The notes below the pieces were generated by a model. The model made no database searches and had not been told where the DNA came from. It saw nothing but the letters and a program-made list of their open reading frames with translations. From the NCBI GenBank assembly GCA_037043015.1, contig CM073322.1, positions 3,049,601 to 3,113,600 of the forward strand: DNA of 64,000 bases, in the 5' to 3' direction. Both the position numbers and the translations under genes were made by a program. Positions 1-64,000 of this stretch are shown in pieces (the stretch's first letter is position 1; every line of letters begins with the position of its first letter). The stretch is from Bryum argenteum. Lineage: Eukaryota > Streptophyta > Bryopsida > Bryales > Bryaceae.

Positions 1-382
1 TCAATTCATTCTTGAATTAGTCATTGAAGAGCTTTGTTTTATGTCATTTGAAAAAAGCATGTACTACCAAGAATCTCATTTAGAGGTAGTAAACAAAACA
101 AAGAGAATAAATCCTAAGCCAACGCTCAATAGCCTGTTTTGTCTGTCAATTGAAATATTGATACAGGAGTAGAAACAAAGAAAAGCAAGTTGGAAGCAGT
201 CAATACGAAGACAGTGCTAAATAAGTAAATAAAAAGCCCTATACAATCCTTCGAATAACCAAGCAGGGGAGCTCATGGTCTTCAATTGACCAATTTAAAT
301 CGAAATAGGACCAAAATTCATATCACCAATTGCATGTGCTACTCCAGAAATAGTACAAAAAGAAAACTAAACCTCAAGTGAC
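1..382. other. 3' flank of the TrpRS gene, nothing else seen
   Basis: AT-rich sequence downstream of the stop codon of the minus-strand TrpRS gene. It should contain the 3' UTR and polyadenylation region of that gene. I see no other gene or repeat in it. Confidence 0.5.
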
Positions 383-4538
<4,156 letters not shown>

Positions 4539-5364
4539 CCTTCTATCCGCGGTCATAGAGTCCCCTTTGACCTATATTCGTGCCCTGAGGTGTTCAGTAT
4601 CTTCCTAATTGTATGAAGTTTTAAAAGGCGCCATAATGGATGTGTTCTTTTTTCTCCAAAATTGATTAGGTCAGTTTATGGTTCGATTTAAGGTATTATC
4701 CACATGGTATTGAATATACAGAAAATCAATATTATTGAATTAGGAAGATAAATAGAAGTGAATAATAGTGGAATCATAATTAAATAAAATATATTATTAA
4801 TATTCAAATTTTGTAAGTCTACACATCTAAAATTGTATACAACTTCCACTTGAAGGAATTGCACTATGCTAAATGAATCTTTATGGCTTCTGCCATTTGC
4901 AGATGTGCTTGAGAAATACTTCATATCCACGAGTAAAACTCAAATTTGGAATACTATAACTCATCCATCTATAACACACATCTCTTCACGTGCTATCTAA
5001 TGAGAAAACGGAAATGTAGGGCACGATGAATCATTAAGTTTATTTTGTATAACGGGCACAAGTACTACTTTGATAAAGCCTACAAGCAGTGATACTTGTT
5101 TGGTTACCATACGAGTAAAACATTAAACCGATTGAAGATTGAAAGGTGAATGGCAGTCTCGCAATGAGCATGTCTGAATTATGAATAAATTTGACTTTAC
5201 AACACTCAAGAATTTTTGAATTGACTTTTCCATGGCAGTCTTAAGTAATGCTCAAAACCAAGTGGTCAAGCGCTTCCAAATGACCACTTTTAGGGAACCA
5301 TTCTTTGAGCACATTCGAAGTGACAGAGCGCAATGACCGGTGGGTTGTTGTTTAAGGCCATCCA
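4539..5364. other. Intergenic, upstream of TrpRS
   Basis: AT-rich sequence 5' of the minus-strand TrpRS gene. Its promoter and 5' UTR should lie here. I see no clear TATA element or other feature that I can defend. Confidence 0.4.
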
Positions 5365-5480
5365 GGCAAGCCCATTCCTCCACACCCTGCTCCTACTTCC
5401 TGCATAAGTAATAATGTGATTTGAAATCCAGTCTAATTTATCATTTCCGATACCTGTGTAGGAAATCAGAAATGCTAACC
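5365..5480 (-). pseudogene. Relic copy of TrpRS exon 15 and flanking intron
   Basis: On the minus strand, 5378-5408 reads TGCAG followed by GAAGTAGGAGCAGGGTGTGG, nearly the same as the acceptor and start of TrpRS exon 15 (near 743). The intron sequence beyond it (to about 5480) also resembles that at 745-800, with many changes. No other TrpRS exon is recognisable nearby. It looks like an old partial duplication lying about 0.9 kb upstream of the intact gene. Confidence 0.55.
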
Positions 5481-5652
5481 ATGACAACCATGACCTTAGA
5501 GTGAGAAATTTTGCTGATAGAGACGACACCAACTCTTGCAGGTTATATAAACCTGTAAACATAGTCGATAAGAACCTGCTGATATCATCACTGTAGGTAA
5601 CAAACCTTCCGTGACTGATGAGAGGCCATTCTGCATGAATGGGGCTCTATCG

Positions 5653-6953
5653 ATACTCTAGGCATCACAATTACAATGAATTAATTTCTAAGAATCTATC
5701 AGATGCCATGTCCATATCAATGATGGCATGCAAATATGAAGGCACATATCACGGTTCATATCACGTAATAGTATAATTAATGAGTACATGTAATAATTAT
5801 TAAGATTCTCAACACTCGAAGAAAATACCGCAATAAATTTTTGTGGTGCTACAGTGCCTCATAACTCTTAATAGTCTAATCCCAATAACATTAACTCAAC
5901 TATGCAATCTCTAAGCTTAACTTCATCGCCCTATGGTCTTGTCTACCTTTGAAGTTGCACAAGGTGTTCGTACGCCCTCCAATTATTACCACCAATAATA
6001 CTCATTTCACAACCTCCATTGATCGACCACTCACTTGACATTCAACATCATCTGTTGGAACCTCTAGTTAGAATTGCCATTGTCACTTCCCCAACATACA
6101 ATTTCGTATCTATCAACTCTGAAGGTTGTATTTGATATATGTCGTTGAAATGAAATGGGTACTTGGTTTGGGACACAAGAGAACGGCATCAAAAAACGAG
6201 GTCCACTGCTCTAAGTTCACAAGACGTGCTTCCATCGTAAACTTGAGTTTCATCCTGGCAATGACTTTGGAGAGGAAGACCAAAAACTCCGTCTTCGCTC
6301 CCATAAGAATCTTCAGAATCACTTCCATCACCACTCCCAAATCTCGGCTGTTAGGAAGATCCATCACCTTGGTTCCCAACAGAGCAGATTTGTGCTCTAC
6401 CCGAATCTCGTTAACAAGCTCCTTCATGAGTGACAGCATGTTGGGAATCATCACACTGTGGGGGTGTTCCGGAGTTGCAAAATCGAAAAGACACACATAC
6501 TTCATAAGTTTAGAACATCACTACTCAATTTGGAAGAGTTTGCAACGTTTTCTTCTCAAACTTTTCTCAAAATTAGCAACATTTTGAAACTTGCTTCAAC
6601 AATGTTCTTAAGAAAATAAGCAATGTTATCTAATTACCAAGCAAGGTTATTTACAATCTAGTTGAGAACATTGCTTATTTTCTTGAGAACGTTACTCAAA
6701 AAAGCTCTAAAACATTGCTAAATTTAGCAACGCTTACTCAAAAGAACGTTTGTGGCGTCGCAAACCCCCCTCCTTTCTAGTAGTGCATGCATGCTCCATT
6801 GTTCAGAATGTTTCATTTGATGGTTCACACACTAACTTCCTATACAAATCAATTACAAGTGTGCAACAAGTGGCAAATTACAAGTTAATTCACCAATTTG
6901 AACATTTTTCCATAAATTAAGCTCCATGTTTTTCAAAGTACACTTGGTGTGCA
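5653..6953. repeat. Repeat module E, copy 1
   Basis: Matches 35849-36966 over most of its length, starting at gatactctaggcatcac and ending near gtgtgca. A minus-strand reading frame (6505-6113, 130 codons) contains MDLPNSRDLGVVMEVILKIL. The second copy keeps pieces of the same peptide in a broken frame, so this may be an exon of an old gene. I do not recognise the protein. In copy 2 module A follows directly; here A is separated from E by the insert at 6954-8198. The stretch 6540-6780 has several near-repeats of 'gcaacattg' and 'gagaacgtt'. Confidence 0.6.
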
Positions 6954-7003
6954 GTATGGAATCACACCACGGTGGCTACACTTTCGGCAAACTTAAGCTA
7001 CCC

Positions 7004-7084
7004 AATTTTGTACAAGAGTTTTAGGGTGTAATTTTGTACAAGAGTTCCAGGGTGTCAATTTTGTACAAGACTTCCAGGGTGTCG
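7004..7084. repeat. 27-bp tandem repeat, about 3 units
   Basis: Three diverged copies of a unit like AATTTTGTACAAGAGTTCC followed by AGGGTGTC. It lies near the left end of the 6954-8198 insert and may be its subterminal repeat region. Confidence 0.75.
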
Positions 7085-7546
7085 CTTGAGGTCTACTCTG
7101 TCTTGTAGCGCGCGTTTTAGGGGATCGCGACCGTACCTGATGAGCTCTTGATTGAACTGACATGTTGAGTCAGGATTGACCGGTGATCGTCGGTGGAGTT
7201 TTTGGGGGAACACGTGACTATCGCTTGTGATTGTCCCTCACCTTAGCAGTTTTTTTAACACTGTGCGTCTTCTTTGTTTCTCTCCCGCTACTCGTGTTTT
7301 TGCGCATCGGTGTTGCTTCTTCAGTTTAGAGTGTTGCATTTGTGTAGTTAGGTTTGTTGTTGAGTTTAGAGGTAGGTGGATACGTTTTTGTTGGACAGTG
7401 AGGTAGTATTGATCGATTGACTGTTGCAAAAACTAAGGTGTAGCACGAGAGTCGCGTGCTTTTGGTTGACTGTGAGGTAGTGTGCTTTAAGGTGTGAGGG
7501 TCATCTTAAGTCGTGCGTGGTGTGAGGATTTAGGGAGCTTGAGGGT

Positions 7547-8128
7547 TTGTTAGCAGACCGAAGTTTTGCTAGAGGAACGGCTTTTAACTATGAGTATAGC
7601 GTGAGGTTTGAGTTTAGGGTTTACGTAAGGTTTAGAAGTGATTTGCTACAGGTCTCAATGACAAAAGGCAAGGGTGACGACAAGCCTATAGTCTCGAGAG
7701 CACACTCGGGCAGAAGGTGTAGGCGGTTGGAAGAGGGGGAGGATTACAACGAAGATGACTGCGACATGGAGTTCTTTGACGTCGATGGGGGGCTCCAACG
7801 ACTGCGTAGTGCTCTACATGTATAAACGGAGGAAGACTTCATTAAAGAGTGGCAGCTAGAGAACGAAGGCATCAACCCTCACCGGTTCACAAAGCATGAG
7901 GTCTCTGAAGAATTGGTGACGGCAATTTTCAGGGAGCGATGTGGGAAGAATGGACACGCTCGCAACCGGTGGCAAGACGTTAGGAACAAGGAGATCATGA
8001 AGAGGGTGCGGTTTTTGCACCCCATAGTATACTCCCACGACGAGCGGGCAATGCCGAGCCACGTCAAGGTGCATTTTTGCCAAGGCATTGCGGTCGAGAA
8101 TGCCGAGGGGAAAGGGTCCGTTGATTAG
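7547..8128 (+). pseudogene. Unrecognised charged protein, frame interrupted once
   Basis: A reading frame of about 190 codons, open except for one in-frame TAA at 7823-7825. An internal ATG at 7659 starts MTKGKGDDKPIVSRAHSGRR, followed by an acidic stretch (EEGEDYNEDDCD). After the stop, the same frame continues with FIKEWQLENEGINPHRFTKH and a basic stretch ending near KGSVD. GC content is higher than in the flanks, which supports a coding origin. I recognise no domain. It is the passenger of the insertion at 6954-8198, so it may be a captured host gene fragment or the remnant of an element gene. Confidence 0.45.
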
Positions 8129-8198
8129 GCATCGTTTCGCGAGGAGACAAACAAAACCCCAGCGGAAACAACTTGCGAGGAAGAGAGATAAGTTCATC

Positions 8199-9775
8199 TG
8201 CACATGTTGGTAGCGAGACGAGCACTCCAATTTCTTGAACAATACAAACTCTTCTTGTCAAGATTCTTCCATAACCTGCATGTATAAAGAAGAAGAAGAT
8301 CAATCTGAAATAGAAGAACAATATTTCGGACCTGACTAATCACTTTAAGTAAAAATGTGATGCGGCCTTTAAAAGTGGAATAGAAACAAACTTCTTGGCA
8401 CTAGATACATCACATGGTGTAAATTTGGCGCTCATGAGCCAATGTATATCAAGGTTCAAAAAGGTTTGAGGGGAGGCTCTCATCTTTGTGACATAAAGTC
8501 TAATTGTTCTTGCAAAATCAGCCTTACAAGCAAGAAGGGCCGCTTTTTATCTCACTTACATCTTGCAATGTAGCGCACTCACCTAAATTAATCTCATAGC
8601 TTCTTCACTTTGTAGACCGACGAAAGACTTTGCACTTCTCCTTTTCACGTTCAACCACATACTCCATTTCTGATAGCCAAAGGTGTAGAGTGTTGCTCAA
8701 GCCAAGCGGAGAATTTTGGAGCTCTTCCCACAAAACCAACTTTGCTTCTTTGACTTGCTTCAATACTTACAAGATCAGATTGATCAATAATAATGTGATT
8801 GAAAACATTCACACACTCCACTGGTTGAAGGCTCGCAACAAGTTGGTGAGATAATTATTGTCCTTAGCGTGTCCTCGAGGTGCCTCCCATGGGCTCCATA
8901 TGTCTTGGTTGTGTGTTGAAGTTGCCCTCTACACGCTCCATACAACATAATTTCAATCCCACAAATAGAAAGTTTAGTAGTGGAGTTCTAATCCTTCACA
9001 AACCTAATTCGTAAGACAAGAATTGAAACGTATTGATATAAGAAGTGCCCTTTTGATTGAACAATTGTGATTACCATTTGCCATTACATACTGAAAGTAA
9101 AACATTGCTATTTCACAATGAATCAAACCATAAAGTTGTGAATGGCAAAGTATAGTAAGCCTTTGAACTTGCCATTTTATAGTTTGTTCAACACAACTTG
9201 CCACTTCACAATATAAGAAACTTTGCCATTTGCAATTTCACAGTTTGATTCATTAGTTTGTAAAATGTTGCCTTTTGCCATTAATTTCACAATATGTTTC
9301 ATTTCAATTTTCCATTTCAAAGTTTCACAAAGTGACAAGTTCAAAGTTCACAAAGTGTGAAATGGCAAGTTATGCTTGTCTATTCTAAAATAAAATGATC
9401 AACCATCCCACCTTGGACGATGATCCATGTGAACAACATGTACAAAAAGGAAATTGTATGGAATTGTTTGTGCATTAGCCACTTATTAGGCATAGAAACT
9501 ATACATCACACAAACAATTGGAGCCAGTATAGGAAGAAATTCTTAGCAATAGATATTACTCTACATTGAGGTTTCTGATGGTGTTGCAAAAACTTCACTA
9601 CTCTAGATTGTGCTTTATAAAAAAAGGAAACTGAAATTTCGGAATATGATGCACCATGTGTGGAGCGTGTATATTGACGTCATCTTAAGAGGTGCGAGTT
9701 TGTGGGTGATAAGGGTTGAAAACTTTATCTCAAAATATTTGCGCAATAAGACACTATGTTGTAGGATTTTGTGGT
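8199..9775. repeat. Repeat module A, copy 1
   Basis: One of five long copies (also near 14.47, 32.89, 36.97 and 41.26 kb). On the minus strand all five keep a peptide resembling EAKLALWEGLQSSPL followed by LHLWLSEVEYVVEP (here 8645-8770, with KEAKLVLWEELQNSPLGLSN). Some copies add INLGVCATLQ and KAALLACKADFA. Intron-like AT-rich sequence full of 'gccattt' and 'caaagttt' motifs follows at 9000-9420. I do not recognise the protein. Confidence 0.65.
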
Positions 9776-10146
9776 GCTTAAAATGCAAAAAACAACGTTG
9801 ATTTTTGTTGAGTTCTCACAAGATAGGGTGAATATTTCTAATCACTTTTCAAAAACAACAATGTTTTTGAACGGCCTTTTAGAAATATTGCCCTTTGACT
9901 ACGTCCAAAGGTCAAAAACCATAAAAATGTGTGATATTATGGAAGTTTTGGTGATATTAGAGGAATCATTTGGTATTACAGCGTACATGTGTGATATTGA
10001 TGAGCATGCCATTTTGTAGGCATAAATACCTCTGAAACTTCAAAAATATGCTTGTAAAATGGCACGTTTTAGAATGGGAGCCGCGAGCTGGTAGGGGATT
10101 TGGCAAAATGGCACATGGAATACCGCCATTTTAACAGAATTGAGGT
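9776..10146. repeat. Module B (MITE-like), copy 1, left end truncated
   Basis: Ends in ...CCGCCATTTTAACAGAATTGAGG, the inverse of the module's left end (CCTCAATTCCGTTAAAATGG). The internal sequence includes 'caatgtttttgaacggcc' and runs of 'gatattatgg', as in other copies. The left terminus is missing where it meets module A. Confidence 0.65.
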
Positions 10147-11087
10147 TTCATTGAAATAGTTGTTAACCACGTATTTACCTTGCGAATATTTCTTTACTCA
10201 CGGGAGCAGTAGAAGTGCTAGCGTGGATTTTTCAATTACCCTTTGTCGGGTTGCTGAATGAAATTCTATGGATGGATGATATCTAGTAAGTAGATGAATT
10301 CTTATAGATGGATGCAGCCAATTTGGATTGGGTGACGAGGGTGGCGGCTAAGTTGGCAGCTAGGGTTTGGAGGGGGTTTGGGAGTGAGCTCTCATTCTCT
10401 CTCATGAAGTAAGAGCTGGAGCGAGGGTCTCTGAGGTGTGGGTGTGTTAAATAGCGGAGAAAACTACTGCTTTCGGGAGGGGATATTTGCCTTATGGATC
10501 AGAGAGAGTAGTGCGGAGGGGAGAAGTTATTTGTACCATTATGATTTTCAAAGAAGTATGTCTAGATTTGTGTCTAAATTCGTTGAAATGTAATGCAAAA
10601 CTTTCCACTCTAGTGTATTGGGCAAATGGTGTTAGAAGGTGGTACTGATAAGTAGTATTGTTGAAATACTACCATTGTCGTACAGTCATGGACTCCTACA
10701 AGTTCTGTCCTAGCCAGTTTGGAGTCCAGAGGAGGACCAATTTCAAGTCAAGGTTTGTTGTAATATTTGGGAGAGTTGGGCATCAATGTAACTGAACGGG
10801 TAGGAAGAATACCACTTTACAGTGGAGTGTACGGTTACAAAAGTTGGGGCGAGGGTTTGATGAAGTAGGCGAGGCGATTCTCGGAGGTGAAACACCTCAA
10901 GCACCCTTTCATTGCAATTTGTTGAAATGAAAACCTTCAGTTTTCATTAGAGTATGATCATCTGAATCTCATGAATTGAATAAAAGCATAGTTTTTTTTT
11001 TTAATGTACTCTTGTATCATTTAAGAGCGGATTTCTTTGTTAAAACTTCAAGTCTTGTGTTTAGTAGGTTGCATGAATAGAATCCAT
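10147..11087 (-). repeat. Module D in reverse orientation
   Basis: Reverse complement of the D sequence at 12469-13473. It runs from the 'gttaaccacgta...gcaaggt' end back to the 'ggattctattcatgcaacc' start. Together with the forward D copies downstream it forms a large inverted repeat around a B module. Confidence 0.65.
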
Positions 11088-11798
11088 AAAACCTCAATTC
11101 CGTTAAAATGGCGGTATTCCATGTGTCATTTTGCCAAATCCCCTATGTGCCATTTTGCTCCCATTCTAAAACGTGCCATTTACAAGTTTTTTTTTGAACT
11201 GTAGTTCAAACATATTTATGCCTACAAAATGGCATTTTCTTTAATATCACACAATATTATCACACATAATATATCACACATACTCCATAATATCAAGTGA
11301 TTCTTCTAATATCACCAAAGTTTCTGTAATATTACACATTTTTTATGGTTTTTCACCTTTGGACATAGTCAAAGGGCAATATTTCTAAACAGCCGTTCAA
11401 AAACATTGTTGTTTTTGAAAAGCGGTTAGAAATATTTACCCTATCATGTGAAAACTCGACAAAAACCAATGTTGTTTTTTTCATTTTAACCCCTAAACGA
11501 CCACGGCCATCGATTTGGCTTTTACCGTCAAGGCAAAAAAAATAAATTATAGTCAACTTCAAATGTTACGATCTCACATCTGGTGATGATCCAACGGTTG
11601 AAATTTTTTAGAGAACTACCGATGGTAGTCTACTTCAAGATCTTATAGTTAAAATTATCAAAAAATTCCAAAAATATTGGACGTACCCCATTAGTGCGTA
11701 GTGGTCAGTGTTGGGATTTCAAGCTTCCAAATCATCCTGGCTCTTTAGGGGTTAAGCATCCCAAAAAGCGACATTTTACTGGAATTGACGATGTATGG
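11088..11798. repeat. Module B, copy 2, split by a TTAA-flanked MITE
   Basis: Starts CCTCAATTCCGTTAAAATGG and ends in an inverted form of that sequence. It is split at 11490-11751 by a second MITE. Without that insert it would be about 445 bp, like the other copies. Confidence 0.7.
11490..11751. mobile_element. TTAA-flanked MITE, copy 1 (nested in module B)
   Basis: 262 bp starting CCCCTAAAC and ending CTTTAGGGG, flanked by TTAA at 11486-11489 and 11752-11755. Other B copies (for example near 43840) read ...CATTTTAAGCACCCC without a break at this point, so the empty site with a single TTAA can be seen directly. TTAA duplication with ends starting CCC is the rule for piggyBac-type elements. 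Two relatives occur at 47899 and 55759. Confidence 0.8.
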
Positions 11799-12385
11799 AT
11801 TCTATTTATGTAACACCCTAAACACAAGACTTGAAGTTGTAACAAATAAATTCACTCTTAAATGATACAAGAGTACATTCAAGAAAAATTGTGCCTTTGC
11901 TAAATTAACGAGATTCAAATGATCATACCGTAATGCAAACTGAAGCTTTTCTAAGCAACAAATTGCAATGAATGGGTTTTTGAGGTGTTTCACTTTACAT
12001 ATCATACACTTGAAATCAACGGAGAGTTGGAGATCACTTACAAGAATGTCGAGCAGCTTCTTCGCTCTTTGCTCCGCTCACTATTGTCATAGACTCTCTG
12101 CCACTTGCGCACTTTTTCCATGAAACCGACTTGCCACGAGAATTGATCGCCTACTTCATCAAACCCTTGCTCAAACTTTTATAACTCTACTAGCCACTCT
12201 GAAACTAGTATTCTTCCTCCTCTTTCAATTACCTTATCGACTGATCTCTAACTCTCCGGAAGACTACAACAAGCTTCGACCTTAAATTGATCTTGCCCTA
12301 GACTTCACACTGGCCTCGACAAAACCTCACTGGAATACTACAACAAGCTTCGACCATAAACTAGACTTTAAACTGGCCTCGCAAA
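11799..12385 (+). repeat. Module D, forward, partial
   Basis: Starts 'gatgtatggattctattta' and contains the D landmarks: 'aacacaagacttgaagttg', a 'cttctt...ctccgctcact' segment and 'cctacttcatcaaaccct'. It is more diverged than the copy at 12469 and stops at a B fragment. Confidence 0.6.
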
Positions 12386-12468
12386 ATAACCTAGCAAAAT
12401 GACGCATAGCAGATTTGGCAAAATGACACATGGAATACCGCCATTTTAACGGAATTGAGGTTGTATGG
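12386..12468. repeat. Module B, right-end fragment (copy 3)
   Basis: Only the last ~80 bp of a B module, ending CCGCCATTTTAACGGAATTG then AGG. Confidence 0.6.
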
Positions 12469-13473
12469 ATTCTATTCATGCAACCTACTAAACACAAGAC
12501 TTGAAGTTGTAACAAAGAAATCCGCTCTTAAATGATACAAGAGTACATTCAAGAAAAACTATGCTTTTGTTCAATTTATGAGATTCAAATGATCATACTC
12601 TAATGAAAACTGAAGGTTTTCATTTCAACAAATTGCAATGAAAGGGTTTTTGAGGTGTTTCACTCTACACATCATACACTTGAGATCAAGGATGACCACT
12701 TACACAATTATCGAGTAGCTTCTTCTCTCCGCTCACTGTTGTCACAGACTCTTTCACTTGTGCGCTTACTCCATCAAGCACACTTGCCTCCGAGAATCGC
12801 CTCGCCTACTTCATCAAACCCTCGCCCCAACTTTTGTAACCGTACACTCCACTGTGAAGTGGTATTCTTCCTACCCGTTCAGTTACATTGATGCCCAACT
12901 CTCCCAAATATTACAACAAGCCTTGACTTGAAATTGGTCCTCCAAAATAGCGTGGACAAACTAGGAGTCTTGACTGTACGACAATGGTATCATTTGAACA
13001 ATACCACTTATCAGCACCACCTTCTAACACCATTTGCCCAATACACTAGAGTGGAAAGTTTGCATTACATTCCAACAAATTTAGATAAAAATCGAGACAT
13101 ACTTCACTAAAAACTCCTAATAGTACTGATAACTTCTGGCCCTAGCAGTACTCTCTCTGGTCCCTCTACATAACCTTCTACTCTATTCAACACACGAACA
13201 CCTTCACATACAAACCCTAGCTCCAGCTCCTACTTCGTTAGAGAGAATGAGAGCTCACTTCCAAAGGCCCTCCAAACCCTAGCCGCCACCTTCGTCACCG
13301 AATCTAAACTGCTTACATTCATCCATCTACTGGATTTCATCTATCTATAGGATTTCATTCAGCAACTCGACTAATGGTAATCCAAAAATCCACGCTAGCA
13401 CTTCTACTACTCTCGTAACTAAAAAGATATTCGCAAGGTAACTACGTGGTTAACAATTGCTTCAAATAAACCT
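12469..13473 (+). repeat. Module D, forward, near full length
   Basis: About 1 kb with homologues at 29321, 34373 and 42607 and, inverted, at 10147-11087. On the minus strand an early part reads as protein-like (GFDEVGEAILGG, SERASDKESVTTVSGAKKLL), and this is shared between copies. The later part (13130-13470) resembles a 5' leader region with 'aaaccctag' motifs. No known family recognised. Confidence 0.6.
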
Positions 13474-13845
13474 CAATTTTGTTAAAATGGCGGTATTTCA
13501 TTTGCCATTTTGCCAAATCCCCTATGAGCCATTATGCTCGCATTCTATATCGTGCCATTTTACAAGCATATTTTAAAATTGTAGTTCAAAAGTATTTATG
13601 CCTGAGAAATGGCATGTTCATTAATATCACACATGTACTCCATAATATCAAGAGATTTCTGTAATATCACCAAATTTTATGGTTTTTGACCTTTGAACAT
13701 AGTCAAAAAGGCAATATTTCAAAACCGCCATTCAAGAACATTGTTGTTTTTGAAAGGCGGTAAAAAAATCAACGTTATTCTTTTCATTTTAAGCACCCCA
13801 AAAAACCACATTTTACCGGAATAACGCCATTTTAACGGAATTGAG
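13474..13845. repeat. Module B, copy 4
   Basis: Bounded by CCTCAATTTTGTTAAAATGG and its inverse ...CCATTTTAACGGAATTGAGG. The internal part is shorter than in copies 2, 6 and 8. Confidence 0.7.
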
Positions 13846-14469
13846 GATGTATGGAATCTATTTACGTAACACCCTAAACACAAGACTTGAAGTTGTAACA
13901 AAGATATCCGCTCCTAAATGATACAATAGTACATTGAAGAAAAACTGTGCCTTTGCTCACTTCGGACCTTCACATCCATCTCCCGACATTCACATCCAAT
14001 TCCCGTGATCACAGGAGCCCTTACCGAAACGTATGTAGGTCGAGATTTTCGGTACAGAAAGTTGCAGAGAAGTAGCATTTCAAAAACGAGAAAAAAAAAC
14101 TCAACAAGAAATGAAAATCGGAATCGAAAATGAACCTTGATCCGACATTCACATCCAACTACCATGAGCACATGAGCCATTACCGAGGTGTGTTCAGGTG
14201 GAGAGTTTCGGCACCAAAAGTTGCCGACAAGTAACAATTCGGAAACGAGAAGAAAAAAAATTTCAAAAAGTGCCGAAAGAGTGCGAGCTTACTCTTTCTA
14301 GATCGACGTGTGGGACTCGTCTCTAGTCCGAAGCCTCATGACTTCTCCTCCACGTCGTGTCGTCATTGCCTTCAATTTCAATTGCAAATCTATGCCAACA
14401 AGAATCTAGTGCATTTAAACAATTCTTCCATCGTCCACAACATTCTGACAGCTGTCAAGCAGTGCTCGA
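13846..14469 (+). repeat. Start of module D, then linker P
   Basis: The first ~110 bp repeat the start of D ('tttacgtaacaccctaaacac'). The rest (linker P) matches 32190-32885 and precedes module A in both places. It contains two related segments starting 'gacattcacatccaa'. No coding sequence supported. Confidence 0.55.
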
Positions 14470-15915
14470 AGTAAGGTGACATACAAAAACCCAGAAGCAA
14501 GAAGTGATGCGGTGTTTGAAAATGGAATGAAAACACAACTTACAACAACTGTAGTACTACTTGATCACGGAAGGCTCTTTAGTAGAGCTCTTTGCAGTAC
14601 ATACATCACGTGGTGTGGATTGGGGGCTGATGAGGCTATGTATATCTGGGCTCAAAAAGGTTCGAGGGGAGGCTCCCATCTAGGCTCAAAAAGGTTTGAG
14701 GGGAGGCTCCCATCTTTGTGACATAGAGTCTGATTGTTTTTGCAAAGTCAGCCTTACAAGCAAGAAGGGCTGCTTTTATCTCACTTACTTCTTGCAATGA
14801 AACACACACACCTAAATTAATCTCAAAGCTTTTTGACTTTGTCGACTATAAACTTCTCGTTCTATGGTTCAACCACATACTCCACTTTCCATAGCCAAAT
14901 GTGTAGAGCGTTGCTCAAATCAAGCGGGGAACTTTGGAGCCCATCCCACAAAGCCAACTTTGCTTCCTTTACTGCTTTAGTACTTACAAAATCAAATTGA
15001 TGAATAATAAAACAATTGAGAATATTTTCAAACCTACCGTATGAAGGCTTGCAATAAGTTGGTGAGATGAATTTTGCCCTTGGGGTATGCAGGAGGTGCA
15101 TGCCATGGGCTCCATATGTCTCGATTGTGTGTTGAAGTTGCGTTCCTCACACTCCATACTGAATAATTTCAATTGCACAAATACAAAGTTTAGTAGTGGA
15201 TTTCTAATCCTTCACTAACCTGATTGAGAACAAAAGAATATTAAGATGTAATGATATAAGAAGTACTCATTCCGTTAAACAATTGACATTGCCATTTGCC
15301 ATTACGCACTCAAAGTGAAACATTGCTATTTCACAATGAATCAAACCATAAAATAGTGAATGACAAAATTTAGTAAGACTTTGAACTTGCCATTTTATAG
15401 TTTGTTCAACACAGCTTGGCACTTCACAAAAACAGAAATGTTGCCATTTGCAATTTCATAGTTTGATTCATTAGTTTGTGAAACGTTGCCTTTTGCCATT
15501 TCACAATATATTTCATTTCAATTTTCCATTTCAAAGTTTCACAAACTTTGAAAGTTCAGCAAACTTTAAAGTGGCAAGTTCAAAGTTCACAAAGTGTGAA
15601 ATGGCAAGTTATGCTTGTCTATTCTAAAATGGAATGATCAACCATCGCACCTTGGACAATTAGAGCCAATATAGAAAGAAAATCTTAGAAATGGATTTTA
15701 CTCTACATTGAGGTTTCAGATGGTGATGGTGTTGCAAAAACTACACTGCTCTAGATTGTGCTTTAGAAAAAAGAAAACTAAAATTTTGAAATATGATGCA
15801 CCATGTGTAGAGCGTGTATATTGACGTCAGCTTAAGAGGTGCCAGTTTGTGGGTGAGAAGGGTCGAAAAGTCTACCTCAAGGAATTTGCGCAATAAGACA
15901 CTGAGATGTAGAATT
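14470..15915. repeat. Repeat module A, copy 2
   Basis: Same order of landmarks as copy 1. The minus strand keeps KEAKLALWDGLQSSPLDLSN (around 14862-15000) and IKAALLACKADFAKT (around 14700-14810), interrupted by stops. A 34-bp segment 'ggctcaaaaaggttygaggg' to 'catct' is tandemly doubled near 14650-14720. Confidence 0.65.
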
Positions 15916-16769
15916 ATGTATGGATTCTATTCACGCAACCCACACAACCTAAGACTTGAAGTTGTAACATAGAAAAATTGTGCCTTTGCTCAATTTACGA
16001 GATTCAAATGATCATACCCTTATGAAAACTAAGTTTATATATTCAACAAATTGCAATGAAAGGGTGTTTGAGGTGTTTCTTTCTACTTAACAACAGTTCC
16101 GTCAAAATGGCGTTATTCTACTAAAATGGCACTTTTTGGGTGCTTAAAATGAAAAAAATGATGTTGGTTTTCGTCGAGTTTTGACATAATAAGGTAAATA
16201 TTTTTGAACGGCCGTTCAAAACAGCAATGTCTCTTAACGGCCGTTCAAAACAACAATGTCTCTTAACGGCTCTTCAGAAATATTGGCCTTTTACTGTGTC
16301 CAAAGGTCAAAAACCATGAAAGATGTGCGATATTATGGAAAATAGGGTGATATTACAGAAATTTTGGTGATATTACGGAGTACATGTGTGATATTAATAA
16401 ACATGTCATTTTGTAGGCATAAATACTTGTGAACCTCACTTCAAAAATATGCTTGTAAAATGATACGTTTGCATAACATGGTACTTTAGCTCTGCTAAAA
16501 TGGCACATGGAATAGTGCCAATTTTAATGGAATTGATGTTACATATTATACACTTGAAATCAAAGATGACCACTTACAGGACTATCAAGCTGCCCCTTTG
16601 CTCCGCTCACTGTTGTCATAGACTCCTTGTCACTTGCGCGCTCACTCCTTCAATCACACTTGCCTCCAAGAATTGCCTCGCCTACTTTATCAAACCCTCG
16701 GCTCAACTTTTGTAACCCTACATTCCACTGTGAAAGTGGTATTTTTCCTTCCCCTTCGTTACAGTTGGA
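15916..16769 (+). repeat. Module D split by module B (copy 5)
   Basis: The start of D (15916-16090) is followed by a B module (about 16091-16545, ends degenerate). D then resumes (16546-16769) with 'gatgaccacttacaggac' and the minus-strand peptide SERASDKESMTTVSGAKGQL. D is then interrupted by the 54-bp minisatellite. Confidence 0.55.
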
Positions 16770-16956
16770 CATTGCTCCCCGTATCTCCTCTTGCTTTCCG
16801 CAAGCTGCCTTGGCCCTCGTGTTTTTGTGTTTTTGTATCTGCTCTTCCCTTCGGCAAGCAGCCATAGCCCACGTTTTCTTGTGGTTTTGTATATCCTCTT
16901 GCCTTTTGCAAGCAGTCTTGGTCCTTGTGTTTTTGTCTTTTTGTATCTGCTCTTGC
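16770..16956. repeat. 54-bp minisatellite, left part
   Basis: About 3.5 units of a 54-bp repeat whose core is TTGCCTTCCGCAAGCAGCCT followed by a T-rich half. The array continues at 28286 beyond the CACTA element, which therefore inserted inside it. Because 54 is divisible by 3, several frames on both strands stay open; these are not genes. Confidence 0.9.
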
Positions 16957-17198
16957 CACTAGTACAAAACCACGATTATTTGACTGGGGGCACTTGACTG
17001 CCTAGTCAAATTTTTAAAAACGAGTCAAAAATCGTAGTAAAATTGTCCATAGTCAAGGCTTAGTCATATGTGTAGTCAACAAATAGCGGCACCTCGATGG
17101 GAACGCTGGGGAACAGAATTTCAGTGTGTTCCCCGACGGACGTCATCTCCTTTGACGCAGTCCTCCCCGAAATATGACTGCACGCAGTCATAAGACAT
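16957..17198. promoter_or_regulatory. CACTA left subterminal repeat cluster
   Basis: Contains repeated TGACT and AGTCA half-sites, some paired as palindromes such as TGACTGCACGCAGTCA (17176-17191). By analogy with En/Spm these are transposase or TNPA binding sites. A TIR-like string TACTACAAAAAAATCC follows at 17199. Confidence 0.7.
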
Positions 17199-18129
17199 TA
17201 CTACAAAAAAATCCGGGATTTTTCAGATGCTCTCCATAATGCTGAGTGAGTTTGAGTTTTGAGGTTTCGCTTCGGTTAAGCCCAAATCCTGGTCTCTTTG
17301 CATAATTATTTTATTCGTCACTGTACAAATTTTATTTGCAAGTAACTATCTAGGACATCAAAATCACATAAGGTTGTATCTCTGTTAGATCTAAGATTTC
17401 AGATGTAAATTAATGTGAATACCGGCAAGGAGATAGTTACAAGTACTAATTAAAGACTATCTTCTGAAATCATATTGCTTATGCAAATGGTTACTAGAAG
17501 TACATATTTAATCCAGTGCGGAACAACATGATCATCAATTCATCGACTTCTCATAATGATTCATGGTACATTCATAGCTAGTTAATTGAAAAATTAAAAA
17601 TTAATGAGACAGCCAATTCCCCTTCTCAGGTTGGAGGTAATTATTAGCATCAAAGTTTATGATCTTTATGATCCGTGATAAAGTTGATAGGTTAAGAAAA
17701 ATCTGAGTATGGTGACTCCATACACCTTCTCAATCATATAAGTTCAAAGGAGTTTGGATCATAAAAACGACTTTGTCAAATGGCCCACTTAGGCAAAATT
17801 TGGTGCACATCATGCATGGGTACATATTAGCGTGAATCCTGGCGGCAATTTGTGACAAGTTTCAGCATTCATGATCACTGATTTGTACAGGTACAGCTCA
17901 TGCCTTAGTGAAATACACGAGGGACAAACATGCTCATACAATGTTTGGACAATTGTAACTATCCTGCATCCAATGAAACAAGATTCTAACATCAAAAACA
18001 TAAAGAGCGCTAAAGGCCAGGGAGGGTAATGTAACTTTTCGAAAACCAATACTAACAAGCGAAGGTAGGAAGTACAATCACTTGCAACGAGGCTAGCTAG
18101 CGGTAGTTCTTGCTATGGTGTATGTAGTT
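17199..18129. other. Noncoding left part of the CACTA element
   Basis: Lies downstream of the transposase stop. It holds no convincing reading frame; the ORF-like stretch at 17810-18058 has no recognisable content. It is presumably 3' UTR and spacer, and has no TGACT repeat cluster. Confidence 0.45.
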
Positions 18130-21100
18130 TCAAATGTCAGGGTCTTCTGAATCCTGAATGTGCATCTCCATATTCACTTCATTCGTACTCATCATCCGAC
18201 ACCCTTGAAGTACTGGAGCGCTTTGTGTAACATCATCCACATGTATATTTGGTAGTAGGCCTGGATGTGCGTCAACACATTGCATCTGAAGACATTGTAG
18301 CTCGGGGAGATCATCAGTGCTTGAGGCAACTCGAACACTGCGTGGTATTCTTCGAAGCACGATCTTCCATCCTGGATTATCTACTACGTCGACGGTATAG
18401 ATCTGTTGAACATGTCGGGGAAATGCAAATGAGTCAGCCGAGAACGGGATCAATCTCCCGAACTCGATAAGCGTGAATCCGTACTCGTCGCGCTTCACTG
18501 TCGCTCGGGCACCAGATGTATTCGCCTTTACCCAATTACAATACAGTACAACAAGTTCGTACCTCCCGAAGTTGACTGCTATGATCTCCTCCACCCATCC
18601 AATGTACTCCAAGTTTGCATTTCTGATGTTTCGATCTTGCAAACTTGCTCGATAGTCTTGTGAGAATGTTGCTGAGACACCGCTGTCACATGTGAGTAGA
18701 TCAGCTTCTGCTGTGCGGACACGAATATGATTCCCGTAAGCGTACATGGATCGATATGACCTTGCCTCCAACGATGGAGGGAAAACCAAAGCTTTGACAT
18801 CCTCTGCTGTGTCATGTCCTCTCTCCAAATTGCGCTTAATTTCTGCAACAAACCATTTGTGAAACGCTTGCGCTTGCAAATAATCCGGGACCTTGGAATT
18901 CTGGCGACGGTTCTGTCTTCGCCACTCCCCCCTTGCACGTTCTTTGGCGGCCATTGTTGCGGTATATTGTCTACATTGCAAGCATGAATCGGGTTAATTA
19001 GGACATGATTTATGCAAAAGTAGCTGTGCATACCACGCAACAGAAGGTGGGATGTTCATTGCTTACTCTCTGTAGATTTCTAGTATATCGGCGTTGTTGA
19101 GGACGAATTCGTGAATCCATTGACGCAGCTTATCTGTTAATATCATGCGGCGGCCGTTGCCTTCCAGTATCTCATCGTACATTCTTGGGTCTTCCATATC
19201 ATCCCAAATCCGACGTTGCGTTAAGGTGCAGTCCTGCATGTATTCGGTGCAGAAGCCAAGAGTTTTGTCCATCACGTACCCCGCTGCCATCGATCCCTCC
19301 GGGCGGTTACGTTGTCGAACATAGCCTTTTAAAATTTTGAGATACCTCTCCACTGGGTACATCCATCGTGTGTGTACTGGTCCACAAATATCCAATTGTT
19401 GAACAAGGTGAATTGGAAGGTGGGACATGACATCAAAGAATGAAGGGGGGAAAACCTTCTCAAGCAAGCACATTGCTATAGACGTCTCCTCTAGCAACCC
19501 CTTTATACTTGTTGGATCGATAGCCTTCATACACAATTGATGAAATACCCGACATATTCTTAGAATGGCTACACGCACGTCCTTCCGCAGCAACGTCCGG
19601 ATGCAGAGGGGTAAAATTTGCTGCATCAATACATGGTAGTCGTGGGATTTCAACCCCTTTAAGTCACCATCTGTAGTTATCCTCTTTGCTAGATGCCCGA
19701 CGTAGTTGGTGGGCGTTTTCAAACCCCGGAGTATTCCTACGAATATTTCTTTTTCCTTCTTCGAAAGAACATATGGAGCTGCCGGTAGAGCAAGAGACCC
19801 CGGCTTCTTTCCAGGTATCGGATGCAACTCTGGGCGTATGTTCACCTCTGTTAAATCCAGACGGACTTTTAGCGAGTCTTTCAATCCCCATATTTTTTTC
19901 AATATGTTCTCGCATAGGTTTTTTTCACAGTGCATGACATCTAAAACATGCCGAATCATCAGGAACTGCAAAAGCGGAGGGACAGAATTAGTGATCATTA
20001 GTAGTAATGTTAACACCATCACAATGTGTACCCCCATGCATAGGAATGTAATGTACGGAGATAAAGTGACGAACCTTCCAGTATGGAAGGCCATACAAGG
20101 CCGATAAGCGCTTCACCCCTGTATCATGGACTGGATCAATTTCACCGTCATTCGTTGTTGGAGATGACTGAAGTTGCCATCTGCGTCGTTGAAGTGCAAA
20201 TCGCATAATATCCCGCCCTTTCAAGTTTCGTGGGGGGGGGGACGCTGTTCTTCGTGGCCATCGAATGCTCGCTTCATTCGCCGATATGGATGGTTCAATC
20301 TCAAAAACCTCCGATGACCTAAGTAGATGTTCTTCCCGAGGGCGGTTGATCTCCTTGTAGTGACGTGTGGTCCACATTCTGGGCAGCCCCTGTAACCTTT
20401 TGTTACTTGCCTTGAGGCTAAGCTATACGCAGGGAAATCATGTATACACCATATTAACATTCCAAACATACGAAAGTGCCTTCTATTCTCAGAAGCAGAG
20501 ACATCTACGGCATCAACACCACCCCATAGTATTTGCAACTCCTCTATTAGTGGGGCCATGTAGATGTCTATATTTTCAGATGTCACACTTTCTTTGCCAG
20601 GAATTAACAAGGCTAGCATGATGAAGAATTGCTTTGTAACAAGCCAGGGGGGGAGGTTGTAGTTGAACAGTAGTATGGGCCACGTAGAGTGACTCAACGA
20701 TTGGTTCGAGAAGGGATTAACACCGTCTAATGCCAAACCAAATCGAATGTTGCGTTCTGATGATGCAAACTCTGGGTACAACTTGTTTATGTGTTTCCAT
20801 GCCTTCGAGTCCGGTACGCACTCCACTTTCTCGTCAGTTTTCTCCCTTGTTGCATGCCATTTGTTTAGCTCAGCTAGACGTTTGCAGCGAAACATTCGTA
20901 ACAACCGAGGAATAAGCGGAAAGTGGCGGAGCACCTTCACCGGGCGAGTGGAAAAATTGTGCACATACCTCGAAGTGTTGCATTTAGGACAGACTTTTGC
21001 ATCTTGCAATTCCTTCCTGAATAGGCAGCACCCGTTTTGGCATGCGTGAATGGACACATAGCTCACTCCCATTCGTTGAATGTATTTCATAGCTAGGTAT

Positions 21101-22674
21101 TGGGATGTTGGTAGAGAGTTAGGACATGGCAAGAGCTCCCTCAACAACTTCCACATCTCATTTCTAAAGCTGTTTGTCACACCAAACACTGTAAAGCAGT
21201 TCTGTATAAGGAGGGTGGCTACCAATGTACTGTGCCGAGATCCTTCAAACAACGGCTTTGTTGACTGGTCAAACAAATTCGTCATGTCTTCTACTTCTGC
21301 CTCGCTATCCATGTTCATGTTTGCTTGTGGGTAGTTCATGTCTCCCTCCAGTTCACTTGCAGGTAACTCTAAATGTGATGGGGACGTTTCCTCATCATGC
21401 AGAACTACGTCGTCATTGTCATATCGGCCTAAGCATTCAACAATCATTCGGTGAACATCAACTGTGCCGTCACACAATGTGACCTGATTCTTGTCTACTG
21501 GGCTGGAGCCGGTGACCGGATTGGTTTCTGTTTGGTCCGACGGGCTGTGACAAAGAGGCCGAGAACGTGTTGGAGAGTCCACTTCTACCCTCTACAACGA
21601 CACACGAGCATGAGATCAAACATGAAACCAGTATTCTGGTAATAGTCCACATGCAAGAGACATATAGGAAAAATAAATAAGAATGTGAGTGGCACGAAGT
21701 CTGTGCATCTGTTAGTATCATTCAAAATCAAGTTTGCAAATCGTATTCCTTTATTGATTCACATGATAGAAAGTATACAACTCATCTCCAACTGCAATGT
21801 CTCGGGTTGCGACGGTCATTGTGTACCCCCATTCGTGTGTACACCATGGTCTAGGTAAATCAATGTACTCCCAGATGCAATTCCCTATTTCGTGTCGTCC
21901 TTTACTACTGTTGATGAAGCCCGCAACATTTCCATTTAGTACATCACCATCCTGATAGACATTATTCTGCAGTTGCAAGACGTATCGTTTGAATCGCGGA
22001 TTGGAAGTACATAGTGAACGATACTCAGATCGAGAGTGGAGAGTGCCCACAAACGGCAGCAACTCATCGCCTACAGCTGCTGGCTGCATGGCAAACAAAC
22101 CCCATCCCATGAAAGGGAACTTCGAAACTTTAATCTCCCAAGTACGGCCGAAAAATGTAAACTGCGTCAACTTTGGGATAGGACCTGGATGCCATTGTCC
22201 GTGTAATCTTGTCGACGTTGAAGCGCACGCGTTAGATAATATAGGTGTTCTATCAACGAGCTTTCCTATTATAGGGATCCTTGCCGAAATAGTCCCTTGC
22301 AGAGTTGCAGCGCGTCTGTAATTGCAGCAAGAACAAGCGGCCGACGCTGTTCCTACATTGTTAACACTTGGTCTGCATTAAGTTCCGCTATGTTCTTTGA
22401 AGGAGAAATTAAGGGAATCTCTGACAACAAATTGCAAAGGCCGAAACTGAGAGAGGGTTGTAGATAGGTCACTAACCAGTAAAGATTTCGTGAGTTGGGG
22501 ATCGCGTTTGTACAACCGCAGATGCTTCCGGATTGTCTCCCGACGCATACGTCTCCCCCCCATGCATCGCTTGCAGGGACATGAGTAACTAGTGAGTCCC
22601 TGTGCGTCAGCCTCTTTTTCCTCCTCTTGCCACAATGTCAAGTCCGCCAGCTCCCTCCGCGATTGTGTGTCCAT
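18130..22674 (-). CDS. TNP2-type CACTA transposase with an embedded SET domain
   Basis: Proposed DDE-type transposase acting on the CACTA termini. In coding order: a transposase-associated zinc motif (CPCKRC...RETIRKHL, 22674 to about 22480); a SET-like segment (22377-21763); the TNP2 catalytic region (21591-20075, with HACQNGCCLFRKEL, CPKCNTSRY, FGLALDGVNPF, GCPECGP); a DUF4218-type region (19965-19067, with LDVMHCEKNLCENIL, RYLKILKGYVRQRNRPEGSM); and a DUF4216-type C-terminus (18970-18130). Introns 21762-21592, 20074-19966 and 19066-18971 join the exons in frame. A single frame change falls at a run of ten G at 20232-20241. The first two segments share a frame but a TAA at 22380-22378 separates them, so a short intron there or two separate genes is possible. 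Confidence 0.85.
21763..22377 (-). CDS. SET-like (lysine methyltransferase-type) segment inside the CACTA transposase gene
   Basis: An open frame of about 205 codons reading on from CSCCNYRR to YTFYHVNQ. It has the order of SET landmarks: GWGLFAMQPAAVGDELLPFV (N-terminal strand and GD turn), GNVAGFINSSK (where active enzymes have NHSC), NCIWEY, and VATRDIAVGDELYTFY (C-terminal core with the closing Y). The canonical NHSC is replaced by NSSK, so catalysis is uncertain. Upstream cysteines (CSCC) could be part of a pre-SET-like zinc region. The final codons abut a GT donor (21762-21761). Splicing from there to the acceptor before 21591 continues in frame into TNP2. Alternatively the frame ends at the TGA-free stop 21753-21751, beside an AATAAA, as a separate gene. 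No known CACTA transposase carries SET, as far as I know. Confidence 0.75.
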
Positions 22675-23127
22675 CAATTAATGCATGAAAATGATGAACC
22701 ACTTGACTATGATGATGAACCACTTGACTAAGAGTATGACTATCTTGACTGACAGTAGTCACAGTGTGACTAGAACGGGTCACTAAGAAGGGTTAATTTG
22801 ACTACCCATAGTCAACACAGCCATCTTAGTCATTGGGGATGACTATACAAGCTCAGGAAAATGACTGCAATTTTGAAAAACAACGGCTATTTGTAGTAGC
22901 CAGGGGTGCCTACGAGTAGGTTGGTAGGTGGTTGCCAACCCTAATTGCATTTAAAGCAACGCCGTCATTTGAAATCTTCTCTGATTTGAGTGTCAAATCG
23001 AGTAACATCAACGAAGATCATAGCCGCCTACGCACATGATGTTCTTCTACCTCCTTGCAGTCCGATTTTCCTCCATGGCTGTCATTTTGCAGCAAAATCT
23101 GAATTTTTTTGATCGATTTGGAGAGAG
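22675..23127. promoter_or_regulatory. Divergent promoter with internal TGACT/AGTCA cluster
   Basis: The 450 bp between the divergent transposase and accessory genes. From about 22690 to 22870 it holds at least ten TGACT or AGTCA half-sites, for example TGACTGACAGTAGTCA (22759-22774). This is the same motif as in both subterminal regions, so a protein that binds the ends could also control both genes. A right-TIR-like TTTGTAGTA occurs at 22890-22898. Confidence 0.65.
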
Positions 23128-26100
23128 ATGGAGTCAAGTGAGGGAACGACAGTAGTGGGAGCGAGTGACGAGGTTGGAGAAGAAGAGATCGTGGAGGAGA
23201 CGCTCATTACCGTCACAGCATCCGGCAGCACCGATAACGACAAATCAGACGCCGATTCTGACGCCAAAGCGGCCGGCGAGAACAACGACGGATCTGACGA
23301 TAGAAAAAGTGACGACGACGAGGGCCACAGTGAGAAGGAGGACGTCAGCGACGGTGAAGCAAACAGCAAAGGCGTCGGTGACGAAGGCGAGGGTGACGAG
23401 GGAGAGTGTAGGAGTAGTTCGGCTGCAGAGAGTGACGGTGAGGAGGGCGACGGTGAGGAGAAGGCCGAGGGTACACACAGCGACGGTGATGAGGGCGAGG
23501 GTAAAGAGTGTGAGGACGACGTCGGCAAGGGAAGAGCCAACAGTGAGGGCGAGGGGGGCTCGGGCGACTGTGGGAGTAGCTCCGCTGAAGATAGCGACGC
23601 CGAGGAGCCTGACGCCAAACAAGGCACCGATAAGGCCGAGGGTGTAGAGAGCGACGGTGACGAGGGGGACGAGGGTGAGGAGGGCGACACGGAAGATTAC
23701 ACCCCCTCCAACGAAGGAGACGACACCGACTCCAGCACAAAGTCCTCCGCTGAGTCAGTCGACACAAGCAGCACATCCACATCCGACAGCTCGTCGAAGA
23801 GGCGAAAGAGAAAGCGAGGTAAACGGGCACAGCCGAAGAAGAAGGAGGTTCCGGCACCCGCCTGCGCGTACGAGCTCCAGAGGCAGAAGAACGTTGAGCG
23901 CAATCAGGCCTACCTGAAAGAGCTCGGAATCTCGGGGCTTGCTGCACGGCTGTCTTCGGCAAAAATTCAGTCCCCTTCGAAGTCATCACCAACATCATCG
24001 AAGAGGTTAGAGCACGAGTCAAACTCTCTGCCACTGAATGCTGGTCAATCTATGCAAGTTCAGGCGGTGCTGCGCACCATTGCAAATCTCAGTGACCTGG
24101 AAGTTCAACACATTTTTCGAAATGTAGCTTTATTTCCACAAATTTCTGCCGGAGTGTTAGAGAGAACTGCAATCCTTCTCACCGATGTGTTTGAGGACTC
24201 CAGGAACGTATCTGACGAAGACCTCATTCGTCCGCCCAGAAGGTCTACGCGTTTGAGACCTGAACGGGATTTGTCGCCGCCTGTGAGGAGGTCTGGACGC
24301 AAGATCACGAAGGACGAGTCAAAATTTTTGACACCGCCGAAGAAGCAGCCACCAAGAGCTGTCAAGAAGGGCAAGAAGGTTGCTTCGGAGTCGGAATCCA
24401 CCGCGGACTCAAAATCCAGCGCTGAAGAGGAGGACGAAGAAGAGAACAAGTCGGTAGGGGAGGAACGACCGTTGGAGCCTCCCGTGAAACGGGCACGTCC
24501 GTCTTCACCATCACCGAAAGTGACCCAAGAATCTGCGCCCAAGACTCCAAAGAGAGCGATTCAATTCGACACACTCGCAACCAATCCGCAGGAGTGGAGT
24601 GTGAAGAAGCGGGACAACCTTCCCGGCGCTAGAGGTACCACGATACCGCCAAGGCCCCCTCGGCCATTTGCAACACTGCCAAGGCCCCCTCGACCGTTGC
24701 TGTTTCCTTCAGTTGAGGACATTATCACAGCTACAATACCCACCAAGATGTCAGAGGATACGTGGTCCGGAGATGGCTGCCACCTTGACTTCACGACGCC
24801 GTATGAGCTGTTCGCGGAATCTAATGTTCGAAGAGAAGTGGTGGATTTCCTACCAAGTGCAACACAGAACATGGACGCTCGCGATCATGAGATTGCTGAC
24901 TTGGACTTGGCGATTGAGGAACAACAACTCCAACTCCTCCGGAAGAAAAGGGCGGCCATGCGGTACACGGCAGGTGAGCTTCAACGAGCCGGCGAAGGCC
25001 CAAGTAGTCCCGCTCGGTCGGTCCTACCTCGATGCTCTTGAAAGGCCAAGAGGAGGCAAGTACTCAAGCAACAAGTGGATGTGCTTCCGATCCGAGAAGG
25101 CGAGGGGCAAAAGAGGTTTGTTGTGGAGGTGGACTACTGGGGATTCCGGTGGGGGGATTATTGACAAACGTGGCTAACATGCTTGCGAGGTCAAACAGAG
25201 ACATCGACTTGGCGTCGACAATTATTCGCAGCATGATATGGGGATGTTGATGGCTGTGAAGGAATCGGTGGACAACGTCTTCGAGTACAAGGGAGGCTTG
25301 CAGAGGGTGATGGATAAGGCTTTCCACACCATGTTGAAGGGCCAGCTCAAGAGTGCAAGGTACCAGCTCAAGAAATTGATGCTAGAAGGATCTCCCAAGC
25401 CTCCTCATATTAGACAGGATCACTGGGTAAATCTTTCGAAACTCATAGTGGATGAGCGGAAGATCATTGAAGCAGAGAAGATGCGAGCAAACCGGGCACA
25501 CGTGAAGAGACTCTCCAAGGCTGGTCGCACGGAAGGGGCCGTGAAGTCCAATCTGGTAATGGCCACTCTCACTTAATTATGTCATATTGTGATCGATTAG
25601 GTTGAGAGCCCATGCAGTGACAATGCTGATGATTGACTAATATTCAACTACAAGATGGATTTGTGGCGGCGATGGAGCTTCAAATGGTCTCCAAGTCGGG
25701 AAGAATTAGAGAGAGAAATGGCTCGTGAGAAAGGGGCCCGAAAGCGGAAGGTGGGCGTGGCGTGGTTAGGGAGGTGTCGGGAGGAAGCGGACTAGAGCCC
25801 GATCACCATCAAGCCGAGTAACTCATTTGGCGTCGGAGACGAACCTCGCCTCTCGCAGTCCGGTATAGAGGCGAGCATATCGCTCATTATGGAGCATCCG
25901 AGAATCCCCATTCCAGTCCATCATATGCGGCGCAAAAACAACTCTCCAACCCTCCGGAGTACGCTGCTGCAAAAATCCACACTCTCGGCCAAACACCCTC
26001 GCCTTTGCATTCGCACCTCAACTTAGCTTCTAACCGGGTGGGAGAATCATCACCCAACGGATTATTTTTTTCTTGCACCCATTTGAGATGATGAAACTAA

Positions 26101-27469
26101 TCGTAATGTTTCATTTATCGTGTTTATCGTGTTGAAGATGCCCGAATGTGAAATTCGATCTTCGACAATCAAATGCGTGCTTCTGCACACAGGTAGCTGA
26201 GCGTCCTCCTTCCAGAGCAGATGTCGATGATGGCACACCGGACTTGGAGGTGCTCCGTGAAATCGACGCCATTGGAATTGTTGCATCAACTTCGCCTACC
26301 CCGTTGAAAGAAGACAATGCGGCTCCAAAGGCCGCTTGAAACGGCCAAGAATGACGGAGGTGGAGAAGCTCCAAGCGAAACCCGTGAGCAACGCCCGGAC
26401 TCGGGCAAGATCCGACACTACGGTGTAAGGGTTTAGACCCATGCTGGAAGGCACCGAAGCGAGAAGAGGACCGCTGAGCCGCAGCGTAAAGATAAGGAGG
26501 CTAGTGCGAAGGCAGGGAACGAGGGGAAAGAGAAGGCCCCTGCCTCTGCCAGCAAAGCGGGGAAGGAGAAGAACCTCAACTCCCCCACTAAAGGTAAAGA
26601 GGCAGTTACGAAGGCGGGGAAGGAGAAGGCCGATGCCCTAGCAAGGGCGACGGGGAAAGAGAAGGCCGACGCCCCAACAAGCAAAGCGGGGAAGGAGAAG
26701 GCCGATGCCCAAGCGAGCAAGGCGGGGAAGGAGAAGGCGGACACTCCAATGAGCAAAGTGGCGAAAAAGAAGGCTGATGCCCCAAATGAGCAAAGCGGGA
26801 AGGAGAAGGTCGCGCCCTGCGAGCAGAAAGCGAGGAAGGAGAAGGCGGTTGCAGCTGCCCCTGCAAGCAAAACAGGGAATTCAAAGGAGAGGGCCGATGC
26901 GCTTACAAGCAAAACCAGGAAGGAGAAGCCTTTAGAGGAGACCGCAAAAGCAGCCACGAAGGAGACCAAGAAAGGAGCCACGAAGGAAACGCCAGATTCC
27001 AATGCCACCCCAAAGGAGAAGGCCCGGGGGATAAACAACAATAAATTGGGTAAGGATGGAAAACACCGCCGAACGTCGACTTCAACCGAGGTCTGGCAAT
27101 AACTCCTTCGGAAATTCAGTTTATGGAACTGCATTTTAGCAATTTTCTCTAACATGTGTAACTTTCAACCGTTTGCAGGTTCAATTCGAACCCGGTGACC
27201 AAGTGCACATCATGGGCGTTGACGAGGGCGAAGAAGACAAGATTGTAGCCGATGGAGAAGTGCTCAGCGTGGAGGGGGGCACGTTACACGGCATGCAACT
27301 AACTGAGGGCATGGTATCAGTACAAGTCCTAAAAACATACGACAACAACTACGTCCTCTATCAACCCATCACCCTCGATGATCCACCGGTGACTAAGATT
27401 GGCGAGGCACTCCACCAGTGGATTGCATGGCCCACCGAATTCCTCCGTCACCTAGAGTGTTTTTTCTAA
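23128..27469 (+). CDS. CACTA accessory protein (Ptta/En/Spm type), multi-exon
   Basis: Second gene of the CACTA element, probably a DNA-binding partner of the transposase. ATG at 23128. Residues 1-210 are almost all D, E, S and G. Next come a basic nuclear-localisation-like stretch (KRRKRKRGKRAQPKKK), the helix YELQRQKNVERNQAYLKELG common in plant transposon-associated proteins, and R-rich pairs RRSTRLR and RRSGRK. A strong donor (CAG/GTGAGC, near 24972) ends the first exon. Later coding pieces are 25238-25576 (HWVNLSKLI...ANRAHVKRLSKAG, like the plant Ptta motif), about 26193-26339 (VAERPPSRADVDDGTPDLEV), a KEKAD repeat region (26455-27100), and 27180-27469 (ending GEALHQWIAWPTEFL, like the C-terminal domain of En/Spm-associated proteins). 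The splicing between pieces is not fully resolved. Confidence 0.7.
26480..26925 (+). repeat. Coding repeat: K-A-G-K-E-K-A-D units
   Basis: About nine imperfect units of 36-45 bp encode SKAGKEKADAP-like blocks within the accessory gene. They are highly charged and probably disordered. The mirror reading frames on the other strand are by-products of this repetition. Confidence 0.8.
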
Positions 27470-28285
27470 GTTAGAACCCGATACAGATTTATAGCACAGA
27501 ACTTTCATGCATGTATTCTAGACTGTGTACAACTACATGTGGTATATGCGGCTTGAACAACATACACCTAAAATTTTGATTCAATCGCAAACCCATAACT
27601 GTGCAGCATTTCTGATTGATATTTAGCAATACTCGTAGCCTGTTCTATCTAGACTCCACGAAACACATAACACCTTAATTAACAACTCACAACCACATGA
27701 CAAAAATTAGTCATCGCCGATGACACCACGTCGCCACTACTCTCGACTATACACAGTCATCCGAAATGACGGCAGTCATCACAATTGACTCCAACTAGTC
27801 AACTTTGAATCCCTACCTGACTCCTCGAAGTCATATTCACACAATATACCCTCCTTAAAACCGCGTCGATGACTGCATGCAGTCAGCAGCCTTTAGATGG
27901 CAACGAATCCATTGACTGAATTATGTAAAGTCGTATGACTGTAAATAGTCGTAGTATTGTAAGCCACACTCTGCCATCATGACTAGACTTAGTCAACCGA
28001 ATTCACGTAATTCACAGACAACTATTGACTGGTTGCAGTCATAAGTTATGACTAATCCTAGTCATTCAAACGACGTCCCAAGTCCAGCCCAATCGAGGTC
28101 CCAAAAATCGTCGGGAACGCAGCGCATGGGAACGCCGATGTCCGTTTTTGACTGCGAGTCAAAATGTCCGGAGCGACTTGTCCTTTTTGACTCAAAATAG
28201 TCCTAGTCAAGTTCGAAAAACATGTCCGTTTTTGACTGCTGGCTAGTCAAAAATGCAGTCAAAAATTCCGGGATTTGTACTAGTG
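27470..28285. promoter_or_regulatory. CACTA right subterminal repeat cluster
   Basis: After a 220-bp AT-rich 3' flank, 27695-28275 carries the densest set of TGACT/AGTCA sites. Paired palindromes include TGACTGCATGCAGTCA (27869-27884), TGACTGGTTGCAGTCA and TGACTAATCCTAGTCA. GGGAACGC occurs here (28099, 28119) and also near the left end (17099), so the two subterminal regions share more than one motif. Confidence 0.75.
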
Positions 28286-28790
28286 TGCATTCCGCAAGCT
28301 GCCTTGGCCCTTGTGTTTTTGTGTTTTTCTATTTGTTCTTGCCATTCGCAAGCTGCTTTGGCGTTCGTGTTCTTGTGATTTTATATCTGCTCTTGCCTTT
28401 TGCAAGCAGCCTTCGCCCTCTTGTTTTTGTAGTTTTGTATCTCCTCTTGCCTTCCGCAAGTAGCCTTGGCCTACGTGTTTTTGTCGTTTTGTATCTACTC
28501 TTGGCATTCGTAAAGAACCTTGGCCCTCATGTTTTTGTGTTTTTGTATCTCTTCTTGCCTTCCACAAGCAGCCTTCGGCACTTGTCTTTCGCAAGCAGCC
28601 TTGGCGAGTGTTTTTGTGTTTTTGTATGTCCTCTTGCCTTCTGCAAGCAGCCTTGGCCCTCATGTTTTTGTGTTTTTATATCTGCTCTTGCCTTCCGCAA
28701 GGAGCCTTGGCCCTCGTGTTTTTGTGTTTTGGTATGTGCTCTTGGCTTCCGCAAGCAGCCTTCACAAGCAAGCCCTCCACAAGCAGCCTA
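28286..28790. repeat. 54-bp minisatellite, right part
   Basis: About nine further units of the array interrupted by the CACTA element. One unit is shortened near 28585. The translated repeat is 18 residues on either strand (for example LPSASSLGPRVFVFLYLL), which explains long but meaningless reading frames here. Confidence 0.9.
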
Positions 28791-29320
28791 CCAACCTTCT
28801 ACCAACAACCTTCTGGCTAGATTTTATGATTTCCCTCATCCTGCTCTTGGGTTAGCCTTGCATACCGTTCTCTGAAAAACTTTGAAATTGTATTACTTGT
28901 TTTTCTTCTCATGTCCACTTTAAAGACATTGTTGCTCACATTGTTTGTGTGATGGCTTAGTGATGTGAGGTAAGAAGCATTGACACCCGCTCCTCATTCA
29001 GCACTTAAAGTTGTGAGCTCCAGACTAGAACAAGGACTCTAATCCTCGCGTTCTTGTTCCTACTCTACCACCGCTCTCCCTGAGTCTTTTGTAGTTAGCA
29101 TCCCAATTGCTTTTGAGTCTTTTGTAGTTAGCATCCCAATTACTTCTTATCAGTTGTTCCACTCTTTAATTTTGTCGCATTTCAACTTGCCTAACTCTTC
29201 GTAAGAAGTTCCCGGATAATTCTGCAATGCAAGTTCTATAACGAGTTCCCTATTCCTATTGTTCTTATTTTAGCAATTTACTCCTTGCCTTCTCTTCTGT
29301 TGAACCTCTTCGTAGACTTC
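28791..29320. other. Non-coding stretch between minisatellite and module D
   Basis: No gene seen. A tandem duplication of 'gagtcttttgtagttagc' plus 'atcccaatt' occurs at about 29082-29152. Confidence 0.5.
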
Positions 29321-29906
29321 TAATGTGCAAACTCTCCCAAATATTACAACAAGCCTTGACTTTAAATTGGTCCTCCCCTACACTCCAAACTAGCGTGGAC
29401 AGAACCTGAAGGAGTCCTTGACTATACGGTACTATTTCTACAGTACTACTTATGAGCACCACCTTCTAACACAATTTGCCCAATACTCAAGAGTGGAAAT
29501 TTTGCATTACATTCCAACAAATTTAGACACAAATCAAGACATACTTCATTGAAAACTCATAATAGTACATATAACTTCTGCCCCTGGCAGTACTCTCTCC
29601 ACATAACCTTCTCCACACTAAGACTCTCACACACAGACCCTAGCTCCTCCTCCTACTTCCTGAGAGAGAATGAGAGCTACTCCCAAACCCCCTCGAAACC
29701 CTAGGTACTGACCTAGCGGCCACCCTCGTCACCAAATCCAAATTGCCTGCATTCATCCATATTCTAGATTTCATCCATCCATAGGATTTCATTCAGCAAC
29801 TTGACTAAGGATGATCCAAAAATCCACGCTAGCATTTCTACTACTCTTGTAATTAAAAATATATTCGCAAGGTAACTACGTGGTTAAGAGTTGCTTCAAT
29901 TAAACC
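29321..29906 (+). repeat. Module D, later part
   Basis: Continues D where the copy at 16769 was cut by the minisatellite, from 'caaactctcccaaatatt' to 'ggtaactacgtggttaa'. A minus-strand peptide (VLSTLVWSVGEDQFKVKACC) is shared in part with other D copies. Confidence 0.6.
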
Positions 29907-30328
29907 TCAATTCTATTAAAATGGCGGTATTCCACGTATTATTTTGCCAAATCCCCTATGAGCTAGTTTGCTCGCATTTTATATCGTGTCATTTTACAAG
30001 CATATTTTTAAATTGTAGTTCAAAAGTATTTATGCCTGAGAAATGGCATGTTCATTAATATCACACATGTACTCCATAATATCAAGTGATTTCTGTAATA
30101 TCACCAAAATTTCCATAATATCACACATTTTTATGGTTTTTGACCTGTGGACAGAGTCCAAGGGCAATATTTCTAAACAGCCGTTCAAAAACATTGTTGT
30201 TTTTGAAAGGCAATTAGGAATATCTGCCCTATCGTGTGAAAACTCAAAAAAGAACCACCATTATTTTTTTCATTTTAAGCACCCAAAAAGCGACATTTTA
30301 GTAAAATAACGCCATCTTAACGGAATTG
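29907..30328. repeat. Module B, copy 6
   Basis: Full copy of about 420 bp with CCTCAATTCTATTAAAATGG at the left and the inverted form at the right. It retains the uninterrupted site CATTTTAAGCACCC used to date the TTAA MITE. Confidence 0.75.
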
Positions 30329-30394
30329 AGGATGTATGGAATCTATTTACGTAACATCCTTAACACAAGACTTGAAGTTGTAACAAACATATCC

Positions 30395-32185
30395 GCTGTC
30401 GTGTTGGAATTGCTTCCAACGTGTACACCTTTAGTGTACAGTAGGTTTTATCGTAATGTTAGTTAATAAAACAAAACCACTTATATCGTGATTAGAATCA
30501 CGGTGGTTTGGGTTTAACACCTTTGGTGCTAAACTCTTGTCACATGTATAGCTCAGGGGTAGGTAGGCCGATGGTTGGGTTTCCTGCTTCACTAGCGTGC
30601 CAAGCCGCGGCCGCCCGATGCGCTCAACGGGATTCGAACCCCGGACCGTCGGGACAGCAATTGACCACTGATTCCAACCCACCAAGTCCATGGCTTGGCG
30701 ACTGGGATCCGCAATCAATAGCCCTTATACCTCTTAGATTTCTTCATGTGATTTTTATTTTCTATTTAGTACATTAGAATTTCTTTGTTTACCAAGGCTT
30801 TGATAATTGCATTGTAGTAAATAAAGGCAGTTAGAAGTAAAACTGCAGGCATTTGGTAGTGTAGTTGACTTTTATGGTGTTATTAGACTCCTATAGGGAA
30901 CCTAAACTAGGGGTATGGGCTGATGTATGGTCACTCTTATCCCTTAGGTGGAGAGGAAAGAAAGGAGGAAGAAAGGGGAAAGTAGATTCCCTTTGGAGTT
31001 CGTGTCAAGGTGGAGTTTTTGGTGTGTAGGAAGAGAGATTTTTTGGAGTGTGCTGATGTTGAGTTGGGAGAAACTTATGAAAAATAAAGTTTGTGATGTT
31101 GTTCCTTGTGCAATTATCTTTCTATAGACACCTTTCATGAATGATTTGGACTTGTGAGCAAAAAGTTATCAGAGTTAGAAGTTTTTGAGAATTCAAAGAA
31201 TTTGTGACTACCCGATTGAGGAGTCAACTTTTCGAGGTTCTTAATTCTCAACCAATAGCTTTTTTTTGCTCAAATATTTCAAGGTCTTGTAGTTCTTGAA
31301 GTCTTCTATCCAAAAAGACCTTGCACTCACGATTTGAAGCATTTTAGAGAGTTTTATAGTGATTTGAAGAAGGAGAGGTCTGCTGCAGACTTATTCTCGG
31401 CCTACATCTTTAGATGCCCATATTTTGTGGACAGTAGTTTAGATTGTTTTGAGATTTTGAGGGAAGTCAGAAGGTGTTGTTAGCTTTCCAAAAAGCTATC
31501 GCACTTGTTCATTGGACTCGTGAGCTGTTCGTGAGAGCCATTTGAAGTTGAGAAGTTTTCCTTGGAGTTTCGAGCTTGCTCCTTCAAAGGCTTCCTTTGA
31601 GGTGGGAGTGAAGGTTGAAAGTTGGAGAAGCAAATCACACCAAAACTTGAAGATCTGAAGAGCCTTTAGGCTCTTCTTTGTGTTGTGGCTTGTGGTCCGA
31701 TTTCCTTCTTGTTATTCCCAGCCGGCTTTGGAGGCTAGTTGCATTTCCTTTCTTGCATTGTAAACCCGTTGCGAGCTTTGTGTTTACACTTAGCTTCATT
31801 TTGTGTTGTGGCAACGAAGTGGGGTTAACGGCCTACATGGTTGATCTTATATGTTGTTCCCGCTGGTGAGGGCGCTCCCTGGTCACCGTGGGTTTGAAGT
31901 TTAGAGTCCATCTTACGGACGGCAGCTCGTGTCTGCTGTCCCGTTCTACCCGTCCGATGACATGTGGTTTCTTATTACCTACCCGACCGAAACCCTTACG
32001 TTGTAGAGCCAGCCACATGATAGGCCAACGGACCCGTGTTTGAAGATTCGAGACTCGAGACAGAAGATTGAAGAACAAAGACTGAAGATAGAAGATTGTT
32101 TATCTCACATCCTCTCATCGAGTCATTCCTAATTGCAGCCAGACACCCCGTGTGTTCCCAAAGCGTGCTCCTCTCATACCCGACA
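30395..32185. mobile_element. 1.79-kb element with TG/CA ends, likely a non-coding LTR-type fossil
   Basis: Module D reads without a break at 13895-13925 but is split here by 1791 bp that begins TGTCG and ends CGACA. CCGC flanks both sides (30391-30394 and 32186-32189). TG...CA ends with a 4-bp duplication fit an LTR-type element, perhaps a solo LTR or a non-autonomous form, but no internal coding domain or paired LTR is visible. The first 150 bp contain several short hairpins. Family unknown, age moderate. Confidence 0.5.
30625..30720 (-). other. tRNA-like pol III B-box region
   Basis: On the minus strand GGTTCGAATCCCG (near 30628-30641) matches a tRNA B box. A weaker A-box-like string (TGGAATCAGTGG) lies upstream at suitable distance. 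It may be the head of a tRNA-derived SINE or part of the surrounding element. It does not fold as a tRNA gene by eye. Confidence 0.3.
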
Positions 32186-32189
32186 CCGC

Positions 32190-34372
32190 TCCTAAATGAT
32201 ACAATAGTATATTGAAGAAAAACTGTGCCTTTGCTCACTTTGGACCTTCACATCCAATACCGTCATCACAGGAGCCCTTATCGAGTCGTATGTAAAGAAG
32301 TAGCATTTGAAAATTGAGAAAAGAAATTTAACAACAAATGAACATCGGAATTGAAAGTGAACCTTGATCCGACATTCACATGCAACTACCATAAGCACAT
32401 GAGCCATTACCGAGGCGTGTTCAGGTGGAGAGTTTCGGCACCAAAAGTTGCAGACAAGTAGCAATTTTTTTCCGAGAAGAAAAAAAAAATTCAACAACAA
32501 AAGAACCCTGATTCGACATTCACATCCAATTGCCATTCCGGGAATCTCATGTTACAAACCTCTTTGGATTCAAAAATCGTATCTTCAGCTGAAGTCGTCC
32601 TCCATATGTGCTCTCGAGCGTGCAACCAAAGTCTTTGTTATCACCTGCAATTTGAAGAAACCAATATTCCCAGAGCTCAAAAGAGTATGAGCTTTCTAGA
32701 TCGACGTGTGGGACTTGTGGGACTCATCTCTAGTCCGAAGCCTCATGACTTCTCCTCCACGTCGTGTCGTCATTGCCTTCAATTTCAATTGTGAATCTAT
32801 GCCAACAAGAATCTAGTGCATTTATACACTTCTTCCATCATCCACAACATTCTGACGGCTGTCAAGCAGTGCTTGAAGTAAGGTGACATATAAAAACCCA
32901 TAAGCAAAAAGTGATGCGGCGTTTGAAAATGGAATGAAAACACACCTTACAACAACTATAGTACTTCTTGATCACGGAAGGCTTTTTAGCACAACACTTT
33001 GCAATAGGTACATCACGTGGTGTGGATTGGAGGCTCATCATGAGTCATGAGGCTGTGTATATGTAGGCTCAAAAAGGTTTGATGACACGCTCCCATCTTT
33101 GTGACACAGTCTGATTGTTTATGCAAAGTCAGCCTTACAAGCAAGATGAGCCGCTTTTATTTCACTTACATCTTATAATGTAGCACACACACCTAAATTA
33201 ATCTCAAACCTTCTTCGGTTTGTGAAGCGAAGCAAGACTTTGAACTTCCCCGTCTGTGGTTCAACCACATACTCCAATTCCGATAGCCAAAGGTGAGGAA
33301 CGTTGCTCAAACTAAGTGGAGAACTTTGGGGCCCTTCCCACAAAGCCAACTTTGCTTCCTTCACTCCTTCAGTACTTACAACATCAATTGATGGATAATG
33401 AAATGATTGAGAATATTCTCACACTTACAATATGAAGGCTCGCAATTTGTTGATGAGATAATCATTGCCCTTAGTGTATGTAGAAGGTGCATGCCATGGG
33501 CTCTATATGTCTCGGTTGTGTGTTGAAGTTGCGGTCCGCACACTCCATACTGCATAATTTTAATCGCACAAATACAAAGTTTAGTACTAGAGTTGTAATC
33601 CTTCACTAACATGTTTGAGAACACAAGAATATTAAGATGTAATGATATAAGAAGTACTCTTTCCATTAAACAATTGAAATTGCCATTTGCCATTACGCAC
33701 TGAAAGTGAATCAGTCAAACCATAAAATTTTGAATGGCAAAGTTTAGTAAGACTTCAAACTTGCCATTTTATAGTTTGTTCAACACAACTTGCCACTCCA
33801 CAAAAAAAGAAACTTTGCCATTTGCAATTTCATAGTTTGATTCATTTGTTTGTAAAACATTGCCTTTTGCCATTTCACAATATGTTTCATTTCAATTTTT
33901 CATTTCAAAGTTTCACAAAGTGGCAAGTTCAAAGTTCACAAAGTGTGAAATGGCAAGTTATGCTTGTCTATTCTAAAATAAAATGATCAACCTTCCCACC
34001 TTGGACAATGCACCAAGTGAACAACATGTGCAAACAAGAAATTGAATGAAATTGTTTGTGCATTAGCGAGTTATTAGGCATAGAAACAATTCTTCACACA
34101 AACAATTAGAGCCAATATAGAAAGAAATTCTTAGCAATAGATATTACTCTACATTGAGGTTTATGATGGTGATGGTGTTGCAAAAACTTGACTGCTCTAG
34201 ATTGTGCTTTAGAAAAAAGAAAACTGAAATTTTGGAATATGATGCACCATGTGTAGAGGGGTGTATATTGACGTCAGCTTAAGAGGTGCCTGTTTGTGGG
34301 TGAGAAGGGTCAAAAACTGTACCTCAAGGAATTTGCGCAATAAGACACTGTGATGTATGATTATGTATGGAT
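32190..34372. repeat. Linker P and repeat module A, copy 3
   Basis: 32190-32885 matches 13910-14469, and module A follows to about 34372. The minus strand keeps KEAKLALWEGPQSSPLSLSN and INLGVCATL near 33180-33370. Same AT-rich 'gccattt' tail as other copies. Confidence 0.65.
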
Positions 34373-35340
34373 TCTATTCACGCAACCCACATAACACAAG
34401 TATTGAAGTTGTAACATAGAAATCCTCCCTTAAATGATACAAGAGTACATTAAAAAAAACTATGCCTTTGCTCAATTTACGAGATTCAAATGATCATACC
34501 GTAATGCAAACGGAAGGTTTTTTAATGAACAAATTGCAATGAAAGGGTTTTTGAGGTGTTTCTCTCTACATATTGTACACTTGAAATCAAGGATGACCAC
34601 TTACACAACTATCGAGCAGCTTCTTCACAGACTCCTTGTCACTTGCGCGCTCACTCCATCAAGCACACTTTGCCTCTTAGAATGCCTCGCCTACTTTACC
34701 AAACCCTCGCCCCAACTTTTGTAACCCTACTCTCCACTACGAAAGTGGTATACTTCCTACGCCTTCACTTACATTGATGTCCAACTCTCCCAAATACTAC
34801 AACAAGCCTTGACTTTAAATTGGTCCTCCCCTACACTCCAAACTAGCATGGACAAAACCAGTAGGAGTCCTTGAGTGTACGAAATCAGTACTATTCCAAC
34901 AATACTACTTATTAACACCACCTTCTAACACCATTTGCCCAATACACCAAAGTGGAAAGTTTTGCATTACATTCCTACAAATTTAGACACACATCCAGCC
35001 CTACTTCATTGAAAACTCATAAAAGTACATATAACTTTTGCCCCTCATCACTACCGTCTCTCGTCTCTCCAGATATACTTCTTTCTAAAGTTGTAGTTTT
35101 CTCCACTATTCAACACACGCACACCCTCACACATTGACCCTAGCTCCAGTTCCTATTTCGTGAGAGTGAGAGCTCACTTCCAAATGCCCTCCAAACCCTA
35201 GCTGCCGACGTAGTCGCCACGCTTGTCACCGGACCCAAATAGCTTGCATCCATCCATAAGAATTCATCCATTTACTAGATTTCATCCATCCATAAGAATT
35301 CATCCATTTACTAGATTTCATCCATACATAGGATTTCATC
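34373..35340 (+). repeat. Module D, forward
   Basis: Begins 'ggattctattcacgcaacc' right after module A, as at 15916 and 42607. Near 35250-35335 a 41-bp segment ('catccataagaattcatcc' to 'ctagattt') is tandemly duplicated. Module B is missing at its end. Confidence 0.6.
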
Positions 35341-35498
35341 GACGACAAAGAGATAGGGGAAGGTAGAGTGTGATGCTGGCTTTACGGCTTTACCCAAAGC
35401 CCAAACACCTCGATGAAAACGCCTTGATTACCATCCATAATGGCATCTGGTAATTACAGGTTTACCCTCTCCGGCCCATCCTCCTCGCTAGAGAGTTA

Positions 35499-35800
35499 AG
35501 GTAGACCATGCTAAATCCGTGCATTTAAGGATTACACTGTAGTTGAAAACTTGGAATATGTGAATCAATATTTTTCAATCGTAGATATGAAAAATTGAAG
35601 AAGTTTCCATATTTTTGTGATATTTTTAAAGCACTTATAAAAATAAATAAGAAATTCAGAAGTGACATTTACCACATCACCTAAAACCGTTCACATGCTC
35701 CATGTGCACATGAGATACATTCTTCTACATGAAATCTAGAAAGTAGACAAGAATCTAGAGTGGGTGGTTTAAGGAGATGCACGGATTTAGCATTGTCTAC
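35499..35800. mobile_element. 302-bp MITE with about 25-bp terminal inverted repeats
   Basis: The left end GGTAGACCATGCTAAATCCG matches the inverse of the right end (...GCATTGTCTACC) with one difference over about 25 bp. TTA flanks both sides (35496-35498 and 35801-35803), so a Harbinger/Tourist-type origin is possible. No coding capacity. Confidence 0.65.
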
Positions 35801-35848
35801 CTTAGCGACGTCAGCACGTCACAAAGCCCCCTCATTTCCATTAGTGGA

Positions 35849-36966
35849 TACTCTAGGCATCACTATAACAATGAATCACTTTCAATATTCTATCAGATCT
35901 TGATTCATATTTATGATGCCATGTAAATCAAATATAATGATCCCAATTAATATCAGGAAATAAAGTAGTATAACTTAAGAGTTTATGTCATGTGGAGCAT
36001 TACAACACTCAAAGAAAATACCGCAAGAACTTTTTAGGTGCTACAGTGTTACAAACTGTGCATGTAACATTACTCTTAATAGTGTAACCCCAATAACATG
36101 AACTCAACTTTGCAATCTCTAAGCATGACTTTATCGCCCTATGCCACCTTTGAAGTTGCACATGGTAATCGTATGCCCTCCAATTATTACCACCAATGAT
36201 ACTCATTTCACAACCTCCATTGATCGACCACTCACTTGACATTCAACATCATCTGTTGCAAGCTCCATTCAGAAATGCCATAGAATCTTCTCCAGCATAT
36301 ACTTTCGTATCTATCAACTCTGAAGGTCATATTTGATGCATGCAGGTTGAAATGAATTGGGTACGTGGTTTGAGACACAAGAGAGCGGCATTGAAAATCG
36401 GGGTCCACTGCTCGAACTTCACAAGACGTGCTTCCATCGTAAGCTCGAGTTTGGCGATGACTTTGGAGAGGAAGAGCAAAAACTCCGTCCTTGGCTCCTC
36501 GCTCCCTCAAGAATCTTCAGAATCACTTCATCACTCTCCCCAACTGTGGGCCGTTAGGAAGTTCCATCACCTTGTTTCCCGATAAAGCAGATTTGTGCTC
36601 TGTTTGAATTTCATTAACAAACTCCTTACTGAGTGAGAGCATGCTGGGAATCATCACCTTGCGGAGTGTTCCGCAGCTGCACTTTTAGAAAGAGGATTCC
36701 ATACCTTGCAATCAAAAGCAAATACATACTTCAATAGTTTAGAACATGCATGCTCCAATGTTCAGAACGTTTCCTTCGATGTTTCACATATTGACTTGCG
36801 TTACAAATCCATTACAAGTTTTGCGTTACAAATCCATTACAAGTTTTGCGTTACAAATCCATTACAAGTGTGCAACAAGTGGCAAATTACAAGTCAACTC
36901 ACCAGTTTGAGCATGTTTATGTAAATAAAGCTCCTTGTTTTTCAAATACACTGGGTGTGCACATGT
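35849..36966. repeat. Repeat module E, copy 2
   Basis: Homologous to 5653-6953. It contains a threefold 27-bp tandem repeat (about 36796-36868, unit GCGTTACAAATCCATTACAA plus gtttt) that is single in copy 1. Module A follows without interruption, giving the original E-A order. Confidence 0.65.
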
Positions 36967-38582
36967 CGGTATCAAGACGAGCACTCCAATTTCTTGAACA
37001 GTACAAAATCTTCTTTCCGGGATTCTTCCATAACGTGCATGTACAATGAATAAGAAGATCAATCTCACATAGAAGAACAGGATTTTGAACCTCAATAATT
37101 ACCACAAGCAAAAAACGATGCGACGTTTCGAAGTGATATGGAAACACACCTTACAATAGTTGTAGTATTTCTTGATGATGGAGGGCGTCTTAGAAGACCT
37201 CTTTGCACTAGGTACATCACGTGATGTGAATTTGGCGCTCAAGAGGGTGTATATAACTAGGTTCAGAAAGGTTTGTGATGAGGCTCCCATCTTGGTGACA
37301 TAGAGTCTCATTGTTCTTGCAAAGTGAGCCTTACAAGCAAGAAGGGCCGCTTTTATCCCACTTACATCTTGCAATGTAGCACACTCACCTAAATTAATCT
37401 CGAAGCTTCTTGACTCTGTGGAGCGAAGTAAGACTATGAACTTCTTGTTATGTGGTTCAACCACATATACTCCACTTCTGATAGCCAAAGGTGTAGAGCG
37501 TTGCTCAAGCCAAGCGGAGAACTTTGGAGCCCTTCCCACAATGCCAACTTTGCTTCCTTGAATACTTCAGTACTTACAAAATCCGGATGATGGATAATAA
37601 CATGATTGAGAACATCCACACACTGCATTGGATGAAGGCTCCCAATAAGTTGGTAAGAATATTGTTGTCCTCGGCGTATGTTGGAGGTGCGTGCCATGGG
37701 CTCCATATGTCTTGGTTGTGTGTTGAAGTTGCCTTCAACACGCTCCTTATTGCATAATTTCAATCGCACATATATAAAGTTTAGTAGTGGAGTTCTTATC
37801 CGTCACTAAGCTAATTTGTAAGACAAGAATATTGAGATGTATTGATATAAGAAGTGCCCTTTTGATTAAACAATTGTGATTACCATTTGCCATTACACAG
37901 TGAAAGTGAAACATTGTCATTTCACAATGAATCAAATCATAAAATGTCAAATAGCGAAGTTTAGCAAGACTTTGAAGTTGTCGTTTTACAGTTTGTTCAA
38001 CACATTGTGCCATTTGCAATTTCAAAGTTTGTTTCATTTTTTCGTGAAATGTTGCCTTTTGCCATTTTAAAGTTTGTTTCATAGCACTTTTCCATTTCGA
38101 AGTTTGACAAACTTTCGAAGTTCAGCGAACATTAAAGTGGCAAGTTAAATTTACAAACTGTGAAATGGCAAGTTTTGCTCGTCTATCCTAAAAATAAATT
38201 ATCATCCATTGCACCTTGGACAGTGCTCCAAGTGAGTAACGTTTACAAAAAAGATATTGTATGAAATTGTTTGTGCATTAGTAAGTTATTAGGCATAGAA
38301 ACTATTCATCACACAAACAATTGGAGCCAATATAGGAAGAAATTCTTAGCAATATATATAACTCTACATCAAGGTTTCAGATGGTGTTGCAACTTCACTC
38401 CTCTAGATTGTACTTCAGAAAAAAGAAAGCTTAATTTTTTTGAATATAATGCACCATGTGTGAAGCACTGGAGCGTGTATATCGACGTCACGTTAAGAGG
38501 TGCCACTTTGTGGGTAAGAAGGGTCAAAAACTCTACCTCAAGAAATTTGCTCAATAAGACATGTGATGTAAAATTATGTATA
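36967..38582. repeat. Repeat module A, copy 4
   Basis: The best preserved A copy. On the minus strand KEAKLALWEGLQSSPLGLSN lies around 37500-37580, and INLGECATLQ and IKAALLACKAHFARTMRLYV follow at about 37290-37420 in a shifted frame. A pseudogene of an unrecognised gene is the simplest view. Confidence 0.65.
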
Positions 38583-38905
38583 TCTTCAATTCCGTTAAAA
38601 TGGCGTTATTTTGGTAAAATGTCGCTTTTTGGGGTGCTCCAAATGAAAAATATAACGTTGGTTTTGTCGGGTTTTGATGATATTTGATAAATATTTCCAA
38701 CCGCTTTTCAAAAACAACAATGTTTCTAAACAGCCTTTTAGAAATATTGCCCTTTGATTATGTCAAAAGGTCAAAAACCATAAAAATGTGTGATATTGTC
38801 CTTGGCGTATGCTGGAGGTGCCTGCCATGGGCTCCATATGTCTTGGTTGTGTGTTGTAGTTGCCTTCCACGCTGCATACTGCATAAACATTCCAATCATA
38901 AAAAG
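38583..38905. repeat. Module B fragment (copy 7) joined to a module A fragment
   Basis: 38583-38797 is the left half of B. It is followed by about 100 bp of A ('ggtgcctgccatgggctcc' onward). The junction lies inside B, so this is a rearrangement. Confidence 0.55.
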
Positions 38906-39839
38906 GATAAAGTTTTAGTAGCAGAGTTGCAATCCTTCTCTAAGATGCTTCCCTCATGAGAAGTTTGAGGTGTAATGGATTGAGTTGCAGCCATTCGGGT
39001 GACCTTTCGAACTACATAAAATTTCATATTTGCTCTCTACAATACAAATCTCAAGCAACGCAACACTTGAAGGTTTAACGTGTTGCTCTTCTCCAAAGTG
39101 ATACAATTATACATAAATTTAAAGAGTAATTGTGAGCATTAGAGGCAATTAATAAGAATACCTACAAAAGTAATTCACAAGCTTCAAAATGACAATACAA
39201 GGATGCATTTCTAAACGACATTTATATCAAGAGGAAACAAAATCCAATGCAATACTCATTGCACTATTTTCTGAGCGAGAAAATTGTGCAATGAATGATT
39301 CATAAGGAGATTCTCCTAAGCCATGTAGGGTCAAGTATACAACAATGAATCAGATACTAGTCAGATTCAAGTGCAATTGATTGTTAGATTGCAGATCTAC
39401 AAGTCAAAACAAGCATCATGAATTTCTAAAATCAGTAAGTAGAACATGACCAATGACTCTCAGGTATTGGCAATTGAAAGGATTTCTCAACTACTTCGAT
39501 TCAACCCTAAACTGCTCTAGAAATTCCAGCATTTGTTCTAACATTCAAATTGAAGATCTGCTCTTCAATTTAAGAACCCTGAATCATATAAAACATATAA
39601 AACAGACACCTCCAGCAAGCTGGTCTCCTCCTCTTTTCTGATTTTTCGTCTACAATTCAAGAGTTCCTCCTCATCTTTTCTAAATTAGTTGTCTAAATTT
39701 CAAGGAACCCTACACATAGTGGAATTCGAGCACCAAGGTTTGAAAAAGTCACACAAATGAACAATAAAAACTACAAATAGAAACTCAAAACTCAAAACAA
39801 AAGCTAAAAACAAAAACTAAGAACTTACACTCGAGAGTT
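38906..39839. other. AT-rich stretch, no feature found
   Basis: No reading frame or repeat of note on either strand, apart from short A-rich runs near 39750-39830. Confidence 0.4.
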
Positions 39840-40800
39840 GTGAAAGTCCAGCAGTAGCGAGAGTGCCGCCCAAGCAGATTACAAATTTCACAAGTGTAGA
39901 TTAGGCTTTACCTACTTCTCTGATCCGCCTACTTTGTTCCGCAAAGTCTTTTACCACGTAATAGCTCTACCCGCCTACTTGATCGAGCCCACCTCCCACT
40001 CCAACACTCGCTAGGCCGACTTTACCAAACTCTCTTACCACTTGTTGACTTCTTCAAACCCTCTTGGCATTGCAATACTTACTAAGGGGACTTCATCACT
40101 TGCTCCCTTTGTTCAACAATCTTTCTACTACCGCTACATCCTACTTTGATAAGCTGCGTTTAGCCACTTGCCACTTTGTCAAGCTCTGACCGTGCTCTAA
40201 TCTCCCTGCCTGACTCTTTACTCTCCTCACCTATTCTCTACCTTGCCCACCTACTCTTTAGTTTACCCACCCACGCCCTACTCTTGATTTCACTCACCCA
40301 CTCTTTACTTTGCCTTTGTTACCTCTACCCGCCTCCTCGATCAAGTTCGCTTGCGATTTCAACGCTTGCTACGCCGACTTCATCTAACCTTCTTGACACT
40401 ACAATAATTGCTACGCCGACTTCATCAAACCCTCTTACCACTTGCAGACTTCTTCAAATCCTCTTGCTACTGAAAATCTTGCTACGCCTACTTCATCACT
40501 CACTCCCTTAGTTGGACAATTTGTCCACTGCCCCTACTTTCTACTTCGATAAGCCCTATTTTGCCACTTCTCACTTTGTTGAGCTCTGACCGCGCTCTAA
40601 TCTCCCCGCCCACTTTCTACTCTCCTCACGTATTCTCTACTTTGTCCCTACTCTTTAGTTTACGCAGACTCCCTACTCTTGACTTCACTCACCCTCTCTT
40701 TACTATGGCTACACACTCCCTACCCTCTACTTTGCCCACGTGCCCTCTACTTTATCCACCCACTTTCTACTTTGCCTACTCTTCCAAGTATTAGTTATAC
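39840..40800. repeat. Pyrimidine-rich low-complexity region F1
   Basis: The plus strand is rich in diverged 'ctactttgcccacccactc' and 'tcatcaaaccctcttacc' repeats. A related stretch occurs at 44040-44230. Long apparent frames here (S, L, P, T only) are composition artefacts. Confidence 0.6.
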
Positions 40801-41254
40801 CAATCCACACAAGGTCTCCTTAACATATAGACCATATCATTATTTAAAAGGTTTATTATTTTTTTGAAACTTATGCATACCTAACCATAAAAACACAAGT
40901 GAAGTTTTGTAAAGGTTGATTGCCTTGCGCAATTTGTAATTCCAACCTTTGAGACTTCTAATAATTATTTGGCATGCATCAAGTGAAAGTAACTCTTGTA
41001 AAAATAAAGTTTTGTGGCACGAACCACCAAAGGTTTTTAACTCACCTCTTGATAAGCAATCCGAAATAATAATTGTTGTATGCACATATTCAATGATCAT
41101 CATCAAATGACCTAAGCTCCAAAGGTTACACATATTTGCCATTCACTATTCCAAAAGTCCTAAACTAGTAATGTATAATAGTTTTTGTACAAAGCAACTC
41201 TATGAACTTGAAAATGTGAATCAATGCATGTATTCTCCATTACTTTCGCATCTA
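40801..41254. repeat. Repeat module G, copy 1
   Basis: Shares 'tttgtaaaggttgattg' and 'cttgcgcaatttgtaattcc' and following sequence with 44225-44800. Noncoding. Confidence 0.5.
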
Positions 41255-42427
41255 ATTACATTTTAAATGCACAAATGAACACAAAATCAACATGAGGTTG
41301 TCGGTTACATCTTGGAATGTAGCACACTCACATAAGTTAATCAAAAAGCTTCTTGACCTTGGGGGGCGAAGCAAGACATAGTACTTCTCGTCATGTGGTT
41401 CAACCACATATTCCACTTCCGATAGCCAAAGGTGTAGAGCCTTGCTCAACCCAAGTGAAGAACTTTGGAGCCCTTCCGACAAAGCCAACTTTTCTTCCTT
41501 GACTGCTTTGGTACTTACAAAATCAGATTGATGAATGATAATGTGATTGAGAACATTAACACATTGCATTGGATGAAGGCTCCCAATAAGTAGGTGAGAA
41601 TATTGTTGTCCTTGGCGAATGTTGGAGGTGCGTGCCATGGGCTTCATATGTCTCGGTTGTGTGTTGAAGTTGCGTTCCGCGCACTCCATACCGCATAATT
41701 TCAATCGCATAGATACAAAGTTTAGTGGTGGAGTTCTAATCCTTGACTAACTTGATTGAGAACACGAGAATATTAAGATGCAATGATATAAGAACTCTTT
41801 TGATTAAACATTTGAAATTGCCATTTGCCATTACGCACTGAAACTGAAACATTGCCATTTGCCATTACGCACTAAAAGTGAAACATTGCCATATTACAAT
41901 GAATCAAATTATAAAATTGTGAATGGCAAAGTTTAGGAAGACTTTGAACTTGCCATTTTATAGTTTGTTCAACACAACTTGCCACATCACAAAAAAAGAA
42001 ACTTTGCCATTTGCAATTTCACAGTTTGATTCATTAGTTTGTAAAATGTTGCCTTTTGCCATTAATTTCACAATATGTTTCATTTCAATTTTCCATTTCA
42101 AAGTTTCACAAACTTTGAAAGTTCAGCAAATTGCAAAGTAGCAAGTTCAAAGTTCACAAAGTGTGAAACGGCAAGTTATGCTTGTCTATTCTAAAATAAA
42201 ATTATCAACCATCGCACCTTGGACGATGCACCAAGTAAACAACATGTACAAAAAAGAAATTGCATGAAATTGTTTGTGCATTAGTAAGTTATTAGGCATA
42301 GAAACTATTATGCACAAAATCAATTGGATCGAGTGTAGGAAGAGATTCTTAGCAATAGATATTACTCGACATTGAGGTTTGTGATGGTGTTGCAAAACCT
42401 TCACTACTCCAGATTGAGCTTTACAAG

Positions 42428-42470
<43 letters not shown>

Positions 42471-42606
42471 TAAATATGATGCACCATGTGTGGAGCGTGT
42501 ATATTGACTTCATCTTAAGAGGTGCCAATTTGTAGGTTTGTAGGTGAGAAGGATTGAAAACTTTATCTCAATAAATTTGCGCAATAAGACACTGTAATGT
42601 AGGATT
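41255..42606. repeat. Repeat module A, copy 5 (5' truncated)
   Basis: The minus strand holds one open frame (41710-41252) spanning both conserved blocks: VKEEKLALSEGLQSSSLGLS and then LHLWLSEVEYVVEP and INLCECATFQDVTDN. A pure A run of 39 nt (42428-42466) replaces the short A-rich spot seen in other copies. Confidence 0.65.
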
Positions 42607-43469
42607 ATGTATGGATTCTATTCACACAACTCACTAAACACAAGAATTGAAGTTGTAAAAAAGAAATCCGCTCTTAAATGATACAACAGTACTTTAAAAT
42701 AAAACTATGTGTTTGCTCAATTTGCGAGATTCAAATGATCATACCGCATTAACCACTTACACAACTGTCTAGCAGCTTCTTCGCTCCGCTCAATGTTGTG
42801 ACAGACTCTTTGTTACTTGCACGCTCACTTCATCAAGCAGACATGCCTCCAAGAATCGCCTCTCCTACTTCATCAAACCCTCGCCCCAACTTTTGTAACC
42901 CTACACTCCACCATGAAAGTGGTATTTTTCCTAAGCATTCAGTTTTCTTGTCCAACTCTCCCGAATAATACAACAAGCCTTGATTTTAAACTGGTCCTCC
43001 CCGGAGTCCAAACTAGCGTGAACAGAACCTGTTGTAGAAGTCCTTGATTGTACGACAATGATAGTATTCCAACAATACTACTTATTAACACCACCTTCTA
43101 ACACCATTTGCCGATACACCATAGTCGAAAGTTTTGTATTACGTACAGTTCTCTTCACTATTCAACACACGCACACCCTCACACACCCTAGCTCCAGCTC
43201 CTACTTCCTGAGAGAGAATAAGAGCTCACAAACCCTAGCTCTTGCCCTAGCTGCCACCCTCGTCACCCATCCCAAATTGCTTGCACCCATCAAATTCTTC
43301 CATTTCCTATATTTCATCCATCCATAGGATTTTATCCATCCATCCATAGGATTTCATCTAGCAACCCAACTAAGGGTATCCAAAAATCCACGCTAGCACT
43401 TCTACTACTTTCGTAACTAAAGAAATATTTGCAAGGTAAATACGAGGTTAACAGCTACTTCAATAAAAC
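42607..43469 (+). repeat. Module D, forward
   Basis: Standard D landmarks in order, ending 'gcaaggtaaatacgaggttaac', directly followed by module B. Confidence 0.6.
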
Positions 43470-43896
43470 CTCAATTCCGTTAAAATGGCGATATTCCATG
43501 TGTCATTTTGCCAAATCCCCTTTGAGCCATTTTACTCGCATTCTAAAACGTGTCATTTTACAAGCATATTTTTGAACTGTAGTTCAGAAGTATTGATGCC
43601 TGAGAAATGGCATGTTCATTAATATCACACATGTACTCTATAATATCAAGTGATTCCTCTAATATTACAAAAATTTCCATAAGATCACACATTTTTTATG
43701 GATTTGGACCTTTGGACATAGTCAAAGGGCAATATCTCTAAACGGACGTTCAAAAACATTGTAGTTTTTGAAAAGTGGTTTAAAATATTTACCCTATCAT
43801 GTCAAAACTCGACAAAAACTAACATTAAATTTTTCATTTTAAGCACCCCAAAAAGCGACATTTTACCGGAATAACGCTTTTAACGGAATTGAGGAT
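43470..43896. repeat. Module B, copy 8
   Basis: About 427 bp, CCTCAATTCCGTTAAAATGG to ...TTTTAACGGAATTGAGG. It contains the empty TTAA site. Confidence 0.75.
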
Positions 43897-44800
43897 ATAA
43901 GTTCTAGAGTTTGGGTTTCACAGTATCAAAACTCGGCCAACTTCAAGCGCGCTACTTCAACAATCACAACTCCAATTATAACAATGGCTACTCAAAACCC
44001 TTGACTCCAGCAACTTCACTTATGCGCACTTTTCGCCACATTCCATTGTCAATCTTCGGCCACTCTCTATTCTACCCACGCACTCTCTACTCTTCATTCT
44101 TGGCCACCCACTTGCTCGTTTCTCTACTCTGCCGACCCACTTTCTACTCTCTACTCTACCCACCCACTCTATTTTCCCATATATCCACTCTCTACTTTGT
44201 CTGCCTACTTTCTACTCTGCCCACTCTTTTGAGTATGCATAATCCCAATAAAAACAACGTCTTCTTAGTATATCCAAATATGTAAAACTTTCAGGTTTCC
44301 AAATTTATGCGTATTCAACTATAAATACACTCCTACTCTATTCTCCCCTAAAACCCACTCTCTACTCTCTGATTTTTGCAAATCAATCAATGGAGTTTTG
44401 TAAAGGCTCATTGTCTTGCGCAAATTGTAATTTCCTCAACCCTATTACAAATCACCTTGAAACCTTGTGGGTTCTTTATTAATTTGGCATTCTTTAAGTG
44501 AAAGCAACTTTTGTAAAAATAGAGTTTTTAAGATATAATCAATTTGCAAGTTGGGTTTTGAAATGGATCAAAGGTTTTTAACACATGTGTTGAGAAGCAT
44601 GCCCAATTATTTGTTATTATTTGCACATTTTTAATGATTTATTTACCACAAAACCATTTTAGCTCAAAACATACGAGATATTTGCCTTCTTTACTTCAAA
44701 AGGTCTATATAAAAAATGCACAATAGTTCTTGTTACGATGCAACTTTAGGAACTTGTAAATGTGAATCAATGCGTGCACATTCTCTATAGAAATTTTTAG
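43897..44800. repeat. Pyrimidine-rich region F2 and module G, copy 2
   Basis: 44040-44230 repeats the 'ctactctgcccac' theme of F1, and 44225-44800 matches module G. The plus-strand frame at 43911-44285 is compositional. Confidence 0.5.
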
Positions 44801-45833
44801 AAGAGGAATTTTGTGTATACTATTTCTTGATGATTTTGATGAGCAATATTTAAGCCATATTAAAAGTCATGACTCTTCAAAAAGAATCACCACATCGCAT
44901 TTTTAAACCATTTACCAATTTCTTAATGTTCACCACTTGATAGACATGTACTCTTGTAAGAGATACAAAGAGGTATATTATTATTAATCTCCCATTGCAT
45001 AGTTGATCACTATTTCAAGCTAGTCTCTTTGCCTCATACCAAATTCTTCAAGCCTTGTTGATTACAACGAAACGCGATGCATCAAAATCTCCTAAGAGTT
45101 TTGTAGCAATGCTCCTCCAAACAAATCAATTGCGGAAGTGCTAACAAAGTCCACTAATTGAGAATCTCAAAATCATATGCAATCAAATGTATGTAAAACT
45201 AATTTTGATTCCACAAAATTAGCTTGCAATGATAAACATGCCTACAGTTTGGAAACCCAAAAACAAGTGTTGCCTTCACCAAAAAAAATTGCAACATCAA
45301 ATTCCAATAATAGAAATTGGGATGCACATTGTTTCTTTGAGGTAACCCAATAACTCCTTTTCAGGATGTATTCATATTACCTTGTTCATGATCCCATATC
45401 TACTGACAATCCCAACTCACCCACGTCCAACTCTATCCTAAACTAAGAACGGCAGCTTGCAAAAGTTGCATGCTTTAAAGCATAAATTCATGCCATAAAT
45501 ACATAACATAAGGATAAATAAGACTTTCACCACAAATAAAGTAGACTTCATATACAAAACGGCCAACGAGTGAAAAAATCAAAAGAAGTTCAGATCTCTA
45601 TTCCCATTCCAATAAAGAGCACCCATATACAGAAAATACTCACCCTTTTGTGTAATCCATGAAAGCTAAATCTCAATAATTCCATGAAAATTGTTTGGCG
45701 ATGAATAATTATCTCATGTATGATAGAACTCAGTACCCTAAAGAACCAGTGGCAAACTGGCAATAGATACAACCACCTCAATGACGAAGGGTCCACTAGT
45801 GTACAAAAATGGTCAAAAGAATGAATAAAGGAT
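44801..45833. other. Intergenic, downstream of AIP1
   Basis: AT-rich. The part nearest 45834 is presumably the AIP1 3' UTR. No other feature found. Confidence 0.4.
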
Positions 45834-48800
45834 TCAAGAGAGAGTCCAGATTCGAACGCACGCATCGTCTCCTCCACTGGCCAACGTTTGCTCATCCACA
45901 AACACAAGAGCGGACACACCTCCTAGATGAGCATTCCTGATGGCAGTACGAGCTGAAGCTGGTTTCGTAACATCGTAGACATAAATGAAGCCGTCAACGG
46001 AGGTCGTTGCAACTTGGGAGCTTCCTGGAGACCATGCCACGGCATTGATACGAGCCGTATGGTACAGCATGTTCTTCACTTTCACCTGCAAGCCAAGCCA
46101 ATGTCAGAAATCACTGTTGAATCCTCTGTGCTTCAAAAGCAACCGTCATTAACCTTTCAACCCCAAGCAGTGACTTTGCATTTCCTTGACTCAGCTTTTC
46201 ACTCAACTTTGGATACCATTCCTATTTGTCTTCGCATGATGCATCCGTAACGTGAAAATTAACACTTTCAATTTCTATGAGTGACTTGTGCTTTGAAAGG
46301 ATTGTGGTAGATAAGATTGAGGTTATCAGGCTCATCGTTGATTGGTTATGGTGCACTATTCGACATGTTCAAGTTTGAAAAGGTGCACTATTCATCATGC
46401 TCAGAGAGAGATTCTGCAAACAATATTCGGGCTGCCCAGTGCGGACGAAAAGGGAGTTAAGGTGAGTAAGCTATACCTCTCTGGTTATGCGATCCCAGAC
46501 CACGGCTTCTCTATTCAGGTCACCAGAAGCGATCAAAGCTCCATCAGGTGAGTAGCGAATGGCTGAAATTTCGCCACGGTGCTTCTCTAACACGGCTTCC
46601 TGAGTGAGCGTGTCTCCTTTCAAAGAGTATACATAGAGTTTCCCGTTTCGGCCTCCTACTATAGCTTCGTCTCCATCTGGTGAAAGCGCAGCTGCTGATG
46701 CGCAGTAGTCCACATCTATGGAGGAAACAAGCTTACCATGGCGGAGCAATATCACTGAGTTCTCGATTGGCACTATGGCTACCTCTGGGCAGTTACGAGC
46801 TACATCCAAATCTCGTGGTAGTAAGCCTAGGTCTAAAGCTTCTGCCTCCATGTACTTATCTCCTGGTAATGGAACACGCCGAAACTGCACAAAATACCAA
46901 TAAAAGAAAACTCTTCATTTAAGGACGAAATCGGATCAAGGGCGCGAAAGGGAGACAGAAAATAATCCTTTGGTCGTCATTCTCATCAACATCCTCTAGT
47001 GAAAATAACGGTTGTTTATGTTGATTTTGAATCTACAATATAGGGGGTTATACAAGACTTAGTGAAAGTCCTCTAAAATCGTGGACTATCACTAAGTCAT
47101 GCTACTGAATACAGCAAAAGCCTCCGTTCAAGAGGGAAAGGAAACAAAGGTGGACTATGGGAGCCAAAAAACAATCTCCGGGTCGACATTGTGAATCACT
47201 CGCTCGCAACACTCTGTAGTGAAGATATTGGTTGGCAATTGTGATTTTTAATCTGGTTATAGAGTCAATGACATTCAAGCATTTCTCTTATCAAAAGAAA
47301 ATCAATTCAAGGTTTATTATATAACATTAATGGATGTTGTGATTCATTCATTTATAAGCAGTCCGGATCTGAGAAATAGAAAAGCAAGTAAGAAGGTAAG
47401 ATGAGTACCTTGTGGTCCATGCCACAGGTGACGAGCTCATTGCCTTGGGCGACCATAAAAGTGGCAGGGTTCACAGCTCCGTTCTTAGGCAAGCGACCAA
47501 GGTACCCAGAGCCGACTTTCCACTTGATGATCACACCATCATAGCTGCTAGAGTAAAGGTGCACAGCATCGCCATCTTTTGCAGCAGTGAGCGCCGTGAT
47601 GCTCCTCAAGTGCCCGGAGATTGTTCGTGTGGGCGTGGATGGAGTGGAGATCGAGAGGTAGTTAATCACTCCACCCAACGAGATTGTTATAATGTAGTCG
47701 CCCATCCACAAACAGCCCACTTGCATGTCGTCGGCTCCACCCACATCGGAAAACGAGAATGTGGTACTCACTTTTCCTGCGCCTTCTGCTGATATGTCCC
47801 ATATCTTTGCTGTTTTGTCTGCTGATACTGTAAGCACCTGATGCCACGCTCACGTATCAGGCAACTTGTGTACAAAACACAAACAAAGTAAACGTTAACC
47901 CCAAAAGTTTTCTAAAATCCAAATCGGGCTTTGAGGGTTACTTTCAACCCACTTTCGACATTATGATCTCATAATTAAATATCAGTAACGGTTTAAATTT
48001 GTACCATGAGCAGTATATCAAGTAGGATTTCGGTTGGATCTACAGAACGAATCTTAGGCTGAGGTTTCGAAAGCCTAAAATTTCAAGAGACGGTTTTGAT
48101 GATTATGGCAGATTTACGACAGAAGACATTCGGGGTTAAGCACCTGCTTTCCAGTGGGACTCCAGCTCGCTGCATAGATACTTCCACTATGGCCATCTTC
48201 ACCAGAAAGTGATCCCAGCTTTTCACCAGTTCTTCCATCAAAGAGGAAGCCGTTCTTGTCAGATCCTACTGATAGGAACTTGCTTCCATCGGGTGAGAAT
48301 CTGATGCAATTTACGAAGTTCGTATGTTCTCTGCAATCCCCACGTACTTAAGCTTTACTCTCTGCTCTTCCATCTCTGCAAATTCATCTCGGTTTACCCC
48401 GGCTTAACATTCATGTTAAGAGGTAGTAATTCTTCAAAAGGCCAACAAGGTAACGAAGTATGAGATAGAAAGCAGGTAATTGGAGACGTGCCTGTTGGAT
48501 GCCTTGAAACGAAAGGGAGGGCCTTCATAGAAATTCACAAGATAGTCTTCTCCACAAGTGATGATGCGAAATGGACGAGTTGGTTTGAACGCGCAGCTCA
48601 ACACCCGCTTCGAGTGTCCGTCAAATTCGCCAACTGTTGAGCCGGAGTCCCACCTACAAAACGAACGCCACTCGTAAGCGCTTCTATCTTCACACGAGCG
48701 ACAAAGGTTACCTAAAAGAATACAAAATGTGCAATAACGTTTCTACAATGAGTACATGGTAAATCTTCAGTAACATTCAGTATCGGTACCAGTGCTGATT

Positions 48801-50000
48801 TTGGTCATATAACACTTCTACATACAATACCCCCGCAGTGCCTTACAGGGGTATTTACTAACCTTATCATCAATGCAAAACAGTATTCATGCCTTAAAAT
48901 GCCATTTTTCATGCTAAATACTACTACACTTTATAGCCGATTCATATAAAGAGTATCTTGTCGTTGCCTCAGGATTCAAGTTGCCAATCAAAATTTAAAG
49001 CACAAAATTAGTTGCATTCTGTTGCTACACCATAAACCCTAAAACTTTGAATGCTTCGGGCCCTTGCCATGGCCAAAATTAACGATTCAATATCCAATGC
49101 AGAAAATCAAATCTAGTTGATTTCAATCAATCAAATCATGCGTGATAAATGTAGGTTCTGAGATGTATTCAATAACAAAAACAAATCCAGTAACTAAACC
49201 CTAGAAGGTAAAGCTCCATACAAGAACGCCTTGAGCTCTTTCTGTCGCCACACAGCACGATACATCAAAATGAAGACTATTATCAATAAAGATGAGGATT
49301 ATCTTGTTGCTACAATATGTGAGATAAATAAGTGACTATTACAAATACTAAAGTTACAAGTAAAGGATTCCTACAAGAAGGCTCTGACGAACGTGGAGCC
49401 CCTGGATCCAATGCAGACTATCAATAAAAATGGCAGTATCTTGTCGATTCCAATCGCTCAAAAGCATATGAATTCAAAGTGACTAAACGAATGCAGATTA
49501 TCAATGAAAATGGAAGTACTCTTTAATTCCAATCTCTCAAAATTATGAGTAACATTAAAAACCCTAAAAATCCAACGAGGAGGTGAACGAAGGAAGGAAT
49601 CGTACAAGAAGGCTTTGACGAAAGTGGAGCCCTTGCCATCGCCACAAACAACAATCCGTTGTCCATCCGGCGACCAATCGAGATCATCAATGGAGCCGGA
49701 CAGAGCGCGAATCTCAAACCGAAGAGTGCGATCAGCGTTATTGCGAGCCCAAACCCTGACGGTGCCCGAGACGTCTCCCGATGCAATCCACTCGCCATTG
49801 GGAGAGAATCGGGCGACAGTGACAGGGTAGCCGTGCTCGCCGTAGACTTCCACTTGCGATGGATCCTTCAAGCTGCGTAGGATGACGGATCGTCCATTGC
49901 AGTAGATGATTGAGCTCGTCTTGAGATCGCCTGCTATTAGAATACCGCGCCCTCGCTCTGTGCCTGGCGAGCTTGCAAATGTCTGCGCCAATTGCGCCAT
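45834..50000 (-). CDS. AIP1: Actin-interacting protein 1 (WD40 repeat)
   Basis: Cytosolic partner of ADF/cofilin that speeds disassembly of actin filaments. Six exons: 49606-50000, 48492-48653, 48144-48330, 47409-47837, 46477-46884, 45834-46085. They sum to 1833 nt, or 610 aa and a stop, the usual length for AIP1. WD40 blades are visible throughout: [116 protein letters not shown] and the C-terminal [10 protein letters not shown]. The family normally forms two seven-bladed propellers. Intron 2 begins with GC (CAACAG/GCACGT), and only this junction keeps the reading N-R-E-H. Intron 3 is mostly a MITE. The gene looks intact. Confidence 0.97.
47899..48135. mobile_element. TTAA-flanked MITE, copy 2 (in AIP1 intron 3)
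   Basis: 237 bp beginning CCCCAAAAG and ending ...CATTCGGGG, with TTAA at 47895-47898 and 48136-48139. Internal stretches ('cgacattatgatctcataa', 'taacggtttaaatttgtac') match the copy at 55759. The ends are more diverged than in the other two copies, suggesting greater age. Confidence 0.75.
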
Positions 50001-51270
50001 CGGAGCTCGAATTTGAGAAATCTGTGGAGGTGCTACCGATTGGCGATGGCGATGATCGGCCGGCTGACGGATTTTTGTAGCGTGAATTGATCTGAAGTTG
50101 AGAGTGGTGTGTTCATGCTTTGCTTCAGCAATCCCGTTTTCATGTTATCTACGATTTGAGGCTCATAAATCTCTGTTTTCTCTAGAATTGTGTTTGACGT
50201 GGAATGTACATCCCTGCTAGAATCACGCGGCAGTTCTTAACCAATATGAAGTACTCATTATGCATTTCGTGATTTTGTCACGTTATATTATTTGGAAAAT
50301 TAGAGAAAGCCCAATTAGAGAAAATTAGAGAAAGCCCAATTAGAGAAAATTAGAGAAAGCCCAATCGCATCGTGGTAAACAACTCCTAGATCCTCCTTTC
50401 CTATATTTTTCTCGGGAGAGTAGTTACTACGCATAAACAATAAAAAGAGATACTTACTTTGAATTTATGGCATCTTTACACGAAGAGCCAAGAAGTGGGG
50501 TGAAGCACAAAATGACACGATAGAATTTTCAAAATTTTACATTTACATTTAGTATAGCGTTAGTCAACACTTAGCATCGAAGTTATTAGTTGCAACTTTT
50601 AGCGAGGATGACGTACATGTCTATCTTTAAAATATGGTTTTGTTCTCAGCCAAGTTGTTCCTCTGGGCAAAATTCTAGCCACGTTGTTCATGTTGTTCGT
50701 GTAATTGATGCTTGCTCTATGCATACAACAAAGCCCTTGTTCTCTCTACCACACTACTAGTTTGTGCGGTCAAATATTGCTTGGCCTGATTGTGGTCGAA
50801 TCTATATGCATGCAAATTGTATTCACTCAAGTTGTTAACTCTCTCGGTGCTTCAATTAATTTATGACCTCACTTTTTACTGTGCAAATTTGTATAGCATT
50901 GTTGTGTGACAAGAAGTGGTTTACATGCCCAATCACTAGCATGATTGCATAATCCTTGTAACAAGGTTCCACAAATGAGCCCTACAAAGTCTCACACAAT
51001 CAAAAGAATCTATACACAATTAATTTGAGTCGTATATGCGTTTAAAAGCAAATATATTGTTTGCATTCTAAATTGCATGATCTCATAATTGTTGAATCAT
51101 AAGCGGAACAATGAACGGGTCACCAATGGCTAATGAGCCGTAAACTCTATAGTAGTGGTAGAGGTAAGCAAACGCTGATAAAAACTTCGAGAAAGCATAT
51201 CATTTAAAGAACATAACAAGTACATTCACGTGAAGAAAATGGAGTAAATTAAAGTTGTAGAAGCAGTATA
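50001..51270. other. Intergenic, upstream of AIP1
   Basis: Should contain the AIP1 promoter. A 25-bp tandem repeat (unit AAAATTAGAGAAAGCCCAAT plus tagag, about three copies) lies at 50294-50363. Nothing else recognisable. Confidence 0.45.
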
Positions 51271-52197
51271 CAGTGCCCTCTAGATAAATGCAATTGTAAG
51301 GGCAATTTTTCAATCGACTTTAAACATTGCATGTGCACTCAAAAATGATCCGATTTCAAAACCGTAAAGTGCATTACAATCACATGGGAGTCTACTACAT
51401 CTTCAACACTAGTTTACACATTTATCAATGAATATAATATTAAATAACACAAATACTTCATATATTATTGATGAATAAGTTTTAACATTCTTAGCTTCAA
51501 TTTGAATGTTCATTCTAGCATGCAAATATAAAATGAGCTTACAAATGTGTTCTTTAGATACTAGAGCTCGTGCCTTGTGCATCATTTGTATCACTTCCTC
51601 TTGTGTTGTTGTCCCTCAAAATGTTATATAATACCACTTTAAGTATCTCTCAAAACCAACAAAAATCCCTCAAAATCAGCAAAAAGAGTAAACATATTTG
51701 AGCTTAGTAACTAGTGCATGAGAGATATCACTCAATATGTCATAGACCACCCTTCAATTTCTAGTGCAACATTGTAAAGTTGTAGGTGGGCTTTTACAAG
51801 CTTTCATAGAACTTTTTAAGATATAAAGAACCATTCAAAACCAACTTGATATCCTAGCTTGAAGTGGAAGTGATACAAATCATGCATCTAGAAGAAGCTC
51901 TAGTAGAAACAAATTTTTAAGCTCATTTTAAATTTGCATACTCAGATGAACATTCAAATGGAAGCAAAGAGTGATAACACTTATTCATAGATAGTGTATG
52001 AAGTATTTACAATCCAATATATTATTATCAGCGATAAATGTGTAAACTTGTGTCGAAGATGTAGTAGATTCCCATGTTATTGTAACGCACTTTACGGTTT
52101 TGAAATTGGATCATTTTTGAGTGCACAGGCAATGTGTTTAAAGTCGGTTGAAAAATTGCCCTCACAACTGAGTTCGTAAATCATCTGGAGGGTACTG
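51271..52197. mobile_element. 927-bp foldback element with about 330-bp inverted arms
   Basis: The left arm (51271-51600) reappears inverted at about 51855-52197. For example, GTAGTAGATTCCCATG (52062-52077) mirrors CATGGGAGTCTACTAC (51384-51399). Outer ends are CAGTGCCCTC and GAGGGTACTG, each flanked by TA (51269-51270 and 52198-52199). The spacer has no coding capacity. TA duplication suggests a Tc1/mariner-type non-autonomous element. It lies 190 bp past the eIF3G stop codon. Confidence 0.75.
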
Positions 52198-52388
52198 TAC
52201 AGTAACAAAAAACCGAGTAGAAATACACTAATTTTTGGATGTTTGCACCCAAGAGAAGATCTATCCTTTATCCTCAGGAATCCCACTAATTCTAAAGCTC
52301 TACGCAAAACTGCTGATCAAAGTGAGTTTCTCACCACTGACAAAACTGGAAAAGTTAAGCACAGAAGAGCGGATGTTGCTGAAAACTT

Positions 52389-54058
52389 CTAAGTTCGATC
52401 GGCCCGCGGGGTTGCCCACTCCACACGTAAAATTAGGTTGTCATATCCGTAGCCATCCAATTTGTTGATTGCTCGAATTGCATCATCCCTGCACATCAAT
52501 GCCACACGATCAAAAGCTTCAGTACTGCTGATATCATCCTCTCCTGTCACTGAGATACAACCGAAAGCGTCTCTGCAGGTTTGAATGCAAAAATGGGATG
52601 CTATGAAGCGCTAATTTCATAGATCCTGGCTGAAACATTAATATGAAAACAAATGAAATCGGCTGCCAAGATGACACTTTCACTAGATTAAAACAGAAGA
52701 AAGAATACATACCAAATGTAAAGTTTGTAAGCAAGAAGAGTGCGTAAGGCTATAAAAGATTTTGAAAAGAAAAAACGTTAAGACATGATCAAAATACTGG
52801 CAGAATCATTCTCGAACCGAAGAACAACGGATGCCTTAATGTGGAATTAGGAAGTAACTGCCGTATTAAGAGTCTCTCGATCATGAAAAGTGTGTTTGAA
52901 TGGGGAAAGGTAGATCACTGGAATTAGTGTTACGACCAAGAGTCTCGCTATAATGAAAAAGTGCGTTTGAATGAGGACAGACAGATTACTAAAGTTAGCG
53001 TAGCGACAAAAGAAAGATTATGCGCACTTCTGAAATAAAACAGTCACACAATGAAAGGTGGTAAGATAGAAAGAGAACATACCGGTTAACAAAATTGATG
53101 AAGGCAAAACCACGGCTAAGTCCAGTTTCCCGATCGAAGGCGACGTAGATACGAGAAATAGCACCAAAAGGTCGAAAAAGCTCCTGGAGATCTTGCTCGC
53201 GAGTGTCCTCAGACAAATTCGTAACACGAATGGAATTATCATCTCTCCCTCGTCGCATGCTTTCTCCTCCATCAGCTTTGCCACCTGACCGCATGCTCGG
53301 CGGCACATATGATCCTTTGCCCCCTGCTGCTGCCGAGGACAAGCTAGGAACTCCCATGTCGTCATCGGGTGGTGGCTTTAAATCGCCTCCCGGAAGAAAG
53401 CCTTTCGTCGCAGCAATGTCCTTGAACGGACACTTCGACGTCCAGTGATCTCCTTTCTTCCCACACGTCCTGCATACGATCAGTGACGCGTTTCCAAGAC
53501 TGGCTAAATCAGCTCCCTTCTCTGGCTCTGGCTTTGATCCTGCAGGTCGCGTCCGCTCCAAGAAAATCTCTTCCGTTGACACAACTGTTAAGTTGTCTGA
53601 GGCGTTTTGACCAAGCGCATCGCCGAATTTCTTTAACGATCGCCTCCTGATCGCAGCTGGATTCAGCTTCTTTACCTGTTAACATCCAATCCAAAACAGT
53701 TCACACAATGTAAAGTAGAACACTTTGCTACATTACTTTCTCTTTCAAGGTAACTTGACTCAATTAACACTGATTCTCTGCATGGCGCGACACCGGATCC
53801 AAGCTTAAGGTAAACAAGCTGTAAAATGATCACGGATAATTTCGGTAGAAAGATAATCAAGAATTGTTGTACCTGTTTCTTGACTCGAACGGTCTTGGTA
53901 ACCTTAGTGCGGACTCCGTCCTCATTCTTCCGCCATTCGATAATGATTTTCACTCCCTTTTCATCGGGGCCGATGACTTGAGTAGGCGGCAAAACGCCTT
54001 CAATTCCTTCATCTTCTTCAGCTGCATCTCCCCACCGGAAGTCCCGTCGTCCTCCCAT
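52389..54058 (-). CDS. TIF3G1: Translation initiation factor eIF3 subunit G
   Basis: RNA-binding subunit of the cytosolic eIF3 complex, used in scanning and reinitiation. Three exons, 53873-54058, 53083-53675 and 52389-52488, total 879 nt, or 292 aa and a stop, as in other plants. The N-terminal eIF3G motif LPPTQVIGPDEKGVK is followed by a zinc knuckle (C130, C133, H139, C144 in CRTCGKKGDHWTSKC). A G/S/P-rich linker contains GSYVPPSMR. The C-terminal RRM has RNP2 IRVTNL (211-216) and RNP1 RGFAFINF (250-257), and ends YDNLILRVEWATPRADRT. All splice borders are GT/AG and the frame is intact. An upstream in-frame ATG exists, but MGGRRDFRW matches family length better. Confidence 0.96.
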
Positions 54059-55758
54059 GATGAACGACGCCAATATGAAGTTCTGATAAATTAACAGCAA
54101 GAAATATCGGAAGCTCGAATCGGAGGTGAGCTATGGCGAGTGAGCTCGAAAGATGTGCAACGACGAGCTGCAACCGTATTAGCCCTAACTGGCTTCCTTG
54201 TTACTGTAAATCCAACAAGCGCCTTAATATCACTTAGCCTCTCTAATATCACCTTCCCTAGTCTGAAGTTGTTACATTATTAAAAAATGTATTCTCTGTG
54301 GATTGAACAAAGATTGTGCATTACATTGAAGATAATATGGTCGCACTAGTTCATATAAAATATTTATTAATTTTCACTTTAGTAATAATTAACTATGTTT
54401 ACATGATTTCCACTCTCTAAGTGGTATAAATGATTATTTGTTGAATGAAAAATATTCATTAGAAGTGGAACGTTATATTAGAGTGTAATCATGCAGTGCG
54501 GTAATGCTTATTACCATCTTCACTGTAACCAAAAAAGTGCTTCCTATCATATATCTCCCAACACAACAGAGATAATCATATTTACACAAGGCTTTGTGGT
54601 TGTGTGGAAAGAGGCATATTTTCTTGTAATCGTTTAGTAAGACAAAGTGGGGTATAGCTATTAAATCACTCTCCAAATCACTTTCTCTCAGTCCATAATT
54701 GTTTGTTTTTTGTGCTCTAATGCAAATTTTATTTTTAGTATTTATGAGTATGACTAAAATAAAGGTTTTTTCTATGCACTTATTGTAAATACTACACATT
54801 ACATGAGGTTGGTTTTTGCAACCCTACCTATGATGCAAATGGCTCATGTAAAGCCAACTCTACTCGTGTGTTGGAGCTAGAGAGTTTGCGCTCAAGGGAT
54901 TTCGAGAAACTAGCATAGACAAGAAAGAAGTGCACTGGAAGACATAGCAATGAAGTAAATTGTGAGAATCGGTGATAAATTGGAAAGTATCAAGTATCTA
55001 CTTCTACATCCAACTCTACACATAGTTCTAACATTGCGATATGTACTAGCTTTTGTTTTTTGTTCAAATTCAGCTGGAAGAATGTTAAAACTACGTTCTA
55101 ACAATTTTGTTGACATTCAATTTATTTCTTGTTCACATGGTGATACAACATTCAAAAAAATTTACAACAATGTAAATGGGTGTTTCTTGAATTAGTATGC
55201 AATAATTTACTTGTTTTAGACTCGCTTTCTACAATTTAACAATATCTATTTGTTCCTTTCCAATTAGGCAACGAGTTTTTGTTTTCAAAGCTGAATATAT
55301 CTCATGTCACTTAAGAATGAGGTATAAAGACAAAATAAATAAATGTTAGAAAGGGGAGACAAAAGGAGACAATGTGTAAACTTTTGTGAGGATTGTAGAT
55401 TACATGTAAAAGGTAGTTACCAAATTCCTATATTAATACCTTTTAAAAAATTTCATCTTACATTATAAGATAGAAATTTTTAAGGGTGATATAGATAACT
55501 AGATAATTTGACTACTAGAATTAATACTTCAATAAGCATATTGTGATAAGTAATAAAGTAACTAGGTTCCATCAATCCTTGAAGGTCCACAAGGAGCTCA
55601 AACGAACAACATTAGGTAGAGGAATTAGTCAAAGAGACAACTACATTAACGCAGAAAAAACCAAGTTTTAACAACCTTGCGATAGAAGAATATACTAGGC
55701 AAGTAGAAGAGTGCTTTACCTTCCCTCCGAATCCCTTGCAATTAACTTTTCTTCTTAA
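54059..55758. other. Intergenic, upstream of eIF3G
   Basis: AT-rich. The eIF3G promoter should lie at the left end. Several short frames, none convincing. Confidence 0.4.
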
Positions 55759-56018
55759 CCCCTAAAGATCCAAGAAAGCCGAAATGGCTTTTTGGAATTT
55801 CCGCAGGGAAAAATTTCAGCCAACTTTGACCATTATAATCTCAAAATTGGAGAAAAATTAACGGTTCAAATTTGTCACTAGAGTAAAGGGTCAAGTTAGC
55901 TTCAAGATCTTACGGTTGGATTTTCTAATTAATGCTTAGATTGAGTTTCTTTGGGCCTGAAGTAGAAGAAGGTTCTTTTTGATGATTTAGACAATTTTGT
56001 ATCAAGGATCTTTAGGGG
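55759..56018. mobile_element. TTAA-flanked MITE, copy 3
   Basis: 260 bp with perfect 13-bp inverted ends CCCCTAAAGATCC and GGATCTTTAGGGG, flanked by TTAA at 55755-55758 and 56019-56022. It has the best preserved ends of the three copies. Internal 'cttcaagatcttacggttgg' matches 'cttcaagatcttatagtt' in copy 1. No coding capacity. Confidence 0.85.
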
Positions 56019-56022
56019 TTAA

Positions 56023-58011
56023 GCGATAAAATCATACAAACTATATGAACCAATTCTCCATCAATATTCCTCTTCAAGCAAAATAAGACCTCGAGAAGCA
56101 CATATGATTGTGCCTAGAAAAGGACTAACGAGGCCTTGGAGCTCGTGAGGACCATTAAGGGTTAATAACAATGGTTTCAAAGAACAATACATAACCGTTC
56201 CAGTATCTTGCGTATGTGTCACTTCTTCATTGGCTTCGAGCATGCTTGTTAAAATTCAATAATGTATGTCTATGAACGGTTATAAACTAGAAACAAAGGA
56301 TTATAGCATCTGATGTGACCTATGACCTTACCACAGATGATAACTCAGTAGATTAGATAGTACTGATTTGTCAAAAGTGGTTGATGTCAAAATTTTGGTA
56401 ATTGTATATAATTTTACCAAAAATTGTCGCAATATGAGGCACTTCAGTAATCTGGCATGTATTAATCTTTATCTATGGCAAAACTAGATTACTCGTACTT
56501 AGCTTGGCATTTGATGTCTACAAAAAGGAAACACATGATGCTTATTCATAGCAGAAGCTTAAACGTTCGGAAATATGGGTTGAATGTTTGGACGAGTTCG
56601 CAACTGGTTCCTGAAAAATTAGGGTTTGGATACTTGTACCTTGGCCATTTACAGCATGGGTTGCTTGCCAATGATTGAAAATTCGCGAGTTATGAGAAAT
56701 AGCTTGATGAGTCAAGAAACCTCCCCATTGTTCTTGTTGTTTTCACAAAGAACCTAGTTGTTGCTGCAAAGAGCTTTGTTGCTACAAAGCTTCAGATAAT
56801 TGTTGTTTATGAAGTGCATTCTCTCTACGGAGTACGACCACATTCTCTTGCAAAGTAAACTTGGCTTTTTTCTTTTTAGCTTCCGCAACTATTGAGAGTA
56901 AACATGGCATTCAAATCTTTGTATGGATTCTCAATAACGTATTGAGCCCAGAATCACAATTCCTCTTTGACCAGAAAAGCTAGTGTTGCTTGCACAGATA
57001 TTTGTTCCGGTAGTAGCAATAGGTTACGAAATATGATTGGAAATAATTGGCTGCATACCAAAAATTGGTGCACGTTCTACGCCGTCAACATTGGGCTAGA
57101 TACATGGCCAAGAACTAAGATTTGATCCTTGAATTGGGATTGATGATAGAAGAGGATTGATAATTGGTGGTTGAGGATCAGGAGGCAAGGTTCTTGGGTC
57201 AATATCAAGCTCTTAGTCGTAATCTCCATGCTCCGTCATAACAAAAGTATGCGGCCTTGAACCTTTATTTGCTTCATTCCAGTCAAAAACCTTAATTTCC
57301 TAATCTCTCTGGAAATTCCATTGTTTACCGTTAGAGGTAGGTGTCGCTAAGTTTTGCGCTACTCTACTTCATAATATTTACTATGATCATGACGTTGAAT
57401 GCCTTGTGGCCAGAATTTGAAGCGATATCCTCCAATGGCACTTTTGCAATTCACCTTCAAGTAATTGTCATGACTTTCTTTGAATTATTGGTGTAGTCTC
57501 TAATCAATCCAATAACAGTTGTCATATCGCGAATAAAGTGTTTCATTGTAGATTTCTTGAGGTTAGTATTTTTTTTTAAACCTCGCAATCCTCTTTGAAT
57601 GTTGTATGGGCAATAAGAACTGGTGGCCCTGCTTCAAACTTTTTGACATATAAGTCAAAAAGGACTTTGAAGGTGTGGATGACATCACGATCCTCAGAGT
57701 AAACAACATCACAAGAATGTTTGGGATGGTATTTTGTCAATGTTGCCTTGTGATTCTTCTAAAGTGTTCAAACCTTGTTAAAAGACATAAAGTGAAATGT
57801 ATAATTAAATTAGAATATTAAACTCCAACAAGCAGATATAACAATAAACCTTCACATTACTTCCTTAAGTGATGCAATCTAATGAAATCCTAGGGATCCA
57901 TTTGAAGTGAGGTGAAATTTGTCATTATCATCTTTGAACTGCTAAAAGTTTTCTAATTCTTACACCAATGCGTAATCGTAATTAAACACTTAAATTTTTG
58001 AAAGCTCACGA

Positions 58012-58069
<58 letters not shown>

Positions 58070-59518
58070 ACGTACATATGAGTTTCTAATCCCAAACAAT
58101 ACAATACATGCGCGATAGAATACAACTTCCGAGTGCACACTCTTTCATCTTAGTATCTGTGGTTACATTTTTTGATATAAAAGTTGACTTTCTTGCTTCA
58201 AATTTTGAACTTTGAAAACTACGTAGTCATCAGTATGGTCTGCCATGGAAACACCAAGGAATAGTATGCAAGACATAATATAGACACCTTTAAAAACCAA
58301 ATTCATTATCCTTTATTGAAAGAGTATGATTTCTTCGATGATGCAATGATATCTTTAAATACCATGATCTTACTAATGGTATTAAATTTGAATGATCTTA
58401 CTAATGGTATTAAATTTGAATGATCTTACCAATGGTCAGAAATTTGAATCTTTTATTTGGAGTAGGCATGCATGTACAAGAAGGTAATAGATCTTCTAGC
58501 TGCATCTTGAAAAATACATCAAAGTTCAAAAATTTGCACTTTGCTTTGATAAGAGCAATTTTGAGGGCTTACAAGGAGCAGATTTGAGGCCCCACAAGGC
58601 TTACGAGATCACCCCAATAACACCATTTAAAGTATTAAGATTGACATGATTATTTCAATCATAATGATTGTGACGATGCTCATAATTTGAATCAATGAGA
58701 CTATTTTATTCAACTACAAATATTAATTTCAAATACTGGCCTCCTAAAGTATATGATTAATGTGATAACTGGCTTCAATGAGGGCATCAGTGGTAAGAGA
58801 GAAAGCAAGGATATGTTTGGAAAAGTACCACGCACCTAAAGAATGTCGCTACTCTTTTGTCCTCTGTTCACGTAACACTTCCGCAAATCCTCATAATGAT
58901 ATCGTTGGCTTCATTGCCAAAGTACACCAAATAACACTCCAAATATTTGAAACAACGATTTGATGATTTGAGAGTTAGAATATGAAAGTTAATCAACGTG
59001 ACAAATTCTTCGCATTTCAAATGGTAGTTTTGAATATTTTGAGTATACGGAAATAAAGTCATTAGTACATCTGATTGCCTAGAATTAATTAAATCGTTTA
59101 ATGAAGTTTTATTCAACTCATCTCCATAAAAAGGAGGGGAGTAGTTGATAGATTCTTTTAATTTTCCAAGCGCAATGTTGAAATTGATGATAAAGTGTTG
59201 TACCTTTGCAATCAAGTTCTTTTTACCATGGAGTGAGCAATATACATTTTAATTTCCATTGGGAAAGTTATGCTCAGCTACTGTAATGCACCATGAACCA
59301 CATGTGCTCAATAATCGTATCCTAGAACCGCTTCCTCTTCCACCTGCAGATTCTATCATGACTTTCGAACATAATGCTGGAGAGAGAAGTTCTGTTGATG
59401 ATGGTACCTCCATAGGGATAGTAGCTCTCCTTGCGGACTGTGAATCCTCGAGCTTCACCACATCACTGCCCAACTCAAGCTTTGCGGCATCACGATCACG
59501 GACGCCAAACTAATCAAT
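56023..59518. other. AT-rich intergenic DNA with microsatellites
   Basis: No intact gene. A (AT)n run lies at 58014-58064. A 28-bp unit containing GATCTTACTAATGGTATTAA is repeated three times at about 58364-58449. Short frames such as the minus-strand one at 58868-59215 have no recognisable domain. 56700-57900 may be decayed transposon sequence, but I cannot assign it. Confidence 0.4.
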
Positions 59519-62500
59519 AAGACACTAAACTCTTTTCCTCCCGCATATCCTATTTTATCTCAGCAATACCGAAACATGAAATTCACACGCTACTCAGAGC
59601 TTATAAAGTATCTGCAGGTTGGAGAACAACAACAACAAATCCTCCTCCAAAATGCAGAGAAACGACCGGCTCGTGAAATTTACTCCACTGAAAAGACATC
59701 ACCTACCACCAGAACGACAACAACGCCAACCTCGGCATCGAAAGCCAGCAATTCGGAACGCGAAGCTCACACTTTTGAAGCACCCACGCGACCCCCGAAA
59801 GGCGGTTTTGTGAAGCCAAAAAGCCATTGGAGAAAGCAACCTTACAAGATCACGCGCTATTTACCAGGTCAGAAATCTGGAACCTCAAGCAGTCCTCCTG
59901 CATGTCAAGTCAAGGGGAGCTGCCACAAATGTGGTAGACCCGGGCATTACGCTCGGGAGTGCAGAGCATCCGAATACATTGTAAATATGTAGAAGGAGCT
60001 ACAGGCACTCAAAGGTTCGAAAATACAAGCTCACTCGTTAGATGCCCCCTCTTTATCGGACCTCGATCCAGAAAACTACATGGTGGGTTGCGGATCCACT
60101 ACCGTTGAGGCCAACATTGCTTTACACGATAGTGCATCCACTCACACCATACTCCAAGACCAAACATTTTTCGAGTTCAAAACTCATAATGAGCCTTGGC
60201 AAACTTGTGATCTAATCACAATCGCAAGGAAACAAAGTTTCCGCTTCCGTGAGGGCCGAGCACACATAGTGTTACCCGGGGAAGCCCCCCTCATCTGCGA
60301 ACGAGCAATGTATGTTCCTGGCGTCCCCCGTAGCCTGATCAGCTACAAGGACCTAAGGGCTAGTAACATTCACATCTCCATAGTCCATGACAATGGGGGA
60401 GAAGTGTTGGAATTGGGGAGCGAGCATAGACTGTTGGCCGCAGCACGAGCGGGTGCTAGCGGACTTTATGAGCTCCCAATCCGAGGAAAAGTTCCAGCAC
60501 TCCCACGGGCAATGGACATGCCTCCTTCCTTACGACAGTTAGAAGGGCGGATCATTGGCATCATCGATTGAGACATTCCGGCACAACAATGATAAGGAGG
60601 ACGATATCAATCCTTAGCGGCCACAAGTTGAGCACCCGAGACGCGGAGCACACCTAAGAGCGCCATGCATGCTCCAAGGCAAGTTCATCCGGTAGCCTTC
60701 GAAATGGAAGCACCCAAACGAGATGCCAACACCCCTCTTCCGCCTCCAAGGCGATTGGTGCGACCTTATCTCCCCTGAATCAGGTCAGTTCAAATACTTT
60801 TTTGTATTAGCTGATGCGTGGGGGAGACATACGGAAGTCTCACTTCTTACCACCCGGAACATGGTATTACTCAATACCTTAGCCATGCTCATTAGATACA
60901 AAAACCACTACTCAAAATGTCCTATATGTCATCTTAAAATGGACAACGCTTCAGAATTCAAATCCCATGCATTTGAGAGTTTTTGTATAGCTCCAGGGAT
61001 CGAGCTTTCCTATTTTGTGCCATATGAGCATGCACAGAATGGCCTTGCAGAAGCTGTAATAAAGAAAATTCAGTTGATAGTTTGACCATTGCTATTTCAC
61101 GCCAACCTCCCCTCCCAGTTTTGGGGACATGCGGTGCTACATGCCGCAACTCTCCTAAAACTAAAACCGACTCTTCTACAGACTTAAATCCCGTTAGAAC
61201 TTGCATCGGGAAGAACACCTTACATAGCTCACCTCAGAACGTTTGGTTGCGAGGTCTGGGTACCAGCTCAGAACCAAAACAAAGGACTATATAAACTCAT
61301 CGAGTCAAAGGTGTATACTTAAGATTCGACTCGCAGAGTATTATACGATATAAAATTCCCAACCAGGACGATGTATACAAAGCTAGATTTCAGAATTGCA
61401 AGTTCGTAGAATCTCGCTTTCCCGAAACTCAGAGCCGCAACAAACCTACTCTCACACTAAACTTTTGTGATTCATAAACCCTTACTCTCAATCCAGATCC
61501 TAGAACCGCACTCACACATAGTGAATGCCAGAAACTCCTCAATCTTCAACAGCTAGCCGAAAAGATTCCGGACGGATTCCACTTCGGCCCCAGAATCATA
61601 CGCAGTCCAGTACCAGGCTTAGGGAACCCCAGGTTCTGGTAGCAATTCCAAGTAAGAAACGCATAGTGCAAACCTCTCTCTTAGCTGACCAGTCTTTCGA
61701 GGTCGATAGCCTATCATGAGACGACCTCGAAGCTTTTGTGTCTACTCTATCCAATATTGATTCTGATCCTCAAACTCTAGAACAGGCAAAGAAACGAGTA
61801 GATTGGCCTCAGTGGCACGAAGCTTTACAAGCAGAATATAGCTCGTTACGCAAACCCGAAGTTTTCGGAGAATTGGTCCACAATCTTAGCTCACCGCCTA
61901 TTGGACACAAAATTGTGTTTACTAGGAAAATGGATGAACAAGGAAAAATCCTACGCTATAAAATTCGACTTGTAGCCCAGGCATATGCTTAGAAACCCGG
62001 GATAGATTTTGAACAAACATACTCTCCCGTGATGGATAGCACATCATTCCGCTATTTGCTTAGCTTAGCAACTCAACATACGCTAGAAACCCGGCTCATG
62101 GATGTAGTCACGACATACTTATACGGGAATTTAGACAGTGAGTTGTACATTAAGCCACCCCCCGAATTTCTACCTCCATCTCGCCCACCACCGGCGGGAA
62201 AATTTTCCGGGCTTCGCATCCGCAAAGCCCTTTATGGCCTTAAGCAGGCAGGAAGAGCATAGTACCACCATCTCAAAACATACCTCATGGCTCACGGTTT
62301 TTCAAACCATCCAGCCTTGCCTTGTGTCTTTACACTTCTGAGTTTATTATTCTGGCGGTCTATGTCGATGACTTCAACTCGATTGGCACCCGAAAGTTGT
62401 CTCGCAAGGTGGAATCAATACTAACAAAACAATTCGAAATGAAATTGTAAGGACGTACGACGTTTTGCCTTGGTCTTCAGATTAAGCATTGTGCAGATGG

Positions 62501-63640
62501 AAGCTTGTTGCTTCACTAACAAACTTACACAAGAAAGCTCCTGCGCACCTTCAACATGGACACCGCAAACGCATTGACAGCGCCCATGATAGGGAAGTCC
62601 AAAAGCAAAGATGATCCATATCGCCCAACCGAAGAGAATGAGGAGGAGATCGAGAAGCGACAATATCTCGCAGCAGTTGGAGCGCTACTGTACTTAGCCA
62701 CCAACGCCCGACCTGACATCAGCTTTTCAGTCAGCATGCTGGCGCGCCACAACCAACGACCAACCTCACGCCACTGGCAAGGTATCAAACATCTGATGCG
62801 GTACCTACGTGGCGCCGAGGACCTCGGCCTTCACTTCAAGCCGGACTACAGCGGGATCATTGGCTACGCCGACACTGGATATAAGACCGAGCCCACGCTC
62901 ATTTTCGAGGACAACGCCGCCTGCATCGAACAAGTCTCATCCGGATTTATCAAGTCCAACAGGGTTAAACATATCAGCCCGTAGTTGTTCGGCTACACCC
63001 AGGAACTTACGAGCACAGGCCAGATCGAAATACAAAAGTTGCCTCAGCGGAGAACATCGCGGATCTCCTCACAAAGGCACTTCCAGCTTCGCAGCATTGC
63101 AAGCTCATACAACTGGCGGACATGTGTAGCTTATCCGAACTGTAAGCTCTGAGGGCGTCATCACTATTTTATCCACTGGAGTTTTTAACGAGGATGACAC
63201 CCTCAAGGAGGATTGTTAAGAGAGAGTTAGATGAGTACATTCATCATGGCAGTAGATCCTCTGAGGATTATGGCGGCTAGTTCCGCCTGCCAAAAATGGC
63301 TTGTACCTTGCCCTCTCTTTCTGATAAAGTTGGCTTCTCACAAAGCTCTTACTCTCTTCTTGTCAACTTTTGCTCATGCTATCTCGTAACAGTTGCCTCC
63401 ACGGGAATATGAGATAAGATAGGGAGGAGTAAGACATAAAGGCTCTTATAAGTACTTCTGGAGGCCTTTAATACTTAAGGTAGGAATACCCTAGAAGGCT
63501 CATATTTCTAAAGTTGAGCCTTCGGAAGAGCTCTTACTTCTAGCTGTCTTTGCATCCTAACATACCTTCATGGTGTTTGTGTATGGCTTGACTTATGTCA
63601 CTACAAGAGTTTTTGCACCCATAGTCAATTTTCTCTACAC
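59519..63640 (+). mobile_element. Ty1/copia retrotransposon, broken fossil
   Basis: Parts in copia order: gag zinc knuckle (CHKCGRPGHYARECRA, about 59919-59967), protease-like DSASTHTI (60130), integrase core (FKYFFVLADAW...HAQNGLAEA, 60780-61060), reverse transcriptase (WHEALQAEY, 61800, to ALYGLKQAGRA, 62250, and YVDDFNS near 62360) and RNase H (AVGALLYLATNARPDISFSV, 62680 onward). A purine tract near 63203 precedes a TGTTAAGAGAGAG start at 63214, which looks like the 3' LTR. No matching 5' LTR is seen, so the left border is approximate. The coding region is interrupted several times and the element looks dead and of moderate age. Confidence 0.85.
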
Positions 63641-64000
63641 TTTATTATGACTTCATAAAGATCATATTCACTTATAAGTGTATGTAAGGTAGTTAGGACA
63701 CTTAAAATCACAAAAGTTAGTGTTTGGAGGTGTTTTGGAGGCATGTATGCTGATTTTGTAAGAGTCGAGGTTAGAAGCTCACTATAGCTTTCATCCAAGG
63801 CAAGCGGATGAAAGCACACAAGACTTTGTCTTTTATGGGATGAGTGACGTTTTTCATCCATTAACAACTCATAAAATTCATATTTAGGATCTTTCATCCA
63901 AACATTTCTTCATGACAATTGAGTCGTCTCTCTCCTGCTTCTTTATTGCATCTAACTTTCGCCCTAAGTGAGCTCCGAGAGGCTTGTGAGTTCTTGGCAA
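63641..64000. other. Right edge, no feature found
   Basis: AT-rich. The minus-strand frame at 63625-63897 has no recognisable domain. Confidence 0.4.

Follow-up and report, generated by a model that had tools for sequence, protein, structure and literature searches.

A divergent SET domain lies, intact and in coding orientation, within the transposase gene of a complete CACTA element of the moss Bryum argenteum, and a stop-free in-frame path connects it with the TNP2 core. The best overall explanation, to which we assign a probability of about 0.45, is that the SET segment belongs to the element's own transposase gene as one of its exons and that the product is aimed at the element's own chromatin. 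Taken separately, inclusion of the SET exon in the transposase reading is probable, and a chromatin role of the SET module is less probable than this. The window is the whole 64-kb stretch of DNA that was analysed, and all positions refer to it.

The enclosing element displays CACTA termini with TIRs, a 3-bp TSD, a TNP2 (Transposase_21) domain and subterminal repeats of a short motif, as in CACTA/EnSpm transposons. Its bounds and motif arrays are as follows.

16954-16956: TSD TGC, left copy
16957-28285: complete CACTA element, 11,329 bp, read by eye and then by script
16957-17200: left terminus and subterminal TGACT array, 9 TGACT/AGTCA (mean 0.64, maximum 4 in 1000 simulations)
22675-22900: central intergenic TGACT array, between the divergent genes, 11 TGACT/AGTCA (mean 1.15, maximum 6 in 1000 simulations)
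27700-28285: right subterminal TGACT array and terminus, 24 TGACT/AGTCA (mean 1.86, maximum 8 in 1000 simulations)
28286-28288: TSD TGC, right copy

The two termini begin with CACTA and have CACTAGTACAAA in common, with all of the first 12 bases exact and 25 of 30 identical overall. Both flanks belong to one 54-bp tandem repeat family, and joining them regenerates the repeat, which identifies 16957 and 28285 as the insertion ends. The tandem array itself (CTTGCCTTCCGCAAGCAGCCTTGGCCC...) occupies 16738-16957 and 28286-28800 and is interrupted by the element. These ends are not based on the brute-force scan for terminal repeats, which returned too many matches to repeat families. Several related repeat copies, direct and inverted and 60-99% alike, are present at 8450-16750 and 29300-43900. 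The sequence CTACTACAAATAGCCG at 22884-22899 was also suspected to be an element end and was rejected, having no partner in the window. In the remainder of the element TGACT/AGTCA is depleted (16 observed against 24.2 simulated). The central region at 22675-22900 is presumably the promoter region, and its TGACT cluster would suit an element that regulates its own promoters.

The element has two divergent genes, and their parts, together with the proposed SET exon, are listed below in the order of transcription of the transposase gene.

22477-22674, minus strand: exon A, from the ATG, 66 residues, Transpos_assoc-like (PF13963, E 1.2e-4, 22.6 bits, below the cut-off of 27.7)
21763-22161, minus strand: proposed SET exon (PF00856), 399 nt, 133 codons, phase 0-0, frame open, acceptor 22161 with a score of 2.8
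21592-21762, minus strand: proposed intron between SET and TNP2, phase 0/0, donor 4.5 and acceptor 5.5, equalled by 7.5% and 5.4% of sites, respectively
20242-21591, minus strand: TNP2 exon C as far as the C run (PF02992 Transposase_21, E 1.3e-68 over 20221-21591)
20232-20241, minus strand: ten consecutive C (the C run) on the coding strand, where the frame changes, from the sequence and the ORF table
19067-19965, minus strand: exon D, DUF4218 (PF13960, E 4e-37), with an intron at 20074-19966
18130-18970, minus strand: exon E, DUF4216-like (PF13952, E 7.1e-6, 26.9 bits, below the cut-off of 30.6), with an intron at 19066-18971
23113-27469, plus strand: second gene, divergent from the transposase gene, several ORFs from the ORF list

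The break of frame at the C run in this copy is either a sequencing error or real decay. The second gene gave no Pfam match above cut-off over 23113-27469; it includes an acidic open frame of 642 residues and an ORF with KEKAD-type repeats, and its last ORF (27140-27469) is, we presume, reminiscent of the ends of the En/Spm TNP1 type.

The first-pass annotation had placed a SET domain here from ordered sequence landmarks, and both the landmarks and the Pfam profile bear this out. The minus-strand frame 22377-21754 is open for 208 residues, and PF00856 aligns to it over positions 1-104 of the 105 in the profile (residues 91-204, E 8e-8). The score of 33.1 bits exceeds the cut-off of 22.4, and the 149-residue C-terminal part alone scores 34.3 bits. 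The landmarks are located as follows.

22107-22090, minus strand: GWGLFA
22071-22045, minus strand: GDELLPFVG
21933-21901, minus strand: GNVAGFINSSK
21813-21757, minus strand: VATRDIAVGDELYTFYHVN

The order of the domains and the element ends at 16957 and 28285 likewise confirm the proposal that the CACTA element is complete and that SET is flanked in it by the transposase-associated motif on one side and the TNP2 core on the other. When solved structures were searched with the 208-residue frame, nine of the ten matches at E<=1 were SET methyltransferases, and the tenth, an unrelated tautomerase (E 0.39), aligned to the stretch preceding the SET domain. With the 149-residue part, all 14 matches at E<=10 were SET methyltransferase chains (best E 0.019), comprising eight of ASH1L, two H3K4-specific enzymes and four PRC2 chimeras; one of these chimeras, 5kkl_B, does not carry methyltransferase in its name, yet it aligns at the same place. 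The ASH1L alignments are limited to residues 31-99 of the 149-residue part. No match to SET came from NCBIfam or PHROGs, and an AlphaFold model of the SET segment made without relatives (pLDDT 35.6) is too poor for judging the fold. Judged by its sequence, the SET domain is genuine, though highly diverged. A given stretch of 208 codons remained open in 2 of 20,000 Markov-1 simulations, a figure that holds for a single place and frame and is uncorrected for the many places available. The GC content of SET (0.455) resembles that of TNP2 (0.467) and differs from that of the next intron (0.363).

The motifs around the presumed active site bear on whether such a domain could work as an enzyme. In the ASH1L alignment, FINHS is replaced by FINSS and YLGE by FVGT; that is, the His of NHS is Ser, the Glu of YxGE is Thr, and the canonical NHS and YxGE pair of an active SET lysine methyltransferase is absent. 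The change from NHSC to NSSK pointed out in the first pass is therefore real (H to S), but it does not settle catalysis. SET domains of the PR type, such as that of PRDM9, do without NHSC and some of them are active, so the H to S change is no proof of inactivity. By eye, GWG, the NHS asparagine, a downstream GN and a final Tyr (FYH) are retained; this Tyr, in ELYTFYH near the C-terminus, is a candidate for the catalytic tyrosine. The substituted motifs would suit a SET fold that is fused to the transposase, has lost its enzyme activity and offers a surface for binding histone tails or partners, whereas the retained residues and the active PR-type domains argue against such a loss. We consider this non-catalytic module somewhat unlikely; it shares ground with the main explanation, from which activity alone separates it.

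Whether the domain reaches the transposase depends on splicing, which was judged with splice-site scores from approximate matrices. The donor at 22476 (GTTAGT), directly after exon A, scores 8.6 in phase 0, outranks every other donor upstream of the SET domain and is equalled by 0.3% of the 679 GT on the strand. Among phase-0 acceptors in the SET frame, 22161 ranks first, with a moderate score of 2.8, and the exon that it would open contains the domain and about 18 residues preceding GWG. Better acceptors were tried and rejected: 22315 (score 8.0), which the first-pass annotation had joined to this donor (junction 22480/22316), is out of frame and runs into a stop at residue 87, 21 codons past the junction, and 22352 (score 4.7) leads to a stop at residue 94, 28 codons past the junction. 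Similarly, the extent of 21763-22377 given to the domain holds as an open frame, but the exon is better set at 22161-21763; when read in the SET frame, 22377-22162 does not score as coding, as would be expected of an intron, and the first third of the open frame 22377-21754 is probably intronic. Within the SET frame, Met first occurs at residue 90, right next to GWG, so the domain depends on a start further upstream, which exon A can supply. On the downstream side, the intron 21762-21592 is in phase 0/0, as had been claimed, and is plausible, although its scores are middling (4.5/5.5). They are close to those of the clear intron 19066-18971 (4.1/5.1), and the other clear intron, 20074-19966, scores higher (7.9/6.7). 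The acceptor at 21708 (6.0) is slightly above that at 21591 (5.5), and stops occur in frame beyond 21708. The conceptual product of this path is stop-free for 648 residues up to the C run and contains Transpos_assoc (weak), SET and Transposase_21 in that order; an additional small exon in the gene model is possible.

Several observations count against the fusion: the moderate acceptor at 22161, with better acceptors leading to stops; the rank of 21708 above 21591; the frequency of in-frame GT-AG pairs by chance (85 of 234); the near-equal codon scores over the SET exon, where the SET frame is barely favoured (0.12 per codon, against 0.09 and -0.05); the break at the C run; and the changes at the His and Glu motif positions. 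A further one is that a path skipping the SET exon stays open for 515 residues, the end of exon A and the start of exon C both being in phase 0. This would suit a passenger, that is, a host SET exon carried into a TNP2 intron, usually spliced out and without a role in the element, and the weak acceptor and ambiguous codon scores of the SET exon point the same way. The capture would be of the Pack-CACTA kind; the uptake of host sequence by CACTA elements is established, according to PMC13317346, and the present element differs from Pack-CACTA in that it retains its transposase gene and its SET frame is open. Against a passenger, the frame is intact across the whole SET profile, and the domain is far from solved canonical SET proteins, unlike a fresh capture. 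As to the two origins offered in the first pass, a captured host exon or a domain long fixed in this transposon lineage, the best structure match, with E of only 0.019, argues mildly against a canonical SET gene having been captured recently. On balance, we find a passenger unlikely.

Retention of the last intron (21762-21592) gives another possible product. Reading would stop after residue 202, a few residues beyond the SET domain, so that a 202-residue Transpos_assoc-SET protein could act in trans while a SET-skipped transcript supplied the transposase. The position of this stop and the middling splice sites of the intron are compatible with such a separate protein; on the other hand, SET can be joined to TNP2 in frame, at splice sites that score much as those of the clear intron 19066-18971 do, and we regard a separate SET protein as improbable.

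Based on the results presented above, the fusion of the SET exon to the transposase is favoured by a domain that scores above cut-off over the whole profile, on the same strand and in the same frame as TNP2 and inside confirmed element ends; by the 648-residue stop-free product, with its domains in order and a symmetric 0-0 exon that fits the domain; and by the TNP2-like GC of SET. The TGACT arrays, placed at the ends and the centre and depleted elsewhere in the element, favour its being aimed at the element itself. The stronger points for the SET exon are its orientation, the intact domain, the fit between exon and domain, and the first Met abutting GWG. In the mechanism that we propose, the donor of exon A at 22476 would be joined to the phase-0 SET exon at 22161-21763 and this in turn to the TNP2 exon at 21591, yielding a Transpos_assoc-SET-TNP2 protein in which SET would lie between the N-terminal zinc-type motif and the catalytic core. 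The TGACT-rich ends and the central region would be bound by the transposase, possibly together with the second gene's product, and the SET module would thereby be delivered to the element's own chromatin. There it may methylate or bind histone lysines, with the outcome that expression of the element and access to it would be favoured. The strongest form of this proposal, a plant CACTA transposase that contains a working histone lysine methyltransferase, is aimed at the TGACT arrays, sets a permissive mark on its own element and evades silencing, is doubtful in our estimate.

Several known systems invite comparison. HarbingerS and MuDR families of Phytophthora reportedly took up SET methyltransferase genes (Kojima and Jurka 2014, cited in PMC12730594); they, too, are DNA transposons with an incorporated SET histone methyltransferase gene, but they belong to other superfamilies and hosts, and here the SET exon lies within a CACTA transposase gene. 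SETMAR, the known SET-transposase fusion and a host gene that arose from a transposon insertion next to a SET gene (PMC8616336), similarly has SET N-terminal to a (mariner) transposase in one protein; in our case SET is inside a complete mobile element, with transposase domains on either side. In fungi, EnSpm and other elements carry a TET/JBP dioxygenase for which an escape from silencing has been proposed (PMC12730594). They include EnSpm/CACTA-type elements with a chromatin- or DNA-modifying enzyme, although this is a DNA-modifying dioxygenase and no SET is involved. VANDAL elements with VANC anti-silencing proteins, and KIU genes that carry Ulp1 (PMC13317346), offer another parallel; the likeness lies in a transposon-encoded protein that recognises short motifs of its own family and counters silencing. 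The difference is that these are MULE elements, and the accessible portion of PMC13317346 does not report SET for them. Among the matches listed in a search that covered titles and abstract openings and few subscription journals, we found no published description of SET in a CACTA/TNP2 transposase, which suggests weakly that the arrangement is unpublished. Transposon-borne SET genes are already reported from Harbinger and MuDR, and the present case places a SET exon in a CACTA transposase gene.

Relatives were also sought in viral and prokaryotic collections, which are uninformative on plants. No relatives were found in viral contigs by SET, TNP2 or the terminal repeat, in prokaryotic genome contigs by TNP2 or the terminal repeat, in phages by SET, or in plasmids by TNP2 and SET. 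Pattern matching gave four stretches for SET in viral contigs and 14 for TNP2 in genome contigs, and none was confirmed by tblastn. One viral contig with a degenerate GNVAGFIN match was rejected as a chance hit; its best similarity is a 19-residue stretch in a longer unrelated frame, and its other ORFs are phage-like by eye. The Transposase_21 search matched none of the 14 control genomes and is hence uninformative. Elsewhere in the window, 47352-50144 and 52995-54130 (minus strand) are likely host genes, a WD40-repeat gene, which we take to be AIP1-like, and eIF3g (PF12353, E 2e-19); both seem to be of a plant type. A probable copia-type retrotransposon remnant lies at 59444-62984, with a zinc knuckle (PF00098, E 9.1e-6), a gag_2 match below cut-off and an ORF at 62520-62984 that is polymerase-like by eye.

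Should the transposase indeed be expressed with its SET exon, a chromatin-writing module would be tied to a protein that recognises the DNA of its own element. This would make the countering of silencing by a plant transposon directly testable, and would amount to a histone modifier, guided by sequence, that occurs in nature.
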